Shown here in pieces: positions 1-64,000 of a DNA stretch of 64,000 nucleotides. Each line of letters begins with the position of its first letter. The first letter of the stretch is position 1. The translations under genes and the position numbers were made by a program. The stretch covers positions 62,001-126,000 of the forward strand of contig CANJQJ010000001.1 in the NCBI GenBank assembly GCA_947476425.1, given 5' to 3'. This DNA is from Sphingomonadaceae bacterium (GTDB taxonomy: Bacteria; Pseudomonadota; Alphaproteobacteria; Sphingomonadales; Sphingomonadaceae). Under the pieces are notes generated by a model. The model had not been told where the DNA came from. It saw only the letters and a list, made by a program, of their open reading frames with translations, and made no database searches.

Positions 1-9
1 GGTGCGCAG

Positions 10-1905
10 ATGAATCTTTCGAGCAGCAATGAGCTAGGCACAGCCGATATGGCGACTTTAATGGAAAACTCCCTCGCGGAGGCTTCGGTGAGCAGCCAGG
101 GCGCGCAGCCGCGTCCCTATGCGCTCGACGTCGATCATGGCCGTGATGCACTCCTTACCGATTTCGGGAAGGAAACGCTCAAGGATCGCTACCTCCTGCC
201 AGGCGAAGGCTATCAGGATCTCTTCGTCCGCGTCGCCTCGGCCTATGCCGACGATCAGCCGCACGCACAGCGGCTCTACGACTATATCTCCCAGCTCTGG
301 TTCATGCCGGCGACCCCGGTGCTTTCGAACGGCGGCACTGGACGCGGGCTCCCGATCAGCTGCTATCTCAACTCGGTCGATGACAGTCTCGAAGGCATCG
401 TCAACACCTGGAACGAGAATGTCTGGCTCGCCGCGCGCGGCGGCGGCATCGGCACCTATTGGGGCGCGGTCCGCGGCATCGGCGAGCCGGTCGGCCTCAA
501 TGGCAAGACCAGCGGCATCATTCCGTTCGTTCGCGTGATGGATTCGCTGACGCTTGCAATCTCGCAGGGCTCGCTGCGGCGTGGTTCCGCGGCTTGCTAC
601 CTCGATGTCTCGCACCCCGAGATCGAGGAGTTTCTCGAGATCCGCAAGCCATCGGGCGATTTCAACCGCAAGGCGCTCAATCTCCATCATGGCGTGCTGC
701 TCACCGATGATTTCATGCGGGCGGTGCGGGACGGCACGGAATGGCAACTCAAGTCGCCCAAGGACCAGTCGGTTCGCCAGACGGTCGATGCGCGAGCACT
801 GTTCCAGAAGCTCGTCGAGACCCGGCTGGCAACCGGTGAGCCCTATATCGTCTTCATCGACAAGGTGAACTCGTCGATGCCGCGGCATCATCGCGAGCTC
901 GGCCTCAAGGTCTCGACCTCGAACCTGTGCTCGGAGATCACGCTTCCCACCGGCCGCGACCATCTTGGCAATGATCGCACTGCGGTCTGTTGCCTGTCGT
1001 CGCTCAACCTCGAAATGTGGGACCAGTGGAGCGGTGACAAGCAGTTCATCGAGGACGTCATGCGTTTCCTCGACAATGTGCTGACCGACTATATCGACCG
1101 CGCCCCGCCCGAAATGGCGCGCGCCAAGTACAGTGCGTCGCGCGAACGCTCGGTCGGGCTCGGCGTGATGGGCTTCCACAGCTTCCTCCAGGCGCGAAAC
1201 CTGCCGTTCGAAGGCGCGATGGCCAAGTCCTGGAACCTCAAGATCTTCAAGCACATCTCGACTCAGGTCAACGAGGCCTCGATGATGCTCGCCAATGAGC
1301 GCGGTCCGTGCCCGGACGCCGCCGACATGGGCGTGATGGAGCGCTTCTCGTGCAAGATGGCGATCGCGCCGACGGCGTCGATCTCGATCATCACCGGCGG
1401 CACCTCGGCGTGCATCGAGCCGATCCCGGCGAACGTCTATACCCACAAGACGCTGTCGGGCAGCTTCTCGATCCGCAATCCCTATCTCGAAAAGCTGCTC
1501 ATGGAGAAATCCAAGAACAGCGATGCGGTGTGGAACTCGATCCTCGAAAAGGCGGGCTCGGTCCAGCATCTCGATTTCCTGACCCAGGACGAGAAGGATA
1601 CCTACAAGACCAGTTTCGAGATCGACCAGCGCTGGCTGATCGAGCTCGCTGCCGATCGCACCCCCTATATCGATCAGGCGCAGTCGCTGAACCTGTTCAT
1701 CCCCGCCGACGTCGACAAGTGGGACCTGCTGATGCTCCACTATCGGGCGTGGGAACTCGGCATCAAGTCGCTCTATTATCTCCGCTCGAAGTCGGTGCAG
1801 CGCGCGGGCTTCGCTGGCGGGGTCGAAGCCGACAACACACCTGACCTCAAGGAAATCCAGCTCGAGGCCACCACCGATTACGACGAGTGTCTCGCATGCC
1901 AGTGA
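10..1905 (+). CDS. nrdA: Ribonucleoside-diphosphate reductase, alpha subunit (class I)
   Basis: Large subunit of aerobic ribonucleotide reductase, which makes dNDPs for DNA synthesis with NrdB. The 631-residue product shows the radical-site motif NLCSE with N305, C307 and E309, spaced like the E. coli N437/C439/E441 set, and ends in ECLACQ, whose Cys pair (C627, C630) would re-reduce the active site. It is shorter than E. coli NrdA (761 aa) and no N-terminal ATP-cone is seen, so dATP overall-activity control may be absent. The ATG at 10 sits only nine bases from the window edge and the frame is open upstream, so a longer N-terminus cannot be excluded. The partner nrdB lies 1.2 kb downstream. 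Confidence 0.93.
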   Translation: MNLSSSNELGTADMATLMENSLAEASVSSQGAQPRPYALDVDHGRDALLTDFGKETLKDRYLLPGEGYQDLFVRVASAYADDQPHAQRLYDYISQLWFMPATPVLSNGGTGRGLPISCYLNSVDDSLEGIVNTWNENVWLAARGGGIGTYWGAVRGIGEPVGLNGKTSGIIPFVRVMDSLTLAISQGSLRRGSAACYLDVSHPEIEEFLEIRKPSGDFNRKALNLHHGVLLTDDFMRAVRDGTEWQLKSPKDQSVRQTVDARALFQKLVETRLATGEPYIVFIDKVNSSMPRHHRELGLKVSTSNLCSEITLPTGRDHLGNDRTAVCCLSSLNLEMWDQWSGDKQFIEDVMRFLDNVLTDYIDRAPPEMARAKYSASRERSVGLGVMGFHSFLQARNLPFEGAMAKSWNLKIFKHISTQVNEASMMLANERGPCPDAADMGVMERFSCKMAIAPTASISIITGGTSACIEPIPANVYTHKTLSGSFSIRNPYLEKLLMEKSKNSDAVWNSILEKAGSVQHLDFLTQDEKDTYKTSFEIDQRWLIELAADRTPYIDQAQSLNLFIPADVDKWDLLMLHYRAWELGIKSLYYLRSKSVQRAGFAGGVEADNTPDLKEIQLEATTDYDECLACQ

Positions 1906-2147
1906 TACCGGCCATGGCGGCGCTGTTCGCGCTGTTCGTGATCGCGCTGATCGGTCTCGACATGCTCGTGCGCGCGCCCAAGCGCCGCGAGGAGGGCGGG
2001 GTACGTCCGGCGGTTCAGACCGCTAATGCCGATCCGGTCAACCTGCGCCGCCGCCGTCCGCTCACCCAGCGCCTTTCAGGCGCCGTGCTGATCGTCGCGG
2101 TGCTGGTCCTGCTTATCGTTCTTCGCCCAGCTCTCGGGATATTCTGA
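1896..2147 (+). CDS. Small two-span membrane protein, unknown function
   Basis: Overlaps the end of nrdA by about 10 bases, so it is probably translationally coupled to it. A GTG at 1887 would lengthen it by three codons. The product of about 83 residues has a hydrophobic helix at the N-terminus, a basic Arg-rich middle section (including a run of four Arg), and a second hydrophobic helix at the C-terminus. I do not recognise the family. It lies in a four-gene run with nrdA, an esterase and nrdB; nothing in the sequence links it to nucleotide reduction. Confidence 0.6.
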   Translation: MPVIPAMAALFALFVIALIGLDMLVRAPKRREEGGVRPAVQTANADPVNLRRRRPLTQRLSGAVLIVAVLVLLIVLRPALGIF

Positions 2148-2149
2148 TC

Positions 2150-3112
2150 ATGATGGATAGCCGCCACCTCGTCGATCCCGAGCTGCTCGCAGCGCTCGAC
2201 GTCGCGCCCAATTTCGAACTCAGCGAAGCGATGTTGCCGATGCTGCGGGAGATGGAATTTCCTGCGCCACCGCCCGTCGAGGACGGTGTCGTCATCACCA
2301 ATCGCGTGATCCCCGGCCCGGCCGACGCGCCCGATCTGCGCGTCGTGATCTACACGCCGCCGGGCCTTGCCCCCAACGCGCCAGTACTGCTCCATATCCA
2401 TGGCGGCGGCTATGTCATCGGTTCGCCAGAAGTGATGGGCAGCTACGCCCGCGCCTATGCGGTCGCGGCGGAATGCATCGTCGTCTCGACAAGCTATCGA
2501 CTCTCGCCCGAAACATATTGGCCCGGGCCGGTAGAGGATGTCTACGCCGCCTTGCTCTGGACCCACGCCAATGCCGTCAGTCTCGGCGGCGATCCGACGC
2601 GGCTCGCGATCGGCGGCGAAAGCGCTGGTGGCGGGCTCACCGCTGCGCTCGCTTTATGGTCCCGCGATCATGGCGGGCCCAAGCTCTGTTTCCAGCTGCT
2701 CGTCTATCCGATGCTCGACGATCGCCCGCCCGCCGATAGCTATGCTGGCCAATATGTCTGGACGCGGCCCAACAGCGTCTATGGCTGGTCCGCCTTCCTC
2801 GGCCAGCCTGCGGGAACCGATGCTGTTCCCGCCAAGGCGGTACCAGCGCGGGTCGCCGATCTTGCAGGCCTTCCGCCCGCCTATATCGCCACTGGTGCGC
2901 TCGATCTCTTTGTCGAGGAAAATATCGAATATGCCCGCCGCCTGATCGCGATCGGTGTCCCTACCGAGCTGCGCGTCGTTCCTGGCGCCTGGCATGGTTT
3001 CAATGGTTTCGTGCCCGATGCCGCAATCTCGAAGAGCTTCAACGCCGATATCCATCGCGCGCTGAAGGCCGCCTTCGACCGCGCCGCATCCGCCGCCACC
3101 CCAGCTAACTGA
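2150..3112 (+). CDS. Alpha/beta hydrolase of the hormone-sensitive lipase (HSL/Est) family
   Basis: Predicted carboxylesterase of 320 residues. The HSL-family oxyanion motif HGGGY begins at H84, the nucleophile elbow is GESAG with S158, and D252 (in ALDLF) with H282 (in AWHGF) complete a plausible Ser-Asp-His triad. There is no signal peptide, so it should be cytoplasmic. It starts two bases after the preceding small membrane gene and ends 11 bases before nrdB, implying cotranscription with the reductase genes although no pathway link is obvious. The physiological substrate cannot be read from sequence. Confidence 0.88.
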   Translation: MMDSRHLVDPELLAALDVAPNFELSEAMLPMLREMEFPAPPPVEDGVVITNRVIPGPADAPDLRVVIYTPPGLAPNAPVLLHIHGGGYVIGSPEVMGSYARAYAVAAECIVVSTSYRLSPETYWPGPVEDVYAALLWTHANAVSLGGDPTRLAIGGESAGGGLTAALALWSRDHGGPKLCFQLLVYPMLDDRPPADSYAGQYVWTRPNSVYGWSAFLGQPAGTDAVPAKAVPARVADLAGLPPAYIATGALDLFVEENIEYARRLIAIGVPTELRVVPGAWHGFNGFVPDAAISKSFNADIHRALKAAFDRAASAATPAN

Positions 3113-3123
3113 CGGAGCGCCCC

Positions 3124-4179
3124 ATGTCCCTTCTCAAAGCTTCGAAATCCTACAAGCCCTTCGAATATCCGTGGGCGTTCGAATATTGGAAGCGCCAGCA
3201 GCAGGTCCACTGGATGCCCGAGGAAGTGCCCTTGGGCGAGGATTGCCGCGATTGGGCGCAGAAGCTCACCGATCATGAGCGCAACCTGCTCACCCAGATT
3301 TTCCGCTTCTTCACGCAGGCGGATGTCGAGGTGCAGGATTGCTACCACGAAAAATATGGTCGCATCTTCAAGCCCACCGAAGTGAAGATGATGCTCGCCG
3401 CCTTCTCCAACATGGAGACGATCCACATCGCGGCCTATAGCCATCTACTCGATACGATCGGCATGCCCGAGAGCGAATACAGCATGTTCCTCCAGTACAA
3501 GGAGATGAAGGACAAGCATGATTATCTCGGCACCTTTGGCGTAGATACCGACGAGGATATCGCCAAGACGCTCGCGATGTTCGGCGGCTTCACCGAAGGC
3601 CTCCAGCTCTTCGCCAGCTTCGCGATGCTGATGAACTTCCCGCGCTTCAACAAGATGAAGGGCATGGGCCAGATCGTCACCTGGTCGGTCCGCGACGAGA
3701 GCCTGCACTGCGAAGGCATCATCAAGCTTTTCCACACCTTCACCAAGGAACGCGATTGCCTGACCCGCTCGGTCAAGGAAGACATCATGGATGTCTGCCA
3801 GAAGACCGTCCGGCTCGAAGACGCCTTCATCGATCTCGCCTTCGAGATGGGTCCGGTCCCCGGCATGACGCCCAAGGAGATCAAGCGCTACATCCGCTAC
3901 ATCGCCGATTGGCGCCTCGGCCAGCTCGGCCTGCCGCAGATCTACATGATCGACGAGCATCCGCTGCCCTGGCTTGCCCCGCTGCTCAACGGCGTCGAGC
4001 ACGCCAACTTCTTCGAAACCCGCGCAACGGAATATTCGAAGGGCGCAACGCGCGGCACCTGGAATGAAGTGTGGGACGCCTTCGATCGCCGCAAGGCCGC
4101 GAAGAGCGGCCCCGCCGCCAACGAGGACGCAACCGGCGAGGGCGGCCTGTTCGCGAGTGCAGGGCTGGCGGCCGAGTAA
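3124..4179 (+). CDS. nrdB: Ribonucleoside-diphosphate reductase, beta subunit
   Basis: Radical-generating small subunit of class I ribonucleotide reductase, 351 residues. The di-iron ligands and radical tyrosine are visible: D67, E98, H101 and Y105 in ETIHIAAY, matching the E. coli E115/H118/Y122 spacing, then a Glu in GGFTEG and the EXXH-type DESLHCEG motif near residue 193. Presence of Y105 argues for a tyrosyl-radical enzyme rather than a Tyr-less Mn/Fe subtype. A GGAG ribosome site lies just upstream. The Ala/Gly-rich C-terminal tail would carry the NrdA-docking peptide. Confidence 0.95.
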   Translation: MSLLKASKSYKPFEYPWAFEYWKRQQQVHWMPEEVPLGEDCRDWAQKLTDHERNLLTQIFRFFTQADVEVQDCYHEKYGRIFKPTEVKMMLAAFSNMETIHIAAYSHLLDTIGMPESEYSMFLQYKEMKDKHDYLGTFGVDTDEDIAKTLAMFGGFTEGLQLFASFAMLMNFPRFNKMKGMGQIVTWSVRDESLHCEGIIKLFHTFTKERDCLTRSVKEDIMDVCQKTVRLEDAFIDLAFEMGPVPGMTPKEIKRYIRYIADWRLGQLGLPQIYMIDEHPLPWLAPLLNGVEHANFFETRATEYSKGATRGTWNEVWDAFDRRKAAKSGPAANEDATGEGGLFASAGLAAE

Positions 4180-4192
4180 GCGGGATCGACCC

Positions 4193-4216
4193 GTCATCCC
4201 AGCGAAAGCTGGGATC
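4193..4216. repeat. Dispersed palindromic repeat, copy 1 (GTCATCCCAGCGAAAGCTGGGATC)
   Basis: A 24-base unit with an internal stem (CCCAGC / GCTGGG, loop GAAA) just after nrdB. A near-identical copy lies at 23662-23685, differing by A versus G after GTCATCCC, and both are followed by a C-rich then TTCGTC tract. Read on the plus strand it gives the peptide VIPAKAGI, a signature of small dispersed repeats found in many proteobacterial genomes. It may also act as a transcription end for nrdB. Confidence 0.75.
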
Positions 4217-4253
4217 CCCCTTCGTCTTTTGCTCTGATGCCGGGTGCCGCCGC

Positions 4254-4538
4254 CTACCGCTTCATCCCGTCGACCACGTCCTTGGACTCCTTCAGCCCAA
4301 GCCCGGTGACCCTGCGGACATGCTTGATTGCCTCGATCGTCTGGCCTCGGGCGATCAACGCCTGGACGTCGGCGGCCAGGGCGGGCGGGATTTCGATGCG
4401 GGGCGGGGGCTGCCTCGGCGTGCTTTTCCGCGGCGTTCCCATCAGGTCGTCGCGACCCCGGTCCCGGCGCAGCAGCATCACCAGCAGGATCGTTACCGCC
4501 GCAGCGATCGCGACCAGGATGTGGAGCGGAACATACAT
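4254..4538 (-). CDS. Membrane-anchored protein with ribosomal L7/L12 C-terminal-like domain
   Basis: A 94-residue protein with one N-terminal membrane helix (about residues 5-23), a basic and Pro-rich linker, and a C-terminal segment of about 45 residues matching the ribosomal L7/L12 C-terminal fold, including GLGLKESKDVVDGMK. In L7/L12 this domain recruits translation factors, but anchored stand-alone versions have no established role that I know of. It is convergent with nrdB and follows the methyltransferase gene on the same strand by 11 bases, so the two are probably cotranscribed. Confidence 0.75.
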   Translation of the reverse strand: MYVPLHILVAIAAAVTILLVMLLRRDRGRDDLMGTPRKSTPRQPPPRIEIPPALAADVQALIARGQTIEAIKHVRRVTGLGLKESKDVVDGMKR

Positions 4539-4549
4539 AGGGTCGTCCT

Positions 4550-5188
4550 TCAGTTCCGCGGGAAATCGCCGGGCCGTACCCGGCTCAGCTCAACCCCGGA
4601 GCCGATCGGCAGAAGCACCGAATCCATGCGGGGATCATCGAGGATATGATTGCGATACGCGACCGCATTGTCATGATTGGAAGGCGGGAAGATCATGTTG
4701 TCGCCGAGGATCATCGCGCCGTCCGAAAGCAGCGGGCGCAGCAGGTCGAAGCAGGGGATATAAAGATCCTTCCACAGGTCGATCAGCACGAAATCGACCG
4801 GCCCATCGAGTGCTGCGATCGATTCCAGTGCATCGCCCTCGACGAAGGTCACCACATCGCCCAGGTCGACGCTCGCCAGCAGTGTCTTGGCATGCGCGAT
4901 CTTGCCGGCGTGAAGCTCTAGCGAGATCACCTCGCCCCCAGCTGCCTTGGCCGCCTCGGCGAGCCAAAGCGTCGAATAGCCATAGGAAGAGCCGACTTCG
5001 ACAATGCGTCGGGATCCGGCGGCCTTGATCAGTTCGTTCATCAGCCGACCGGTTTCGGGGCCAACGGGTAGCAGGAATTCATCGATCCGCGCATAGGCCT
5101 GTTCGATCGGCATGTTGGCCTGCTCGCTTTGTTCGCGATGCCAGCGCGCCTCGAGCTCGGCGAACAGGTCAAGCAACCGTTGGTCCAT
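4550..5188 (-). CDS. Class I SAM-dependent O-methyltransferase
   Basis: Predicted methyltransferase of 212 residues with the glycine-rich SAM-binding strand (VEVGSSYGYSTLWLA) and a following acidic loop (ISLELHAGKI), then VDFVLIDLWKDLY, which resembles the metal-binding DLWKD region of caffeoyl-CoA/catechol O-methyltransferase-like enzymes. The frame is open to 5248, but the ATG at 5188 has a GAGAGGA ribosome site nine bases upstream and starts a normal-looking N-terminus (MDQRLLDLF), so I use that start. Substrate unknown. Confidence 0.85.
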   Translation of the reverse strand: MDQRLLDLFAELEARWHREQSEQANMPIEQAYARIDEFLLPVGPETGRLMNELIKAAGSRRIVEVGSSYGYSTLWLAEAAKAAGGEVISLELHAGKIAHAKTLLASVDLGDVVTFVEGDALESIAALDGPVDFVLIDLWKDLYIPCFDLLRPLLSDGAMILGDNMIFPPSNHDNAVAYRNHILDDPRMDSVLLPIGSGVELSRVRPGDFPRN

Positions 5189-5314
5189 GATGAGAAATCC
5201 TCTCTGTTTCTGCTTCCTGGTTTCCATAGTGAGACGGTTCGCAATCAAAACGCCAGCCCCGATCGCTATTCCGCATCGGCTTTCATGTGCTTGGCCGCGA
5301 TGTTACAGTCGCTC

Positions 5315-5710
5315 ATGATGAACGTGGGGAAGAATGCGCGGCGTTTGGGGATTTGGCTGGTCGCTTCGTTGCTGACTCAGGTCGCATGTGCCGCGCCGCC
5401 ACGCGAGGCCGATCCAGCCCGGTTGATCCTGAAGGTGCGCCGCATACTCGCCACTGCGGACGTCCAGTGCCAGGGCAGGGTCGCGATGGCGCCTGACGAG
5501 GCCGTCCTGCTCGGCGTCGCTCGCAAGGGCGTCAGGGCGATCGTCGATGCCAAGCAGTTTCACGAGGTCGAGCGCGAACTTTCAGCGGAAGTAGCGATCG
5601 AATCCAAGGACCCGGCATTTTGCGGCCGAAGCGCTCGCATGAAGCCGGTGCTGATTGATCGCGTGCGTTCGGCGGCGAGCCAGCTCGGCGTGGATTTGAT
5701 GGGACTTTAA
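5315..5710 (+). CDS. Secreted protein of unknown function
   Basis: About 131 residues with an N-terminal signal-peptide-like segment (basic MMNVGKNARR, a hydrophobic run, then AACA-type cleavage region VACAAPP). The mature part is mostly helical-looking and contains two Cys (VQCQ and AFCG) that could form a disulfide in the periplasm. I do not recognise the family. Alternative in-frame ATGs exist at 5285, 5300 and 5318; none has a strong ribosome site, so the start is uncertain. It is divergent from the methyltransferase gene and convergent with ftsH. Confidence 0.6.
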   Translation: MMNVGKNARRLGIWLVASLLTQVACAAPPREADPARLILKVRRILATADVQCQGRVAMAPDEAVLLGVARKGVRAIVDAKQFHEVERELSAEVAIESKDPAFCGRSARMKPVLIDRVRSAASQLGVDLMGL

Positions 5711-5716
5711 AAAAGA

Positions 5717-5742
5717 AGCGCCCGGTATTTCTACCGGGCGCT
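5717..5742 (-). terminator. Intrinsic terminator shared by ftsH and the convergent secreted-protein gene
   Basis: A perfect 11-bp stem (AGCGCCCGGTA / TACCGGGCGCT) with a TTTC loop sits between the two stop codons. Read on the minus strand it is followed by a T-rich tract (TTCTTTTTT), giving a strong rho-independent terminator for ftsH; on the plus strand the U tract is weaker. Confidence 0.88.
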
Positions 5743-5749
5743 ATCTTGT

Positions 5750-7696
<1,947 letters not shown>

Positions 7697-7765
7697 TATC
7701 GGCAATCCAGTTTTCGAAAGAACTCAGAGATAGGCATTCATGCGGCAATAACAATGCATGACTGC

Positions 7766-8767
7766 TTAACGGTGGCGCGCATGCGGCGGAGTGATGGAGA
7801 AATGCCACGATCCACCGTCGATCGGGCCCACCTTCACGCCAGATAGCGTCGCTGCCCGGTTATCGTCGAGCAAATCGACCAGCCCGTCAATGCCCTCTCG
7901 ATTCCACATCGGTGCAAGCTTGGCCACCGCGCGAGCAGCAAGACGGCGCCGAATCTCGCGGGGCAGGTCGGCAATGTCGATCCGGATCGCCTGTCCTTCG
8001 TTCGTCGATACCCGGCTACGCCAGGCCTGGTCGCACAGCCATTCCAGCGCTGTATCGGCGTCAGTAAGATTGGCTGCCGAGCGAGCGAGCAGCGCGGGAT
8101 CCAGGTCTGGCTCGCGGGCGAGCAGAGCGCGAAGACGACTGCGGTCGTAGCGGTGGTCGGCGTTCGATGGATCCACCGCCGGGGTCAGTCCGGCCGCCTC
8201 AACAATCGCGGCCAGATCGCTGCGTCGCCAGCCAAGCAGCGGCCGGACGATCATGACGCCCGGCGAATCGGCATAGGGTATCGGCGCGATCTCCGCCATC
8301 TGCGCAAGTCCCCGCACACCGGAGCCGCGCGATGCGCGCATCAGGAAGCTCTCCGCGACATCATCGGCATGATGCGCGAGCGCGACATGGCTGATCCCGG
8401 CCTCGCGGGCCCAGCCGCCGAGCAGGCGGTAGCGCAGCTTGCGCGCATGTTCCTGGATGTTTCCGACAGGGGCAAAGCCGTCTTCGCGCAGGATCCGGTG
8501 CGCGATGCCGCTTCGCTCGCAAAACGCCTCAACCATCGCCGCTTCGTCCGCAGACTCCGTGCGCAGCCCGTGATCAACGGTTGCGGCGGCAATCCTGCCG
8601 GGCAGTGCCTTTTCTGCAAGCAACAGCAGGGCGAGGCTGTCCGGCCCCCCCGAAACGGCGATCCCCAGCCGCGCACCGGAAGGCACCAAGCCTTCGATGC
8701 CATCGCGGAATCGCGCAATCAGGGCGTTCAGGTCTGCGCGATCAGGCAGCGCATTTGGCGTCGGCAC
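7766..8767 (-). CDS. tilS: tRNA(Ile)-lysidine synthase
   Basis: Modifies C34 of tRNA-Ile(CAU) to lysidine so that it reads AUA codons. The 333-residue protein carries the N-type ATP pyrophosphatase PP-loop SGGPDS at residues 39-44 and the downstream LAHHADD motif typical of TilS. The start is a GTG at 8767. It overlaps the 3' end of cpoB by 26 bases and precedes ftsH by about 70, so cpoB-tilS-ftsH is probably one transcription unit. Confidence 0.93.
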   Translation of the reverse strand: MPTPNALPDRADLNALIARFRDGIEGLVPSGARLGIAVSGGPDSLALLLLAEKALPGRIAAATVDHGLRTESADEAAMVEAFCERSGIAHRILREDGFAPVGNIQEHARKLRYRLLGGWAREAGISHVALAHHADDVAESFLMRASRGSGVRGLAQMAEIAPIPYADSPGVMIVRPLLGWRRSDLAAIVEAAGLTPAVDPSNADHRYDRSRLRALLAREPDLDPALLARSAANLTDADTALEWLCDQAWRSRVSTNEGQAIRIDIADLPREIRRRLAARAVAKLAPMWNREGIDGLVDLLDDNRAATLSGVKVGPIDGGSWHFSITPPHARHR

Positions 8768-9728
8768 GACCTTTGGTGACCTTGTCCTTCAGCGAAACCG
8801 CCATCGTCGGCCCATAGCTGTCGCTCAGCTGGTCATAGACCCGGCAGGCGTCCTTGGGCCGCTTGAGCTGGATCAGTGCCTGCGCCAGGTAATAGAGGCT
8901 GTCAGGCGCCCGCTCGCCTCGCGGCATCTTCTGGTAATTGGTATAGAATGCCTCCGCCGCCAGCGCCGGATTGCCCTCGTCGAGATAGGCGCGGCCGAGC
9001 AGGTTCTGCGCATAGCTCGCGCGCTTGTGCGCCGGATATTTGGCGACGACCTGTTTCAGCATGGCTTCGGCTTCAGCATATTTCTTGTCGTTCCACAGCC
9101 GGTAGGCAGCCATGTAGCCATCTTCGGCGGGATCTCCGGTAGCACCGGCCACCAGCAGGGCGGGAACAGCGGCTGCCGTGGCCGCGGCGGCCGGGACTGG
9201 CTTCGTGACAGGCTTTGCTACTGGCTTGGCGACCGTGCCGGCTACGGTTGGCGCGGTCGTCGTCCCCATCGACGAGGCCGCTGCGGCTGTCGATGTCATT
9301 GGCGGCTTGACCACGGCAGCGCCGACAGCCGGCGCTTCGGGACCATTTTCGAGCCGATTGAGGCGAAATTCCGCATCGCCCTTGAGCTTGGCGACCACAT
9401 CTTCGAGCTGCTTCAGCTTGAAGCCGTCCTGCTCCACCTGTCCGGTCAGCCGCTGCAGTTCGCTTTCCAGCGCACCGACGCGCGCAGTGAGATCCGCCAC
9501 GGGCGATGTCGCTGGCGCACCCACTTCGGGAGCCGCTGCGACCGGTGGCGTTATCTCCGGTTCGAAATAGCGTGTGTCGCCGCCCGGAAACACCTTGCGC
9601 TGAACCGCGCGCATTTCAGTCTCGAGCTTGGAGACGCGCGTATCGATCGGCATGTCCGGCGCCGCGAATAAAGGCGTGGCAAGCGTGGAGGACAGCAGCA
9701 GAACAGCAGCCATCAGCGGCAATCGCAT
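8742..9728 (-). CDS. cpoB: Tol-Pal system/cell division coordinator CpoB (YbgF)
   Basis: Periplasmic protein of 328 residues that in E. coli links the Tol-Pal machine to peptidoglycan synthesis during constriction. A signal peptide ends near residue 23 (LFAAP). It is followed by a coiled-coil region with Leu heptads (VGALESELQRLTGQVE and KLKQLEDVVAKL), a low-complexity Ala/Val/Lys-rich linker with repeated KPV units, and a C-terminal TPR region (AAYRLWNDKKYAEAEAM onward). The architecture is standard for the family; the usual tol genes are not adjacent here. Confidence 0.88.
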   Translation of the reverse strand: MRLPLMAAVLLLSSTLATPLFAAPDMPIDTRVSKLETEMRAVQRKVFPGGDTRYFEPEITPPVAAAPEVGAPATSPVADLTARVGALESELQRLTGQVEQDGFKLKQLEDVVAKLKGDAEFRLNRLENGPEAPAVGAAVVKPPMTSTAAAASSMGTTTAPTVAGTVAKPVAKPVTKPVPAAAATAAAVPALLVAGATGDPAEDGYMAAYRLWNDKKYAEAEAMLKQVVAKYPAHKRASYAQNLLGRAYLDEGNPALAAEAFYTNYQKMPRGERAPDSLYYLAQALIQLKRPKDACRVYDQLSDSYGPTMAVSLKDKVTKGRADAKCAA

Positions 9729-9780
9729 TGGTAACTCCTTTTGGCGGGCGGCGATTATGACGGACGTCTCCCCGGTCCTA

Positions 9781-10713
9781 TCAGGGCGTGGTCGGGGATG
9801 CCATGTTCATGCTTGCACCACCAGCCGGCGATGCGGCCGGTGTCGCCGCGCCGGGAGAAGGCGGCACTGGATTTGGCAATGCGCTTGGCGGCAGCTTGTC
9901 CTCCTTGGGCATCGCTGCATCGCGCGCGATCAGCGCCGGTGCCTTGAGGCTCAAGTCGCGAATGACCATGGTTGGCGGGCCCAGCGCGACAAGGGTGCGC
10001 GGTCCGATCGTGACGCTGAGCGATTGCGGACGGCCGGTCTGCAGCCGCGGATCCTTCGCGGTAGGCGGCACTTCATAGCGCTGGCCCGGGGCGAGCTCGC
10101 CGATGAAGAGCGTCGGGCCACCCTTTTCGCTTATCTTGACCCACACCTGTTCGGCGGCGGTGAGCACGACCTTGTCATTGTCTGAAGGTGCCGGCAGCCC
10201 GGCTGGCCGCGTTGGCTTGACGGGCTTGGCGTGCGGAACCGGGACGATCGCGGGAGCCTGCGCTGCGGGGACGGTTCCCGCGGCAATCTGGCTTCGAGCG
10301 TTGTAATCAGCAGCGCCACGCCAGATCAGATATATAGCCGCCAGCACCATGGCCGTGCCGAGCGCGATAATCGCAAGTGTTCGTGGCGGGACGCGCGAAG
10401 GGTCCGCAGGCTCGAACGGGACATATTCCATCTGCGGGCTCGAGCACTCACCACGTTCGGCTCGGAATTCCGCGGCGACGGCCTCGTCGTCGAGGCCGAC
10501 GATGCGCGAGTAGGTCTTGACGAAACCGACTGCGTAAGTGGTTGCCGGAAGCGCCGTATAATCGCCCTTCTCGATGGCCTCGAGATGGCGCAGCGGAATG
10601 CGCGTGCGTTCCGCAATATCCTGGAGTTCAAGGCCGAGCGCATGGCGGGCCTCGGCAAGGCGTGCACCGACCTTCAAAGGACTATGCGCATCCATTGGCC
10701 CGGATTCCTGCAT
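9781..10713 (-). CDS. rodZ: RodZ-like cytoskeleton protein (HTH, one membrane span, C-terminal beta domain)
   Basis: Predicted cell-shape protein that couples MreB to the elongation machinery. The N-terminus holds a Cro/CI-type HTH (LAEARHALGLELQDIAERT) used for MreB binding, followed by a single membrane helix (about residues 110-130 from this start) and a periplasmic DUF4115-type domain (VWVKISEKGGPTLFIGEL). The tail is Pro/Ala-rich. The frame is open to 10866, but the ATGs at 10713 and 10695 are the plausible starts, the first with GGGAG upstream. Confidence 0.85.
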   Translation of the reverse strand: MQESGPMDAHSPLKVGARLAEARHALGLELQDIAERTRIPLRHLEAIEKGDYTALPATTYAVGFVKTYSRIVGLDDEAVAAEFRAERGECSSPQMEYVPFEPADPSRVPPRTLAIIALGTAMVLAAIYLIWRGAADYNARSQIAAGTVPAAQAPAIVPVPHAKPVKPTRPAGLPAPSDNDKVVLTAAEQVWVKISEKGGPTLFIGELAPGQRYEVPPTAKDPRLQTGRPQSLSVTIGPRTLVALGPPTMVIRDLSLKAPALIARDAAMPKEDKLPPSALPNPVPPSPGAATPAASPAGGASMNMASPTTP

Positions 10714-10941
10714 CCATACTCCCGCAAAGGCCCGCGATGTTATCCGGGATGAACGGGCAGATCGCCCCGGAATTATATGGCTTTGCCAAGGTGCCCCATC
10801 CTGGCCGACTGCCGATCGAAAAGGCAGCGGCAGGCAGGGTTGCGCCTCGACAGATGCCCGACCCAAGGCACTTCTCGCAACAAGAGAAGCCTAAGTCAAA
10901 TGGCGTCTTCAGCCATTTTCAAAAATGGACGCGTCAGCGGA

Positions 10942-13215
10942 TCAACTGATCGCAACGCCTTCCGCCTCGGCCCACTCCCGCAAGGTTGTGCGCATGTTTT
11001 CAGGCGGTAAAGCAAGCCATTCCGCCATTTTTGGGCGGAGCCTGCTCAAGTCAAGCGAGCGGATCATCGCCTTGACCGGCCCGACTGCGGCCGGGGTGAT
11101 CGAAAGTCGTTCGATGCCGAGCCCAAGCAGCGCCATCGCTTCGAGCGTGCGTCCGCCCATCTCGCCGCAAACGCCCACTGGCACATTGGCATCGTCGCAC
11201 TGCACGACAACCCGGCGGAGGAATCGCAGGATGGCGGGCGACAGCCAGTCGAACCGCTCGGCGAGCTTTGGATTGGCGCGATCCGCCGCGAACAGGAACT
11301 GGGTCAGGTCGTTCGTGCCGATCGAGAGGAAATCGATCTTCGGCAACAATATGTCGAGAACCTCGGCAAGTGCCGGCACCTCGAGCATCGTGCCGTAGCG
11401 AATCTGCGTCGGCAGCATCCGGTTGCGCGACGAGATCCACGCCCGCTGTGCATCGAACAGCTTCTGCGCCTGGTCGAATTCCCATGGCTCGGAAACCATC
11501 GGGAACATCACGTTGAGCGTTCGCCCTGCCGCGGCCTCTAGCAGCGCCCGGGCCTGCGCCTTCATCAACGCGTCGCGTTCGAGCGCGAGGCGAAGCGCAC
11601 GCCAACCCATGGCGGGATTTTCTTCCTGCTGCGGCGCGTGGTCCATGTAGGGCAGCGCCTTGTCGCCGCCGATGTCGACAGTGCGGAACACCACTGGCCG
11701 GTCGCCCGCGACGTCGAGCACGTCGCGATACAGCCGCTGCTGGCGCTCGCGCTGCGGAAGCGTCGCCGAGACGAGGAACTGGAATTCGGTGCGGAAGAGC
11801 CCGATGCCGTCGGCACCGGTAACATCGAGCGCCGCAACGTCGTCCCGCAGGCCGGCATTGACCATCAACGCGATCCGCCGGCCATCGACGCTGATCGGCG
11901 GGAGATCGCGCATCGCGGCGAATTCGGCACGGCGTTTCTGGCTCAGCGCCTGCTTGGCCTCGAACGCCTCTTCCATCGGCGGGGTCGGTCGGACGAAGGC
12001 AACGCCCTGGGTCACGTCAAGCAGCAGCGGATCGCCGTCTGCCACAGTGCGGCGGACGTCGCTGACCCGGCCAAGCACCGGTATGCCCAAAGCGCGCGCC
12101 ACGATCGTGACGTGCGCGGTGAGCGAGCCTTCCTCGAGGATGACGCCCTTGAGGCGGCGCTTGTCATACTCAAGCAGTTCGGCCGGGCCGAGGTTCCGCG
12201 CGATCAGGATCGAATCCTGACGAAGACCCATCTGCGCGGCAGTGCCGAGTTGGCCAGCGACGATGCGGAGCAGCCGGTTGGAGAGATCCTCCAGATCGTG
12301 CATCCGGTCGGCAAGCAAGGGATCATCGATCTCGCGCATCCGCATGCGGGTACGCTGCTGGACTCGCTCGATCGCTGCTTCGGCGGTCAGGCCGCTGTCG
12401 ATCGCCTCGTTGATGCGACGGCCCCAGCCCTCGTCATAGGCGAACATCTTGTAGGTCGCGAGAACGTCGTGATGCTCGCCGGCGGTGCCGAATTCGGCCT
12501 CGCGCATCATCTTGTCGATCTGCTCCCGCATTTTGGCGAAGGCCGAATAGACGCGGTGGCGTTCCGCCTCGGTATCCTCGGCGACGGTATGCTCGACGAC
12601 GACGCGGGGCTGGTGATAGACCGCGAAGCCGCGGCCCATGCCTTCCACCAGCTTGAGGCCCGATAGCCGCAGCGGCCCCGTGTCGCGTGTACCGCGTCCA
12701 GTCGTCCCGAGCCCGTCGATCAGGCCAGCACCGGCGATCAGCTCGGCAAGCACCATGGCTACGGTCTGCAGCGCCTCGATCTCGACCTCTTCATAGCGGC
12801 GCGGTTCGGCATGTTGTACCGCGAGCACGCCCACGGCGCGTTCGCGTCGCACGATCGGGACACCTGCGAAGCTGTGGTAAAGCTCTTCGCCGGTTTCGGG
12901 CTTGTAGGCGAAATTGGGATGGCTCGTCGCTTCGTCGAGGTTGAGCGTCTCGACCGCTTCGGCAATCGTGCCGACCAGGCCTTCGCCAAGCGCGAGCTTG
13001 GTGACGTGGACGGCTTCCTGCTTGAGGCCTCGGGTAGCGTAGAGCTCGAGCACGCCGTCGCGCAGCAGGTAGATTGAGCAGACCTCGCTGTTAAGCGCTT
13101 CGCCGATGATCTGCACCACGCTGTTGAGCTTGGCCTGCGCAGGAGTTCGCGCGGCCATCACGTCGTGGAGGCGCTTCAATATTTCGCGCGCTGCGCTGGC
13201 GGAGGTCTGTGACAC
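10942..13215 (-). CDS. ptsP: Phosphoenolpyruvate-protein phosphotransferase, nitrogen PTS enzyme I
   Basis: First enzyme of the PTS-Ntr phosphorelay, passing phosphate from PEP to NPr. The 757-residue protein has an N-terminal GAF domain (about 15-160) that senses glutamine/2-oxoglutarate in characterised PtsP proteins, then the PEP-utiliser region with the phospho-accepting H368 in SLTAHVTIVAR, and a C-terminal TIM barrel with GTNDLTQF and a VCGEMGG Cys. The start is a GTG at 13215. The adjacent lysC and nitronate monooxygenase lie on the same strand; lysC-ptsP linkage is common in alphaproteobacteria. Confidence 0.95.
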   Translation of the reverse strand: MSQTSASAAREILKRLHDVMAARTPAQAKLNSVVQIIGEALNSEVCSIYLLRDGVLELYATRGLKQEAVHVTKLALGEGLVGTIAEAVETLNLDEATSHPNFAYKPETGEELYHSFAGVPIVRRERAVGVLAVQHAEPRRYEEVEIEALQTVAMVLAELIAGAGLIDGLGTTGRGTRDTGPLRLSGLKLVEGMGRGFAVYHQPRVVVEHTVAEDTEAERHRVYSAFAKMREQIDKMMREAEFGTAGEHHDVLATYKMFAYDEGWGRRINEAIDSGLTAEAAIERVQQRTRMRMREIDDPLLADRMHDLEDLSNRLLRIVAGQLGTAAQMGLRQDSILIARNLGPAELLEYDKRRLKGVILEEGSLTAHVTIVARALGIPVLGRVSDVRRTVADGDPLLLDVTQGVAFVRPTPPMEEAFEAKQALSQKRRAEFAAMRDLPPISVDGRRIALMVNAGLRDDVAALDVTGADGIGLFRTEFQFLVSATLPQRERQQRLYRDVLDVAGDRPVVFRTVDIGGDKALPYMDHAPQQEENPAMGWRALRLALERDALMKAQARALLEAAAGRTLNVMFPMVSEPWEFDQAQKLFDAQRAWISSRNRMLPTQIRYGTMLEVPALAEVLDILLPKIDFLSIGTNDLTQFLFAADRANPKLAERFDWLSPAILRFLRRVVVQCDDANVPVGVCGEMGGRTLEAMALLGLGIERLSITPAAVGPVKAMIRSLDLSRLRPKMAEWLALPPENMRTTLREWAEAEGVAIS

Positions 13216-13300
13216 GCGGCACCGCTATCAGAAAGCGATGGAGGATTCCAACAATGCTATTGTTCGATAGAATTCATTCCGCCCACACAGGCGGCGAAAT

Positions 13301-14305
13301 TCAGCCTCGCGCCGCCAGCGCTGCTTCAGCCTCGCTCACCAGCGCTGCGATGATGTCGGCGACTGGTTCTTCCTTGACGACCATCCCAACCGATTGTCCT
13401 GCCATTACCGAGCCATTCTCGACGTCGCCGTCGATTACCGCGCGGCGCAGTGCGCCCGCCCAATAATGTTCGATCTGCAGCTGCGCTTCGCCCATCTCGA
13501 TGCTGCCCTCGTCGAGCGACTGCGCGACTTCGCGCTGCTTGGCGGTGAACGATTCGGTCGACTGGTTCTTGAGCGCGCGAACCGGGATCACCGGCAGGCG
13601 CGGATCGATCTGGACGCTCGCGGTCGCGTCGCGGGCCGAGGCGCGAAAGAACGCCTTCTTGAAATTGGCATGCGCGATCGATTCGGTGGCCGCTGCGAAG
13701 CGTGTCCCGAGCTGGACGCCGGACGCGCCCATTTCCAGATAGGCGGCAATCGCCTCGCCCCGACCGATGCCGCCCGCGACGAATACGGGCAGCTGCTCCG
13801 AGACGGAGGGAAGGATTTCCTGGGCGAGCACCGATGTCGTCACGGGGCCGATATGTCCCCCGGCTTCCATTCCCTCGATCACCAGCGCATCGACGCCGGA
13901 GCGGATGAGCTTCTTGGCGAGCGCCAGCGCCGGGGCGAAGCAGATCACCTTCGCGCCGTTCGCCTTGATCCGATCGATCGAGCCGGTGGGTGGAAGGCCG
14001 CCAGCGAGCACCACATGCGTAACCTGGTGCTTTGCGCAGACATCGATCAACTCGCTGATCTGCGGATGCATCGTGATCAGGTTCACCCCGAACGACTTTG
14101 TCGTGAGGGTCTTCGTCCCCGCAATCTCCGCGTCGAGCAATTCGGGAGTCATCGCGCCGCATGCGATTACGCCGAAGCCCCCGGCGTTGGAGATCGCCGC
14201 GACGAGGTGGCGTTCCGAAACCCAGCTCATCGCGCCCGCCATGATCGCGTAGCGCGTGCCGAGAAATTCAGCGCCGCGCGCCATGAGCCGGTCGAGATGG
14301 GTCAT
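13301..14305 (-). CDS. Nitronate monooxygenase family FMN enzyme
   Basis: A 334-residue TIM-barrel flavoprotein of the nitronate monooxygenase/FabK superfamily. Evidence: the N-terminal pattern YAIMAGAMSWVSERHLVAAISNAGG, a central VIEGMEAGGHIGP phosphate/FMN-binding stretch, and a second FVAGGIGRGEAIAAYLEMGA motif. Family members oxidise nitronates such as propionate-3-nitronate; FabK enoyl-ACP reductases share the fold, so exact activity is unproven. It lies nine bases downstream of lysC and is probably cotranscribed. Confidence 0.88.
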   Translation of the reverse strand: MTHLDRLMARGAEFLGTRYAIMAGAMSWVSERHLVAAISNAGGFGVIACGAMTPELLDAEIAGTKTLTTKSFGVNLITMHPQISELIDVCAKHQVTHVVLAGGLPPTGSIDRIKANGAKVICFAPALALAKKLIRSGVDALVIEGMEAGGHIGPVTTSVLAQEILPSVSEQLPVFVAGGIGRGEAIAAYLEMGASGVQLGTRFAAATESIAHANFKKAFFRASARDATASVQIDPRLPVIPVRALKNQSTESFTAKQREVAQSLDEGSIEMGEAQLQIEHYWAGALRRAVIDGDVENGSVMAGQSVGMVVKEEPVADIIAALVSEAEAALAARG

Positions 14306-14313
14306 TTCAGTCC

Positions 14314-15561
14314 TTATTCCGCTGCCGTGTCGGGGGCATCGAGGCCGTACGCAGTGTGCAGGACGCGCACCGCGAGCTCAGTGAAGTCCGCGTCGATCAG
14401 CACCGATGTCTTGATCTCGCTCGTCGAGATGGCGAGGATGTTGATCTTGCGATCGGCCAGCGCCGCGAACATCGTCGCGGCGACGCCAGCGTGGCTGCGC
14501 ATGCCGACACCGACCACGGATACTTTGCAGACATTGCTGTCGCTCAACACCTTCTCATAGCCGATGTCGGTGCGCGCCTTGTCGAGCACATCCAGCGCGC
14601 GGGTGAGTTCGGCAGTCGGCACTGTGAACGTGACGTCGGTGTTGCCGCTGTCATGCGCGACATTCTGGACGATCATGTCGACATTGATGTTGGCGTTGGC
14701 GAGCGGCGTGAAGATCGTTGCCACCGCGCCCGGGCGATCGGGCACTGCGACCAGGGTGACCTTGGCCTCGTTCCGGTCATAGGCGATGCCGGTGATGAGT
14801 TGACGTTCCATACCGTTTCCTTCGATTTCCTCTTCGCCGACGATGAGCGTGCCGGGCTTGTCCTCGAACGAGGTGAGCACCTGGACGCGCACCTTTTCCT
14901 TCATTGCCAAGCCAACCGACCGGGTCTGCAGCACCTTGGCGCCGACCGAGGCGAGCTCGAGCATTTCCTCATAGGTGATCTTGTCGAGCTTGCGTGCCTT
15001 GGGCACGATGCGCGGGTCGGTCGTATAGACACCATCGACGTCGGTATAGATGTCGCAGCGATCGGCCTTCATCGCTGCCGCGACCGCGACTGCCGAGGTA
15101 TCCGATCCACCGCGGCCAAGCGTCGTGATCCGCTCGTCGTCGGTCAAGCCCTGGAAGCCCGGGATCACCGCAACCTCTCGGTTGGCGAAGGCGGCGGCGA
15201 GGCGATCGGTGTCGATCGAGCCGATTCTTGCCGATGCATGGGCGTCGGAGGTGCGGATCGGCAATTGCCAGCCGAGCCAGCTGCGCGCCGGAACGCCCAT
15301 CGCCTGCAACACGATCGCGAGCAAGCCGCTCGTCACCTGTTCGCCCGACGCCACCACCACGTCATACTCGCGCGGATCATAGAGCGGGCTCGCCTCGCGG
15401 CAGAAATTGACGAGGCGATCGGTCTCACCGGACATCGCCGAAACGACCACGGCGACATCGTTGCCGGCATCCCATTCGCGCTTGACGCGGGTCGCCACAT
15501 TGCGGATGCGCTCGATCCCCGCCATCGAGGTGCCACCGAATTTCATCACGATACGGGCCAT
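14314..15561 (-). CDS. lysC: Aspartate kinase
   Basis: Catalyses the first step of the aspartate pathway (lysine, threonine, methionine, diaminopimelate). The 415-residue product starts MARIVMKFGGTS with the kinase K-F-G-G motif and contains GRGGSDTSAVAVAAAM. Its C-terminal third has the two ACT domains that mediate feedback inhibition (TLVAVPDRPG and VSVVGVGMRSHAG). The reading frame is open far upstream, across the divergent ubiG, but that part has no family similarity, so the ATG at 15561 is used. Confidence 0.96.
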   Translation of the reverse strand: MARIVMKFGGTSMAGIERIRNVATRVKREWDAGNDVAVVVSAMSGETDRLVNFCREASPLYDPREYDVVVASGEQVTSGLLAIVLQAMGVPARSWLGWQLPIRTSDAHASARIGSIDTDRLAAAFANREVAVIPGFQGLTDDERITTLGRGGSDTSAVAVAAAMKADRCDIYTDVDGVYTTDPRIVPKARKLDKITYEEMLELASVGAKVLQTRSVGLAMKEKVRVQVLTSFEDKPGTLIVGEEEIEGNGMERQLITGIAYDRNEAKVTLVAVPDRPGAVATIFTPLANANINVDMIVQNVAHDSGNTDVTFTVPTAELTRALDVLDKARTDIGYEKVLSDSNVCKVSVVGVGMRSHAGVAATMFAALADRKINILAISTSEIKTSVLIDADFTELAVRVLHTAYGLDAPDTAAE

Positions 15562-15628
15562 GGATATGCGCTTTTCTGGTCTGACAGGGCTATGGTCGAA
15601 GTCGCGCGCCTGATAATGAGAGGCCATC

Positions 15629-16405
15629 ATGAACGCAAGCACCGTCCCCAACACCAACCCGGCCCCGGGCGCAACCACGATCATACCCGAGGAAGCCGCC
15701 CATTTCGGCAGGCTGGCCGCCGACTGGTGGGATCCCAGGGGATCCTCGGCCATGCTCCACAAGCTCAATCCGGTCCGCCTGGGATTCCTGCGCGAGCGGA
15801 TCGATGCGCATTGGCATTGCGACTCCGCCGGACGGCACCCGCTTTCCGGCAAGCGCGCGCTTGATGTCGGCTGCGGTGCCGGGCTGCTCGCCGAACCGCT
15901 TGCCCGGCTTGGCGCCAGCGTTACCGGCATCGACGCCGCACCCGAAAACATTGCCGTTGCCCGGCTCCATGCCACCGGCCAGGGCCTTGCGATCGACTAT
16001 CGCGCCGGCGAGCTTTCGGAAAGCACGGCAGGCGAAGCGCGCTACGATCTCGTCACCGCGATGGAGGTGATCGAGCATGTCGCCGATCCTGCCGCCTTCG
16101 TCGATGCGCTTGCGGCGGCGCTCGCGCCCGACGGCCTGCTGATCCTTTCGACCCCGAACCGCACGATGCGCTCGCGGCTTGCGATGATCACGATCGGGGA
16201 GGGCCTCGGCAAGATTCCCAAGGGCACGCACGACTGGCATCGCTTCGTGACGCCCGAGGAACTCGAAGGGCTGCTCGAAGCCGCCGGGTTGAAGGTCATC
16301 GACCGGAGCGGAATCAGCTGGTCTCCGCTGCGGGATTTCGTGCTGTCAGAGGATCAATCGCTCAATTATCTGTTCGCGGCAGTTCCTGCGTCTTCTCCGA
16401 ACTGA
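15629..16405 (+). CDS. ubiG: Ubiquinone biosynthesis O-methyltransferase
   Basis: Performs both O-methylations in ubiquinone synthesis. The 258-residue protein has the family N-terminus (HFGRLAADWWDPRG), the SAM-binding motif LDVGCGAGLLAEPLARLGA, acidic loop GIDAAPENIAVA, and the characteristic VTAMEVIEHVADP, followed by LILSTPNRT. It is divergent from lysC with 67 bases between the start codons, which must hold both promoters. Confidence 0.95.
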   Translation: MNASTVPNTNPAPGATTIIPEEAAHFGRLAADWWDPRGSSAMLHKLNPVRLGFLRERIDAHWHCDSAGRHPLSGKRALDVGCGAGLLAEPLARLGASVTGIDAAPENIAVARLHATGQGLAIDYRAGELSESTAGEARYDLVTAMEVIEHVADPAAFVDALAAALAPDGLLILSTPNRTMRSRLAMITIGEGLGKIPKGTHDWHRFVTPEELEGLLEAAGLKVIDRSGISWSPLRDFVLSEDQSLNYLFAAVPASSPN

Positions 16406-16475
16406 AAGATACCGTTCATCTGGCGCACACAAATGCACCGTCATATGGCGGGGCGCAAATGCGCCTGGAGGTTGT

Positions 16476-16970
16476 ATGAATAAGAAGATTCTATTGTGGC
16501 TGCCCCTGATCGGGATTGCCGGTTCCGCTTTCGCACAGGCGGCCCCCAACGCCGCCGCGGCCGCACCGTTGAGCCGCGCCGAAGTTGAAAAGCAGTATGA
16601 AGGCCGCTTCCGCATGATGGATACCAACAAGGACGGGTCGGTTTCCAAGACTGAACTCGAAGCAGCCGAAGCAGCTGCGGTGAAGCAGCTCGAGGCTGCC
16701 CGAGCGGCGAAACGCACCGAATTCTTCAACCATCTCGATGCAAACAAGGATGGCCAGCTCAGCCGCACCGAATTCGATGCAATCGATTCGAACCCCGTCG
16801 TGGCCGAGCCTTCCGCGAACGTCATCGCCAAGCTCGATACCAACAAGGACGGCAAGATCTCCCAGGCCGAGTTCGTGGCGCCGGCAATTGCCGGTTTCAA
16901 CAGGCTCGATACCAACAAGGACGGTATATTGTCGGTCGCCGAGCGCGCCAAGGCCCAGCCCGGACGCTGA
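16476..16970 (+). CDS. Secreted EF-hand calcium-binding protein
   Basis: A 164-residue protein with a signal peptide (cleavage near AFAQA, residue 20-21) and four EF-hand loops at residues 49-60, 88-99, 121-132 and 145-156. All have the D-x-N-K-D-G core and an acidic residue at position 12, so all should bind Ca2+. Predicted periplasmic. Such small EF-hand proteins are common in sphingomonads but their roles are mostly unknown. A GGAGG site lies six bases before the ATG. Confidence 0.9.
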   Translation: MNKKILLWLPLIGIAGSAFAQAAPNAAAAAPLSRAEVEKQYEGRFRMMDTNKDGSVSKTELEAAEAAAVKQLEAARAAKRTEFFNHLDANKDGQLSRTEFDAIDSNPVVAEPSANVIAKLDTNKDGKISQAEFVAPAIAGFNRLDTNKDGILSVAERAKAQPGR

Positions 16971-16985
16971 TCGGGCCGCTGGTCG

Positions 16986-17168
16986 TCAGAAGTCGATCGC
17001 CAGTCCCTTGCTTTCCCAGTCGCCATAGCGCGTCGGTTCCAGGCGACCGTTGGAATCCGTCGGTGGTGGCGGCGGGGAAGCCTCGGGCTTGGGCACTGGC
17101 GGGCTCTTGGGGAGATGCGCCGGCGGCTTGATGTGCGGCGGGCGTTCGCCCGGTTTGCGAGGATTCAT
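16986..17168 (-). CDS. DUF1674 protein, succinate dehydrogenase assembly factor 4 (SDHAF4) family
   Basis: A 60-residue protein, Pro-rich in its first two thirds (including PPPPPTD), ending in the invariant family signature RYGDWESKGLAIDF at residues 47-60. SDHAF4 homologues bind flavinylated SdhA and help assemble complex II. It is convergent with the EF-hand gene and divergent from htpX. The diagnostic C-terminus gives good confidence despite the small size. Confidence 0.88.
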   Translation of the reverse strand: MNPRKPGERPPHIKPPAHLPKSPPVPKPEASPPPPPTDSNGRLEPTRYGDWESKGLAIDF

Positions 17169-17247
17169 CGATCATACCCGATTGCAGAAGGGAATGGGGC
17201 TTCCCACATAAGTCCGGGATCTGGACCCGGGAAGTTGGAAAGGCAAG

Positions 17248-18152
17248 ATGAACGGTTTCAAGACGGTCATGCTCCTTGCGGCAATGACTGCTCTCTTCAT
17301 GGGCGTTGGCTACAGCTTCGGCGGAAGCGGCGGCGCGATGGTGGCGCTGGTCGTTGCCGGCGGCATGAACCTGTTCACCTTCTGGAACGCCGACAAGATC
17401 GTGCTTCGCATGCACGACGCGCGCGAGGTCGATGCCAGGAGCTGTCCCGAATTCGTCGGGCTCATCCGCGAGCTCGCCGACAAGGCTGGCCTGCCGATGC
17501 CCCGTGTCTATGTGATCGACAGCCCGCATCCCAATGCCTTCGCCACCGGCCGTGATCCAGCGCATGCGGCGGTCGCCGCGACCACCGGCCTGCTCGGCTT
17601 GCTTGATCGCGACGAGATCGCCGGCGTGATGGCGCACGAACTCGGCCATGTCCGCAATCGCGATACGCTGATCATGACGATGACCGCGACGATCGCAGGT
17701 GCAATCTCGATGATCGCCAATTTCGGTATGTTCATGCCGCGCAGCCATGACGGTCGCGGCAATGGCCTCGCTATGCTCGCGGCAATCATCGTCGCGCCGT
17801 TCGCGGCCATGATCGTCCAGATGGCGATCAGCCGTAATCGCGAATATGGCGCGGATCGCGCTGGCGCGGAGATTTCGGGCAAGCCAATGGCGCTTGCCTC
17901 CGCGCTTGCCAAGCTTGCCGACGGTGCGGCGCGAATCCCCAATCCGGTCGTCGCGCAGAATCCCGCCGCTGCATCGCTTTATATCGTCCCGGCTTTCGCT
18001 GGCGGTGGCGACAGTCTTTTTCCACGCATCCCGATACGCAGAATCGAATCCTTGCTTTGCGCGCGCTTGCAAAGGAAATGGGGCCCATGTCCAATTCCGT
18101 GCCAATTGCCCGCCGCCGCGCCAGTGCGCTCGATCCATTGAGCCGGCGCTGA
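17248..18152 (+). CDS. htpX: Zinc metalloprotease HtpX, apparent frameshift near the C-terminus
   Basis: Membrane-bound M48 protease for quality control of membrane proteins. The N-terminal two membrane helices, the catalytic HELGH near residue 131, and the downstream NREYGADRAG motif are intact. The annotated frame runs through SLYIVPAFAGGGDSLF and then loses similarity, ending at 18141 with a tail of about 40 unrelated residues. The third frame from about 18018 reads FSTHPDTQNRILALRALAK, the normal HtpX ending, and stops at 18150-18152. The break is at a run of five T at 18017-18021 where six would restore the frame. Either a real mutation or a homopolymer sequencing error. Confidence 0.88.
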
Positions 18153-19444
18153 AACCCGCCGATCCCCCCGGCGTCGCGACGCGGCGTGCGGCCCTCAAGA
18201 TCCTCGATGCGGTATTGCGTCGGGGGCTTCCGCTCGAATCGGTGCTTGCTTCGGCGACATCGGGCATCGAGCGATCCGACGATCGCGGCCTCGCGCATGC
18301 GATTGCGGCTGGGGTGCTTCGCTGGCTTACCGATCTCGACGCGCTGATCGACAGTGCCACAAAGAAACCGCTGCCCCACGATGCCAAGGCGCGGGCCGTG
18401 CTTCGCATCGCGCTCGCCCAGTCGCTGCTGCTCGACACGCCAGGCCATGCCGCGATCGCGACTGTGCTCCCGCTCGTCGATGGCGGGCCGCGCAAGCTCG
18501 TCCACGGCGTGTTCGGAACCCTGGTCCGCCAGGGCGTCACCTTGCCTGAAACGCCGCATCTGCCCGATGCGGTGATGATGCGCTGGCTGCCGGTGTGGGG
18601 CGATGATGGCATCGAAGCCATTCGAAAGTCGCTGGCGTCGCAGCCACCGATCGACCTGACGCTCAAGGATCCGACATGGGCCGAGCAACTTGGCGGCATC
18701 AGCCTTCTCCCCGGCCATGTCCGCCTGCCTGCCGGCACACGCATTACCGAATTGCCCGGCTATGAAGAAGGCGGCTGGTGGGTGCAGGACATCGCCGCGT
18801 CGCTGCCAGCGCGATTGCTTGGCGCAGGCCGAAGCCGAACCGTGCTCGATCTATGCGCCGCGCCCGGCGGCAAGACGATGCAACTCTCTGCCGCCGGGTG
18901 GCGAGTCACTGCCGTCGATGCGTCCGAGTCGCGGCTCAAGCGTGTCGTCGAAAATCTCGCGCGCACTGGGCTCAAGGCGAAGACCGTCGTCGGCGACGCG
19001 CTCTTCTATACCCCCGGCAAGCAATATGATGCCGTGCTCGTCGATGCGCCCTGTTCGGCGTCGGGCATTTTTCGCCGCCATCCCGATGTCCTGCACCGCG
19101 CACGGCCAAGCGTGATCAAGACTCTCGCCGAGCAGCAGCAGGCAATTCTCGCTCGCGCCGCCCAGGCCGTGAAGCCTGGCGGGGTGCTGGTCTATGCCGT
19201 GTGCTCGCTTGAGCCCGAGGAGGGGGAGGGCGTCGCGGATAGCTTTCTCGCCAGCCATCATGACTACGAACCGTTCGTCCCAACTGAGGTCTCCGGTCAG
19301 GACGCCGCGAATCTCGATTTCGTGCGACACGAGCGAAACCATTGGCGCGTCGCGCCCGGCGCATTGGCCGAAGCGGGTGGCGCAGACGGCTTCTTCGTTG
19401 CAATGTTCCACAGGAAAGACGAACTGCCCCCCGCATCGGCTTGA
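18149..19444 (+). CDS. rsmB: 16S rRNA m5C967 methyltransferase family (RsmB)
   Basis: Predicted rRNA cytosine-C5 methyltransferase of about 431 residues. It has an N-terminal NusB-like RNA-binding domain (RRAALKILDAVLRRG) and a C-terminal SAM domain with LDLCAAPGGKT, the VDAPCSASG catalytic/release Cys motif and the catalytic VCSLEPEEGEG Cys. No ATG, GTG or TTG stands at the natural N-terminus; the best start is CTG at 18149, overlapping the restored htpX stop as CTGA, which mirrors the common ATGA coupling. An in-frame ATG at 17846 lies inside htpX and is implausible. Confidence 0.85.
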   Translation: MKPADPPGVATRRAALKILDAVLRRGLPLESVLASATSGIERSDDRGLAHAIAAGVLRWLTDLDALIDSATKKPLPHDAKARAVLRIALAQSLLLDTPGHAAIATVLPLVDGGPRKLVHGVFGTLVRQGVTLPETPHLPDAVMMRWLPVWGDDGIEAIRKSLASQPPIDLTLKDPTWAEQLGGISLLPGHVRLPAGTRITELPGYEEGGWWVQDIAASLPARLLGAGRSRTVLDLCAAPGGKTMQLSAAGWRVTAVDASESRLKRVVENLARTGLKAKTVVGDALFYTPGKQYDAVLVDAPCSASGIFRRHPDVLHRARPSVIKTLAEQQQAILARAAQAVKPGGVLVYAVCSLEPEEGEGVADSFLASHHDYEPFVPTEVSGQDAANLDFVRHERNHWRVAPGALAEAGGADGFFVAMFHRKDELPPASA

Positions 19445-19476
19445 ACCAAGTCAAGCTCGTGAGTAAGCCCTGACGC

Positions 19477-20139
19477 ATGTCACAGAATGTTCTTATCGCG
19501 CCGTCGATTCTCTCCGCCGATTTCGCGAAGCTCGGAGAAGAGGTCCGGGCGATCGACTCCGCCGGCGCGGACTGGATCCATGTCGACGTGATGGATGGGC
19601 ATTTCGTGCCCAACATCACGATCGGCCCGGCGGTGGTAAAAGCGCTGCGCCCGCATACCGCCAAGATCTTCGATGTTCACCTGATGATCGCGCCGATCGA
19701 CCTCTATCTTGAGGATTTCGCCAACGCTGGCGCCGATATCATCACCGTCCATGCCGAGGCGGGGCCACATCTTCACCGCACGATCCAGTGCATCAAGGCG
19801 CTCGGCAAGAAAGCCGGAGTCTCGCTCAATCCGGGCACGCCTGCGAAGATGCTCGATTATGTCCTCGAGGAAATCGATCTCGTCCTGGTGATGAGCGTCA
19901 ATCCGGGCTTCGGCGGGCAAAGCTTCATTTCGAGCCAGCTTCGCAAGATCGAGGCGATCCGCAAGTCGATCGAGAAGCTCGGCAAGCCTATCGATCTCGA
20001 AGTCGATGGCGGTATCGACGTCAATACGGCGCGGCTCGCGATCGAGGCTGGCGCCAACGTGCTGGTTGCCGGTACGGCGACCTTCAAGGGCGGCCCTGAA
20101 GCCTATGCCTCCAACATCAGGGCGCTACGGGGCGCATGA
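19477..20139 (+). CDS. rpe: Ribulose-phosphate 3-epimerase
   Basis: Interconverts ribulose-5-phosphate and xylulose-5-phosphate in the pentose phosphate pathway. The 220-residue TIM barrel has the N-terminal [17 protein letters not shown], the metal-binding [15 protein letters not shown] and DVHLMI motifs, [10 protein letters not shown], and the catalytic EVDGGI Asp. Standard length. Its last four bases (ATGA) overlap the next gene's start. Confidence 0.97.
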
Positions 20140-21869
20140 ACGTCGCGGGCCCGATAGATCCCGCTGAGGGAATCTTGCCGGGCCGGCGTTTGATTCGCGT
20201 CGATTCCGACAAGGCACTGTCGCTCGCCGAGCGGCTTGCCAATCATTTCCACCGTCTCGCCTGGCGAACACCGCTCCATGCATTGCGGCTGCGCGGACGC
20301 TATCCGCTCAAGCTGCTCGGGGTTCCATCGGATCCGTTGCCGGGCGACCAGGAAGCGGGCGCGGCGATCCTCGAAGGCTGTATCGAGCATCGCGGCGAAC
20401 TGCTGAAGCTCGAAGATCTCGACTTTGCCAATCTTGCGGTCTCGGCGACGCTCGAACGGCATCTCCACGGCTTCGGCTGGTTGCGCGATCTCGCCTCCGC
20501 CACGACGCGCGCGAACGCCGCGCCGATCGCCGAGAAGATCACTGGTCACTGGCTTGCCGTCCATGGCGGCAATGTCACGCAAAGCGTCTGGCGCCCTGAA
20601 CTGTGCGCTCGGCGCATCATGGCCTGGGCTGCGCATGCCCCGATGATCCTGTCGTCCAATGATCTCGTCTATCGCTCGGCGGTGCTCAACGGGCTTGCCC
20701 GGCAGGCGCGGCACCTCGATCGCAGCGCAGACAAGGCGCCGCGCGGGCTTGGCCGGGTCATCGCATGGAGCGGCGTGATCGCAGCCGGCTTGCTTGTTCC
20801 GGGCGGCGACGTGCGGCGCGGAGTCGGCGAGGCCGGGCTGATGCGAGCGCTCAACGAGGCGACCTCGCCCGATGGCGGGCTCACCGATCGCTCGCCCTTC
20901 TCGCAAGTCGAACTCGTCGAATTGCTGGCGCAGCTGCGCGAGGTCTATTTCGTTCGCCGATTGGAAATGCCGGCCCCGATCGCTGACGCCTTGCTGGCCG
21001 CCGTGCGGGTATTGCTTGGCGTCGTGATGGGCGACAGCGGACTGTCGAGCTGGCAGGGCTGCGGCCCGATCCGTGCTAAGCGGATCGAAACCGCGATCCA
21101 GGCATCGGGCGTCCGCACGCGGCCGCTTCGCCAGCCCGAGGCGTGGGGCTATCAATCCTTTACCAACGGGCAGACCCGGATGGTGCTCGATGCGGCGCCA
21201 CCGCCCGTTGCGAGTGGCGTGCTTGGTCGGTGCGCCTCGACGCTTGCATTCGAGCTTTCGGATGGACCGCACCGATTGATCGTCAATTGCGGCGGACCGG
21301 GGGGCGGCGCTGCGGATTTTCCGCCCGATCTCGCCGATGCCCTGCGATCCACCGCCGCGCATTCCACGTTGATCCTCGCCGATACGAATTCGACTGCAAC
21401 CTATGCCGATGGTTCGCTTGGGCGCGGCGTGAACGAAGTATCGGTCGATCGCCAGGAATTTGAGGGCGGCAGCCGTATCGAAGCAAGCCACGACGGCTAT
21501 GTCCGCCGCCTGGGATTCGTCCACTCGCGCTTGCTCGTGCTCGCCAGGGATGGTCGGGAACTGACCGGGGAGGACGTGCTGCTCCCCCAAGGTCGCCGCC
21601 GCCGTTCGCAGCACCTGCCACTCGCGCTGCGCTTCCATCTTGCCCCCGAAGTCGAGGTCAGCCCAACGGCCGATGGGCTCGCTGCGCTGCTTCGGATCGG
21701 TGGCGGCGCGCTCTGGCAATTCCGTTGCCGTGGCGGAGAGCTCACGATCGAGGAAAGTTTGTGGGTTGACGAAACCGGCTGGCCGCGCATGACGCAGCAG
21801 CTCGTGGTGATTGCGGAAGTGCCTGCCGGCGGGACCAGTATTTCGTGGTCGTTGCGCCGGGCGGGATAA
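20136..21869 (+). CDS. Heparinase II/III family protein
   Basis: A 577-residue protein with an alpha/alpha-toroid N-terminal half ([21 protein letters not shown]) and a C-terminal beta-sandwich of the heparinase II/III family ([36 protein letters not shown]). Family members are uronic-acid polysaccharide lyases, but many sphingomonad copies sit beside cell-division or purine genes and have no known substrate. No clear signal peptide is seen. Coupled to rpe by an ATGA overlap and followed by purH 40 bases on. Confidence 0.85.
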
Positions 21870-21908
21870 ATATAATCCGTCATTGAAGATGGTTCGAAAC
21901 AGGGAAGA

Positions 21909-23501
21909 ATGATGAGCGAAGTGAAGATCGCGCGGGCGCTGCTGTCCGTGTCGGACAAGAGCGGTTTGGTCGAATTGGGGCAGGCGCTGGCACGCCATGG
22001 CGTTGAACTGGTATCGACTGGCGGCACCGCCAAGGCGCTGCGCGATGCGGGCCTTGCGGTGATGGACATATCCGAGCTCACCGGCTTCCCCGAGATGATG
22101 GACGGCCGCGTCAAGACGCTGCATCCCAAGGTGCATGGCGGGCTGCTCGCGGTTCGCGACGATGCCGAGCATGTGAAGGCGATGACCGATCATGCAATCG
22201 GCGCGATCGACCTCGTTGTCGTCAATCTCTACCCGTTCGCGGCGACCGTGGCCAAGGGCGCCGGTCGAGACGAAGTGATCGAGAATATCGATATCGGCGG
22301 ACCGTCGATGGTGCGTTCGGCGGCGAAGAACCATGAATTCGTCGCGATTGTCACCGATCCCGCCGATTATGCGACTCTCACCGCCGAGATGGATTCGCAG
22401 GGCGGCTCGACCAGCCTCGCCTTCCGTCGCAAGCTTGCTGCCAAGGCCTATGCGGCGACCGCGGCCTATGATGCGACGATTGCCGCATGGTTCGCCAATG
22501 TCGATCAGGGCGAGGTCTTCGCCGAAAGCCTCTCGGTGCCGCTCAGCAAGGCGAGCGAACTTCGCTATGGCGAGAACCCCCACCAGGCGGCAGCGCTCTA
22601 TCTGCCGCTCGGCCCAGGCGCGCGCGGCATCGCGCACGCCGAGCAGGTGCAGGGCAAGGAACTCAGCTATAATAATTACAACGACGCCGATGCGGCGCTC
22701 GAGCTGGTGAGCGAATTCCGCGATGGACCGCCGACGGTGGTGATCGTCAAGCATGCCAACCCGTGCGGCGTGGCGACCGCCGATACGTTGATCGAGGCGT
22801 ATCAAGCGGCGCTGGCGTGTGACAGCGTCTCGGCATTCGGCGGAATCATCGCGGTCAATCGTCCGCTCGACGGCCCGACTGCCGAAGCGATCTCGGGGAT
22901 CTTCACCGAAGTGGTCGCCGCCCCCAGCGCCGATGCCGACGCCCGCGCGGTGTTCGCGAAGAAGAAGAACCTGCGCCTGCTGCTGACCGGTGAGTTGCCC
23001 GATCCGGCGCGTCCCGGACTGACGATGAAGACCATCGCTGGCGGCATGCTCGTCCAGTCGCGCGACAATGGCCGGGTGACTCGCGACATGCTCAAGCTCG
23101 TCACCAAGCGCGCGCCCACCGAGCAGGAACTCGCCGATTGCCTGTTTGCCTGGACCGTGGCCAAGCACGTCAAGTCCAACGCGATCGTCTACGCCCGGGG
23201 CAACAGCACCGCCGGCATCGGCGCCGGCCAGATGAACCGCCTGGAATCGGCGCGCATTGCGGCGTGGAAGGCCAAGGACGCCGCCGAAAAGGCAGGCTGG
23301 GCCGAACCGCGCACGATCGGCTCCGCCGTCGCTTCCGATGCCTTCTTCCCATTCGCCGATGGCTTGCTTGCCGCCGTCGAGGCAGGGGCGACCGCGGTGA
23401 TCCAGCCGGGTGGCTCGATTCGCGACGAGGAAGTGATCGCCGCCGCCGACTCGGCCGGCCTCGCGATGCTCTTCACCGGGATGCGCCATTTCCGCCATTA
23501 A
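21909..23501 (+). CDS. purH: Bifunctional AICAR formyltransferase/IMP cyclohydrolase
   Basis: Catalyses the last two steps of de novo IMP synthesis. The 530-residue protein has the N-terminal MGS-like cyclohydrolase domain ([45 protein letters not shown]) and a C-terminal formyltransferase domain with [24 protein letters not shown] (catalytic Lys-His) and AGQMNR. An intrinsic terminator follows the stop codon. Confidence 0.97.
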
Positions 23502-23534
23502 TCGGCGTGCTCCTACCGAATTCACACCGATCCA

Positions 23535-23570
23535 GCGCGCGGCAGTTTCGATTGCCGCGCGCATTTTGTT
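23535..23570 (+). terminator. Rho-independent terminator of purH
   Basis: A perfect 10-bp GC-rich stem (GCGCGCGGCA at 23535-23544 with TGCCGCGCGC at 23553-23562), an 8-base loop, and the tail ATTTTGTT. It lies 33 bases after the purH stop. Confidence 0.9.
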
Positions 23571-23661
23571 GATAAGGATCAATAGGATGATTCGGATTTC
23601 CATGCCTGTAATATGACAGGTGAAATCCTACACTACAAGAGGTAATAGCCTACGTCTGGCA

Positions 23662-23685
23662 GTCATCCCGGCGAAAGCTGGGATC
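23662..23685. repeat. Dispersed palindromic repeat, copy 2
   Basis: Matches the repeat at 4193-4216 at 23 of 24 positions (GTCATCCCGGCGAAAGCTGGGATC). It lies just beyond the 3' end of the flippase gene and in the intergenic space after purH. Confidence 0.75.
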
Positions 23686-23707
23686 TCACTTCGTCCTTGA
23701 AGCCGCC

Positions 23708-25237
23708 TCAAACCGGCTTCTTGCGAAACAGCACCCGATCCTCTGCGCTGAACCCGCGCCGCCAGATGATCCAGCAATAGGCACCCAGCACCGCCGGTAC
23801 GCCGAAGACGAGCTCGCTCCATTCGGGCAGGCGCACCGCGATCGCGCCGATCGCTATCGCGGCACCGGCGCCCCAGGCCAGCGCCCAGCGCCAGCCCGAT
23901 ACCGGCGCATCGAGCAAGCGGGCGAGCAGGCGCGATTTGGCGATGGCACCGAGGCCAAGCGCGATCATCAGCGCGAAGGCGGGGCCGACGGCCTGGACGG
24001 GTTGGGGTAGCGCGAACCTGCGGGCGACGAAGATCAGCCCGAAGCTGAGGCCGATCTGGATCGTGATCACCGTTGCCGAGATCATCAGGTTGCGATGGCG
24101 CGCGACGTAGACCAGCGCCGATTCCGAGACGGCGGCAGTCGCGGCGACCACTTCGGCGGCAAGCAGCACGATCAATGCGCCGGTCCCGCCGACGAAGGCT
24201 GGCCCCACCAGCCCCATCACCGCCTTGCCCGAGATCGAAAGCGTCAACGCGATGCCGAGTTGTGCCGCAAGGATCCAGAAGCCGACCTGGCGAACCTGCG
24301 CTGCGACCGCCGGGAGATTGCCAGCCGCGAGATTCTGCGTGATCACCGGGCCAAGGATCGGATCGAAGCTGGTCTTGAGCTTTTGGGGCAGTGTGACGAT
24401 TTGCTGCGCGACCCAGTAGATGCCGACCACGCTTGGCGGAAAGAAGAGGCCGAGGATCGCCCGATCGACGTTTCGCGTCGCCCATTCGATCGCATCGGCT
24501 GCGGCGAGCGGCATGTTGCGCCGCGCGACCGCGATCAGCGGGCGGATTTCCGGCCGCCAGCCATGTGGCAGGCCATAACTGCGGATGAACGGCACGATCG
24601 AGGCGACCAGCGCCGCCATCGTCGAAAGCGCGTAGGACAGGATCAGGCCGTCGCGCGGGGAGTAGAAATACAGCGCGAAGGCGGCGATGCTGATCGTCCA
24701 CGGCTCGATCACCGCCCGCGCCCGCACCGCCGCCGCCACGTCGTGGCGATAGGCGAGCGCCGCAAGTGCGATCTCGCTCCACGAAAGCGCGAAGATCGAC
24801 AGCGGCAACAGATATTCGCGGCCGTTCATGGCGCTGTTGGGGAACATCAGCTGCGGCAGCATGCCAAGGAAGGTCGCGGCGCAGGCGGCGGCAATCCCGG
24901 CGATCAGCAGCCCGTCCCAGACGATGTGGGTTGGCGGTTCGTCGCTGCTCGACAGGCGTTGCGCCAGCCCGCGCTTGAGCCCGAATGTCGCAAGCTGCGA
25001 GGCGAATTCGATGACCAAAATCGCATAGGCGAAGCGGCCGAGCGTATCGGCGCCATACATCCGGCCGGCGACGAACAGGAACGGCAGCCGCGCCAGCAGG
25101 CGCAGCAGGAAGCCGAGCACGTTTGTTCGTCCGCCCTTCGCCAGAAGCGCGATATCAGCAGAATCCGCCTGGTTCTGGTCTTGCCGCTCCGGGCTGCTGT
25201 CAGTTCGGATTGTCGGCCGTCCCGCCGGCGGCTCCAA
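23708..25237 (-). CDS. Oligosaccharide flippase/polysaccharide biosynthesis membrane protein (MATE/Wzx-like)
   Basis: A polytopic membrane protein of about 509 residues, with repeated hydrophobic spans and an N-terminal conserved block GGRTNVLGFLLRLLARLPFLFVAGRMYG seen in Wzx/MurJ-superfamily flippases. Predicted to move lipid-linked saccharides across the inner membrane. The start is uncertain: the frame is open to 25378, inside bamE, with no ATG near the natural N-terminus. A TTG at 25237 is the nearest plausible start and would overlap bamE by 38 bases. No glycosyltransferases are adjacent. Confidence 0.8.
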   Translation of the reverse strand: MEPPAGRPTIRTDSSPERQDQNQADSADIALLAKGGRTNVLGFLLRLLARLPFLFVAGRMYGADTLGRFAYAILVIEFASQLATFGLKRGLAQRLSSSDEPPTHIVWDGLLIAGIAAACAATFLGMLPQLMFPNSAMNGREYLLPLSIFALSWSEIALAALAYRHDVAAAVRARAVIEPWTISIAAFALYFYSPRDGLILSYALSTMAALVASIVPFIRSYGLPHGWRPEIRPLIAVARRNMPLAAADAIEWATRNVDRAILGLFFPPSVVGIYWVAQQIVTLPQKLKTSFDPILGPVITQNLAAGNLPAVAAQVRQVGFWILAAQLGIALTLSISGKAVMGLVGPAFVGGTGALIVLLAAEVVAATAAVSESALVYVARHRNLMISATVITIQIGLSFGLIFVARRFALPQPVQAVGPAFALMIALGLGAIAKSRLLARLLDAPVSGWRWALAWGAGAAIAIGAIAVRLPEWSELVFGVPAVLGAYCWIIWRRGFSAEDRVLFRKKPV

Positions 25238-25688
25238 CTGATCCGACCTGGCCGATATTGCCGAACAGTTCGCGGAAGAAGCCGCGCTGGCGGCCGAGTG
25301 TCGGCGTCTTGTCGCCGGTTGGCGAGATCGAGGCGACCTTTTCGATGCCGGTCTTCTCGACCGCGACGACCTGGTCATGGTCGTCGAACCTGATCATCAG
25401 CACGACCTGGCTCTCGGGCTTGGGCGTCGAGAAAGCGAGCTGGCGGGTCTGCCGCGAGAAATAATACCAGCTGTGCTTGTCGAATTCCCCGACGAAGCTC
25501 GGCTGGCCGAGGGTCTTTTCGACCGATTCGCGATTGTCGATGCCGGGCTGAATCGATTCGATCAGCGTCTGATCGGCGACATAACCCTTGTGATCGCGAA
25601 TACGGCTGCACCCGGTGCTCAGCACCAGCATAGCCACCAACGCGACCGCGACGGGCAGACGGGCCCTATTAACGGCCAAATCAAACAT
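25200..25688 (-). CDS. bamE: Outer membrane protein assembly factor BamE
   Basis: Small lipoprotein of the beta-barrel assembly complex. The N-terminus has a lipobox LSTGC, and the SmpA/OmlA domain is clear (GYVADQTLIESIQPGIDNR, VEKTLGQPSFVGEF, WYYFSRQTR). The ATG at 25688 has GAGGAG nine bases upstream; the frame opens to 25724 but that extension lacks support. The C-terminal Gly-rich tail is unremarkable. The flippase gene follows on the same strand. Confidence 0.93.
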   Translation of the reverse strand: MFDLAVNRARLPVAVALVAMLVLSTGCSRIRDHKGYVADQTLIESIQPGIDNRESVEKTLGQPSFVGEFDKHSWYYFSRQTRQLAFSTPKPESQVVLMIRFDDHDQVVAVEKTGIEKVASISPTGDKTPTLGRQRGFFRELFGNIGQVGSVGAAGGTADNPN

Positions 25689-25788
25689 CCAAATCTCCTC
25701 GATCCCGCTACGGCGGGATTGCAACGGGCTCGTTCGCCCTCAATATGCGTCGGAAGCGCCCGCTGCAAGCCAGCACCCGTCAAGGAGC

Positions 25789-26322
25789 ATGAACCCGGTG
25801 TCGATCTTTCGACGATTATTCCACAAGGATGTCCCGCGCGAGCGGTTGCAGCCTCTATACTCCGCCATTGTGGCCGCGGCGCGCCAGCCCGCATGGTATG
25901 TCCAGGGCGCCGTGCCCGACACGCTCGATGGCCGTTTCGACATGGTCGCTGCGATGCTTTCGCTCGCAATGCTTCGGCTTGAGGCGGAAAACGATGCCTT
26001 CGCCGCCGAATCAGCGCTGCTTGCCGAGATCTTCGTCAACGACATGGATGGCCAGCTCCGCGAGATCGGGATCGGCGATGTCATCGTCGGCAAGCATATC
26101 AACCGGATGATGGGAGCGCTGGGCGGCCGTCTCGGCGCCTATCGCACCGCGCTCCTCGACGATGGCGATGTCGAGACCGCTCTCGTTCGAAACGCCTATC
26201 GCGGCGAAGCTCCGGAACCGTCCGCGTTGCATTGGGCTGCCGCGCGGATGCGTTCGCTCCACGAAGCGCTCGCAATTACCCCCGCTGCCGCGCTGGTCGA
26301 AGGAAAGTGGCCCGAAGTATGA
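25789..26322 (+). CDS. Ubiquinol-cytochrome c chaperone (CBP3 family)
   Basis: A 177-residue protein of the CBP3/UQCC1 family that in mitochondria and alphaproteobacteria assists cytochrome b and bc1 complex assembly. Typical features are ARQPAWYVQGAVPDTLDGRFDMVAAML near the N-terminus and a central FVNDMDGQLREIGIGDVIVGK. The ATG at 25789 is preceded by AAGGAG at very short spacing; upstream in-frame sequence lies in the bamE promoter region. Its stop overlaps the next start as ATGA. Confidence 0.9.
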   Translation: MNPVSIFRRLFHKDVPRERLQPLYSAIVAAARQPAWYVQGAVPDTLDGRFDMVAAMLSLAMLRLEAENDAFAAESALLAEIFVNDMDGQLREIGIGDVIVGKHINRMMGALGGRLGAYRTALLDDGDVETALVRNAYRGEAPEPSALHWAAARMRSLHEALAITPAAALVEGKWPEV

Positions 26323-26846
26323 CCGAATTTTCGCGCCCGATAAAACTCGACACGCTCGGCGGCAGCGTTCGCAGCCTTCACATCGAGGCCAATGCCGATG
26401 AACGCGCCGCGCTTGCCCGGCGTTTCGACCTGATCGCGATCGACCGGCTCGAAGCCGATGCCGAATTGACTCGCGAGGGTGAAGTGATCCGCGCACAGGG
26501 CCGACTGGTAGCGGCAGTGGTGCAGGCCTGCGTCGCCAGTGGCGCGCCAGTCCCTGCGCAGATTGCGGAACCCTTCACGCTTCGCTTCGTGCCCGAGGCT
26601 GCATTCGATCCCGATGCAGAGGAGGTCGAGCTCAGCGAGGAGGATTGCGATACCATCCCCTACCAGAATGCTGCGATCGATCTTGGCGAGGCGATCGCCG
26701 AGACGATGGCGCTCGCGCTCGAACCGTTTCCGCGCAGCCCCGATGCCGAGGCTATTCTGAAGGCGGCTGGTGTCGTCGGCGAGGATGAGGCGGAAGTCGG
26801 GCCGTTCGCTGCGCTCAAGGCGCTGAAGGACCGCCTTGGGAGCTGA
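26319..26846 (+). CDS. DUF177 (YceD-like) protein
   Basis: A 175-residue acidic protein. Family hallmarks are the N-terminal FSRPIKLDTLG, a central VVAAVVQACVASGAPVPAQI with the conserved C-V-x-S motif, and the C-terminal DLGEAIAETMALALEPFPR. YceD-type proteins are linked to 23S rRNA accumulation in plants and bacteria, and often precede rpmF-plsX, which is not the case here. Translationally coupled to the CBP3 gene. Confidence 0.88.
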   Translation: MTEFSRPIKLDTLGGSVRSLHIEANADERAALARRFDLIAIDRLEADAELTREGEVIRAQGRLVAAVVQACVASGAPVPAQIAEPFTLRFVPEAAFDPDAEEVELSEEDCDTIPYQNAAIDLGEAIAETMALALEPFPRSPDAEAILKAAGVVGEDEAEVGPFAALKALKDRLGS

Positions 26847-26860
26847 CCGGGTCGCCGAGC

Positions 26861-27247
26861 CTAGTGCCGATGTTCCCGCCGCAGCGCGTAGCGGCCGTCG
26901 GCATAATCTTCGAACAGGCCCGGAATGGCGGGATGATCGACCGGCTCGTCGCTATCGTCGGCAAGCAGGTTCTGCTGGCTGACATAGGCGATGTAGCTGC
27001 CGTCGCCATTTTCGGCGAGCAGGTGGTAGAAGGGCTGTTCCCGCAACGGACGCATGTCCTCGGGGATTGCCTGGTACCATTCCTCGCTGTTGGCGAAAAC
27101 GGGATCGATGTCGAACACCACCCCCCGAAAGCCGAGCAGGCGATGACATACCACGTCGCCGATGGCGAAATTGGCATGGGTAATCGCCGGTGCGGCCAAT
27201 ACACCGGGCGAATATTGCGATCGAAGGCTGTGGTGGCGAAGATCCAT
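26861..27247 (-). CDS. hspQ: Heat shock protein HspQ (hemimethylated DNA-binding YccV family)
   Basis: A 128-residue protein with the YccV-like fold: FAIGDVVCHRLLGFRGVVFDIDPVFANSEEWY, PFYHLLAEN, YIAYVSQQNLL. In E. coli HspQ binds hemimethylated DNA and modulates Lon-dependent degradation. The open frame continues through the antisense of the neighbouring tRNA, which cannot be coding, so the ATG at 27247 is used. Convergent with the DUF177 gene. Confidence 0.9.
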   Translation of the reverse strand: MDLRHHSLRSQYSPGVLAAPAITHANFAIGDVVCHRLLGFRGVVFDIDPVFANSEEWYQAIPEDMRPLREQPFYHLLAENGDGSYIAYVSQQNLLADDSDEPVDHPAIPGLFEDYADGRYALRREHRH

Positions 27248-27410
27248 CACCACAATGTAAGCTGCTTTGCGCCCGACACAAGCTGTGCCGTACTGCGCTG
27301 CGAAAATGCGCTGCAAAGCGGAACGAGACGCTTGGCAAGCCGCCACCCATCCGCTAGAGGCCCGCTTCGCACGACCGCCCGGCTCCAACGCCGGGCCAGC
27401 GCCATCTTGC

Positions 27411-27498
<88 letters not shown>

Positions 27499-28053
27499 AC
27501 ATCTCTTTGCGAACCAATGAGATGGGCCTTCCGGGGCCGGAAAATCCCCAGCTTCCGCGTGGTTTTGCTGATGGCATGTAAACCTCAGAGACTGCCAGAA
27601 ACCCCAAAATCGGTCTCTGACCGGCTTTTGTCTCTTTTCACCTAAACCTCGTTTGAAAAGGTATAGGCATCACAAGTGGCTGATTTACAGGGTTTGCGGG
27701 GCTGGCTGCACCTGGACGTTTTTGGTTACATCCCGGTAGGCAATGCGTTCGGAGAATCCGAGGTTTGCGTTTGGTGCGCAATCGACTGCGGATCCGCGTC
27801 ATGGAGAGGTTATCCTCACCCCACTCATCTGGGACCAGCGTCAGAGCCACACGACAGCTTCTCAAGCGGCTCTTTGTGCAGGCGGGAGCAACCTTCCTAC
27901 GCCACAGACGAACACCGATATCACGCCGTACCATGGGTCCCCATTGCCGCGAATTTCACCCCAAATAGCGTCCGACAATCCGGGGGCGGTTCAAAGCTAA
28001 GCCTCAAAATAGCACGCCTTCCACCCAGACGTAGATCGACCAATAGGCTGTGC
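27499..28053. other. Gene-poor junction between tRNA-Ser and the accessory element
   Basis: About 555 bases with no frame that looks coding: the open frames on either strand are Arg/Ser-rich or have no ribosome site. It is less GC-rich than the flanks and is probably the left junction of the element. I see no tyrosine integrase, and no second copy of the tRNA 3' end was noticed further right in this window. Confidence 0.4.
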
Positions 28054-28311
28054 TTAATAGATACGATCTGGTTTCGATTCTAGTTGAGGCTGCGGCAGCG
28101 CAATGCCCAGCCGTCTTGCCGTGTGGAATTCCACCATCGGTGGCCCCGGCATATAGGTGCCGCTGGCCAGTTCTTGTTGATAGGCCACTTCGACAACTGA
28201 AAGCGGGCCGTTCGTGTAGATCACGCCATCAGGCGGTTCATTCGTGACAACAAAGCCGCCATCGACGCATTCGACCCTGAAGGACATGTCGCCCATTTGC
28301 ATGATGAACAT
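28054..28311 (-). CDS. Small hypothetical protein
   Basis: About 85 residues, acidic, single domain, no signal peptide or membrane span. The ATG at 28311 has AAGGAA nine bases upstream; the frame opens further to 28350. I do not recognise it. Its composition is balanced and unlike the Arg/Ser-rich shadow frames around it, which is the main reason to keep it. It is the last gene on the leftward strand of the element. Confidence 0.45.
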   Translation of the reverse strand: MFIMQMGDMSFRVECVDGGFVVTNEPPDGVIYTNGPLSVVEVAYQQELASGTYMPGPPMVEFHTARRLGIALPQPQLESKPDRIY

Positions 28312-28499
28312 TATTACACGTTCCTTATGATAGGCCTTGCCATCGTCCATCGTCTCACTTGATTAACTGACTATGCAACCATGCTAACTTGACGGCAACA
28401 GCATTACTGGTTGATCGCCATTCGCAGGGCGCACCCCCGCGCCGCATGCCGCCAGCGGTGACGACACATGGCAATCCAGCGATTTTGGCTAAGGCTAAT

Positions 28500-28889
28500 C
28501 TATGGGTAGCGATCAAACACCGCGCCGACCTGCTCCGCCCACGGCAACTCCGCCATCGCCGCCAAATCCTTTCCCGACACCGTCGGCGCAATGCGCGCGA
28601 TCAGCAGCTTTTCCAGCACGGCTGGCGCCAGATAAGCCAGCTTGAGCATCCGACCAACGTAGGGCGGCGTGACGCCCTCGGCCTCTGCGATGTCGGACAT
28701 GGTGGCAACTGCACCCGATTCCAGCTTGCGCCGCCAGCTCCACGCCTTGGCAATTGCCTTCAGGATGTGCGGGTCCACGCCGCCAGTTTCCGGGGCCATA
28801 TCGGAGGGTGGCACTATCTTCGGTCGGCCGTTACGCTTGCGGATGGCCAGCGGGATGATGACCCGGATGGTGGTGGGCGCGACGCTCAT
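28500..28889 (-). CDS. Putative DNA-binding protein of the recombinase cassette
   Basis: A 129-residue protein with a basic N-terminus (AIRKRNGRPKIVPP) and a central ParB/KorB-like helix-turn-helix stretch (TMSDIAEAEGVTPPYVGRMLKLAYLAP). Its start overlaps the recombinase stop as ATGA, so the two are translationally coupled. By position it may be a directionality factor or accessory DNA-binding partner; that is inference, as I know no characterised member. Confidence 0.7.
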   Translation of the reverse strand: MSVAPTTIRVIIPLAIRKRNGRPKIVPPSDMAPETGGVDPHILKAIAKAWSWRRKLESGAVATMSDIAEAEGVTPPYVGRMLKLAYLAPAVLEKLLIARIAPTVSGKDLAAMAELPWAEQVGAVFDRYP

Positions 28890-30205
28890 GCCGCCATCTC
28901 CCGGCGCGGCGTCACCATCGCCCTCACCACCGACCCAAGCCCCTCGGTGCGAAGATCGACGGCCATGCCGTCGCTGCCGACCGTGACGCGCTCGACCAGT
29001 AGCCGTGCGATGCGTGCCTGCTCAGCCGGGAACAGGGACTCCCACAAGGCGTCAAAGCCCGTCAGGGCAGCCACCACATCAGGCTGTTCTATCTCGGGGC
29101 ATTCGCGCTGCGCGGCCTCTATCGCCCGGGCCGTGACCTCAGGCGTCAGCAGCAGCGTCCGGATCTGCTGGACGACCGCCGTCTCCACCATCCCGGCAGG
29201 CAGCCGAACGAAGGTTTCGGTGTTCTCGCCCGCCCGGTTCCGGATCGCGTCCATCGAGGTGTAGTAGCGATAAAGGCGGCTGCCCTTTTTTGTAGCGGTC
29301 GGCGTCATGGCGATGCCCTTTTCCGTGAACATCAGACCCTTCAGGAGCGCGGGCGTCTTGGCTCGGGTGTTTCCTGCCCGGGTGCGCGGGCTTTGCGCCA
29401 GCACCGACCTGACCTTGTCCCAGAGCGCCTGATCAATGATGGCCTGATGCTCGCCGGGATAGCTGGTGCCCTTGTGGACGGCCTCGCCGAGATAGACCCG
29501 GTTTTTCAGGGCCTTGTAGAGGAAGCCCTTATCGATGGGCTTGCCGCGCTTGTTCAGAGCACCTGCGGCGACCAGTTCCCGAGTCAGCAGCGTCGCCGAT
29601 CCCAGCTCGACGAACCGTTCGAACATCCCGCGGATGGCACGCGCCTCGGTCTCATTGATGATCAGCTTGCGGGCCACGACGTCGTAGCCCATCGGCACGA
29701 ACCCGCCCATCCACATGCCCTTGCGCCGCGAGGCCGCGATCTTGTCGCGGATGCGTTCGCCGGTGACCTCACGCTCGAACTGGGCGAACGACAGCAGGAT
29801 GTTCAGTGTCAGCCGCCCCATTGAGGTCGTGGTGTTGAACGACTGGGTGATGGAGACGAAGGTTACCCCATGCTTGTCGAACACTTCCACCAGCCGGGAG
29901 AAGTCCATCAGCGAGCGTGACAGGCGGTCGATCTTGTAGACCACGATCACATCGACCAGCCCGTCCTCAATATCGGCCAACAGGTTTTTCAGGCCTGGCC
30001 GTTCAAGATTGCCGCCGGAGAATCCGCCGTCGTCGTAGCGCTCGCGGACCGGAACCCAGCCCTCGGCCTTCTGACTGGTGATATAGGCCTCACAGGCCTC
30101 GCGCTGGGCGTCGAGGCTGTTGAACTCCATGTCGAGCCCCTCTTCGGAGCTCTTGCGGGTGTAGACCGCGCAGCGAAGGCGGCGTGGCGCTGCGGTTTCC
30201 CTCAT
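28886..30205 (-). CDS. Large serine recombinase (resolvase/integrase family)
   Basis: A 439-residue site-specific recombinase. The resolvase catalytic domain starts AVYTRKSSEEG with nucleophile S19, and continues with YDDGGFSGGNLERPGL, VYKIDRLSRSL and SFAQFEREVTGERIRDK. A recombinase domain (GFVPMGYDV...RMKPIDKGFLYKALKNRVYLGE-type residues) and C-terminal region follow. The position normally occupied by the Cys-rich zinc ribbon (KGLMFTEKGIAMTP) has no cysteines. It overlaps both neighbours by four bases (ATGA). It is the only candidate integrase for the element. Confidence 0.9.
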   Translation of the reverse strand: MRETAAPRRLRCAVYTRKSSEEGLDMEFNSLDAQREACEAYITSQKAEGWVPVRERYDDGGFSGGNLERPGLKNLLADIEDGLVDVIVVYKIDRLSRSLMDFSRLVEVFDKHGVTFVSITQSFNTTTSMGRLTLNILLSFAQFEREVTGERIRDKIAASRRKGMWMGGFVPMGYDVVARKLIINETEARAIRGMFERFVELGSATLLTRELVAAGALNKRGKPIDKGFLYKALKNRVYLGEAVHKGTSYPGEHQAIIDQALWDKVRSVLAQSPRTRAGNTRAKTPALLKGLMFTEKGIAMTPTATKKGSRLYRYYTSMDAIRNRAGENTETFVRLPAGMVETAVVQQIRTLLLTPEVTARAIEAAQRECPEIEQPDVVAALTGFDALWESLFPAEQARIARLLVERVTVGSDGMAVDLRTEGLGSVVRAMVTPRREMAA

Positions 30206-30684
30206 GCCGCGGCCCTCTTGTGTTCACGAAGGCCGAAGAAGCGGTAGCCGTTCCAGCGGGTGCCGGTGATGTCCCGGGCGATGGACGACAGGGACTTGTA
30301 GCGCCGTCCCTGCCAGTCGAACCCGTCCCTGAGCACGGTTATCACGTGCTCGGCCCCGTCCCATTCGCGCACCAGCCGGGTGCCGATGACCGGGTTGCGC
30401 GGATCACTGATCACCGTGCGCCGGACCTTCTTGCCCTCGACCTCATCGGCCAGGGCGTCGAGGAGCTTGGCGGCTGGCCCGCCCACCCCACCGAGGGCCA
30501 GCTCCTGTATCCTGTAGGCGAGCCGATGTTCCAGAAACTGGCGGCTGTTATTGGGCGCAGGCGTGCCGATTAGGCTCTGCCACTGCGCCTTCAGTTCAAC
30601 CACCGACATGGCTTTCATGGCGGCGAGCCGCCCCAGCAGCTGACCATCGGGTCGCGCTGCCGATCTTACGCGTTCTGTTTGCAT
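30202..30684 (-). CDS. DUF2924 protein of the recombinase cassette
   Basis: A 160-residue basic protein with the DUF2924 features: SVVELKAQWQSLIGTPAPNNSRQFLEHRLAYRIQELA, then GTRLVREWDGAEHVITVLRDGFDWQGRRYKSLSSIAR and GTRWNGYRFFGL. DUF2924 genes are regularly found directly upstream of serine recombinases in alphaproteobacterial mobile DNA, but their function is unknown to me. Coupled to the recombinase (ATGA) and to the upstream small gene (TAATG). The C-terminal half looks like an AHR/RAMA-type DNA-binding module. Confidence 0.85.
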   Translation of the reverse strand: MQTERVRSAARPDGQLLGRLAAMKAMSVVELKAQWQSLIGTPAPNNSRQFLEHRLAYRIQELALGGVGGPAAKLLDALADEVEGKKVRRTVISDPRNPVIGTRLVREWDGAEHVITVLRDGFDWQGRRYKSLSSIARDITGTRWNGYRFFGLREHKRAAA

Positions 30685-30902
30685 TATTGTCCTCCAACTC
30701 GGGCCTCTGCCCGGGGACGACTGACGCTCTTGGTGACCGGGATAGCGAGTGAACTATCTCCCAACTCGCCAGATATAGAACTGGACTGTTGACGCATCCG
30801 CAGAACACCGCTCGCCAGTATTCGGCCCAACTCGGACAGCCGAGCATCGGCGGACAATTCGTGGGGCGGCGTAGAGTTCGGACCGCTGAGACAGGATTGC
30901 AT
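30684..30902 (-). CDS. Small first gene of the recombinase cassette
   Basis: A 72-residue product with one conserved-looking block, LSADARLSELGRILASGVLRMRQ, and a basic C-terminus. Its TAA stop shares its last base with the ATG of the DUF2924 gene (TAATG), and GGAGGA within its last codons serves as the ribosome site for that gene. I recall similar short proteins preceding DUF2924 genes in other alphaproteobacteria, but no function. Together with the coupling this supports it as a real gene. Confidence 0.55.
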   Translation of the reverse strand: MQSCLSGPNSTPPHELSADARLSELGRILASGVLRMRQQSSSISGELGDSSLAIPVTKSVSRPRAEARVGGQ

Positions 30903-31044
30903 AGAAGATTCCGCATAAAAGGCTGGGCGTCACGGAACGCCGCCTATGCGGATCCATCCCCTGATCAGTGAGGGGAGAATAAGGTGGGATATATCCCGCG
31001 TCAACGCGAGACGGGCATCCAGCTTCCCGCAAAATGCAGGTGGG
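30903..31044. other. Leader and promoter space of the recombinase cassette
   Basis: Non-coding spacer between the repressor gene stop and the recombinase cassette. It contains the promoter/operator at 30976-31004 and a roughly 60-base leader running leftward. No further gene is seen. Confidence 0.5.
30976..31004 (-). promoter_or_regulatory. Predicted promoter of the recombinase cassette with repressor-type operator
   Basis: On the minus strand: -35 TTGACG (31004-30999), a 17-base spacer, -10 TATTCT (30981-30976). The perfect palindrome GGGATATATCCC (30986-30997) fills the spacer. The same GGGA-N4-TCCC pattern occurs beside the CI-like gene, so the repressor probably controls this promoter. 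Confidence 0.65.
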
Positions 31045-31770
31045 TCAGCGCCTGCGCTGATATAGGTTCTGGTGCGAGCGCAGCACGATGCCGATAATGT
31101 TGATGCCTTCGTCGCCAATATGATCCTCGTCCGGCTTGCCGACCACCATCGGCTCGTGAAACTCGGCGCGGGTAGATTCCGCGCGCAGGATATAATTGGT
31201 CCCGTCATGGTCGAGCCGCTTGCAGGTCAGTTCATGCAGGTCGTGCCGATCGCGCTGGACAATCACGATGTCGCCCAGCTGAGGTTCGACCACGCCAAAG
31301 GTAACCCGCAGGCATTCGAGGTCGGAGCCAGGCGGGATGATCTTGTCCATGGAGAAGCCCTCCATCCGCAGAGCAAAACGCTCGCCGCCATGGACAGGAT
31401 TGGGCCCAACCTCAATCATATAGCGGTCTTCTGCCGCCCAATTCGTCTGTTCGCGCCAAACGCCGGCCGCGACCGCACCGACCACTTCGAGCTGCTCGGC
31501 GCCCCCTGTCATGCCAACGCGCGGCATCAATGTCGCGGCAGACGCGACCAGCTGAGAGAGGTCCATGCCAAGCGCCTTGGCGATGCCAAGGATCGTCTCA
31601 AGCTGGGGGTTGGCGCTCTTGCCGCGGATAATGTCACGCACCAGATGCGGGCTCTTTCCCGCAGACGCTGCCAGCGAGAGCGAGCGCGCATTCCACTTCG
31701 CCCCGCTGGACGTGGCTTCCTCCAGGACGCGGCGTAGATGCGCCACATCGAATAGTGGTTTCTCTGTCAT
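31045..31770 (-). CDS. CI/LexA-like phage repressor (HTH plus S24 peptidase domain)
   Basis: A 241-residue repressor with an N-terminal HTH (SLSLAASAGKSPHLVRDIIRGKSANPQLETIL) and a C-terminal S24 LexA-like domain. The catalytic Ser lies in RMEGFSMDKIIPPG, and the Lys is probably in ELTCKRLDHDG; the likely self-cleavage Ala-Gly-type site is VGAVAAGVWRE. Such proteins maintain lysogeny and are inactivated by RecA during the SOS response. It is divergent from the Cro-like gene with 97 bases between them that hold two operators. Confidence 0.9.
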   Translation of the reverse strand: MTEKPLFDVAHLRRVLEEATSSGAKWNARSLSLAASAGKSPHLVRDIIRGKSANPQLETILGIAKALGMDLSQLVASAATLMPRVGMTGGAEQLEVVGAVAAGVWREQTNWAAEDRYMIEVGPNPVHGGERFALRMEGFSMDKIIPPGSDLECLRVTFGVVEPQLGDIVIVQRDRHDLHELTCKRLDHDGTNYILRAESTRAEFHEPMVVGKPDEDHIGDEGINIIGIVLRSHQNLYQRRR

Positions 31771-31786
31771 GACCTACCGACTAGCA

Positions 31787-31806
31787 TTGCGGGACGTTTC
31801 CCGCAA
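31787..31806. promoter_or_regulatory. Operator beside the repressor gene (perfect inverted repeat)
   Basis: TTGCGGGA-CGTT-TCCCGCAA, a perfect 8-4-8 inverted repeat, 17 bases upstream of the repressor start codon. A consensus -10 box TATAAT for the repressor gene lies at 31817-31812 on the minus strand, so bound protein would sit over the transcription start, fitting negative autoregulation. Confidence 0.7.
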
Positions 31807-31832
31807 TATACATTATATCCGCAGGATCAGGA

Positions 31833-31860
31833 TTGATGTGTAGGATTTATCCCGTAATAA
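31833..31860 (+). promoter_or_regulatory. Predicted early promoter with operator in the spacer
   Basis: -35 TTGATG (31833-31838), 16-base spacer, -10 TAATAA (31855-31860). The operator-like AGGATTTATCCC (31842-31853) lies in the spacer. The predicted start of transcription falls at or next to the ATG of the Cro-like gene at 31868, so its mRNA may be leaderless. Confidence 0.6.
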
Positions 31861-31867
31861 TCCGGGC

Positions 31868-32080
31868 ATGACATCGCACCCGCTCCTCTCCGATATCGAC
31901 GCATTCCTCCGGATCCATAAGCTCAGCGAGAGCGCCTTTGGCCGCCACGCCGTCAACGACTGGAAGCTGATTCGTCAGCTCAAGGCCGGTCGCCGGCTCT
32001 GGCCCGACACCGAAGCGCGCGTTCGCACCTTCATGATCACCTATCAACCGGCGCCCCGCCGCAAGAAGGCAGCACAGTGA
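31868..32080 (+). CDS. Small Cro-like DNA-binding protein (putative)
   Basis: A 70-residue basic protein with a short helical array (SDIDAFLRIHKLSESAFGRHAVNDWKLIRQLKAGRRL) that resembles a minimal HTH, and a basic tail RRKKAAQ. It is the first gene on the early rightward strand, directly opposite the CI-like repressor, the usual place for Cro. No strong ribosome site is seen. Its stop overlaps the next gene's GTG start (GTGA). Confidence 0.65.
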   Translation: MTSHPLLSDIDAFLRIHKLSESAFGRHAVNDWKLIRQLKAGRRLWPDTEARVRTFMITYQPAPRRKKAAQ

Positions 32081-32880
32081 GCGGCGCCTTCGAACGCCAT
32101 GGGCTCGACCATCTGTCTGCGTCCTCGATCAACCTGTTCGTGGCCCAGCCATCGATGTGGGCAATGCAGAAGCTGATGGGTCGTAAATCGACCGTCGGCC
32201 CTGCCGCCCACCGCGGCACATCCATTGAAGCCGGTGTCGAGATGGGCCTGTTTGAGCCCGATGCGCCGGTTGAGGCCTGTCAGGAACTGGCGATTGCCCG
32301 GTTTAACCAGCTGACTGCGCTGTCCGGTCACCCTGGCGTCGACAAGGAACGCGCCGCCATTGGCCCGGCCGTCGCCATTGGTCTGGCGGAATTGCGCCAA
32401 TACGGCGTTCCGGCAGCTGCGGACGGCAACCGCCAGCATCGGATCGAGGTTCAACTTCCCGGTGTGCCTGTGCCGTTCATAGGCTGGCTCGACTTCTGGT
32501 TCCCGGAGCACGGCATCATCGTCGATCTCAAGACCCAGCTGCGGCTGTCGTCCAAGATCTCCGATCCCCATTCCCGGCAAGGCGCGATCTACCATGCCGC
32601 CCACGGTAATGCCGAGATCCGCTTTGCTTACGTTACGCCGCAGAAGGTCGGGGTCTATAAACTCGAGGACCCGCGCAGCCACCTCGCCCGCGTGGTCAGC
32701 ATTGCCCAGTCGATAGAGCGGTTCCTGTCGCTGTCGGACGACGGCGCGGCACTGACCCGGTCGCTCTCGCCGGACTTCGACAGCTTTTACTGGAATGACC
32801 CCGGCGCCCGCGCGGCCGCCGAAGAAATCTGGGGCTTGGCCCCCGAAGGCGATGCCGCCTGCCTGAACGCGGCCCACTGA
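32077..32880 (+). CDS. PD-(D/E)XK family nuclease (RecB/Cas4-like, phage type)
   Basis: A 267-residue protein with the N-terminal RecB-nuclease signature HLSASSINLFVAQPSMW and the catalytic core GWLDFWFPEHGIIVDLKT, where the Asp of GWLDF and the D-x-K of VDLKT form the metal site, followed by QGAIYHAAHG (motif with the conserved Q and Y). Starts with GTG coupled to the Cro-like gene. Likely a 5'-3' exonuclease for phage recombination, given the ssDNA-binding candidate next door. Confidence 0.82.
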   Translation: MSGAFERHGLDHLSASSINLFVAQPSMWAMQKLMGRKSTVGPAAHRGTSIEAGVEMGLFEPDAPVEACQELAIARFNQLTALSGHPGVDKERAAIGPAVAIGLAELRQYGVPAAADGNRQHRIEVQLPGVPVPFIGWLDFWFPEHGIIVDLKTQLRLSSKISDPHSRQGAIYHAAHGNAEIRFAYVTPQKVGVYKLEDPRSHLARVVSIAQSIERFLSLSDDGAALTRSLSPDFDSFYWNDPGARAAAEEIWGLAPEGDAACLNAAH

Positions 32881-32899
32881 GAGAAGAGGAAACAGGATC

Positions 32900-33532
32900 A
32901 TGGGTTTCATGACGCCCCCGTCATCGGGCGGGGATTTCAAGGTGTTTGTCTCGTATAATGCGAAGGCAGGGCGCTGGTACACAAAGCGCGATGGCAAGGA
33001 TGAGCCGCAGTTCGAGGTCGCCGATATGACAGCGGTGTTCGACATGCCGGGCCTCAAGACCGGCTGGTTCAAGTTCTCGGCCGGGGTCGCGCCGGAAAAG
33101 GTGATGGACCCGTCGTTCACCGCGGCGGCCGCCAATCCCGGCCAGGACTTCAAGCGCGGCTTCATGCTCGACCTGTTCAGCGACAAAAACCTGCTCGGTG
33201 TGCGCGAATTCTCGTCCACGGCCGGCATCGTCATCGACGCGATGAACGACCTCTTTGATGCCTGGATGGCCGCGCCCGAAGTGGCCACCGGCCAGTTGCC
33301 GGTCGTGCGTTGTGTTGGTGTCTTTCCGGTCACCAACAAGCACGGCACCAACTACCAGCCCAAGTTCGAGATCGTTGGCTGGACAGCACGTCCCGAGGCG
33401 CTGGGTGACAGTGACCAGCCGGCACCGGCCGCACCGACACAGGCACCGGCAGCAACGCCTCCGGTCCCCACTACTCCCGCCGCGCATATGCCGCCGCCCG
33501 CAGCCGCTGCGCCCGGCGCGCCGCTGTTCTGA
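32900..33532 (+). CDS. Putative phage ssDNA-binding protein
   Basis: A 210-residue protein with a compact N-terminal domain of alternating beta-like segments (FKVFVSYNAKAGRWYTKRDG, GWFKFSAGVAPEKVMDPSF) and a long, low-complexity Pro/Ala/Thr tail ending in APLF. The order of an ordered domain, a disordered Pro-rich linker and a hydrophobic C-terminal tip resembles SSB architecture, though acidic residues are missing from the tip. Function is inferred from this layout and from its place between nuclease and primase-helicase genes. Confidence 0.6.
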   Translation: MGFMTPPSSGGDFKVFVSYNAKAGRWYTKRDGKDEPQFEVADMTAVFDMPGLKTGWFKFSAGVAPEKVMDPSFTAAAANPGQDFKRGFMLDLFSDKNLLGVREFSSTAGIVIDAMNDLFDAWMAAPEVATGQLPVVRCVGVFPVTNKHGTNYQPKFEIVGWTARPEALGDSDQPAPAAPTQAPAATPPVPTTPAAHMPPPAAAAPGAPLF

Positions 33533-33613
33533 TCAGCAGCATGCCGGGCCGCTTCGGTGGTCCGGCATGCGCGCGTCTCAGATCCATCCCCGCAGAAAGT
33601 GATCCTGGCCGTC

Positions 33614-35641
33614 ATGGCGCGTCGTATTGAAACCGGCAGTATCGATATCGAGGCGATCAAGGATCAGTACCCGCTGGCCGATGCGGTTCGCCGACATCTG
33701 GTGCTGAAGCGCCGGGGACATACCATGGTGGGCCTGTGCCCGTTCCACATGGAGCGCACGCCGTCCTTCACCGTCTACCCGCAGGAACAACGGTTCCACT
33801 GCTTCGGCTGCGGGGCTCACGGCGACATTTTCGATTTCCTGCAACATCAGGAAGGCCTCGATATCCGCGCCGCGGCCGAGCACCTGACGGGCGGAACTTT
33901 CCCCGTCATGTCGGCCGACCGCGTCGCCGAACTCAAATCCCGTCAGGCGCTGTTCGAGGCCGAACAGGCAACGCGCCGCGATGTCGCCATGCGCCAGGCG
34001 CGCGAGCGCTGGATTGCTGCGGACCCGACCTACACCAGCCATTGCTATCTCGACGCCAAGGGCATCAAACCCAACGGTACGCGGCTCGATGGCGCCCATA
34101 TTCTCGTGCCGCTCCACGGGCCAGACGGCAAAATCCAGACCCTGCAGACGATTGATCCCGCCGGCCACAAGCTGTTCTGCTCCGACCTGCCAACAGCAGC
34201 GGGCATGTTCGTCATTGGACAGAAGATTGCCGAGACTGCTGGGCCGGTCCTTGTCTGCGAAGGCTTTGCCACCGCCGCCACGCTCCATGAAGCCACCGGC
34301 CACACTGTCGTCGTTGCGTTCAATGCCGGCAATCTCGCCAAGGTCGCCGAGCGGCTGGCAGCAACTCATTTCGGAATACACTGGATCGTGGCTGGCGATG
34401 ATGATCGCGGCAAGGCCAAGAACCCCGGACGCGAAGCGGCCATCGCAGCTGCCCGCATCCTCGGTTGCCCTGCGGTGTTCCCCGAATTCCCAGCCGTCAG
34501 CCTCGGCACTGACTTCAACGATATGGCTGCAGTGTCGGGCCTGGAGGCCGTCAGGGCCTTACTGGATGCTGACAGCCCCGCCGCCTGCCCTGACGTCTAC
34601 GAGACCCTCAGCCTCGACGAGATCGACAACATGCTGCCGCCCAGCTGGCGGATCGAAGGCCTGATCCCGGCGCACGCGCTGGTTCTGCTCTACGGCCGGC
34701 CAGGCGAGCACAAGACCTTCATCGCGCTCGATATGGTGCTGCGGGTTGCCTACGGCCTCGACTGGCACGGGAAACCCACCAAGCAGACCGGCGTCCTCTA
34801 CATTGCCGGTGAAGGCAAATACGGCATTGGTCAGCGCATCAAAGGCTGGCGCCGCGAGCACGGGCTGGAAGCCGTCGACGCGCCGTTCAAGCTGCTGCCC
34901 CTCGCCGTCCACATGCTCGATCCTGCCAGCATCGAGAAGCTGAAGCGGACGATCGACCAGGTGCGCGCCGAGGTTGATTTTGAGATCGGGCTCGTCGTGA
35001 TCGACACCGTGTCGCGCTCGATCCCCGGCGAGGACGAGAACAGCCAAGAAGCCATGTCGATGTTCATCGATGGCTGCGCCAATATCCAGCAGCATTGCTG
35101 TGGCAGCGTGATCGGCATCCACCATGCCGGCAAGGATCTCGACCGCGGCATGCGCGGCTCGACTGTGCTGCTGGGCGGCTGCGACACCTCTATCCGGGTT
35201 GCCAAGGACGAGGCCACCACCGTCCTGTCGGTTGAGAAGCAGAAGGACGGCGAAGAACTCGACGACCTGCATTTCACGATGAAGGTCGTCGATCTGACCA
35301 CGGGGCTTGGGGCCGAGCAAAGCACACTGGTGCCGGTATTGGGCACAGGTGCAAAGCCGGTCGGCGAAAAGCGCCTCAGCTGGCACCAGATCCGCGAGAT
35401 CTTCCAGGCGATCGACGAGGCCTGGCGTGCCGGCGCACCCTGGTCCGTATTCCCCCATGCCCGGCGCAAGGGACGCTTCGCTGTCGACCTGATCTCCGAT
35501 CAATACGGGGTCACCAAGCGCGAGGCAGAGACCTCGATCACCAAGTGGCAGCAGCACGGCTACCTCGTCACCGAGGCCGGAAAGTTCCACGGCAAGGCCT
35601 CTGGACTGCGGGTCGTGAAGTACCTGGAGCCCGACCGATGA
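33614..35641 (+). CDS. Phage primase-helicase fusion (CHC2 zinc finger, TOPRIM, RepA-like ATPase)
   Basis: A 675-residue replication protein. N-terminal CHC2 zinc finger with C42, H45, C63 and C66; a TOPRIM region (VLVCEGFATAATLHEATGH, then VAGDDDRGKAKNPG); and a RecA-like helicase/ATPase domain with Walker A GRPGEHKT at 361-368 and Walker B GLVVIDTVSRS. The C-terminus has a winged-helix-like part. It would prime and unwind the element's DNA. The ATG at 33614 begins the conserved part; a GTG at 33557 is possible. Confidence 0.9.
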   Translation: MARRIETGSIDIEAIKDQYPLADAVRRHLVLKRRGHTMVGLCPFHMERTPSFTVYPQEQRFHCFGCGAHGDIFDFLQHQEGLDIRAAAEHLTGGTFPVMSADRVAELKSRQALFEAEQATRRDVAMRQARERWIAADPTYTSHCYLDAKGIKPNGTRLDGAHILVPLHGPDGKIQTLQTIDPAGHKLFCSDLPTAAGMFVIGQKIAETAGPVLVCEGFATAATLHEATGHTVVVAFNAGNLAKVAERLAATHFGIHWIVAGDDDRGKAKNPGREAAIAAARILGCPAVFPEFPAVSLGTDFNDMAAVSGLEAVRALLDADSPAACPDVYETLSLDEIDNMLPPSWRIEGLIPAHALVLLYGRPGEHKTFIALDMVLRVAYGLDWHGKPTKQTGVLYIAGEGKYGIGQRIKGWRREHGLEAVDAPFKLLPLAVHMLDPASIEKLKRTIDQVRAEVDFEIGLVVIDTVSRSIPGEDENSQEAMSMFIDGCANIQQHCCGSVIGIHHAGKDLDRGMRGSTVLLGGCDTSIRVAKDEATTVLSVEKQKDGEELDDLHFTMKVVDLTTGLGAEQSTLVPVLGTGAKPVGEKRLSWHQIREIFQAIDEAWRAGAPWSVFPHARRKGRFAVDLISDQYGVTKREAETSITKWQQHGYLVTEAGKFHGKASGLRVVKYLEPDR

Positions 35642-35838
35642 GCCCCAAAATCCAGTTGTCGGAAGCAGTCGGAAGCACGGTTTTGCGTCAGTCGGAAGCC
35701 AGTCGGAAGGCGGCGGAAGCACGGTCGCAAGCTGTCGGAACGCGCAGTCGCTTCCCCCCCATACCCCCTAGGGGCTTCCGACAACGCCCAAGCGCGTCGT
35801 CAGCCTCATTTTTTATCAGTGAAAGGGGGGGCGCATGA
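35638..35838 (+). CDS. Small coupled ORF across the repeat array
   Basis: A 66-residue frame, Ser/Ala/Arg-rich, of no recognised family. In favour of translation: its start overlaps the primase-helicase stop (ATGA) and its stop overlaps the next start (ATGA). Against: its middle is made by short DNA repeats (GTCGGAAGC), giving repetitive residues such as SEASRKAAEAR, so the DNA may matter more than the peptide. Confidence 0.4.
   Translation: MSPKIQLSEAVGSTVLRQSEASRKAAEARSQAVGTRSRFPPIPPRGFRQRPSASSASFFISERGGA
35658..35782. repeat. Array of nine-base direct repeats (GTCGGAAGC), iteron-like
   Basis: Exact copies at 35658, 35668 and 35691; variants at 35702 (last base G), 35712 (GGCGGAAGC) and 35734 (GTCGGAACG); and an inverted exact copy GCTTCCGAC at 35774-35782. 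The longer unit GGAAGCACGGT also occurs twice (35671, 35715). The array directly follows the primase-helicase gene, a typical place for a phage or plasmid origin. Confidence 0.65.
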
Positions 35839-36377
35839 AGGGCGCGCCACCGACCCGGCATGGTCAGATCAGCGACATGCAGGTCATCATCAACTGTGTC
35901 GACCAGCGTGGCCGGGAACTGGATCAGCACTGGGGCATCGGGCGTTTGCCCATGCTTGTGCCGATCGAGTGGGCCGAACGGTTTCGCGCCCAGCACAAGC
36001 TGTTCAACGCTGCGGTGTGGGAGTTCGACCTCACGCTCGTTCGCCAGCACGGCGATGCGATGCTGCGGGCCTACGACAAGCTCGACCAGTTGGCCCGGGA
36101 AGCCAAGGGCGCACCTCTGCCGGTCGACCAGTGGGAATTCGAGACCGACGTCGGCCTCGTCATTCTCGTGCGGGACCTGCGCGATACCGGCCGGGCCCAG
36201 CGTCACGGACGGGCTGCCCAGGTCTGGTCACTCGACGAGATCGCCAACGTCATCCGCTTCCATCCGATCCTGGCCGCCGCCAAGAACGCGTTCCCAGAGG
36301 CACAGGTGGTGAGCGTCCGTCCCAGCCGCGCCGCGCTCGATCAGCTCGATGACGAACTTTCGGACATCCCCTTCTGA
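35835..36377 (+). CDS. Conserved phage-type protein with SSB-like C-terminal tip
   Basis: A 180-residue protein of unrecognised family with a helical central part (WAERFRAQHKLFNAAVWEFDLTL). Its last residues, LDDELSDIPF, closely match the acidic D-D-x-I-P-F tip of bacterial SSB, which recruits many replication and repair proteins. No OB fold is evident, so this may be a partner-recruiting adaptor rather than a true SSB. A purine-rich AAAGGGGGGG stretch before the ATG may serve as ribosome site. Confidence 0.65.
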   Translation: MKGAPPTRHGQISDMQVIINCVDQRGRELDQHWGIGRLPMLVPIEWAERFRAQHKLFNAAVWEFDLTLVRQHGDAMLRAYDKLDQLAREAKGAPLPVDQWEFETDVGLVILVRDLRDTGRAQRHGRAAQVWSLDEIANVIRFHPILAAAKNAFPEAQVVSVRPSRAALDQLDDELSDIPF

Positions 36378-36492
36378 TGGAGATCCCGATGACCTGAACC
36401 CACCCCAGACCGGACGACAGTGGTCCGTACCGCCAAGCACAAAAACCACTGCCGTCCGCACCACGACCGATTCCATTTTGAGGAGAACAATC

Positions 36493-37032
36493 ATGGATGT
36501 TCTGACTTTGCCTGCGCTGTGCCGCAGCGCAATCACGCCGGTGCCAAGACCGGTCACAATCATGCGGGCATCAACCTTGGCCCTCGACCTTGGCACCAGC
36601 ACTGGCTGGGCGCTGCAGACGGGCGACGACTTCATCTCGAGCGGCACGGTGTCGCTCAAACACACCCGCTTCGATGGCGGTGGTATGCGGTTCCTGCGCT
36701 TTCGCCGCTGGCTCGAACAGCTTGACCTCGATGCAGGGCCGATCGCTGCCGTCCACTTCGAAGAGGTGCGCCGGCATGTCGGGACCGATGCCGCCCATGT
36801 CTACGGCGGCCTGCTCGCCACGCTCAGCGCCTGGTGCGAGGAGCATCTGGTCGCTTACCAAGGCGTGCCGGTCGGGACGATCAAGCAGTTCATCGCCGGC
36901 AAGGGCAATGCCGACAAGGCTGCCGTGATTGCTGCGGTGCAGGCCAGGGGTTTTGCACCCGCCGACGACAACGAGGCTGATGCGATCGCCATCCTGCTCT
37001 GGGCCATTGCGACCAAGGGAGGTGTGCGATGA
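36493..37032 (+). CDS. RuvC-like Holliday junction resolvase (phage type)
   Basis: A 179-residue RNase H-fold nuclease. The first catalytic Asp is in LALDLGTSTGWAL, the Glu in VHFEEVRRHVG, and the C-terminal acidic pair in ADDNEADAIAILLWA. The layout is that of RuvC-family phage resolvases, expected to resolve recombination or replication junctions. The ATG at 36493 has AGGAGA seven bases upstream; a second possible start is at 36562. Its stop overlaps the next gene (ATGA). Confidence 0.85.
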   Translation: MDVLTLPALCRSAITPVPRPVTIMRASTLALDLGTSTGWALQTGDDFISSGTVSLKHTRFDGGGMRFLRFRRWLEQLDLDAGPIAAVHFEEVRRHVGTDAAHVYGGLLATLSAWCEEHLVAYQGVPVGTIKQFIAGKGNADKAAVIAAVQARGFAPADDNEADAIAILLWAIATKGGVR

Positions 37033-37283
37033 CCGGTTGGTCCATTCTCGGCCACACCGCCAAGGTGCTCGAAGAACGCAGCTACGATTACGGCGACGCT
37101 GCCGACCAGTTCAAAGCCATTGCGGCGCGCTGGTCGATCACCCTCGGTATGCCGGTCTCCCCGGCGCAGGTCGCACTGTGCATGATCGATCTGAAGCTCG
37201 CTCGCCTGGCATACGATCCCCGTCACGTTGACAGCATCGTCGATGTCATCGGCTACGCCGCCCTCCTGCGGGAGGTAAGATGA
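37029..37283 (+). CDS. DUF6378-like small phage protein
   Basis: An 84-residue protein whose motif ARWSITLGMPVSPAQVALCMIDLKLARL...DSIVDVIGYAAL matches small proteins common in phages and annotated DUF6378. It has a MazG-like helical look, but I cannot confirm an active site. Coupled at both ends by ATGA overlaps to the RuvC-like gene and to the next small gene. Confidence 0.7.
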   Translation: MTGWSILGHTAKVLEERSYDYGDAADQFKAIAARWSITLGMPVSPAQVALCMIDLKLARLAYDPRHVDSIVDVIGYAALLREVR

Positions 37284-37474
37284 TGGGCCTGAGCTCAAGC
37301 ATCTACGGCGGCAGCACGCGCCGTGATCCCGAAACCGTAAAGCGTGATGGCTGGCGGGAAATGGGCCTTTTGGCGGTGTCCGCCTCCGACCCGCGCCTGT
37401 CCTGGCCGGAGCGCGAACTGGTCCTTCAACTTGGGGAGAAGCTCTACGGCGGCCCCTCAAACGGCAGGAGGTGA
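37280..37474 (+). CDS. Small hypothetical protein
   Basis: A 64-residue basic protein with the pattern RDPETVKRDGWREMGLLAVSASD and a helical WPERELVLQLGEKLYG. Unrecognised family. Coupled to the previous gene by ATGA and followed by the next gene after three bases, with GGAGG in its last codons, so it is part of the same early operon. Confidence 0.6.
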   Translation: MMGLSSSIYGGSTRRDPETVKRDGWREMGLLAVSASDPRLSWPERELVLQLGEKLYGGPSNGRR

Positions 37475-37477
37475 GCC

Positions 37478-38074
37478 ATGGCTAAGGGCCGCAAACGCAA
37501 AGCCGGAAAGCGGCACCCCTGCGGGAAATTGGTGCAGCCCAGCGCTGCCGAAACCCAGCGCGAGGTCATGTCCACCGTGCTGGAAGCCCGGCAGCGCCAT
37601 TACGGCGTAACCGCCAAACAGGCCCGGGATGAACGGTTGGGCACGGCGCTGGGCCGGCTGGCATTCGCAGGTGGCATCACCGCGGAGCAATACGCTGCCG
37701 GCCAGAAATACGCCGAGATCTATCACCGGCACCATGCAGTGATGGGCTTGCCGAGGCCGTTCCCGGCGTCTGTCACGGGGATTTTAGCCAGCGACGGTGT
37801 ACTCGGCGGTGTCGGTGCGCCTCCCAGCTGCGAACTCATCGAGAAGGTGCGGCGCCATTACGGCGCCGTGCTCGATGTCCTCGACCAGTGCGACCGGGAT
37901 TTCCACGCATCAGCAGGACAGGCACCGAGCGTTCTGGTTTACCGGCTGATCTGCATCGACGAGGATGCGGGAAGCTGGCCGCAGGCCGGTCGCCGCAACC
38001 TCAGCTTTGCCCTTGATGCGCTGGCAGAACTGTTCGGCATGGCGCGGGACAGCCACCGCAAAGTGCTGATCTGA
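37478..38074 (+). CDS. Conserved phage-type hypothetical protein
   Basis: A 198-residue protein with a strongly basic N-terminus (MAKGRKRKAGKRH) and a helical body containing YGVTAKQARDERLGTALGRLAFAGGIT. Similar Lys/Arg-led proteins occur upstream of HNH and terminase genes in alphaproteobacterial phages, which fits the neighbours; no function is known to me. It is the last gene before the terminator at 38150. Confidence 0.65.
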   Translation: MAKGRKRKAGKRHPCGKLVQPSAAETQREVMSTVLEARQRHYGVTAKQARDERLGTALGRLAFAGGITAEQYAAGQKYAEIYHRHHAVMGLPRPFPASVTGILASDGVLGGVGAPPSCELIEKVRRHYGAVLDVLDQCDRDFHASAGQAPSVLVYRLICIDEDAGSWPQAGRRNLSFALDALAELFGMARDSHRKVLI

Positions 38075-38149
38075 CGCCCAAAAAGCCCCGTTTTCCTTGT
38101 TTTCTGGGACGAATATGGGCATTGTTCCTAAATAGAGAGTTGAGAACCG

Positions 38150-38186
38150 CGCCCGGAGCCTAGCCGCTGCCGGGCGTTGTTTATTT
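38150..38186 (+). terminator. Rho-independent terminator ending the early operon
   Basis: Stem CGCCCGG (38150-38156) with CCGGGCG (38170-38176), 13-base loop, followed by TTGTTTATTT. It lies 76 bases after the last early gene and just before the toxin-antitoxin promoter. Confidence 0.75.
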
Positions 38187-38191
38187 CAAGG

Positions 38192-38220
38192 TTGTTTCCC
38201 CTGACATCGTTTGCTACAAT
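38192..38220 (+). promoter_or_regulatory. Predicted promoter of the toxin-antitoxin pair
   Basis: -35 TTGTTT (38192-38197), 17-base spacer, -10 TACAAT (38215-38220), 28 bases before the antitoxin start codon at 38248. Confidence 0.6.
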
Positions 38221-38247
38221 TGTGGTAGATAGATGAAGGGTAGTCCA

Positions 38248-38481
38248 ATGGGTACGGTATCAGTCAGAATGGATGATGACTTGGTTGGCGCCGCGCGCGC
38301 GGCAGCCAAGGCTGAGTTCCGAACCGTCCAGGGGCAGATAGAGTTCTGGGCCAAGGTTGGCCGAGCCGCTCTCGACAACCCTGACTTGCCGGCATCGTTC
38401 GTAGCGGAAAGCCTGATGAGCATGGCTGAGCCGCGCGGCGACACGACACCCTTTGTGCCCCGGTCACGGGCGCAGGCGTGA
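38248..38481 (+). CDS. ParD-like ribbon-helix-helix antitoxin
   Basis: A 77-residue protein with an N-terminal RHH strand (MGTVSVRMDDDLVGAARAAA) and the ParD-like family motif RTVQGQIEFWAKVGRAALDNPDLP. It should neutralise the downstream toxin and repress the shared promoter. The ATG at 38248 has GAAGGG upstream; an earlier ATG at 38233 is possible. Its stop overlaps the toxin GTG start (GTGA). Confidence 0.8.
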   Translation: MGTVSVRMDDDLVGAARAAAKAEFRTVQGQIEFWAKVGRAALDNPDLPASFVAESLMSMAEPRGDTTPFVPRSRAQA

Positions 38482-38756
38482 GTTGGCAGATCAAGCAGAC
38501 GCGCCGGTTCTCACGCGCCTACAAGAAGCTGCATGACAACATCATTCAGGACGTTGACGAGGCGGTGTTCGCTGTCGCAGGCGACCCAGACATCGGCGAG
38601 AAAAAGAAGGGTGATCTGGCTGACCTGTGGGTGCATAAGTTCCGCAGCCAAGGTCAACTCTGGCTGCTGGGCTACACCCGCGATGATGGCATCCAGCTGA
38701 TTTATCTTGAAGCGATCGGCTCACACGAGAACTTCTACCGAGACTTGAAGCGCTAG
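38478..38756 (+). CDS. RelE/ParE-superfamily toxin
   Basis: A 92-residue toxin of the RelE/ParE fold: TRRFSRAYKKLHDNI near the N-terminus, a basic KKGDLADLWVHKFRSQGQLWLLGY core, and C-terminal YLEAIGSHENFYRDLKR. Cannot be assigned to mRNA interferase (RelE) or gyrase poison (ParE) from sequence alone. GTG start coupled to the antitoxin. Such pairs stabilise mobile elements or block superinfection. Confidence 0.82.
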   Translation: MSWQIKQTRRFSRAYKKLHDNIIQDVDEAVFAVAGDPDIGEKKKGDLADLWVHKFRSQGQLWLLGYTRDDGIQLIYLEAIGSHENFYRDLKR

Positions 38757-38765
38757 GAGCAGGCG

Positions 38766-39032
38766 ATGGCCGAGCGATTGCGTGGACGCCGGGCCGTTGC
38801 TCAGCGTTTGCGGCGCTTGCAGGCCGAGCCTCTTTGCCGGGACTGCGCTGCCAAGGGTGCCGTCCGCGAGGCCAGCGTGCCTGACCATATCTTGCCACTC
38901 ACCCAGGGCGGCAGCGACGAGGACAGCAACATTCGCTGCCTTTGCGCTGACTGCCACCAGGCACGCACGGCCGAGCAGTTCGGCCACCGTAGGACGATAC
39001 CCACCGGCCGCGACGGCTGGCCGATCGGCTGA
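38766..39032 (+). CDS. HNH endonuclease
   Basis: An 88-residue nuclease with the HNH core DHILPLTQGGSDEDSNIRCLCADCHQART, in which D-H, N and H residues and two CxxC-type pairs (C-RDC and C-ADC) form the beta-beta-alpha metal site. In phages a small HNH gene usually sits next to the terminase genes and cos site and supports packaging. Here the terminase genes are absent because the element is interrupted just downstream. Confidence 0.88.
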   Translation: MAERLRGRRAVAQRLRRLQAEPLCRDCAAKGAVREASVPDHILPLTQGGSDEDSNIRCLCADCHQARTAEQFGHRRTIPTGRDGWPIG

Positions 39033-39128
39033 CCCCCTAGGGGGGTGGTTCGCGCTTAGGCCCTTTCGGGTGGGAAACCGCGCATGGTCCAAACTTTTCA
39101 CGAACGCGAGTTAGCGACCGGGGGTCAA

Positions 39129-39323
39129 ATGACACAATGGCCCGCCGATCAGGTCGAGCGGCTCCACGGAAGCCGCTTCGATACGTGGCAGTTAGCTCAG
39201 GACGAGGTGATCGACTGGATCAACTTCTACAACCATCGCCGGATGCACTCGACACTGGGTTATGTCAGTTCAATGGCGTTCGAGAAAAACTGGTTTGCCA
39301 ACCAGGAAAAACAGGCAGCATAA
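39129..39323 (+). pseudogene. Chimeric remnant: ParB-domain phage gene fused to an IS3 transposase C-terminus
   Basis: Frame of 64 codons. The first 11 (MTQWPADQVER) match the start of phage ParB-domain/DNA-modification proteins as I recall them; from about 39162 the frame becomes the C-terminus of an IS3-family OrfB transposase (LHGSRFDTWQLAQDEVIDW, NFYNHRRMHSTLGYVS, FEKNWFA). A GGGGG ribosome site precedes the ATG. The two halves belong to different genes, so this is a junction product and unlikely to be functional. Confidence 0.75.
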
Positions 39324-39362
39324 GGAAGCCGCCAAGGGAGTCGTTTTACGAGGGCAAGGTCA
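39162..39362 (+). mobile_element. Right-end fragment of an IS3-family insertion sequence
   Basis: Contains the last part of the OrfB integrase domain and about 40 bases beyond its stop, ending at GGGCAAGGTCA, whose complement TGACCTTGCCC looks like an IS3-type terminal inverted repeat. The left end and orfA are absent. It bridges a broken phage gene on its left and a broken P-type ATPase gene on its right. Confidence 0.75.
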
Positions 39363-39449
39363 CTTCACCAACCGCGTAACGCATGCGTCCGCCGTGCCAT
39401 CGATTTCAGGCAGCAGCAGCGGCAGTTCGAGACGGACCTTTGCGGTCAT
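39360..39449 (-). pseudogene. 5' stub of a CadA/ZntA-type heavy-metal P-type ATPase
   Basis: ATG at 39449 with GGAG eight bases upstream, overlapping the czcC stop as ATGA. The first 26 or so codons read MTAKVRLELPLLLPEIDG then TADAC, which I recognise as the N-terminus of CadA-type ATPases found downstream of czcCBA in sphingomonads. The frame stops at 39360-39362 where the IS3 end begins. So this is the last gene of the czc operon, truncated by the insertion. Confidence 0.65.
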
Positions 39450-40690
39450 CTGCTTACTCCATCGTGACCCGCCGACCACAGGTCATGGGCATTGATCCGA
39501 AGTCGCGAGATCGCTCGTGACGCTTCGGCGCGCGCGGCGGTTTCCGCTTTCAAGGCATCCTGTGCCTGACGCTCGGCGTATAGCAGGTCGGCAAGGTCGA
39601 CGCCGCCCAATCTATAGCCCTGCCGCAGCCGATAGGCTGCCATCTCGCTGCTGGTTCCGGCATCGAGACTGCGTTGCCATGCCGACCAGCTGTTGATCGC
39701 CTGGGCAAAGTCGGTGGCAGCGGCCTCCTCGGCCATAAAACGCGCGGCAGCGAACTCGGCGGTTGCGGCGCGGGCTTCCGCCCCAGCCTGTTCGGCCAAT
39801 GCGGACCTGCCCGCACCGCCAATCGGCATCGATGCCACCACCCCAATGCCGCGCTCGGCTCCGCCCCGCTCGCTGAACAAGCGCAAGCCGAGTGTCGGAT
39901 CGGGAATCCGGTCTCGGCGTGCCCGCTCGGCCAAGATCGTCTGCCGATCGGCCTCGGCCTGCGCTGTGGCCAAGCCATGGTCCTGAGCAAGCGCCTGATC
40001 ACGAAGTATGTCGAGCATGACCGGCGGCATCAACGGGTTTGGCAAATCCGGCACCTCGGCAGGCAGCGGCAGCGAGGGGAACTGCACCTCCAGCCGCGAG
40101 CGCGCGATTTGCGCACGCGACCGGCTCTGGTCAAGCGCCACCCGCGCCGTTGCCAGCGCCGAGCGAGCCCGATCGACATCGACCGGTGCCGCGTCCTGGA
40201 GGGCAACCCGGCGTTCGACGGAAGTCAGGTCCGCTGTCAGGTTGGCCACCGCAGCTTCGTTGGCCTTTATCTCAGCGCCGGCCGCCAGCCGGTCCCACCA
40301 GATGTCGTTGAGGAGCAGCACTGCGCCATGGCGGGCACCGGCAATCCGAAAGTCCGCCGCCGAAACTCCAAACGCACCCGCCCTGCGGTCAAGGGCTGCC
40401 TTTCCGGGCAACCGGAAACCCCGTTCGAGCGTAACATCGTATTCGCTGAATTCGCCTTCGCGGTCGATCCGGCGCCTGGCATAGGATCCGCTGACGGTGA
40501 ACTCATAGGGACCGGCGCGCTGACCGCGCGCAGCACCGCGCGCCGCGTCGCTGCGGGCAATGCTCGCCTGTACCAAGGGATGTTCTTCAACCGCGCGCTC
40601 GACGGCTTCTGCGGGCAACAGCGTCGAGACTTCGTTGGCAAGGGCTGCTCCGGACAGAAGCAGCGCGGGCAGGATTAGATAGCGGTTCAT
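39446..40690 (-). CDS. czcC: CzcC-like outer membrane factor (TolC family)
   Basis: Outer membrane channel of the Czc tripartite metal efflux pump, 414 residues. Signal peptide (MNRYLILPALLLSGAALA), then the two TolC-type repeats rich in Ala/Arg/Glu coiled coil (AGAEIKANEAAVANLTADLTSVERR; RLRQGYRLGGVDLADLLYAERQAQDALKAE). Starts four bases inside the end of czcA (ATGA overlap). Confidence 0.9.
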   Translation of the reverse strand: MNRYLILPALLLSGAALANEVSTLLPAEAVERAVEEHPLVQASIARSDAARGAARGQRAGPYEFTVSGSYARRRIDREGEFSEYDVTLERGFRLPGKAALDRRAGAFGVSAADFRIAGARHGAVLLLNDIWWDRLAAGAEIKANEAAVANLTADLTSVERRVALQDAAPVDVDRARSALATARVALDQSRSRAQIARSRLEVQFPSLPLPAEVPDLPNPLMPPVMLDILRDQALAQDHGLATAQAEADRQTILAERARRDRIPDPTLGLRLFSERGGAERGIGVVASMPIGGAGRSALAEQAGAEARAATAEFAAARFMAEEAAATDFAQAINSWSAWQRSLDAGTSSEMAAYRLRQGYRLGGVDLADLLYAERQAQDALKAETAARAEASRAISRLRINAHDLWSAGHDGVSR

Positions 40691-43600
40691 GCGGGGTATC
40701 CTTCGTCATCACCCTGGGCTTCGCGTTCAGCGAGCGACTCACCGAACCGCTCGTAAAGCATCGGCAAAAGCACCAGGGTCAGCAGGGTTGATGTGATCAG
40801 GCCGCCGATCACCACGATGGCGAGCGGCCGCTGGATTTCGGAGCCGGGACCGGTCGCAAAGAGCAACGGCACCAGTCCGAATCCGGTGATTGTCGCGGTC
40901 ATCAGCACCGGTCGCAATCGCCGTTCCGCTCCGCGCCGCACCGCCTCGGCCATCGACTTGCCTGATTCGCGCAACTGCCGGAAGTAGGACACCATCACCA
41001 GGCCGTTGAGCACCGCGATGCCTAGCAGGGCGATGAACCCGACGGAGGCGGGCACCGAGAGATATTCCCCGGTGACCAACAAGGCGACGATGCCCCCCAC
41101 CGCTGCAAACGGAATGTTGGCAATGATCAGCAAAGAAGCGCGGATTGAGCGCAGTGTCACATAGAGCACGATGAAGATCAGGATCAGCGAGATTGGCAGC
41201 ACGACTGCCAGCCGGGCCGATGCCCGCTGCTGGTTCTCGAACTGCCCGCCCCATTCGAGCCGGTATCCCGCAGGTAGCGGCACGGCTTTGGCGAGATCGG
41301 CCTTGGCCTCATCAACAAAGCCAACCAGATCGCGGCCCGACACAAACGCCTGGATCAGCGCAAAGCGTGAGCCGTTCTCATGCTCCAGCTTCACCGGTCC
41401 TTCGGTGCGGGTGACCCGCGCCACGTCGCTGACGCGGACGCTCGTCCCATTGGGGCTGAGGATAGTCTGGTCGGTGAACAGCGTCGGATCGCTCGCCAGC
41501 GCAGGATCGCCGCGAATGACGATCGGCACGCGGCGATTGCCTTGCGCGACAGTCCCGGCGCGCACACCTTCGACTTGCGCACGCAGGGCATCCTGCAAGT
41601 TTTGCACGGGCATTCCGGCCCGGCCGGCAGCCAGCCGGTCGATGTCGAGTTGCAGATATTCGACGCTATCGTCGGCAACCGTGATCACTTCGGTGGCACC
41701 GCTGATCTTGCGCAGCCGCCCATCGATTTTGGCTGCTAGTTCTCCAAGCGTCTTGAGGTCGGGGCCGAACAGCTTGATCGCCAGATCGCCGCGCGAGCCG
41801 GTCAACATTTCGGACACGCGCATTTCGATAGGCTGGGTAAAGGCATGCTCGAATCCGGGCAGTTCCTCCATCGCCACCCTGATTTGCTCGATCAGCCAGT
41901 CCTTGTCCTGAACCCGCCATTCACTCCGTGGCTTCAGTCGCATGAACGTGTCGGTGTCATTGAGCGACATCGGATCAAGCCCAAGTTCATCGCTGCCGAC
42001 CCGGCCGACGATTTCGAGGATCTCCGGAACCTTTTTCATCAGCAGTTTCTGGACGCGCAAGTCGCCTTCGATGCTGTGCTGGAGGCTGATGCTGGGGTGC
42101 TTCTCGATCTGCAGCAGCACCGAGCCTTCATCCATCGTCGGCAGGAAGGTCTTGCCGACAAACGAATAGGCCACAACCGCGACGAGCAAGGCGGCTCCGG
42201 CTGCACCATAGACCGCCGACTTGCGGGCAAAGGCCCAATCGAGCAGCCTGTGATAACGCGGCGAAAGCTGCCGCATCAACCACGGCTCCTTGTGCTCTCC
42301 ATCCGCCTTCAGGCCGTAAGAGGCGAGCACCGGAACCAGAGTCAAAGCCAGGACGAGCGAACTGGCTAGCGCCAGCACGATCGTCATCGCCACCGGACCG
42401 AACAATTTGCCCTCAAGGCCTTCGAGCGTGAGGAGCGGAAGGAACACCAGCGCGATGATGAACAGGCCCGAAGCGACCGGCACGACGACTTCGCTGGTGG
42501 CAACCAGCACGCGGTTGATCTTGCTGGAATGCGCATGGGCCGGATCGGACAGTCGCTCGACGACATTTTCAATCACGACCACAGCGCCGTCCACCAACAT
42601 CCCGATGGCAATGGCGAGGCCGCCAAGGCTCATAAGATTGGCCGACATGCCGAATTGCTTCATCAGGATGAAGGTCACCAGCGTCGCCATCGGCAAGGCA
42701 GCAGCTACGATCAGCGAAGCCCGGATGTCGCCCAGAAACAGGAGCAGCAGGATCACCACCAGGATGGTCGCTTCGAGCAAGGCCTCCTCGACTGTCCCGA
42801 CGGCGCGTTCGACCAGTTCCGAACGGTCATAGAAGACGTTGAGGACCATCCCCTTGGGCAGGCTGCGCTGGACCTCGGCGGCGCGCACCTTGACCTCGCG
42901 CACGACCTTGCTGGCGTCGGAACCTTTCAAGGCGATCACAATGCCCTGCACGGCCTCGCCGGTGCCATTGCGCGTCACCGCGCCGTAACGGGTCAGGCTG
43001 CCGGTGCCGACGGTCGCGACATCGCTCAGCCGCAACACGCCATCCTTTTGCGTTTTGACCACCACCGCGCGCAGATCGTCCTCGGTCTGGATCGCTCCGA
43101 CCGCGCGCACGATCAGCGCCTCGTCGCCAACCGAGAGTCGCCCGGCGCCGTCATTGCGGTTTCCTGCACCGATCGCCGTGCTGATGTCTTCATAGGTGAG
43201 GCCGGCTGCCGCCATCAGGTTGGGATCGGGACGAACCTCGAACGTCTCGGCCCGTCCGCCGAGCGAGTTGACGTCGGCGACACCCGGTACCGTGCGCAAT
43301 GCTGGCCGGATCGTCCAATCGAGCGCGCGCCGCTTTTCGGCTAGGCTCTGCGGTCCTTCGAGCGTGAACATGTAAACATCGGTCAGCGGCGTCGCGATCG
43401 GTGCAAGCCCGCCTTCGACCGACGGCGGCATGTCTTCCATGATGCCCGACAGCCGTTCGGTCACCTGACTGCGCGCCCAGTAAATATCGGTGCCGTCCTG
43501 AAAATCGATGGTGATGTCGGCAATGCCGTATTTGGCGATGGAGCGGAGGATCTGCTGCTTGGGGATACCCAGCATCTCCATCTCGATCGGCGTGATAACC

Positions 43601-43791
43601 CGGCTTTCGACCTCTTCGGGGGTCATGCCAGGGGCCTTGAGGATGATCTTCACCTGGGTCGATGAAATGTCCGGGAAGGCATCAACCGGCAGGTTGAGAA
43701 AGGACCAGCCACCGATACCGGCCAGCGCAAGCGCCAGACCCAGTACCGCCAGCCGCGCGGCGAGCGACAGCTCTACAAGACGACGCAGCAT
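40687..43791 (-). CDS. czcA: CzcA-like RND heavy-metal efflux pump
   Basis: Inner membrane proton/metal antiporter of 1034 residues from the HME-RND family. Evidence: N-terminal membrane helix, DAFPDISSTQVKI, the DGTDIYWARSQV porter motif, and the transmembrane helix 4 motif GMLVDGAVVVIEN with the proton-relay Asp and Glu; two large periplasmic loops and 12 spans as expected. The VDGAVVVIEN form is that of divalent-cation (Zn, Co, Cd) pumps rather than the CusA type further right. Three bases follow czcB. Confidence 0.94.
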   Translation of the reverse strand: MLRRLVELSLAARLAVLGLALALAGIGGWSFLNLPVDAFPDISSTQVKIILKAPGMTPEEVESRVITPIEMEMLGIPKQQILRSIAKYGIADITIDFQDGTDIYWARSQVTERLSGIMEDMPPSVEGGLAPIATPLTDVYMFTLEGPQSLAEKRRALDWTIRPALRTVPGVADVNSLGGRAETFEVRPDPNLMAAAGLTYEDISTAIGAGNRNDGAGRLSVGDEALIVRAVGAIQTEDDLRAVVVKTQKDGVLRLSDVATVGTGSLTRYGAVTRNGTGEAVQGIVIALKGSDASKVVREVKVRAAEVQRSLPKGMVLNVFYDRSELVERAVGTVEEALLEATILVVILLLLFLGDIRASLIVAAALPMATLVTFILMKQFGMSANLMSLGGLAIAIGMLVDGAVVVIENVVERLSDPAHAHSSKINRVLVATSEVVVPVASGLFIIALVFLPLLTLEGLEGKLFGPVAMTIVLALASSLVLALTLVPVLASYGLKADGEHKEPWLMRQLSPRYHRLLDWAFARKSAVYGAAGAALLVAVVAYSFVGKTFLPTMDEGSVLLQIEKHPSISLQHSIEGDLRVQKLLMKKVPEILEIVGRVGSDELGLDPMSLNDTDTFMRLKPRSEWRVQDKDWLIEQIRVAMEELPGFEHAFTQPIEMRVSEMLTGSRGDLAIKLFGPDLKTLGELAAKIDGRLRKISGATEVITVADDSVEYLQLDIDRLAAGRAGMPVQNLQDALRAQVEGVRAGTVAQGNRRVPIVIRGDPALASDPTLFTDQTILSPNGTSVRVSDVARVTRTEGPVKLEHENGSRFALIQAFVSGRDLVGFVDEAKADLAKAVPLPAGYRLEWGGQFENQQRASARLAVVLPISLILIFIVLYVTLRSIRASLLIIANIPFAAVGGIVALLVTGEYLSVPASVGFIALLGIAVLNGLVMVSYFRQLRESGKSMAEAVRRGAERRLRPVLMTATITGFGLVPLLFATGPGSEIQRPLAIVVIGGLITSTLLTLVLLPMLYERFGESLAEREAQGDDEGYPA

Positions 43792-43794
43792 GGC

Positions 43795-44895
43795 CTATTC
43801 GCCGCCCAGCGTCATTTTGATCTCGGTCAGGCCCGAGATGGCAATCACTTCGCTGGCTGCGAGGCCCTGGATAATAACCGTCTCACCGCCAGCGCTGCCG
43901 CCAATGACGACGACCCGCTTCTCGAATCCCTTGGCCGTTTTGACAAAGACGACATCCGCGTCACCAAGGCGTGTGACCGCATTTGACGGAACCGCAACCG
44001 CGCTTTGCTGGGCATCGCCGAAGATGGAAACCATCACCCCTTTGCCCGCGATCATTCCAGGGGCAGCACCAATGCTGGCCTTGGCCAGAACGCTGCGGGT
44101 GTCCGGGTCGATTGCCGAGCCGATCGAGAGAATGAGCCCGGAGATATTACCGGGCAACGATACCGTCATGCCGGGCCTGACCAGGCCGGCCAGTCGTTCC
44201 GGGACTTGAATGTCCAATTGATAGGCATTGCTCGCATCGATCACGAACGGCGCAACCATGCCATCCACCGGGCCGCCAGTCTGCACCGCGACCGTCGAAA
44301 CCCGTCCACTGATCGGCGCGCGCAGGGTGATCAGGCCGCCGCTGCTAGCCCCGGAAAGACCAAGGATACGTGAGCTCTCCGAAACATCCGCTTCTGCCTG
44401 CCGCACTGCAGCCTGCGCTTCTTGCGCACGCGCCCCGGCAATGACGCCTTCGCTTGCAAGCTGCCCGAGCCGTTTTGCGTTGGCGCGCGCATAACCGAGT
44501 GCTGCCTGCGCGCGAGTCAGGTTCGAGCCGACTTGCAAGGCATCGCGGCTTACCATCGTCGCCAACGGCTGGCCGCGCGTCACGGCCTGTCCGGGGATCA
44601 CGAACACCTGCCGGATTGACCCTCCAAAGGAGGCTGTCACCGCTACTCGCGCATCCGGCGGCAGCGTCACCGTAGCAGGCATGGTGCCGAGCGGCATTCC
44701 GCTTGCGGCCCGCACGACCGCCGTTTTGACACCCATCCGCTCCAGCTGAGCGGCCGTCATCGGCTTGGCTGCGTCCCCCGGTTGCTCGGTGGCTGCTGTT
44801 TCGGAACGGGGTGCGGCCGGCCACAAGGTCCACCACCCGACAAAAATAATGACTACCAGTGCCGCAAGCGCGGCAATTCGATTACGCAATGACAT
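43795..44895 (-). CDS. czcB: CzcB-like periplasmic adaptor (HlyD/MFP family)
   Basis: Membrane fusion protein of 366 residues linking CzcA and CzcC. An N-terminal membrane anchor (IAALAALVVIIFVGWW) precedes the barrel-sandwich and alpha-hairpin region (VTRGQPLATMVSRDALQVGSNL, AQAAVRQAEADVSESSRIL) and the beta-barrel domain (VRPGMTVSLPG). The frame is open upstream to 45048, but the ATG at 44895 has GGGAGC upstream and the anchor right after it. Confidence 0.92.
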   Translation of the reverse strand: MSLRNRIAALAALVVIIFVGWWTLWPAAPRSETAATEQPGDAAKPMTAAQLERMGVKTAVVRAASGMPLGTMPATVTLPPDARVAVTASFGGSIRQVFVIPGQAVTRGQPLATMVSRDALQVGSNLTRAQAALGYARANAKRLGQLASEGVIAGARAQEAQAAVRQAEADVSESSRILGLSGASSGGLITLRAPISGRVSTVAVQTGGPVDGMVAPFVIDASNAYQLDIQVPERLAGLVRPGMTVSLPGNISGLILSIGSAIDPDTRSVLAKASIGAAPGMIAGKGVMVSIFGDAQQSAVAVPSNAVTRLGDADVVFVKTAKGFEKRVVVIGGSAGGETVIIQGLAASEVIAISGLTEIKMTLGGE

Positions 44896-44959
44896 TGAAG
44901 AAAGCTCCCAACCGGACAGAATCTCGGCAACGGGAATACCCGCCGCAAAGTGGTGTCGG

Positions 44960-45301
44960 TCAGGCGGAGGGCGGCTGGGTCGGCGGTGCCTGCGCGTATG
45001 CGGCGAGCAGGTTCGTGGTTGCCGCTTGAAATGCCTTTTGGTTGGCACCAGCCATCAGGCAAATATCGGGACCGGTTGCGGCCAGGCCAGCCGTGCAGTG
45101 GTGATGCGCCGCAGTTTCGCCCGGCATGCCGGAGGCGGGTTTCTGCTGGTCGTCGCCGGTTGTGGCATCCGCCTCATGAAGGTCGAGGATTTCGGACACA
45201 TGCACATCGGACTCGCCCTGCGCATGAGCGATAGCGGGCGCTATCGCGCCGCCGAACAGAACGGCCAGTATCAACAGTAATGAGATGATTCGACCCCGCA
45301 T
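44960..45301 (-). CDS. Small secreted His-rich protein of the czc operon
   Basis: 113 residues with a signal peptide (MRGRIISLLLILAVLFGGAIAPAIAHA) and a short mature region with HVSEILDLHEA and AAHHHCTAG, both potential metal ligands. Similar small proteins sit before czcB in sphingomonad clusters, but I know no tested role; periplasmic metal binding is inferred. The frame extends to 45448, but the signal peptide fixes the ATG at 45301. Confidence 0.7.
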   Translation of the reverse strand: MRGRIISLLLILAVLFGGAIAPAIAHAQGESDVHVSEILDLHEADATTGDDQQKPASGMPGETAAHHHCTAGLAATGPDICLMAGANQKAFQAATTNLLAAYAQAPPTQPPSA

Positions 45302-45344
45302 TACTTGCCCGATAGCATGAGTGCTGCGCTGCGGCAAACAGAGT

Positions 45345-45908
45345 TCATCGCGCGATCCCAATCCAGCGCGGAACTGATTGGACGAAGGCACGGTAGGCAT
45401 CGCCAAAGCTTGCGTGCAAATGAGCCTCCTCGATCTGAACCTGAACATGGCAGGCAGCGACGAATGCCAACCAGGCTAGCCATACCCACCATAGCGAGGT
45501 GTTCAGCGCCACCCCAAGCCCGATCATCATCATCCCGACAAAAATTGGATTGCGGCTGAACCGGAACAACCCATGCCGAATGAACAAGGGTGCGTCCCCG
45601 TGCCGGACCCCGACACGCCACGCCCGGCCCATCTGGATTTGCGCAACGATTACGATGGCCGCGCCCGAACCCGAGAGCATCGCCGCGATAGCCGGGAACT
45701 CCCCGCGTCCATCCTTGGCGACAACTCCGCCCGCGATGGCGAGTACGGCGATGCTTGCAGCGAATGCCAGCCCAGCCAACCTCTGCTTTCCCTTCGACGA
45801 AGCGAAAGCCCAAGCGCGATCACCCGATTTTCGCCGGATGGCTTCGCCCCTCAGCACCGAGGCTGCGAAAATCGTGACAAGTGCGATGAAGGGAATGGTG
45901 TGCAACAT
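45345..45908 (-). CDS. Isoprenylcysteine carboxyl methyltransferase (ICMT)-family membrane protein
   Basis: A 187-residue polytopic membrane protein with the ICMT/PEMT C-terminal signature: GLFRFSRNPIFVGMMMIGLG, then HVQVQIEEAHLHASFGDAYRAF. Bacterial members often accompany czc and CDF genes in metal-resistance clusters, but their substrate is unknown. It starts four bases after the CDF gene and precedes the His-rich protein by 43, so it belongs to the same leftward operon. Confidence 0.85.
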   Translation of the reverse strand: MLHTIPFIALVTIFAASVLRGEAIRRKSGDRAWAFASSKGKQRLAGLAFAASIAVLAIAGGVVAKDGRGEFPAIAAMLSGSGAAIVIVAQIQMGRAWRVGVRHGDAPLFIRHGLFRFSRNPIFVGMMMIGLGVALNTSLWWVWLAWLAFVAACHVQVQIEEAHLHASFGDAYRAFVQSVPRWIGIAR

Positions 45909-45912
45909 CAGA

Positions 45913-46560
45913 TCAACCCTGCGCCGGGCTGGCTGTTTGACGCACTGACCGAAGTTCGTCGCGCGCGTGCCGGACAATCTGCACGCCTCCGCTGATCGCC
46001 AGCGCAGCCATGATGCCAGCAACCAATAGGTCGGGCCAGGCACTCCCGGTCTGGAACACGCCGAGCGCCGCAACCATCACCGCAATGTTGCCGATGGCGT
46101 CGTTTCGCGAGCAGATCCACACCGAACGCATATTCGCGTCGCCGGTGCGGAAACGATAGAGCAATAAGGCAACGCCGACATTGGCGACGAGTGCCATGGC
46201 CCCGACAATGCCCATTGTTTCGGGCTGGGGCGCGGCACCATTTACAAGCGCGAGGATCGCCGTCGCCAGCACCCACGTCCCGAACGCCAGTAGTGTGATC
46301 CCCTTCAAGAGCGCAGACCGCGCGCGCCAGACCAGCGCCATGCTCGCGACCGTCAAGCTGATGGCGTAGTTGGCGCTGTCGCCTAGAAAATCGAGCGCGT
46401 CGGCCTGGAGCGAACGTGAGTCTGCCGCCGAGCCAGCGACAAATTCGACCGCAAACATCGCCGCGTTGACGCCAAGCGCGATCCACAAGGCCCACCGCCA
46501 GCGCGGATCGTTGAGCGCAGACTTACTCCCGCAAGCGCTCGCGCAGCAATTGTCAGCCAT
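45913..46560 (-). CDS. Cation diffusion facilitator-family exporter
   Basis: A 215-residue inner membrane protein with an N-terminal Cys motif (MADNCCASACGSK) and the CDF helix-2 motif LQADALDFLGDSANY, with a second metal-site helix SRNDAIGN. Predicted to export Zn2+, Cd2+ or a similar divalent cation from cytoplasm to periplasm, where CzcCBA could carry it out. It is the first gene of the leftward operon, starting 43 bases from the MerR-type operator. It lacks the usual long cytoplasmic C-terminal domain. Confidence 0.85.
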   Translation of the reverse strand: MADNCCASACGSKSALNDPRWRWALWIALGVNAAMFAVEFVAGSAADSRSLQADALDFLGDSANYAISLTVASMALVWRARSALLKGITLLAFGTWVLATAILALVNGAAPQPETMGIVGAMALVANVGVALLLYRFRTGDANMRSVWICSRNDAIGNIAVMVAALGVFQTGSAWPDLLVAGIMAALAISGGVQIVRHARDELRSVRQTASPAQG

Positions 46561-46602
46561 GATCTTCCTTCTCGACAAAGTGCGAGTCGGCGCTGCATAT
46601 GC

Positions 46603-46623
46603 ACCCTGTAGCAACTACAGGGT
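46603..46623. promoter_or_regulatory. MerR-type operator between the CDF gene and its regulator
   Basis: Perfect inverted repeat ACCCTGTAG-CAA-CTACAGGGT, the form used by CadR/PbrR regulators. On the minus strand it lies between TTGACC (46626-46621) and CATATG (46601-46596) with a 19-base spacer, the over-long spacing that MerR proteins correct by untwisting DNA. It should drive the CDF-czc operon. Confidence 0.88.
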
Positions 46624-46629
46624 CAAGCG

Positions 46630-47046
46630 ATGAAAATCGGCGAGCTGGCAAAGGCGACCGCGACCAAAGTGGAAACCGTCCGCTTCTACGAAAAAGCGGG
46701 GCTGCTGCCGCCGCCTGCGCGGACCGATGCCAATTATCGCAGCTACGGCCCCGCGCATCTCCAGCGTCTGTCGTTCATCCGCCGCGCGCGCGATCTGGGC
46801 TTCAGCGTCGACGCCGTGCGCGATCTGCTCGCGCTCGCCGATGATCGGGGCAAGCCCTGCGGTGCAGTCGATGCGATCGCCAGCGGGCATCTGGCGGAAG
46901 TCGAACGCAAGATTGCCGACCTTTCCGCGATGCGCGAGGAACTCACGCGGGTGATCGGAAGCTGCCGGCATAATACTGTTGCCGACTGCAAGATCATCGA
47001 AACATTGGGGCCGCGGGTCGCGGCCACCACGGAAACACCAGCATGA
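46630..47046 (+). CDS. cadR: MerR-family metal-responsive regulator (CadR/PbrR-like)
   Basis: A 138-residue regulator with the N-terminal MerR HTH (IGELAKATATKVETVRFYEKAGLL), a dimerisation helix, and metal ligands C77, C112, H114 and C120; the C77/C112/C-terminal Cys pattern is that of the Cd/Pb/Zn-sensing branch. It starts seven bases after its operator, so it likely controls both itself and the leftward exporter operon. Coupled to the MFS gene by ATGA. Exact metal cannot be told. Confidence 0.9.
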   Translation: MKIGELAKATATKVETVRFYEKAGLLPPPARTDANYRSYGPAHLQRLSFIRRARDLGFSVDAVRDLLALADDRGKPCGAVDAIASGHLAEVERKIADLSAMREELTRVIGSCRHNTVADCKIIETLGPRVAATTETPA

Positions 47047-48386
47047 TCTCGGTCCTCGCCAATCGCACTTATCGCCATTTGCTCGGCGCCCAGATAATCG
47101 ACCTGATCGGCACGGGGCTGGCCACGGTCGCGCTTGGGCTTCTCGCCTTTGACCTTGCCGGAGGCGATGCCGGCGCGGTGCTGGGAACCGCGCTCGCGAT
47201 CAAGATGGTCGCCTATATCGGCGTCGCGCCTGTGGTCGGTGCCTTCGCGGACCGGTTGCCGCGCCGCGCTTTCCTCGTCGCGATGGACCTGGTGCGCGCC
47301 GCTGTCGCGCTCAGCCTGCCCTTCGTCGATCAGATCTGGCAAATTTATGTGCTGATCTTCGTCCTGCAATCGGCGTCTGCCGCGTTCACCCCGACATTCC
47401 AGGCAACTATCCCCGACGTGCTGCCCGACGAAGCCGACTACACCCGCGCCCTGTCGCTCTCGCGGCTTGCCTATGACATGGAAAGCCTTGTCAGCCCGAT
47501 TTTGGCGGCAGCCCTGCTTTCGGTGATCAGCTTCCACTGGCTGTTTGCCGGAACGTCGATCGGCTTCATTTGCTCTGCGCTGCTGGTCGTATCGGTCGTG
47601 CTGCCGCGCTCGCCCGCCAAACCACATGCTGGCGGCATCTGGACCAAGACCACGCGGGGTCTCAGAATTTACCTAAAGACGCCACGTCTTAAGGGCTTGC
47701 TCGCGCTCAGCCTTGCCTCGGCGGCGGCAAGCTCGATGGTGATCGTCAACACCGTCGTCATTGTGCGTGGCGGCCTCGGCTTTGGTCAAAGGGAAGTGGC
47801 GCTAACGCTCGCGGCATATGGCTCCGGTTCGATGCTGGCCGCGTTCATCATCCCGCGCTTACTCGACAAGATCAGCGATCGGACCTTGATGGCCAGTGCT
47901 GCGGCGCTGCTGACGGCCGGCCTTGGAATGATGGCCATACTCACCATGTTTTTTGGCAAGAGCAGCGCCTATTGGCCGCTATTGCTGGCAGGCTGCTTCG
48001 TCCTCGGTATCGCCTATTCGATGAGCGTCACCCCATCGGGCCGTCTCCTGCGCCGCTCGGCCAATGCAGAAGACCGGCCAGCGGTCTTTGCCGCCCAGTT
48101 CGCGCTCAGCCATGGCTGTTGGCTGATCACCTATCCCCTTGCCGGACAGATTGGAGCGGGCGTCGGCCAGGTCGCGGCATTCGCTGTGCTGGCGCTGGTC
48201 GCGGGTATCGGCACTGTCGCGGCGCTATGGCTTTGGCCGTCACAAGATCCCGAAGCGGTGGCGCATAGCCATGATGATCTCGCGCCGGATCATGCGCATC
48301 TGCGCGACCATCACGGGAACGACAAAGGCACTGGCCACGCCTTTGTGATCGACGACATTCACCCGGATTGGCCGCGCGTGGTTTGA
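47043..48386 (+). CDS. MFS transporter with His-rich C-terminal tail
   Basis: A 447-residue, roughly 12-span major facilitator. The motif GAFADRLPRRAFL is the typical loop 2-3 signature. The C-terminus after the last span is rich in His and Asp (AHSHDDLAPDHAHLRDHHG), as in NreB-type nickel exporters, suggesting metal export. Coupled to the MerR regulator gene by ATGA. Confidence 0.85.
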   Translation: MISVLANRTYRHLLGAQIIDLIGTGLATVALGLLAFDLAGGDAGAVLGTALAIKMVAYIGVAPVVGAFADRLPRRAFLVAMDLVRAAVALSLPFVDQIWQIYVLIFVLQSASAAFTPTFQATIPDVLPDEADYTRALSLSRLAYDMESLVSPILAAALLSVISFHWLFAGTSIGFICSALLVVSVVLPRSPAKPHAGGIWTKTTRGLRIYLKTPRLKGLLALSLASAAASSMVIVNTVVIVRGGLGFGQREVALTLAAYGSGSMLAAFIIPRLLDKISDRTLMASAAALLTAGLGMMAILTMFFGKSSAYWPLLLAGCFVLGIAYSMSVTPSGRLLRRSANAEDRPAVFAAQFALSHGCWLITYPLAGQIGAGVGQVAAFAVLALVAGIGTVAALWLWPSQDPEAVAHSHDDLAPDHAHLRDHHGNDKGTGHAFVIDDIHPDWPRVV

Positions 48387-48444
48387 TAGTGCCCCGGCGA
48401 ACATCATCTGCGATCCACAATACATGGAAACGGGAAACGACGGG

Positions 48445-49062
48445 ATGATAGAAACACGCGCTGGCCATTGGGACAATGTTTACACGACCAAGGCTGACGA
48501 TAGCGTCAGCTGGTTCGAACCATCGCCGTCATTCTCGTTGGAACTGATCGATGCTGCAGGAATTGGTCTGGGTGCGGTGATCGACATCGGCGGCGGTGCG
48601 TCCCGATTGGTCGACGCACTCGTCGCAAAAGGACATGCCCGCGTAGCGGTGCTCGATCTGTCCGCGCAGGCGCTCGAAATCGCCAAAGCAAGACTAGGCG
48701 CCCGAGCGGACGCGGTGGAGTGGATTGTCGGCGATGTGACCGAATGGATGCCCACCAGCCGGTACGACCTCTGGCATGACCGCGCTGCGTTCCACTTCCT
48801 GACCGCACCCGATGATCAAGCCGCCTATGCCAAGGTCCTGCACTCCGCGCTCAATCCGGGCGGCGTCGCGATCATCGGCACTTTCGCCCCCGATGGACCC
48901 GAAAAATGCAGCGGTCTGCCAGTGGCCCGCCACGATGCGGACAGTATCGGCCGCATTATCGGACCCGGTTTCACCCTGACCGATGAACGGCGCCATGACC
49001 ACACGACGCCGGGCGGCGCATTGCAGAAATTCCAGTTCAGCAGTTTCAGGAAGGCGGGCTGA
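48445..49062 (+). CDS. Class I SAM-dependent methyltransferase
   Basis: A 205-residue protein with SAM motif VIDIGGGASRLVDALVAKG, acidic loop VLDLSAQALEIA, and WIVGDVTEW; DLWHDRAAFHFL is the motif IV-like strand. Methyltransferases of this group occur in metal/metalloid resistance clusters, but the substrate is unproven. An ATG at 48424 would add seven residues. It follows the MFS gene by 58 bases on the same strand and converges with the DUF411 gene. Confidence 0.8.
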   Translation: MIETRAGHWDNVYTTKADDSVSWFEPSPSFSLELIDAAGIGLGAVIDIGGGASRLVDALVAKGHARVAVLDLSAQALEIAKARLGARADAVEWIVGDVTEWMPTSRYDLWHDRAAFHFLTAPDDQAAYAKVLHSALNPGGVAIIGTFAPDGPEKCSGLPVARHDADSIGRIIGPGFTLTDERRHDHTTPGGALQKFQFSSFRKAG

Positions 49063-49085
49063 ACCGGCCTTGGTCTCGCGCCGAG

Positions 49086-49514
49086 TCAATGCCGCGCATA
49101 GACAAACGTCGGTCCCGCACCGAAGGCGATTACATTGTACCGATCCGCCTGCCGCCCGGGCGCTTCCATACCGGGCGACCCCAGGGGCATCCCTGCAACT
49201 GCCAGCCCGCGAACACCGCGCGGCTTCGCGGCCAAGACGCGCTTCATGTCGGCAATGGGCACATGCCCTTCAAACGCCATGCCATCGATGATTGCGGTGT
49301 GACAGCCGGAAAGCGCCGCAGGCACCCCTAAGCGTGCATCGAGTGCGGCGCGGTGGGCATCGTCGACGATCCTGACATTGCGTCCGAACGCGGCGCGCAC
49401 TTGGGCTGCCCATTTCTCGCAGCAGCCGCAGCCGGGGTCACGATGCATGACAATATCCGATGCAGCCATCGCCGGAGTTGCGAACAGCATGAGGGCCAGG
49501 ATGATCTTCTTCAT
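49086..49514 (-). CDS. DUF411 periplasmic metal-binding protein
   Basis: A 142-residue protein with a signal peptide (MKKIILALMLFATPAMA) and the DUF411 motif HRDPGCGCCEKW, plus LSGCHTAIIDGMAFEGHVP. Family members are linked to copper resistance and its CxCC site should bind Cu+. Last gene of the leftward cop operon; it follows the COG4705 gene after 18 bases. Confidence 0.88.
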   Translation of the reverse strand: MKKIILALMLFATPAMAASDIVMHRDPGCGCCEKWAAQVRAAFGRNVRIVDDAHRAALDARLGVPAALSGCHTAIIDGMAFEGHVPIADMKRVLAAKPRGVRGLAVAGMPLGSPGMEAPGRQADRYNVIAFGAGPTFVYARH

Positions 49515-49532
49515 GGCGGGGATCCTTCGTTG

Positions 49533-50330
49533 CTATGGTTTTGATTCGCCCGGGTGGCTTCCGGCGCGTTGCGGGAGCAGCATGATCAACAGGATGATCA
49601 CGATTGCCAAAGCCGCCGAGGCCAATGGACGGCTCAACGCAAGTCCGCCCTGATCGAGCGGCTTATCAAGAAAATCACCAACGGCTGCGCCAAGTGGCCG
49701 CGTCAGGATGAAGGCTGACCAGAACAGGAGCGTTCGACTGATCGTGGTTCTGAAATAGAGCAATGCGACCACCGCGAGCATCACCGCAAAAATGCCTGCC
49801 GCGCCGATATAGCCTCGCCCCCCGGTATCGGCTAGCCAATCGCCCAGCGCGGTTCCCAGCGTTTGTGAAAAGGTGATCGTGATCCAGTAGAATGTCTCGG
49901 CGCGTGGCTCCTTCACGCTGACCACCGAAATCGTTCCCAGACCGCGATGCCAAGCGAACAGCGATGCCAGCACCAGCCCGAACAGCAACAGCGAACCGCC
50001 GGTATAGCCAATCCCCATCGAACGGGTCGCATAGTCGGCCATGGTCGTTCCGGCCGTCGTCGAGGCGATGATCGTCGCCCAATAGAGCATCGGATGAAAC
50101 CGGCTTGCCCGGATTTGCCACCGCACGAGCAGCACCAGAATGCTGAGAAAAATCGCTGTGCCGACGAGGTAGCCAAGGTTCATCGACATACTGACCGTAT
50201 CGCCGCCGGTTTCGCCAAGCGTTGTCGCCAGGATCTTGATGATCCAGAACCCGAGCGTCACCGCAGGCACTTTGGTCAAATCGGAGAGCGGAATGGACGC
50301 TCGATCGCCGGGGAGATTTGGCTCTGTCAT
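49533..50330 (-). CDS. COG4705-type membrane protein
   Basis: A 265-residue multispan protein of the COG4705 family. It contains four related segments with a G-T/x-x-G-D core (TLGETGGDT, GTTMADYATRS, GTALGDWLAD, GAAVGDFLD), which suggests internal duplication. The acidic residues inside membrane helices hint at cation transport, but no function is established to my knowledge. Its place between copB and a DUF411 gene argues for a role in metal handling. Confidence 0.75.
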   Translation of the reverse strand: MTEPNLPGDRASIPLSDLTKVPAVTLGFWIIKILATTLGETGGDTVSMSMNLGYLVGTAIFLSILVLLVRWQIRASRFHPMLYWATIIASTTAGTTMADYATRSMGIGYTGGSLLLFGLVLASLFAWHRGLGTISVVSVKEPRAETFYWITITFSQTLGTALGDWLADTGGRGYIGAAGIFAVMLAVVALLYFRTTISRTLLFWSAFILTRPLGAAVGDFLDKPLDQGGLALSRPLASAALAIVIILLIMLLPQRAGSHPGESKP

Positions 50331-50381
50331 ATCAAGGTCCTTTATGTCCGGGCTATCCTGTCCGGCGAGCGAGATTGTTAA

Positions 50382-51467
50382 TCAGAACCACGTCCTGATG
50401 CCGATGACCAGACTGGTGGATTGCACGCGGTCACCCGCAGCGCGTGCGAAGTGGGCACTGTCGCCGAATTTTCGCTCCCATGACACGCCAATGTAGGGCG
50501 CGAACTCGCGTTTGATCTCGTAGCGCAACCGAAGTCCAAGCTCGGCGTCGGAGAAGCCCGAACCGATGCCATTCGCAGGCACATCCTGCGCTGAAAAGTT
50601 GAGTTCGACGCGCGGTTGCAGGATCAATCTCTGGGCGATGCGTTGATCATAATAGCCCCCGATCCGTCCCAGCAGGTCCCCCTTGTCTGAGAGGAACAGC
50701 GCGCCGCCAACCTTGAACCAGTTTGGGGCAATCCCTTCGATGCCGATCGTCGCATAGGTTCGCGCCGGGCCCGGTTTGAAATCATGCCGGACACCGGCTT
50801 GCAGATTGAACCAGGGATCGATCGCGCGGGAGTAGAGCGCCTGCACCTCGGCGCTGTCGATGCCGCCGCGAACGGCACCTTCGCCTTCGGTCTTCACAAC
50901 CAAACGTTCGATGTCGCCGCCGAACCAGGCTTCGGCGTCCCAGCGATAGGCGTCCCCACCCTTTTGAACACGATACTCGGCAAGATTGAAGGTGACGCTA
51001 TAGGCGGGCATGCCGCCATTTTCGTGCCGGAGCATCGTGCGCGACGTCGCCATTTGATCAGCGCCAAAAATACCGTCAGCAGCATGATCGGTGGGCGGAG
51101 CGGGAGCCGGTGTTGTGCCGATCTCGTTGTCTGGCGGCTCCATGCCCGGCATTCCAGTCATGCCCGACATGTCATGGCCCGCATGGGGGTCAGCCGAGGC
51201 GGGGGCTCCTGGCTGTCCCATCTCCATGCCTGGCATGGACGACATGTCGTGATCGGGCGCAGGTTCGGGCGGATTGGGTGTGGCAGGGGACATGTCCATG
51301 CCCGGCATCGGGTCCGTACTCGCAGCAGGCTTGGGCGCAGGCTTGGGTTTTGGAGCGGGCTGGGCGGGCTGCTCCATTCCAGACATCGCGCCGTGATCCA
51401 TCTGCGCGGCGGCAGGCGATGCGACTGCCATTGCGGCAACGGCGGCGCTGGCGAGCGAAAGCTTCAT
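50382..51467 (-). CDS. copB: Copper resistance protein B (outer membrane)
   Basis: A 361-residue outer membrane protein. Signal peptide MKLSLASAAVAAMAVASPAAA, then a long Met/His/Pro-rich segment with repeats of the type M-x-G-M and H-D-M (SMPGMEMG, HDMSGMTGMPGM) that bind Cu, then the CopB beta-barrel ending in IRTWF. Coupled to copA by ATGA overlap. Works with CopA in periplasmic and outer membrane copper sequestration. Confidence 0.93.
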   Translation of the reverse strand: MKLSLASAAVAAMAVASPAAAQMDHGAMSGMEQPAQPAPKPKPAPKPAASTDPMPGMDMSPATPNPPEPAPDHDMSSMPGMEMGQPGAPASADPHAGHDMSGMTGMPGMEPPDNEIGTTPAPAPPTDHAADGIFGADQMATSRTMLRHENGGMPAYSVTFNLAEYRVQKGGDAYRWDAEAWFGGDIERLVVKTEGEGAVRGGIDSAEVQALYSRAIDPWFNLQAGVRHDFKPGPARTYATIGIEGIAPNWFKVGGALFLSDKGDLLGRIGGYYDQRIAQRLILQPRVELNFSAQDVPANGIGSGFSDAELGLRLRYEIKREFAPYIGVSWERKFGDSAHFARAAGDRVQSTSLVIGIRTWF

Positions 51468-53257
51468 GCCGCAGCCTCCTCGTGGCGCACCGTGACGACG
51501 CGGAACATCCCCGCCATCATGTGGAGCAGCATATGGCAGTGGAAGGCCCAATCGCCGAGCGCGTCGGCGGTCAGATCGAAAGATACCTTGCCGCCCGGCA
51601 GTACGTTGACCGTATGTTTGACCGGATGACGGCCGGGATTGCCGGTCACAACCTCGAAGAAATGGCCATGCAGGTGGATCGGGTGGGGCATCATCGTGTC
51701 GTTGATCAGATTGACCCGCACCCGCTCACTGTGCCGGAATGCGATCGGCTCGGTCCCCTCGCTGAACTTCACGCCATCGAACGACCACATATAGCGTTCC
51801 ATATTGGCGGTCAGATGAAGGTCGATCTCGCGCGACGGTGTGCGGGTGTCGGCATTGGGCCTGAGCGATTTAAGGTCGCGGTAGGTCAGCACGCGGTGAT
51901 CAACCTTTTCAAGTCCAGTGGGGCGCTCTCCGGTGCGATCCATCGGCATGGGTGCCAGTGTCGCCACACCCGGCCCCATCTTCACCTGCGGCGCAACGGA
52001 CGGATCGCGCATTTTCATCGCGCCGCCGGTCATATCCATGCCGGCCATTGAGTCCTTTGCTGACGGCGCCGAAGCAGCTGCGGAATGGTCCATACCCGCC
52101 ATAGCGCCTCCGCTCTTATCAGCAGCACCCATATCCATCTCGCCCATTCCCATGTCCTTCACGGTCAGGAGCGGGCGCTCGCGGAGCGCGGGGATGGCCG
52201 CGACCATGTCCATGCGCGGCGCGAGTGTGGCGCGGCAAAGGCCCGAGCGGTCGATAGACTCAGCGATCAGGCCATAGGCGCGATCGTCATTTGGCTGGAC
52301 GATCACATCATAGGTTTCGGCAATGGCGATCTGGAACTCGTCGGTTTCGACGGGCTCGATGTTCTGGCCATCCGCCGCGACGACGATCATCGGCAAACCG
52401 GGCAACCGCACATTGAAATTGGTCATGGCCGAAGCGTTGATGATACGCAGCCGCACCCGCTCGCCGGGGACAAACAGTGCAGTCCAATTGTCCGCGCTGG
52501 CATGCCCATTGATCAGGTAGCTGTAAGTCGAGCCGTTGACGTCGGCGATGTCGGTCGGGTCCATCCGCATGCCCGCCCACATCCGGCGGTCAGCCGCCGT
52601 TTGATCTTGGCCCTTGAGCAGGCCCGAAAGCGTCTGCTGGTTGTGGTTGAAATAACCGCCCATCGCCTTCAGCTTCCGCATCTGTTCCATCGGATGCATG
52701 AAGCTCCAGTCGGACAGCACGACCACATGCTCACGGTCATAAGCGACCGGATCGGGGCCTGCCGGATCGATGACGATGGCCCCATACAGGCCCATCGCCT
52801 CCTGCCCTCCCGAATGGCTGTGATACCAATAGGTGCCGGACTGCTTGACTTCGAACGCGTAATTATAGGTCTCACCGGGCTTGATCCCTGGGAAACTGAC
52901 GCCGGGAACGCCGTCCATCTGGAACGGCAAGAGGATGCCATGCCAGTGGATTGAGGAATCCTCTTTCAGCGTGTTGGTGACGGCAAGGCGGACCTTCTGA
53001 CCTTCCTTCAGGCGGATGACCGGCCCGGGAAGCGTTCCGTTGACCGTCACAGCATGTCCGGTCTTCCCGCCTATGCTGAACGGTGTATGGCCAATGGACA
53101 GGGCAATCTCTTCGCCGCTCAAAACTTCCGGAGTGCGTCCAAGGCCCGGCGTTCCGCTCCGCGCCCAGGCTGGAAACAGCGGTGTCAGGGCAAGGCCGCC
53201 GCTGGTTAACGCTGCACCGCGCAAGAGGGTCCGCCGGGAAACGGGGTAAGCGATCAT
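51464..53257 (-). CDS. copA: CopA-type multicopper oxidase
   Basis: A 597-residue periplasmic copper oxidase exported by Tat: SRRTLLRG twin-arginine signal. The four copper motifs are visible: IHWHG, YWYHSHSG, HPIHLHGHFFEV and FHCHMLLHMMAGM. The region before the C-terminal sites is Met-rich (GMGEMDMGAAD, MAGMDHS, MAGMDMTG). It oxidises toxic Cu(I) to Cu(II). Preceded by an ECF sigma gene 66 bases upstream, which probably controls it. Confidence 0.95.
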   Translation of the reverse strand: MIAYPVSRRTLLRGAALTSGGLALTPLFPAWARSGTPGLGRTPEVLSGEEIALSIGHTPFSIGGKTGHAVTVNGTLPGPVIRLKEGQKVRLAVTNTLKEDSSIHWHGILLPFQMDGVPGVSFPGIKPGETYNYAFEVKQSGTYWYHSHSGGQEAMGLYGAIVIDPAGPDPVAYDREHVVVLSDWSFMHPMEQMRKLKAMGGYFNHNQQTLSGLLKGQDQTAADRRMWAGMRMDPTDIADVNGSTYSYLINGHASADNWTALFVPGERVRLRIINASAMTNFNVRLPGLPMIVVAADGQNIEPVETDEFQIAIAETYDVIVQPNDDRAYGLIAESIDRSGLCRATLAPRMDMVAAIPALRERPLLTVKDMGMGEMDMGAADKSGGAMAGMDHSAAASAPSAKDSMAGMDMTGGAMKMRDPSVAPQVKMGPGVATLAPMPMDRTGERPTGLEKVDHRVLTYRDLKSLRPNADTRTPSREIDLHLTANMERYMWSFDGVKFSEGTEPIAFRHSERVRVNLINDTMMPHPIHLHGHFFEVVTGNPGRHPVKHTVNVLPGGKVSFDLTADALGDWAFHCHMLLHMMAGMFRVVTVRHEEAAA

Positions 53258-53323
53258 ATGCGGGTGTCCAGCGAAGAGGATGTTGGTGATCGAAGGTGAC
53301 CTTGGTGATACGCACCCCGTCGC

Positions 53324-53887
53324 TCAATCCCTCAGATATTCGGTCAATTTGCTCCGAGCGCGGTAAAGCCGGGTTTCTACGGCCTTTTCACTGATGCCCA
53401 ACACCTCGGCAGTCTCGGCCTGCGTCAGCCCTTCGATGGTGCGCAGGATCAAGGGTTCGCGGATCATTGGCGGCAGTTTGGCAATCCCTGCGCGCACGCG
53501 GGCAAGTTCGGCCCGGTCGGCAAGCTGCTGATCGGCAGGTATGCTGTCATCGGCAATCGACGCTGCAGCTTCAAGCGGCAGGGCGAACGAAAAGAACCGC
53601 CGCACCGCGCGCCGCCTTGCCCAATCGCGGCACTTATTGAGCGCGATCCGCGATACCCAAGTCTTGAAGGGACGCGTGACATCATAGCTTTTGAGCGCCG
53701 CAAAGGCCGCGATGAATGCCTCCTGGGTGACATCGAGCGCGGCATCATCGTCACCCGTGTTGCCCCGCACCAGACGGAAGACGGACGCGCGGTGGCGATC
53801 AAGGAGTTCGCGGAAAGCAGTCTGCCGTCCTGCGAGGGCAAGCGCCGCCAACTCGCCGTCGGAACACTCGTCCAGCGCCAGCGTCAT
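53324..53887 (-). CDS. ECF sigma factor, CnrH-like
   Basis: A 187-residue extracytoplasmic-function sigma factor. Region 2 contains DVTQEAFIAAFAALKSYD and FKTWVSRIALNKCRDWARRR; region 4 contains LPPMIREPLILRTIEGLTQAETAEVLGISEKAVETRLYRAR. It is third in an operon after CnrY- and CnrX-like genes, with four-base ATGA overlaps, the same order as cnrYXH of Cupriavidus. Inferred to activate this operon and the copAB genes downstream. Confidence 0.92.
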   Translation of the reverse strand: MTLALDECSDGELAALALAGRQTAFRELLDRHRASVFRLVRGNTGDDDAALDVTQEAFIAAFAALKSYDVTRPFKTWVSRIALNKCRDWARRRAVRRFFSFALPLEAAASIADDSIPADQQLADRAELARVRAGIAKLPPMIREPLILRTIEGLTQAETAEVLGISEKAVETRLYRARSKLTEYLRD

Positions 53888-54324
53888 TTCTGATCGGCAG
53901 TGAGCGCTTTGACCACGGCCTCATCGAATCTCGCCGCTTGATCAGGCCTGAGCAACGCGCGCATCGCAAAGATATGTTCCAGCGTTTCTTTTTGCAATTC
54001 GCCCATCGCCATATGCGATTGGTCGATTGCGGCGGTGACTTGCGGACCATAGCCATGTTCGGCCTCGATTGCGGCCGCCAGCTTGGCATTGTCGGCGCGC
54101 ATCTCGAGCTCGAGCGCTTTGCGGCGCACTGCAAATACCTGCTCCAGCTCTTCCAGTTTTGCGAGTTGGGCGGCGTCAAGATTGAGCTGATCGTGCAGCA
54201 GTGCATGAAGTTCGCTGTCAGCGGCTGGATTGGGTGCAAGTACGGCCCGGCCCAGCCAAACACCAGCAATCGCCGCAGCGAATGCGATCAAGGCAACCAG
54301 CAGCATGCGGCGCAGACTGGTCAC
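53884..54324 (-). CDS. CnrX-like periplasmic metal sensor
   Basis: A 146-residue membrane-anchored sensor (span about residues 7-25) with a helical periplasmic domain. The five ligands of CnrX in Cupriavidus (H42, H46, E63, H119, M123) align with H40, H44, E61, H117 and M121, all displaced by exactly two. That predicts a Co/Ni-type site, although the neighbouring genes are for copper. Metal binding should change its hold on the anti-sigma factor. Also related to Spy/CpxP-fold proteins. Confidence 0.88.
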   Translation of the reverse strand: MTSLRRMLLVALIAFAAAIAGVWLGRAVLAPNPAADSELHALLHDQLNLDAAQLAKLEELEQVFAVRRKALELEMRADNAKLAAAIEAEHGYGPQVTAAIDQSHMAMGELQKETLEHIFAMRALLRPDQAARFDEAVVKALTADQK

Positions 54325-54602
54325 TTCGAGGCCAGCAGCAACGAAGACGGCGCCAGCGCGTGCGGCACACCAAAGGACGAAACTGACGGTGCGGTAGAAG
54401 CGGGGCTCCCGGGAAATCCCGTGCTTATGATGCCGAACGCGAGGGCGGCAACCGCGGCGATGCTGAGTGACCGCAGCGAATTGCCTGCAGCGGAACTCAG
54501 TTGCACGGCCAGACCGGCAAACACGGCCTCATCCATAGTCGCCAGACGCGACGGGAGCGGTGCGCCGCCAATCTGGGCCAACATCTCGTCAAGGTTGCTC
54601 AT
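54321..54602 (-). CDS. CnrY-like membrane anti-sigma factor (putative)
   Basis: A 93-residue protein with a short cytoplasmic N-terminal part (LDEMLAQIGGAPLPSRLATMDEAVFAGLA), one membrane span (SIAAVAALAFGIIS), and a short periplasmic tail. The layout matches CnrY, which holds CnrH through a minimal N-terminal segment. Assignment depends on layout and gene order as much as on sequence. Overlaps the sensor gene by ATGA. Confidence 0.75.
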   Translation of the reverse strand: MSNLDEMLAQIGGAPLPSRLATMDEAVFAGLAVQLSSAAGNSLRSLSIAAVAALAFGIISTGFPGSPASTAPSVSSFGVPHALAPSSLLLASK

Positions 54603-54683
54603 CGCGATAATCTCAGGTTTCGCTACTTATACGCAAGGCAAGACCATATCCCTCAATACCAGAGTTATCGGTCGCAAGCGGAT

Positions 54684-54734
54684 TTTTCAAGGGTCCGTTA
54701 TTTTCAAAGGCCCGCTATTTTCAAGGGCAGGGCT
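54684..54734. repeat. Three tandem 17-bp repeats in the cnr/cop divergent promoter region
   Basis: TTTTCAAGGGTCCGTTA, TTTTCAAAGGCCCGCTA and TTTTCAAGGGCAGGGCT follow each other with a strict 17-base period in the 176-base gap between the CnrY-like gene and copC. They look like binding sites for a regulator of one or both operons. Confidence 0.7.
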
Positions 54735-54778
54735 TCGGCGCTGCGTATTTACCATGACACCCTTGATGGAGAACGTTC

Positions 54779-55165
54779 ATGTCCAAACTTCGCCTTGCAT
54801 TCACCGCGCCCATTCTGGCCGCTCTTGCATTCGCAGGAAGCGCGCAGGCCCACACCAATCTGGTATCTTCGTCTCCTGCAGCCAATGCAATCGTTGCCAA
54901 GCCTGGCCGGATCGTATTGACCTTCAACGAACGAGTCGTCGCCAACTTTACCGGAGCAACCCTCGCCATGACCTCGATGCCGGGGATGGCAAGTCACGCG
55001 CCGATGGCAATCACGGGCTTCACCTCAGCCATGAGCGCCGACGGCAAGACGCTGACGCTGACAATGCGGCGCGCGCTTGCGGCTGGCACCTACCAGCTTC
55101 AATGGCACGCAGCGGGTGCAGACACGCACCGTATGGAAGGCACTCTGTCCTTCACCGTGCGATAG
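54779..55165 (+). CDS. copC: Copper resistance protein CopC
   Basis: A 128-residue periplasmic copper chaperone. Signal peptide ends at AQA, leaving H25 as the mature N-terminus (HTNLVSSSP), the usual Cu(II) ligand of CopC, with the SSPAANAIV and VLTFNERV strands, a Met-rich loop (MTSMPGMASHAPM) for Cu(I), and HRMEGTLSFTV at the C-terminus. One base separates it from copD. Confidence 0.93.
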   Translation: MSKLRLAFTAPILAALAFAGSAQAHTNLVSSSPAANAIVAKPGRIVLTFNERVVANFTGATLAMTSMPGMASHAPMAITGFTSAMSADGKTLTLTMRRALAAGTYQLQWHAAGADTHRMEGTLSFTVR

Positions 55166-55166
55166 G

Positions 55167-56102
55167 GTGATCGACGCATTGACCATCGGCATCAGGTTCG
55201 CTCTCTATGTGAACCTTATGCTGTTGTTCGGGCTGCCGCTGTTCGGGCTTTATGCCTTGAAGGGCGCGGAGCGGCTACACGGCAATGTGCTGCCGCTCCG
55301 CGCGCTGACAATCTGGCTGTCGGCTGCGGGCATTGCCCTGTCGGTGTTGAGCATTTTCGCGATGACTGCCTCGATGGCGGGCGTTGCGCTGCTTGAGGTT
55401 GACCGTGCTTCGGTCGGCATGATGATCTCCGAAACTCCGATGGGGAATGCCTGGGCTGTCCGCATGGCAGCGCTGCTCGCGACGCTCACCATCGCGATCG
55501 CGGTGGGTCGGGGCAAAGCTCCGGCTTGGCTGGTGCTGGTGTCGCTTGGATCGGCAACCGCGCTTGCCTCGCTGGCATGGACAGGTCACGGGGCCGCGAG
55601 CGATGGTGTCGCAGGAACGCGCCATCTTATCGCGGACATCGTGCATTTGTTGGCGGCCGGCGCTTGGATCGGTGCGCTTGCGGCACTCGGCGCGCTGCTG
55701 TTTCGTCCCGCGCGCGCGATGTCGGACGATCATATCCGGCTCACACACCGCGCGCTCAACGGCTTTTCGCTTATCGGAACGCTGATTGTTGCGCTGATCG
55801 TCTTGTCCGGCCTGGTGAATAGCTGGATGCTGGTTGGCCCCGAACATCTGCTGTCGATGCGTTCAACACTCTATGGGCGGCTGCTCATAGCAAAGCTTTT
55901 GCTGTTTGCGGCGATGTTGGGCCTGGCAGCGGCAAACCGGTTCCGCCTGACACCGGCATTTGATCAAGGCATAAAGGGGGGTGGAACACTATCGGCCATC
56001 CGCCGTTTACGCTTGAGCGTAGTCTTCGAGAAGAGCGCAGCGCTCGCCATCCTTGGCCTTGTCGCATGGCTTGGAACCCTTGAACCGCCGATGGCGATGT
56101 GA
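55167..56102 (+). CDS. copD: Copper resistance membrane protein CopD
   Basis: A 311-residue inner membrane protein of about eight spans, with [37 protein letters not shown] and [23 protein letters not shown] typical of CopD, which is thought to move copper inward from CopC. The frame extends upstream inside copC; the GTG at 55167 immediately after the copC stop is the natural start. Confidence 0.9.
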
Positions 56103-56121
56103 TGCGCCCAAGGAGAAGATC

Positions 56122-58482
56122 GTGAACGGACCACAAGGTGCAGCGCATTCAAAGCACGAGGGCGGGTGCTGTCATACTGGCAGCGCGGATGCTCTGGTAA
56201 CGGCGATTGATCCCGTCTGCGGAATGACAGTCGATCCGGCAAAAACGGCGCAGCACGCCACGCACGGCGGCAACGATTATCATTTTTGCAGTTCCAGATG
56301 TCTGGCGAAGTTCACCGCCGATCCAGCCAAATATCTTTCCGATACGCCGCGCGTCGAAACTGTCGCCGCATCCGGCGCAATGTGGACGTGCCCGATGCAC
56401 CCGGAAATCCGCCGGGAAGGTCCAGGAACCTGCCCGATCTGCGGGATGGCGCTGGAACCCGAAGAACCATCGCTTGACGATGCGCCCAATCCCGAACTGG
56501 TCGATTTCACGCGACGCTGGTGGGTGTCGGCGGTGCTGGCTGTGCCGTTGCTGGTCCTGACGATGGGCAGCGAACTGCTCGGACTGCATCTGGTCAGTCC
56601 GGCGATTTCGCCGTGGCTCCAGCTCGCATTGACCGCGCCGATCGTGCTGTGGGCGGGATGGCCGTTCTTCGCACGCGGGTGGACTTCGATCGTCACCCGC
56701 AAGCTCAATATGTTCACGCTGATCGCCATCGGCGTGGGCGCGGCATTCCTCTACAGCCTCGTGGCGACGCTTGCACCGGGGCTGTTCCCGCAAGCATTCC
56801 GGATGCATGGGATGGTGCCGGTCTATTATGAGGCGGCGGGGGTGGTCGTTGCCCTCGTCCTGCTCGGCCAGGTGCTTGAACTGCGCGCGCGGGCGGCAAC
56901 CGGCAAGGCGATCCGCGCGCTGCTCAATCTCGCACCCAAGACCGCACGACGCATCAATGCCGATGGCACAGAAACCGATATTCCGCTCTCCGAAGTGCAG
57001 GCAGGCGACCGCCTCCGTGTCCGCCCAGGCGAGGCTATGCCGGTGGATGGTATCGTGATCGACGGGCGATCGTCGGTCGATGAATCCATGCTCACCGGCG
57101 AGCCTCTCCCGGTCGCCAAAGAACCTGCCAGCTCCCTGACCGGCGGAACGGTCAACGGCACCGGCAGTCTGGTTATGGAAGCGCAAGCCGTTGGCGCGGA
57201 TACGATGCTCGCACGGATCGTCCGCATGGTGGCCGAAGCGCAGCGCAGCCGCGCGCCGATTCAGGCTGTTGCAGACCGCATATCGGGCTGGTTCGTGCCG
57301 TTGGTGATCGCCATTGCCATCGCTTCGTTCGTGGTCTGGAGCCTCGTCGGGCCTGAACCCCGCATGGGCCATGCCCTGCTCAATGCCATTGCCGTATTGA
57401 TTATCGCCTGCCCCTGCGCTCTTGGGCTGGCAACGCCCATGTCGATCATGGTGGCGACGGGGCGCGGCACACACGCGGGCGTGTTGGTCAAACACGCCGA
57501 AGCCCTCCAAGCCTTCGAGAAGGTCGATACGCTGGTGATCGACAAGACTGGCACGCTCACCGAAGGCAAACCCAAGCTGGTCGGTATCGAGACGCTGGGC
57601 GGTATAGCTGAAAATGACCTGCTTGGCCTGACGGCGGCGGTCGAAGCGCGCTCCGAACATCCGCTTGCCCATGCCCTGGTTACCGCCGCCAAGGAACGCG
57701 CGCTGGAACTCGGGGAACCGCAAGACTTTGCCGTCCAGGTTGGCCTCGGGGTCAGCGCCAATGTGAACGGCCGTGCCATCGTCATTGGCAACGCGGCTCA
57801 AATGGTGCGTATCGGGGTTGATGCCGCGCCGCTACACGATGCCGCTGAGGCCAAGCGTCGCGATGGCGCTGGCGTGATGCTGATCGCGGTGGATGGCAAG
57901 CTGGCGGGGCTGGTGGCCGTCGCTGATCCAATCAGAGCGAATGCCCGCACCTCTATTGAGGCACTGCGCAAGCAAGGGCTGCGCGTCATCATGCTGACCG
58001 GTGACAATCCGACGACCGCGCAGGTCGTCGCCGATGCGGTCGGCGGACTCGACGGCGTTTATGCCGAACTCAAACCGGAAGACAAGGCACGGATTGTCGG
58101 CGAACTCAAATCCTCGGGCGCGAAGGTCGCAATGGCAGGCGACGGCATCAACGATGCCCCCGCACTCGCCGCTGCCGATGTCGGCCTCGCAATGGGAAGC
58201 GGCACCGATGTTGCGATTGAAAGTGCGGGTATCACGCTCACCAAGGGCGATCTCGCCGCCGTGGTGCGCGCCCGCGCTCTCGCCAAGGCAACCATGCGCA
58301 ACATCCGCCAGAACCTGTTCTTCTCGTTCCTGTTCAACGGAATTGGTGTGCCGGTGGCGGCTGGTGTGCTTTATCCGGTCTCGGGCATCCTGATGTCGCC
58401 GATGTTTGCGGGCGCGGCGATGGCGCTGTCTTCTTTCACGGTTGTTATGAACGCCCTGCGGCTCAATCGGGTAAACTTGTAA
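56122..58482 (+). CDS. copA: Copper-exporting P1B-type ATPase with YHS and heavy-metal-binding N-terminal domains
   Basis: A 786-residue Cu(I) pump. From the N-terminus: a YHS domain ([22 protein letters not shown]), a short heavy-metal-binding domain ([27 protein letters not shown]), then the ATPase with TGEPLPVAK, the membrane metal motif [10 protein letters not shown], phosphorylation site [11 protein letters not shown] motif SEHPLAHA, and [10 protein letters not shown]. The usual CxxC HMA domain is absent. GTG start at 56122 with AGGAG seven bases upstream; it begins after copD on the same strand. Symbol shared with the oxidase above by convention only. Confidence 0.94.
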
Positions 58483-58642
58483 CCGGCGTGAAGGCTGCTC
58501 GTGAAAGCAGTGACACGCTGCCCGATTGTCGAATCCTCGTCGAGGCCGACGGGGAACCGGGCCTGTTCGGGAAGGTTTCCATGCGGGGCCACAGCTTTGC
58601 ATCCCAGCCGGGCGGATTTTGTCCGCCAGAAAGAAGAAAACA

Positions 58643-59275
58643 ATGAACCGCAGCGCACTCATAGCCGCCCTGACCGCCAGCACCCTGCTCGCGGCCTGCG
58701 ATCGTTCCCCCAGCCCGCCTGCGGGCAATGGCTCGGCTACGAACGCAGGCCGCGAGCAGGACAGCGGGGATGCTGCGATGGCCAATCCGTTCGCTTCAGA
58801 CGAGCGCGTGATGAGCGAGGCGATGATGAAGGCGGTGGGTGCGGACATTTCGGACACGTGGGTCAAAATGATGATCGAACACCATCGTGGCGCGATCGCC
58901 ATGTCCAGGACGGTGCTGACGCAGTCCCCCACTGCGGAAGTTCGCAAAATGGCCGAAGCCATCATCGCCAAACAGACGGCGGAGAGCGTGAAACTGACCG
59001 CGATGCTCAGCGATCGTCCATCCGACCCCGCGAGCATGGAGCCCTATCACGCGGCGATGACTGCGATGGATAACGAGATGATGGCGGCAAAGGGCGCCAA
59101 CGTTTCCGAAGTCTATCTGCGCAAGATGCTCGCGCACCACAAGGGCGCTTTGGCATTGTCGGAAATCGTCCTTGCCCGCAGTTCCGATCCGAAGGTCAAG
59201 GAAGCGGCGGCGACGGTGAAGGCCGACCAGACCAAGGAAGTTCACGATACCGAAGCAATACTTGCCAGGATATAA
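58643..59275 (+). CDS. DUF305 lipoprotein
   Basis: A 210-residue lipoprotein (lipobox LLAAC) with two DUF305 repeats, each with a metal-type His pair: WVKMMIEHHRGAIAMS and YLRKMLAHHKGALALS. DUF305 proteins are ferritin-like four-helix proteins common in copper clusters; metal storage or redox buffering is suspected but not shown. The ATG at 58643 has AAGAAG upstream. The 160-base leader holds a small hairpin (GGCGGA/TCCGCC at 58611-58627). Confidence 0.85.
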   Translation: MNRSALIAALTASTLLAACDRSPSPPAGNGSATNAGREQDSGDAAMANPFASDERVMSEAMMKAVGADISDTWVKMMIEHHRGAIAMSRTVLTQSPTAEVRKMAEAIIAKQTAESVKLTAMLSDRPSDPASMEPYHAAMTAMDNEMMAAKGANVSEVYLRKMLAHHKGALALSEIVLARSSDPKVKEAAATVKADQTKEVHDTEAILARI

Positions 59276-59299
59276 AGTAATTTAGCTGGCCACGGCGCA

Positions 59300-59441
59300 A
59301 CGCTCCCGGCGGAAGCGGGCGTGGTGTATCCCGTCGGCGATACTCGAGCCGCCCATGGTCGAGGGCGCGGCGATAGCATTTTCTTCACGCTCTTTCGTCA
59401 TGACGATGAAGGCGCTGCGCCTTAGTCGTGTAAAGTCGTAA
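59300..59441 (+). pseudogene. Degraded C-terminal fragment of a second copper P-type ATPase
   Basis: Conceptual reading gives TLPAEAGVVYPV, then after a one-base shift near 59336, AILEPPMVEGAAIAFSS and FVMTMKALRLSRVKS with a stop at 59441. This parallels the tail of the intact pump 0.9 kb upstream ([40 protein letters not shown]). It has no start and contains a frameshift, so it is a remnant. Confidence 0.8.
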
Positions 59442-59501
59442 CTTGGGCGCGTGCCGCGGCAAATTGACATTGGACTCTCTCAAGAGCATTTCCGCATCAT
59501 T

Positions 59502-59870
59502 ATGACATTCCTGCTGCGCCACCTCCTGTTGCTCGGGGTCATTTTTGGCCTTGCCGGGCAGAGCGTAGCATTTGCTTCCAGCCCCTGCGCTGAGATGCAA
59601 AAGGAACAGACGATGTCGGGGCCGATGGCCGACATGCCTGATTGCGCGATGGGCCAGCACAAGTCGGATAATCGCTCGGCTCCGTGCAAGGACATGACGC
59701 CGGGCTGCCTCGCGATGGCAGGTTGCGTGGCCCTTGTCGCGGTCGATACACTTTCACCGACCATCCAGGCACCGCTCCTCGTAACGCGCCTCAATCTCTG
59801 GCCCGCAACGCCAGTCCTGCTCGGGCGCACAATCGCGCCCGATCCCGATCCCCCTCCCCTCCTCGGCTGA
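59502..59870 (+). CDS. Small secreted Met/Cys-rich protein upstream of cusC
   Basis: About 122 residues with an N-terminal signal peptide (MTFLLRHLLLLGVIFGLAGQSVAFA), then a segment rich in Met and Cys (CAEMQKEQTMSGPMADMPDCAM, CKDMTPGCLAMAGC) that could bind copper or silver, and a hydrophobic C-terminal part. Similar small proteins lie before cus genes in sphingomonads; no function is known to me. The start is uncertain (an in-frame ATG lies at 59451). Confidence 0.65.
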   Translation: MTFLLRHLLLLGVIFGLAGQSVAFASSPCAEMQKEQTMSGPMADMPDCAMGQHKSDNRSAPCKDMTPGCLAMAGCVALVAVDTLSPTIQAPLLVTRLNLWPATPVLLGRTIAPDPDPPPLLG

Positions 59871-59934
59871 ACCCTTTCCGGTCGGCGACTGAACGGTCGC
59901 CTGCCGCTTCGTTGTGTTTATCCGAGGAATTTCC

Positions 59935-61173
59935 ATGGACAGGATTGGTGCGGCTGCGCTCGCAGTTGCAATAGCCGTATATGCGGGGTCAGCCGCTGCA
60001 GAACCACTGACGTTCAATGTGGCACTGGAGCGCGCAGCGGCCAATGCCCCGTCGGTGCAGGCGAACGAGGCGGGGGTTGAAGCCTCGCGCTCGGCGGTCA
60101 TTGCCGCCGGTCGGCTGCCCGATCCGACGCTGTCTGTCGGCATAGACAATTTCCCTGTCTCAGGCCCGCCGGCTTTCACATTGAGCAGGGACAGCATGAC
60201 CATGGCGCTTGTCGGCATAGAACAGGTGTTTCCCAATCCCGCCAAGCGGCGCGCCCAGCAGGGGCGGGCGCAGGCGGACATCGGCGTGGCTGAAGCCGAT
60301 CTGGCGGTCGAGGCGCAGAATGTGCAGCTCGAAACCGCGCTCGCCTGGGTCGATCTCTATTATGCCAAGCGGCGGCTTGCTCAACTTGAGCGGCTCGACG
60401 AGAGCCTTGGCGATCTGCAAGCTACAGTCTCGGCGAGGCTGGCATCGGGTTCGGCCCGACCCTCGCAGGCGCTCGAACCCGAGCAGTTGCGGGCCGTCAT
60501 CAACGACCGCCGCAGCGAGCTGAAGGCCAATGTGGTCAAGGCGCAGGCGCGACTTGCCCGCCTGACCGGTGATCCGGACGCCGATGTCACTGGAGATCCG
60601 CCCGTGCTTGAGGTGGACGGGCCCGCCTTGCGGGCGCATGTGGCCTCACTGCCTCGACTCCAAGCTCTCGACGCCCAGTCCCGCGCTGCCGACGCGGATG
60701 TCACACTTGCCCGCGCCGACAAACAACCTGACTGGCGGATCGGCACATCCTACGGTCGGCGCGAACCGGCCTATGGCGATATGGTCTCGGTTACTGTCAG
60801 CATCGACCTGCCGTTCTTCGGAAAGCGCCGACAGGATCCTCTGATCGCCGCGCGCGAAAGCGAAGCACAACGTGCAGGGCTTATGCGCCAAGCCGGAGAA
60901 CGTGACGTCCTGGCTGCGCTCGACAGTGACCTTGCCGATCATGCCATGCACCACCAGCGATTGATGAACGCGCGGCAAACACTGGTGCCGCTGGCCAAGC
61001 GCCGGGCCGAACTTGACATGGCGAGCTACGCCGCAGGCAAGCTCGATCTCGGCAGTGCTCTACTTTCTACCCTGGCACTGGCCGAAGCCGAGGTCGATGC
61101 CTTGTCGCGCGAGGCCGACGTCGCGCGCGATGCGATCCGGATCAATTACACATATGGGGAGATGGGGTCATGA
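59935..61173 (+). CDS. cusC: CusC-like outer membrane factor (TolC family)
   Basis: Outer membrane channel of a Cus-type Cu/Ag efflux system, 412 residues. Signal peptide ends near SAAA-EP, and the two TolC repeats are visible (ALERAAANAPSVQANEAGVEASRS; ERDVLAALDSDLADHAMHHQRL, KLDLGSALLSTLALAEAEVDALSREA). CGAGGAA ribosome site before the ATG. Overlaps cusB by ATGA. Confidence 0.88.
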   Translation: MDRIGAAALAVAIAVYAGSAAAEPLTFNVALERAAANAPSVQANEAGVEASRSAVIAAGRLPDPTLSVGIDNFPVSGPPAFTLSRDSMTMALVGIEQVFPNPAKRRAQQGRAQADIGVAEADLAVEAQNVQLETALAWVDLYYAKRRLAQLERLDESLGDLQATVSARLASGSARPSQALEPEQLRAVINDRRSELKANVVKAQARLARLTGDPDADVTGDPPVLEVDGPALRAHVASLPRLQALDAQSRAADADVTLARADKQPDWRIGTSYGRREPAYGDMVSVTVSIDLPFFGKRRQDPLIAARESEAQRAGLMRQAGERDVLAALDSDLADHAMHHQRLMNARQTLVPLAKRRAELDMASYAAGKLDLGSALLSTLALAEAEVDALSREADVARDAIRINYTYGEMGS

Positions 61174-62405
61174 GCATGGACGGGGCAACTGCGGCCGGCT
61201 GGCGCGCTGGAATCCTGGCCGCTGTGCTGATCGCGGGCGGCGGCGGTTATTGGCTTGGGCAGCGCGGCGGGCCTGCCACCGATGCTGCTTCAGGCCAATC
61301 GGGGCGGAAAATCCTCTACTGGTATGATCCGATGGTGCCGCAGGAGCATTACGACAATCCCGGCGCGCTCTCCTCGATGGGGATGAAGACCCAGCCCAAA
61401 TATGCCGACGATGGCACGGTGAACGGTGCGGCACCGGGGGTATCGATCGATCCGGCTGCCATTCAGAATCTCGGTATCCGCATTGTCCCGGCACAAATGG
61501 GTAGCCTTGCTGCCACGCTCAACGTCACTGGCAGCATCGACTTCAACCAGCGCGATGTCGCGATCATTCAGGCCCGGTCGGGTGGCTTTGTGTCGCGGGT
61601 TTATGCCCGCGCTCCCGGCGATGTCGTGCGCGCCGGTACGCCGATAGCCGATGTGCAACTGCCCGAATGGGGCGGCGCGCAGACCGAGTTCCTCGCGGTC
61701 AGACGGCTCAGCAGGCCCGATCTCACCGCGGCAGCGCGCCAACGGCTCAAGCTGCTGGGCATGTCAGATGGCTTGATCGCCAGCATCGAACGCTCGGGAC
61801 GGACCAATGGCACGGTTACGATCACGTCGCCGATCTCGGGAGCGATCCAAACTCTCGATGTCCGCGCAGGCATGACGCTAGGCCAAGGACAGACGCTGGC
61901 GCAGGTAGCTGGCATTGGCACGGTCTGGCTCAACGCCGCCGTTCCTGAAGCACAGGCAGGCAGCGTCCGCGTCGGTCAAAGCGCCAGCGCGACCCTCACC
62001 GCCTTTCCCGGCGACACCTTCGGCGGGCGTATCATCGCCATCCTGCCGACCACGCAAGCGGATAGCCGCACGCTCACTGTCCGCATTGAACTTGCCAATC
62101 GTAGCGGGCGACTGCGGCCCGGGATGTTCGCCAATGTGGCGCTCGGCGGCAGGGGCAGCACGGTGCTGTTGGTGCCAAGCGAAGCGGTCATTCGCACAGG
62201 CACGCGCACGATTGTGATGCTCGCCACCGGCAATGGCCGCTATCAACCAGCGGAAGTCCGCACTGGCCGCGAAAGTGGCCGACAGACCGAGATACTCGAA
62301 GGACTGGCCGTCGATGAAAAGGTTGTCGCATCCGGGCAATTCCTGCTCGATTCCGAAGCGAGCCTGACCGGAATCCCGACCCGCAAGTTGGGCGGCGCGA
62401 AATGA
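61170..62405 (+). CDS. cusB: CusB-like periplasmic adaptor with metal-binding N-terminal segment
   Basis: Membrane fusion protein of 411 residues. An N-terminal membrane anchor ([14 protein letters not shown]) is followed by the CusB heavy-metal-binding segment [23 protein letters not shown], with Met residues that bind Cu(I)/Ag(I), then the lipoyl/hairpin region ([24 protein letters not shown]) and barrel domains ([15 protein letters not shown]). Coupled to both neighbours by ATGA overlaps. Confidence 0.92.
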
Positions 62406-64000
62406 TCGAATGGATCATTCGCGCCTCGGTCAAGGCCCGCAAACTCGTTGTCATCGCTGCCCTGCTCCTGACGGTGATCGGCATCGGAGCTGTGCGAACC
62501 ACGCCGGTCGATGCGCTGCCGGACCTGTCCGATGTGCAGGTCATCATCCGCACGACCTATCCGGGGCAGGCCCCGCAGATTGTCGAGAACCAGGTCACAT
62601 ATCCGCTCACCACAACGATGCTCTCGGTCCCCGGTGCGCGGGTCGTGCGGGGCTATTCCTTCGTCGGGGACAGCTTCGTCTATGTGTTGTTTGAGGACGG
62701 CACCGACCTCTATTGGGCGCGCAGCCGGGTGCTGGAATATCTCAGCCAGGTGCAGGCGAAATTGCCTGCGGGCGCAACTGCCTCGCTCGGTCCCGATGCG
62801 ACCGGCGTGGGCTGGATTTACGAATATGCCTTGGTCGACAAGACCGGGCAGCATGACCTCGCCCAGCTGCGCAGCATCCAGGACTGGTTCCTGCGCTACG
62901 AGTTGAAGACGGTGCCCGGCGTGGCCGAAGTCGCCAGCATCGGCGGCATGGTCAAACAATATCAGGTGGTCGTCGATCCACAGAAACTCGCCTCATACGG
63001 GGTGACAGCGAACGATGTCAGCGACGCCCTCAAGCGCGCCAATCAGGAAACCGGCGGCGGTGTCGTGGAGATGGCGGAAGCTGAATATATTGTCCGCGCC
63101 AGTGGCTACCTCAAGACCCTGGATGACTTCCGCGCCGTGCCGATTCGTAAGGCAGCGAGCGGGGTGCCGGTACTGCTGGGCGATGTGGCGACAGTGCAGG
63201 TCGGCCCCGATATGCGTCGCGGCATTGCTGAGCTCAACGGCGAAGGCGAAGTTGCAGGCGGCGTGATCGTCATGCGCCAGGGCAAGAATGCCCGCGAAGT
63301 GATTGAGGGCGTCCGTACCAAGCTCGCCGAACTCAAAGCCAGTCTTCCTGCCGGTGTCGAGGTCGTCACCACCTATGATCGCTCGGGCCTGATCGACCGC
63401 GCAGTCGAGAACCTGACGGGCAAGCTGTTCGAGGAATTCCTGATCGTCGCGCTCGTCTGCGGGCTGTTCCTCTGGCACGCGCGATCGGCGCTGGTGGCGA
63501 TCCTGACCTTGCCGCTCGGCATCCTGATCGCCTTTATCGTCATGCGGATTCAGGGGCTGAATGCCAATATCCTGTCACTGGGCGGGATCGCCATCGCCAT
63601 TGGCGCAATGGTCGATGCGGCGGTGGTGATGATCGAAAATGCCCACAAGCACCTTGAACGCTGGGCGCACGATAACCCCGGCAAGGAGCTGGACGGCGCG
63701 GAACGATGGGGTGTCGTCACCAATGCAGCGGCGGAAGTTGGCCCGGCGCTGTTCCTCAGCCTGCTCATCATCACTTTCTCGTTCATCCCGATCTTCTCGC
63801 TACAAGGTCAGGAAGGGCGGCTGTTCGCGCCGCTGGCGTTCACCAAGACCTATGCGATGGCGGGTGCGGCCCTGTTGTCGATCACGCTGATCCCGGTGCT
63901 GATGGGCTGGCTGATCCGGGGACGCATCCCGAGTGAGGACAGCAATCCGATCAACCGCTTCCTCACGCGTATCTATCGCCCCGCGCTCGATTGGGTGTTG
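62402..64000 (+). CDS. cusA: CusA-like RND copper/silver efflux pump (partial, runs off the window)
   Basis: First 533 codons of an HME-RND pump. It starts [16 protein letters not shown], with [20 protein letters not shown], the [16 protein letters not shown] porter motif, and the helix 4 motif [19 protein letters not shown], which is the form of monovalent Cu/Ag pumps. The Met triad of the periplasmic cleft would lie beyond the window end. The ATG at 62402 overlaps the cusB stop. Confidence 0.93.

Follow-up and report, generated by a model that had tools for sequence, protein, structure and literature searches.

A CnrYXH-type sigma factor switch, probably dedicated to copper, in a Sphingomonadaceae bacterium

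We describe a sigma factor switch of the CnrYXH type in a Sphingomonadaceae bacterium that is probably a copper-dedicated version of this system. CnrYXH is known as a nickel/cobalt system. The locus lies in a stretch of 64,000 nucleotides (assembly GCA_947476425.1, contig CANJQJ010000001.1, positions 62,001 to 126,000), hereafter the window, to whose first letter all our coordinates refer. An initial annotation had proposed that the switch is wired to copper genes. This proposal is supported by the promoters of the locus and by the copper genes that accompany the great majority of related loci.

Results

Organization of the locus

As had been claimed, the genes for the putative anti-sigma factor, the sensor, and the sigma factor follow one another on the minus strand, with an overlap of 4 nt at both joints (Table 1). 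In plasmid pMOL28 of Cupriavidus metallidurans, cnrX and cnrH likewise overlap by 4 nt, and cnrY and cnrX by 1 nt. Family matches confirmed copA, copB, and the DUF347 and DUF411 genes downstream; for copB, the ATG overlapping the stop codon of copA was chosen as the start. The region originally delimited, 49086-54602, correctly included this cop operon but left outside the divergent copC-copD pair with its promoter. CopD of pSLPG gave tblastn matches in other loci as well as in the frame of the window that we assign to copD, and a gene for a copper P-type ATPase lies beyond copC-copD. The COG4705/DUF347 gene is an uncommon passenger, present in the window and in one of the 150 other sensor loci considered below.

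Table 1. Features of the switch and its copper genes in the window
Feature	Position	Strand	Basis
Promoter P1, TGAGGG-N15-GCGTAT, ahead of anti-sigma gene	54629..54655	-	motif match
Promoter P2, TGAGGG-N15-GCGTAT, ahead of copA	53308..53334	-	motif match
Promoter P3, CAAGGG-N15-GCGTAT, facing copC	54722..54748	+	motif match
Putative membrane anti-sigma, 93 aa, one hydrophobic segment, CnrY position	54321..54602	-	ORF
CnrX-type periplasmic metal sensor; H40, H44, E61, H117, M121 and D101, H104, M107	53884..54324	-	PF13801; CnrX chains
CnrH-type ECF sigma factor	53324..53887	-	Pfam regions 2 and 4; PDB 4cxf (CnrH)
copA, multicopper oxidase, copper resistance type	51464..53257	-	TIGR01480, 829 bits (cut-off 479)
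copB	50382..51467	-	PF05275, 2.1e-86
COG4705/DUF347 membrane protein	49533..50330	-	PF03988
DUF411 protein	49086..49514	-	PF04214
copC, divergent	54779..55165	+	NF033814 above cut-off
copD, start uncertain	55167..56102	+	tblastn match to CopD of pSLPG

The sensor matched its Pfam family at 1.8e-17, and CnrX chains were its best solved relatives in a PDB sequence search (1.5e-20). Alignment with these chains is gap-free between H40 and M121, which upholds the earlier statement that all five CnrX ligands are kept with identical spacing; H40, H44, E61, H117, and M121 correspond to what we take to be H42, H46, E63, H119, and M123 of CnrX. E63 is named in the title of one PDB entry, and Met123 in PMC7689651. 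The predicted structure of the sensor (mean pLDDT 84.6) found CnrX structures as matches 1-14 and NccX as the 15th.

CnrH was the best solved relative of the sigma factor in the PDB search (2.4e-34 versus 1.3e-19 for the next best). The match to region 4 covers residues 130-181, with no cysteine beyond. The protein encoded by the first gene is probably the anti-sigma factor, judging from its position and one-helix shape. These two CnrY-like traits sustain that part of the initial annotation, but no Pfam or NCBIfam family matched the protein, and NF033790, the CnrY/NccY family that is matched by all five nickel-linked anti-sigmas, did not match it either. A profile of the anti-sigma family aligned weakly with CnrY, at an hhalign probability of 63%, and the same profile did not find any CnrY chain in the PDB. 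Homology to CnrY by sequence was thus not upheld, and here the system departs from CnrYXH, since no more than the membrane segment and tail of its anti-sigma can be aligned with CnrY.

Promoters of the switch and of the copper genes

Three similar sites precede the anti-sigma gene, copA, and copC, the -35 box of P2 sitting within the final codons of the sigma gene. The pattern YRAGGG-N15-GCGTA matched the bacterium's own genome six times; three of these matches are P1, P2, and P3, and the remaining three lie inside reading frames of unrelated genes. Since the reversed control pattern had nine matches, the match count is not raised, and the evidence resides in the clustering of three sites within 1.5 kb. 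None of the nickel efflux genes of this genome carries the motif, nor does any of the other genes of the metal cluster that surrounds the locus. Judging from the CnrH-type promoters of Cupriavidus, the sigma factor would read P1, P2, and P3. The start site of pMOL28 cnrC at 54660 of that plasmid, as given in PMC9045368, places CGAGGG at -35 and CCGTAT at -13 with a spacer of 16; pMOL28 cnrY has CAAGGG and a spacer equal to that of cnrC. Because the cnrY start site at 53286 is marked RpoD in the portion of PMC11647585 that lists it, cnrC is the cleaner yardstick. Upstream of copC, at about 54681-54735 on the plus strand, are three imperfect copies of TTTTCAAGGG spaced some 20 bases apart, the last of which forms the -35 region of P3.

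The initial annotation had also considered that copAB might be transcribed from a CopR-type promoter only. This found no support: a promoter of the sigma type lies directly ahead of copA, and no match in the genome reached the cut-off of the CopR/SilR/CztR family (best 213 bits versus 279), so that dependence of copAB on a CopR promoter was rejected. In a broader form of this idea, control of copAB would fall to some other regulator of the CueR or CopR kind, with the sigma gene as a mere neighbour. A MerR/CueR-like gene does lie at 46630-47046, about 2 kb past the end of the operon, although it scores below the CueR cut-off. We nevertheless regard this explanation as highly improbable, since the CopR-family cut-off was reached by no match and since, among the relatives, the promoter type stays with copA and copC even when these genes are displaced.

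In 59 dereplicated upstream regions, GAGGG-N16-CGTA facing the anti-sigma gene occurred in 52 and TACGC-N15-CCCT, the element in the opposite orientation, in 48, compared with at most five for every gapped pair in shuffled regions. A 14-letter score built from the discovered motif was then applied to 220-nt regions, with five shuffles per region; the discovery set included the P1 and P3 regions, leaving P2 as the independent test. A score of at least 12 was reached by the copA promoter at 73 of 74 loci (shuffles 1/370), the copC promoter at 56 of 57 (shuffles 1/285), and the anti-sigma promoter at 73 of 84 (shuffles 4/420). All 11 anti-sigma misses are loci with copC about 1.3 kb away, and in each of them one strict motif lies about 1.1 kb upstream of the sensor and a second one faces copC; thus, the pair is present but displaced. 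The hexamers were 15 apart in every region that scored at least 11.

The strict motif was likewise concentrated at the copper genes. It stood ahead of copA in 103 of 111 cases where copA lies directly downstream (copA elsewhere: 10/23), ahead of 66 of 67 divergent copC genes (copC elsewhere: 31/40), and ahead of 55 of 57 anti-sigma genes. Lower frequencies were seen for DUF305 genes (19/41) and DUF411 genes (17/67). By comparison, the motif preceded none of 126 copB, 102 copD, 66 merR, or 32 cusC genes and 7 of 76 P-type ATPases, and random pieces carried it in 123 of 3765 cases (3.3%). At two of the seven nickel-linked loci (L121 and L177), no such site was found ahead of cnrC.

Copper genes accompany most relatives of the switch

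Of 59 related genomes, 11 carry the sensor, counting the one from which the window comes; at the level of the class it turned up in 13 of 385, with 8 of these 13 matches weaker than 1e-8. With CnrX as the query, 19 of 398 genomes of the phylum were matched. A CnrX relative was present in 48 of 119 genomes of the family taken to include Asticcacaulis and Caulobacter, and in 6 of 249 of the family of the Cupriavidus-type genome, where each was 82-100% identical to CnrX. Plasmids carry the sensor too, in 79 records, of which 40 are predicted to be conjugative.

We labelled sensor loci by their neighbours within 7 kb, nickel-type efflux being scored by CnrA/B/C alone. Eighty named loci, the best 80 of 546 and therefore close relatives of the window, came mostly from sphingomonads and had been found by a peptide pattern that contained H117, which is thus not independent in this set, and contained neither H104 nor M107. 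Of these loci, 78 were copper-linked and 2 were not; the sigma gene came directly after the sensor in 79, the remaining one (L048) running off its contig. Sixty further stretches represent part of the genomes matched by the CnrX, window sensor, or A1 queries. The sigma gene was seen in 150 of the 151 sensor loci in total. One or more of copA, copB, copC, and copD lay within 7 kb in 135 loci, and cnrC just downstream in 7; 3 had Cus-type efflux only, and the remaining 6, of which two lie close to contig ends, had neither. As some loci had been fetched twice under different names, we also give the counts of unique sequences, namely 116 copper-linked, 5 nickel-linked, 2 Cus-only, and 5 other. With 135 of 151 loci copper-linked, a chance pairing in the window was rejected.

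One genome, G754, carries a nickel-type locus together with copper-type loci; at one of its contig ends (L180) stand two divergent sensor genes, with one sigma gene seen. In another genome (G007; L007 and L013) the module is broken, matches to sensor and sigma being scattered over several frames.

Two residues separate copper-linked from nickel-linked sensors

All 116 unique copper-linked sensors have both H104 and M107. In contrast, the five unique nickel-linked sensors, a small set that forms a single clade, all have Glu and Ala at these positions, and the contrast must therefore be read as one event. In the stretches from the genome searches (L177-L231, 51 unique rows), both residues were present in 44 of 44 copper-linked sensors. 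Within the 116 copper-linked sequences they are more constant than two of the primary ligands, H40 (112/116) and M121 (111/116). The two residues share a long helix with H117 and M121 in the predicted structure, H104 being 13 residues ahead of H117. The soluble domain of CnrX has a single methionine according to the title of a reference listed in PMC7689651, which makes M107 an additional one.

We infer that H104 and M107 help to set specificity for copper; they might make up a further site or serve a structural purpose. A tentative proposal, on the doubtful side of even, is that H104 and M107, together with D101, make up a second, copper-selective site on the helix of H117 and M121, that these sensors are two-site copper detectors, and that the Ni/Co sensor CnrX represents a lineage lacking this second site and retaining the one with five ligands. 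If so, nature has already made the metal-swap experiment, with both kinds of sensor even within genome G754.

Of the seven unique Cus-only or other sensors, five have H104 and M107. The exceptions, L227 and L228, come from related operons; their sensors have none of the five ligands and neither H104 nor M107, yet a similar promoter motif is retained ahead of the anti-sigma gene. What these two sensors respond to may be something other than a metal. Three related copper-linked sensors (L047, L061, and L063) have Leu in place of M121 and keep H104 and M107.

A quick tree of 98 rows, rooted on L227/L228, drew the nickel clade as a long branch among copper rows. The tree constrained to place nickel outside scored higher than the quick tree, and in the AU test nickel outside copper was not rejected (p 0.638). 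The nesting of nickel systems inside copper systems was therefore not upheld.

Discussion

The initial annotation offered two options, that the site senses copper in this setting or that Co/Ni induces the copper defence. Since cop genes are the usual partners of the switch and nickel efflux the exception, and since the sensors differ at H104/M107, our data favour the first, and copper is the likelier inducer. That nickel or cobalt is still the main signal, copper defence being a side effect or an anticipatory response, we consider unlikely. The five ligands of the nickel/cobalt site are indeed complete in the window, in 108 of 116 unique copper-linked sensors, and in all five unique nickel-linked ones, and 10 mM nickel raises copA, copB, and copC in Sphingobium ba1, according to the results given in the part of PMC5557971 on which we draw. 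The copAB operon of ba1 was set aside as a test case; as described in the same source, it starts with two dehydrogenase genes and is unmatched to the module. Speaking against a nickel/cobalt sensor are the lack of any motif-bearing nickel efflux gene in the bacterium's own genome, the absence of H104/M107 from nickel-linked sensors, and genome G754, whose two kinds of locus would be redundant if both sensed nickel.

Slightly less probable still is a broadly tuned sensor that answers to Cu, Ag, Au, and Ni in the periplasm and switches on a general defence of the copper type. CnrX crystallizes with Ni, Co, Zn, and Cu, going by entry titles (3epv for copper), and the whole cnr cluster of C. metallidurans rises under acute copper in the account excerpted from PMC7563307. 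The motif, however, tracks cop genes and not Cus efflux. The crystal with copper and the rise of the cnr cluster under copper also count in favour of copper as the signal.

If copper is the signal, the membrane-anchored sensor would bind excess periplasmic copper and alter the adjacent small membrane protein that holds the sigma factor. The freed sigma factor would direct RNA polymerase to the three promoters of the TGAGGG-N15-GCGTAT type and so raise the output of its own switch operon, of copA-copB-COG4705-DUF411, and of the divergent copCD.

The arrangement resembles CnrYXH of C. metallidurans pMOL28, and with it NccYXH, in its gene order, its overlaps, its five-ligand sensor of the CnrX fold, its CnrH-like sigma factor, and its promoters, which lie ahead of the first gene and between the sigma gene and the target operon and have similar -35 and -10 elements. 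It differs in that the targets are copAB and copCD rather than the cnrCBA nickel/cobalt efflux genes, the sensor has H104/M107 where the nickel clade has Glu/Ala, the spacer is 15 instead of 16, and a third promoter faces copC.

Other ECF sigma factors have been tied to copper. CorE of Myxococcus xanthus (ECF44/ECF238), named as the copper ECF in a 2023 paper on copper signalling, is likewise linked to copper genes; unlike the present system, with its separate periplasmic sensor, CorE has no anti-sigma and binds copper with a cysteine-rich tail of its own, according to the relevant section of that paper (PMC10141476). A C-terminal extension of this kind is absent from the 187-aa sigma factor of the window. 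SigAb-AabA-AabB of Acinetobacter baumannii is a copper-responsive ECF system with a small anti-sigma predicted to form a complex resembling CnrY-CnrH; in the description excerpted from PMC12153292, the order is sigma-first, metal genes belong mostly to the indirect regulon, and CnrX is unnamed. SigF-NrsF of Caulobacter crescentus represents an alphaproteobacterial ECF regulon induced by copper, but the portion of PMC8224329 that describes it gives another anti-sigma and other targets and makes no mention of a CnrX-type sensor. Among the open-licence papers searched, we found no description of a copper form of CnrYXH. The parts are annotated publicly, the sensor as 'periplasmic heavy metal sensor', but the circuit is not.

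A large group of bacteria from soil and water thereby gains a likely copper regulator, whose promoter sequence lets the regulon be read from genomes. The relatives of CnrYXH in the examined loci are mostly copper-tied, many of them on conjugative plasmids, so the nickel/cobalt system, though the familiar one, may be in the minority. How a single scaffold selects its metal can also be compared in nature itself, between sensors that have H104/M107 beside the same five ligands and sensors that do not, with both kinds present in G754.

The locus belongs to a metal cluster at 39446-64000 of the window, which comprises a CnrA-like RND efflux system (37% identity), a cation efflux gene, the CueR-like MerR gene, the copper P-type ATPase, a DUF305 gene, and, at the window's end, a Cus-type efflux operon. 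Comparison of the DNA with plasmids gave partial matches only, none of 54 records reaching 80% cover. Ahead of the cluster, at 27411-37032, tRNA-Ser(CGA) is followed by a resolvase/recombinase gene (28886-30205, minus strand) and genes for an S24 peptidase and a primase-helicase-like protein, an arrangement that resembles the edge of a mobile island.
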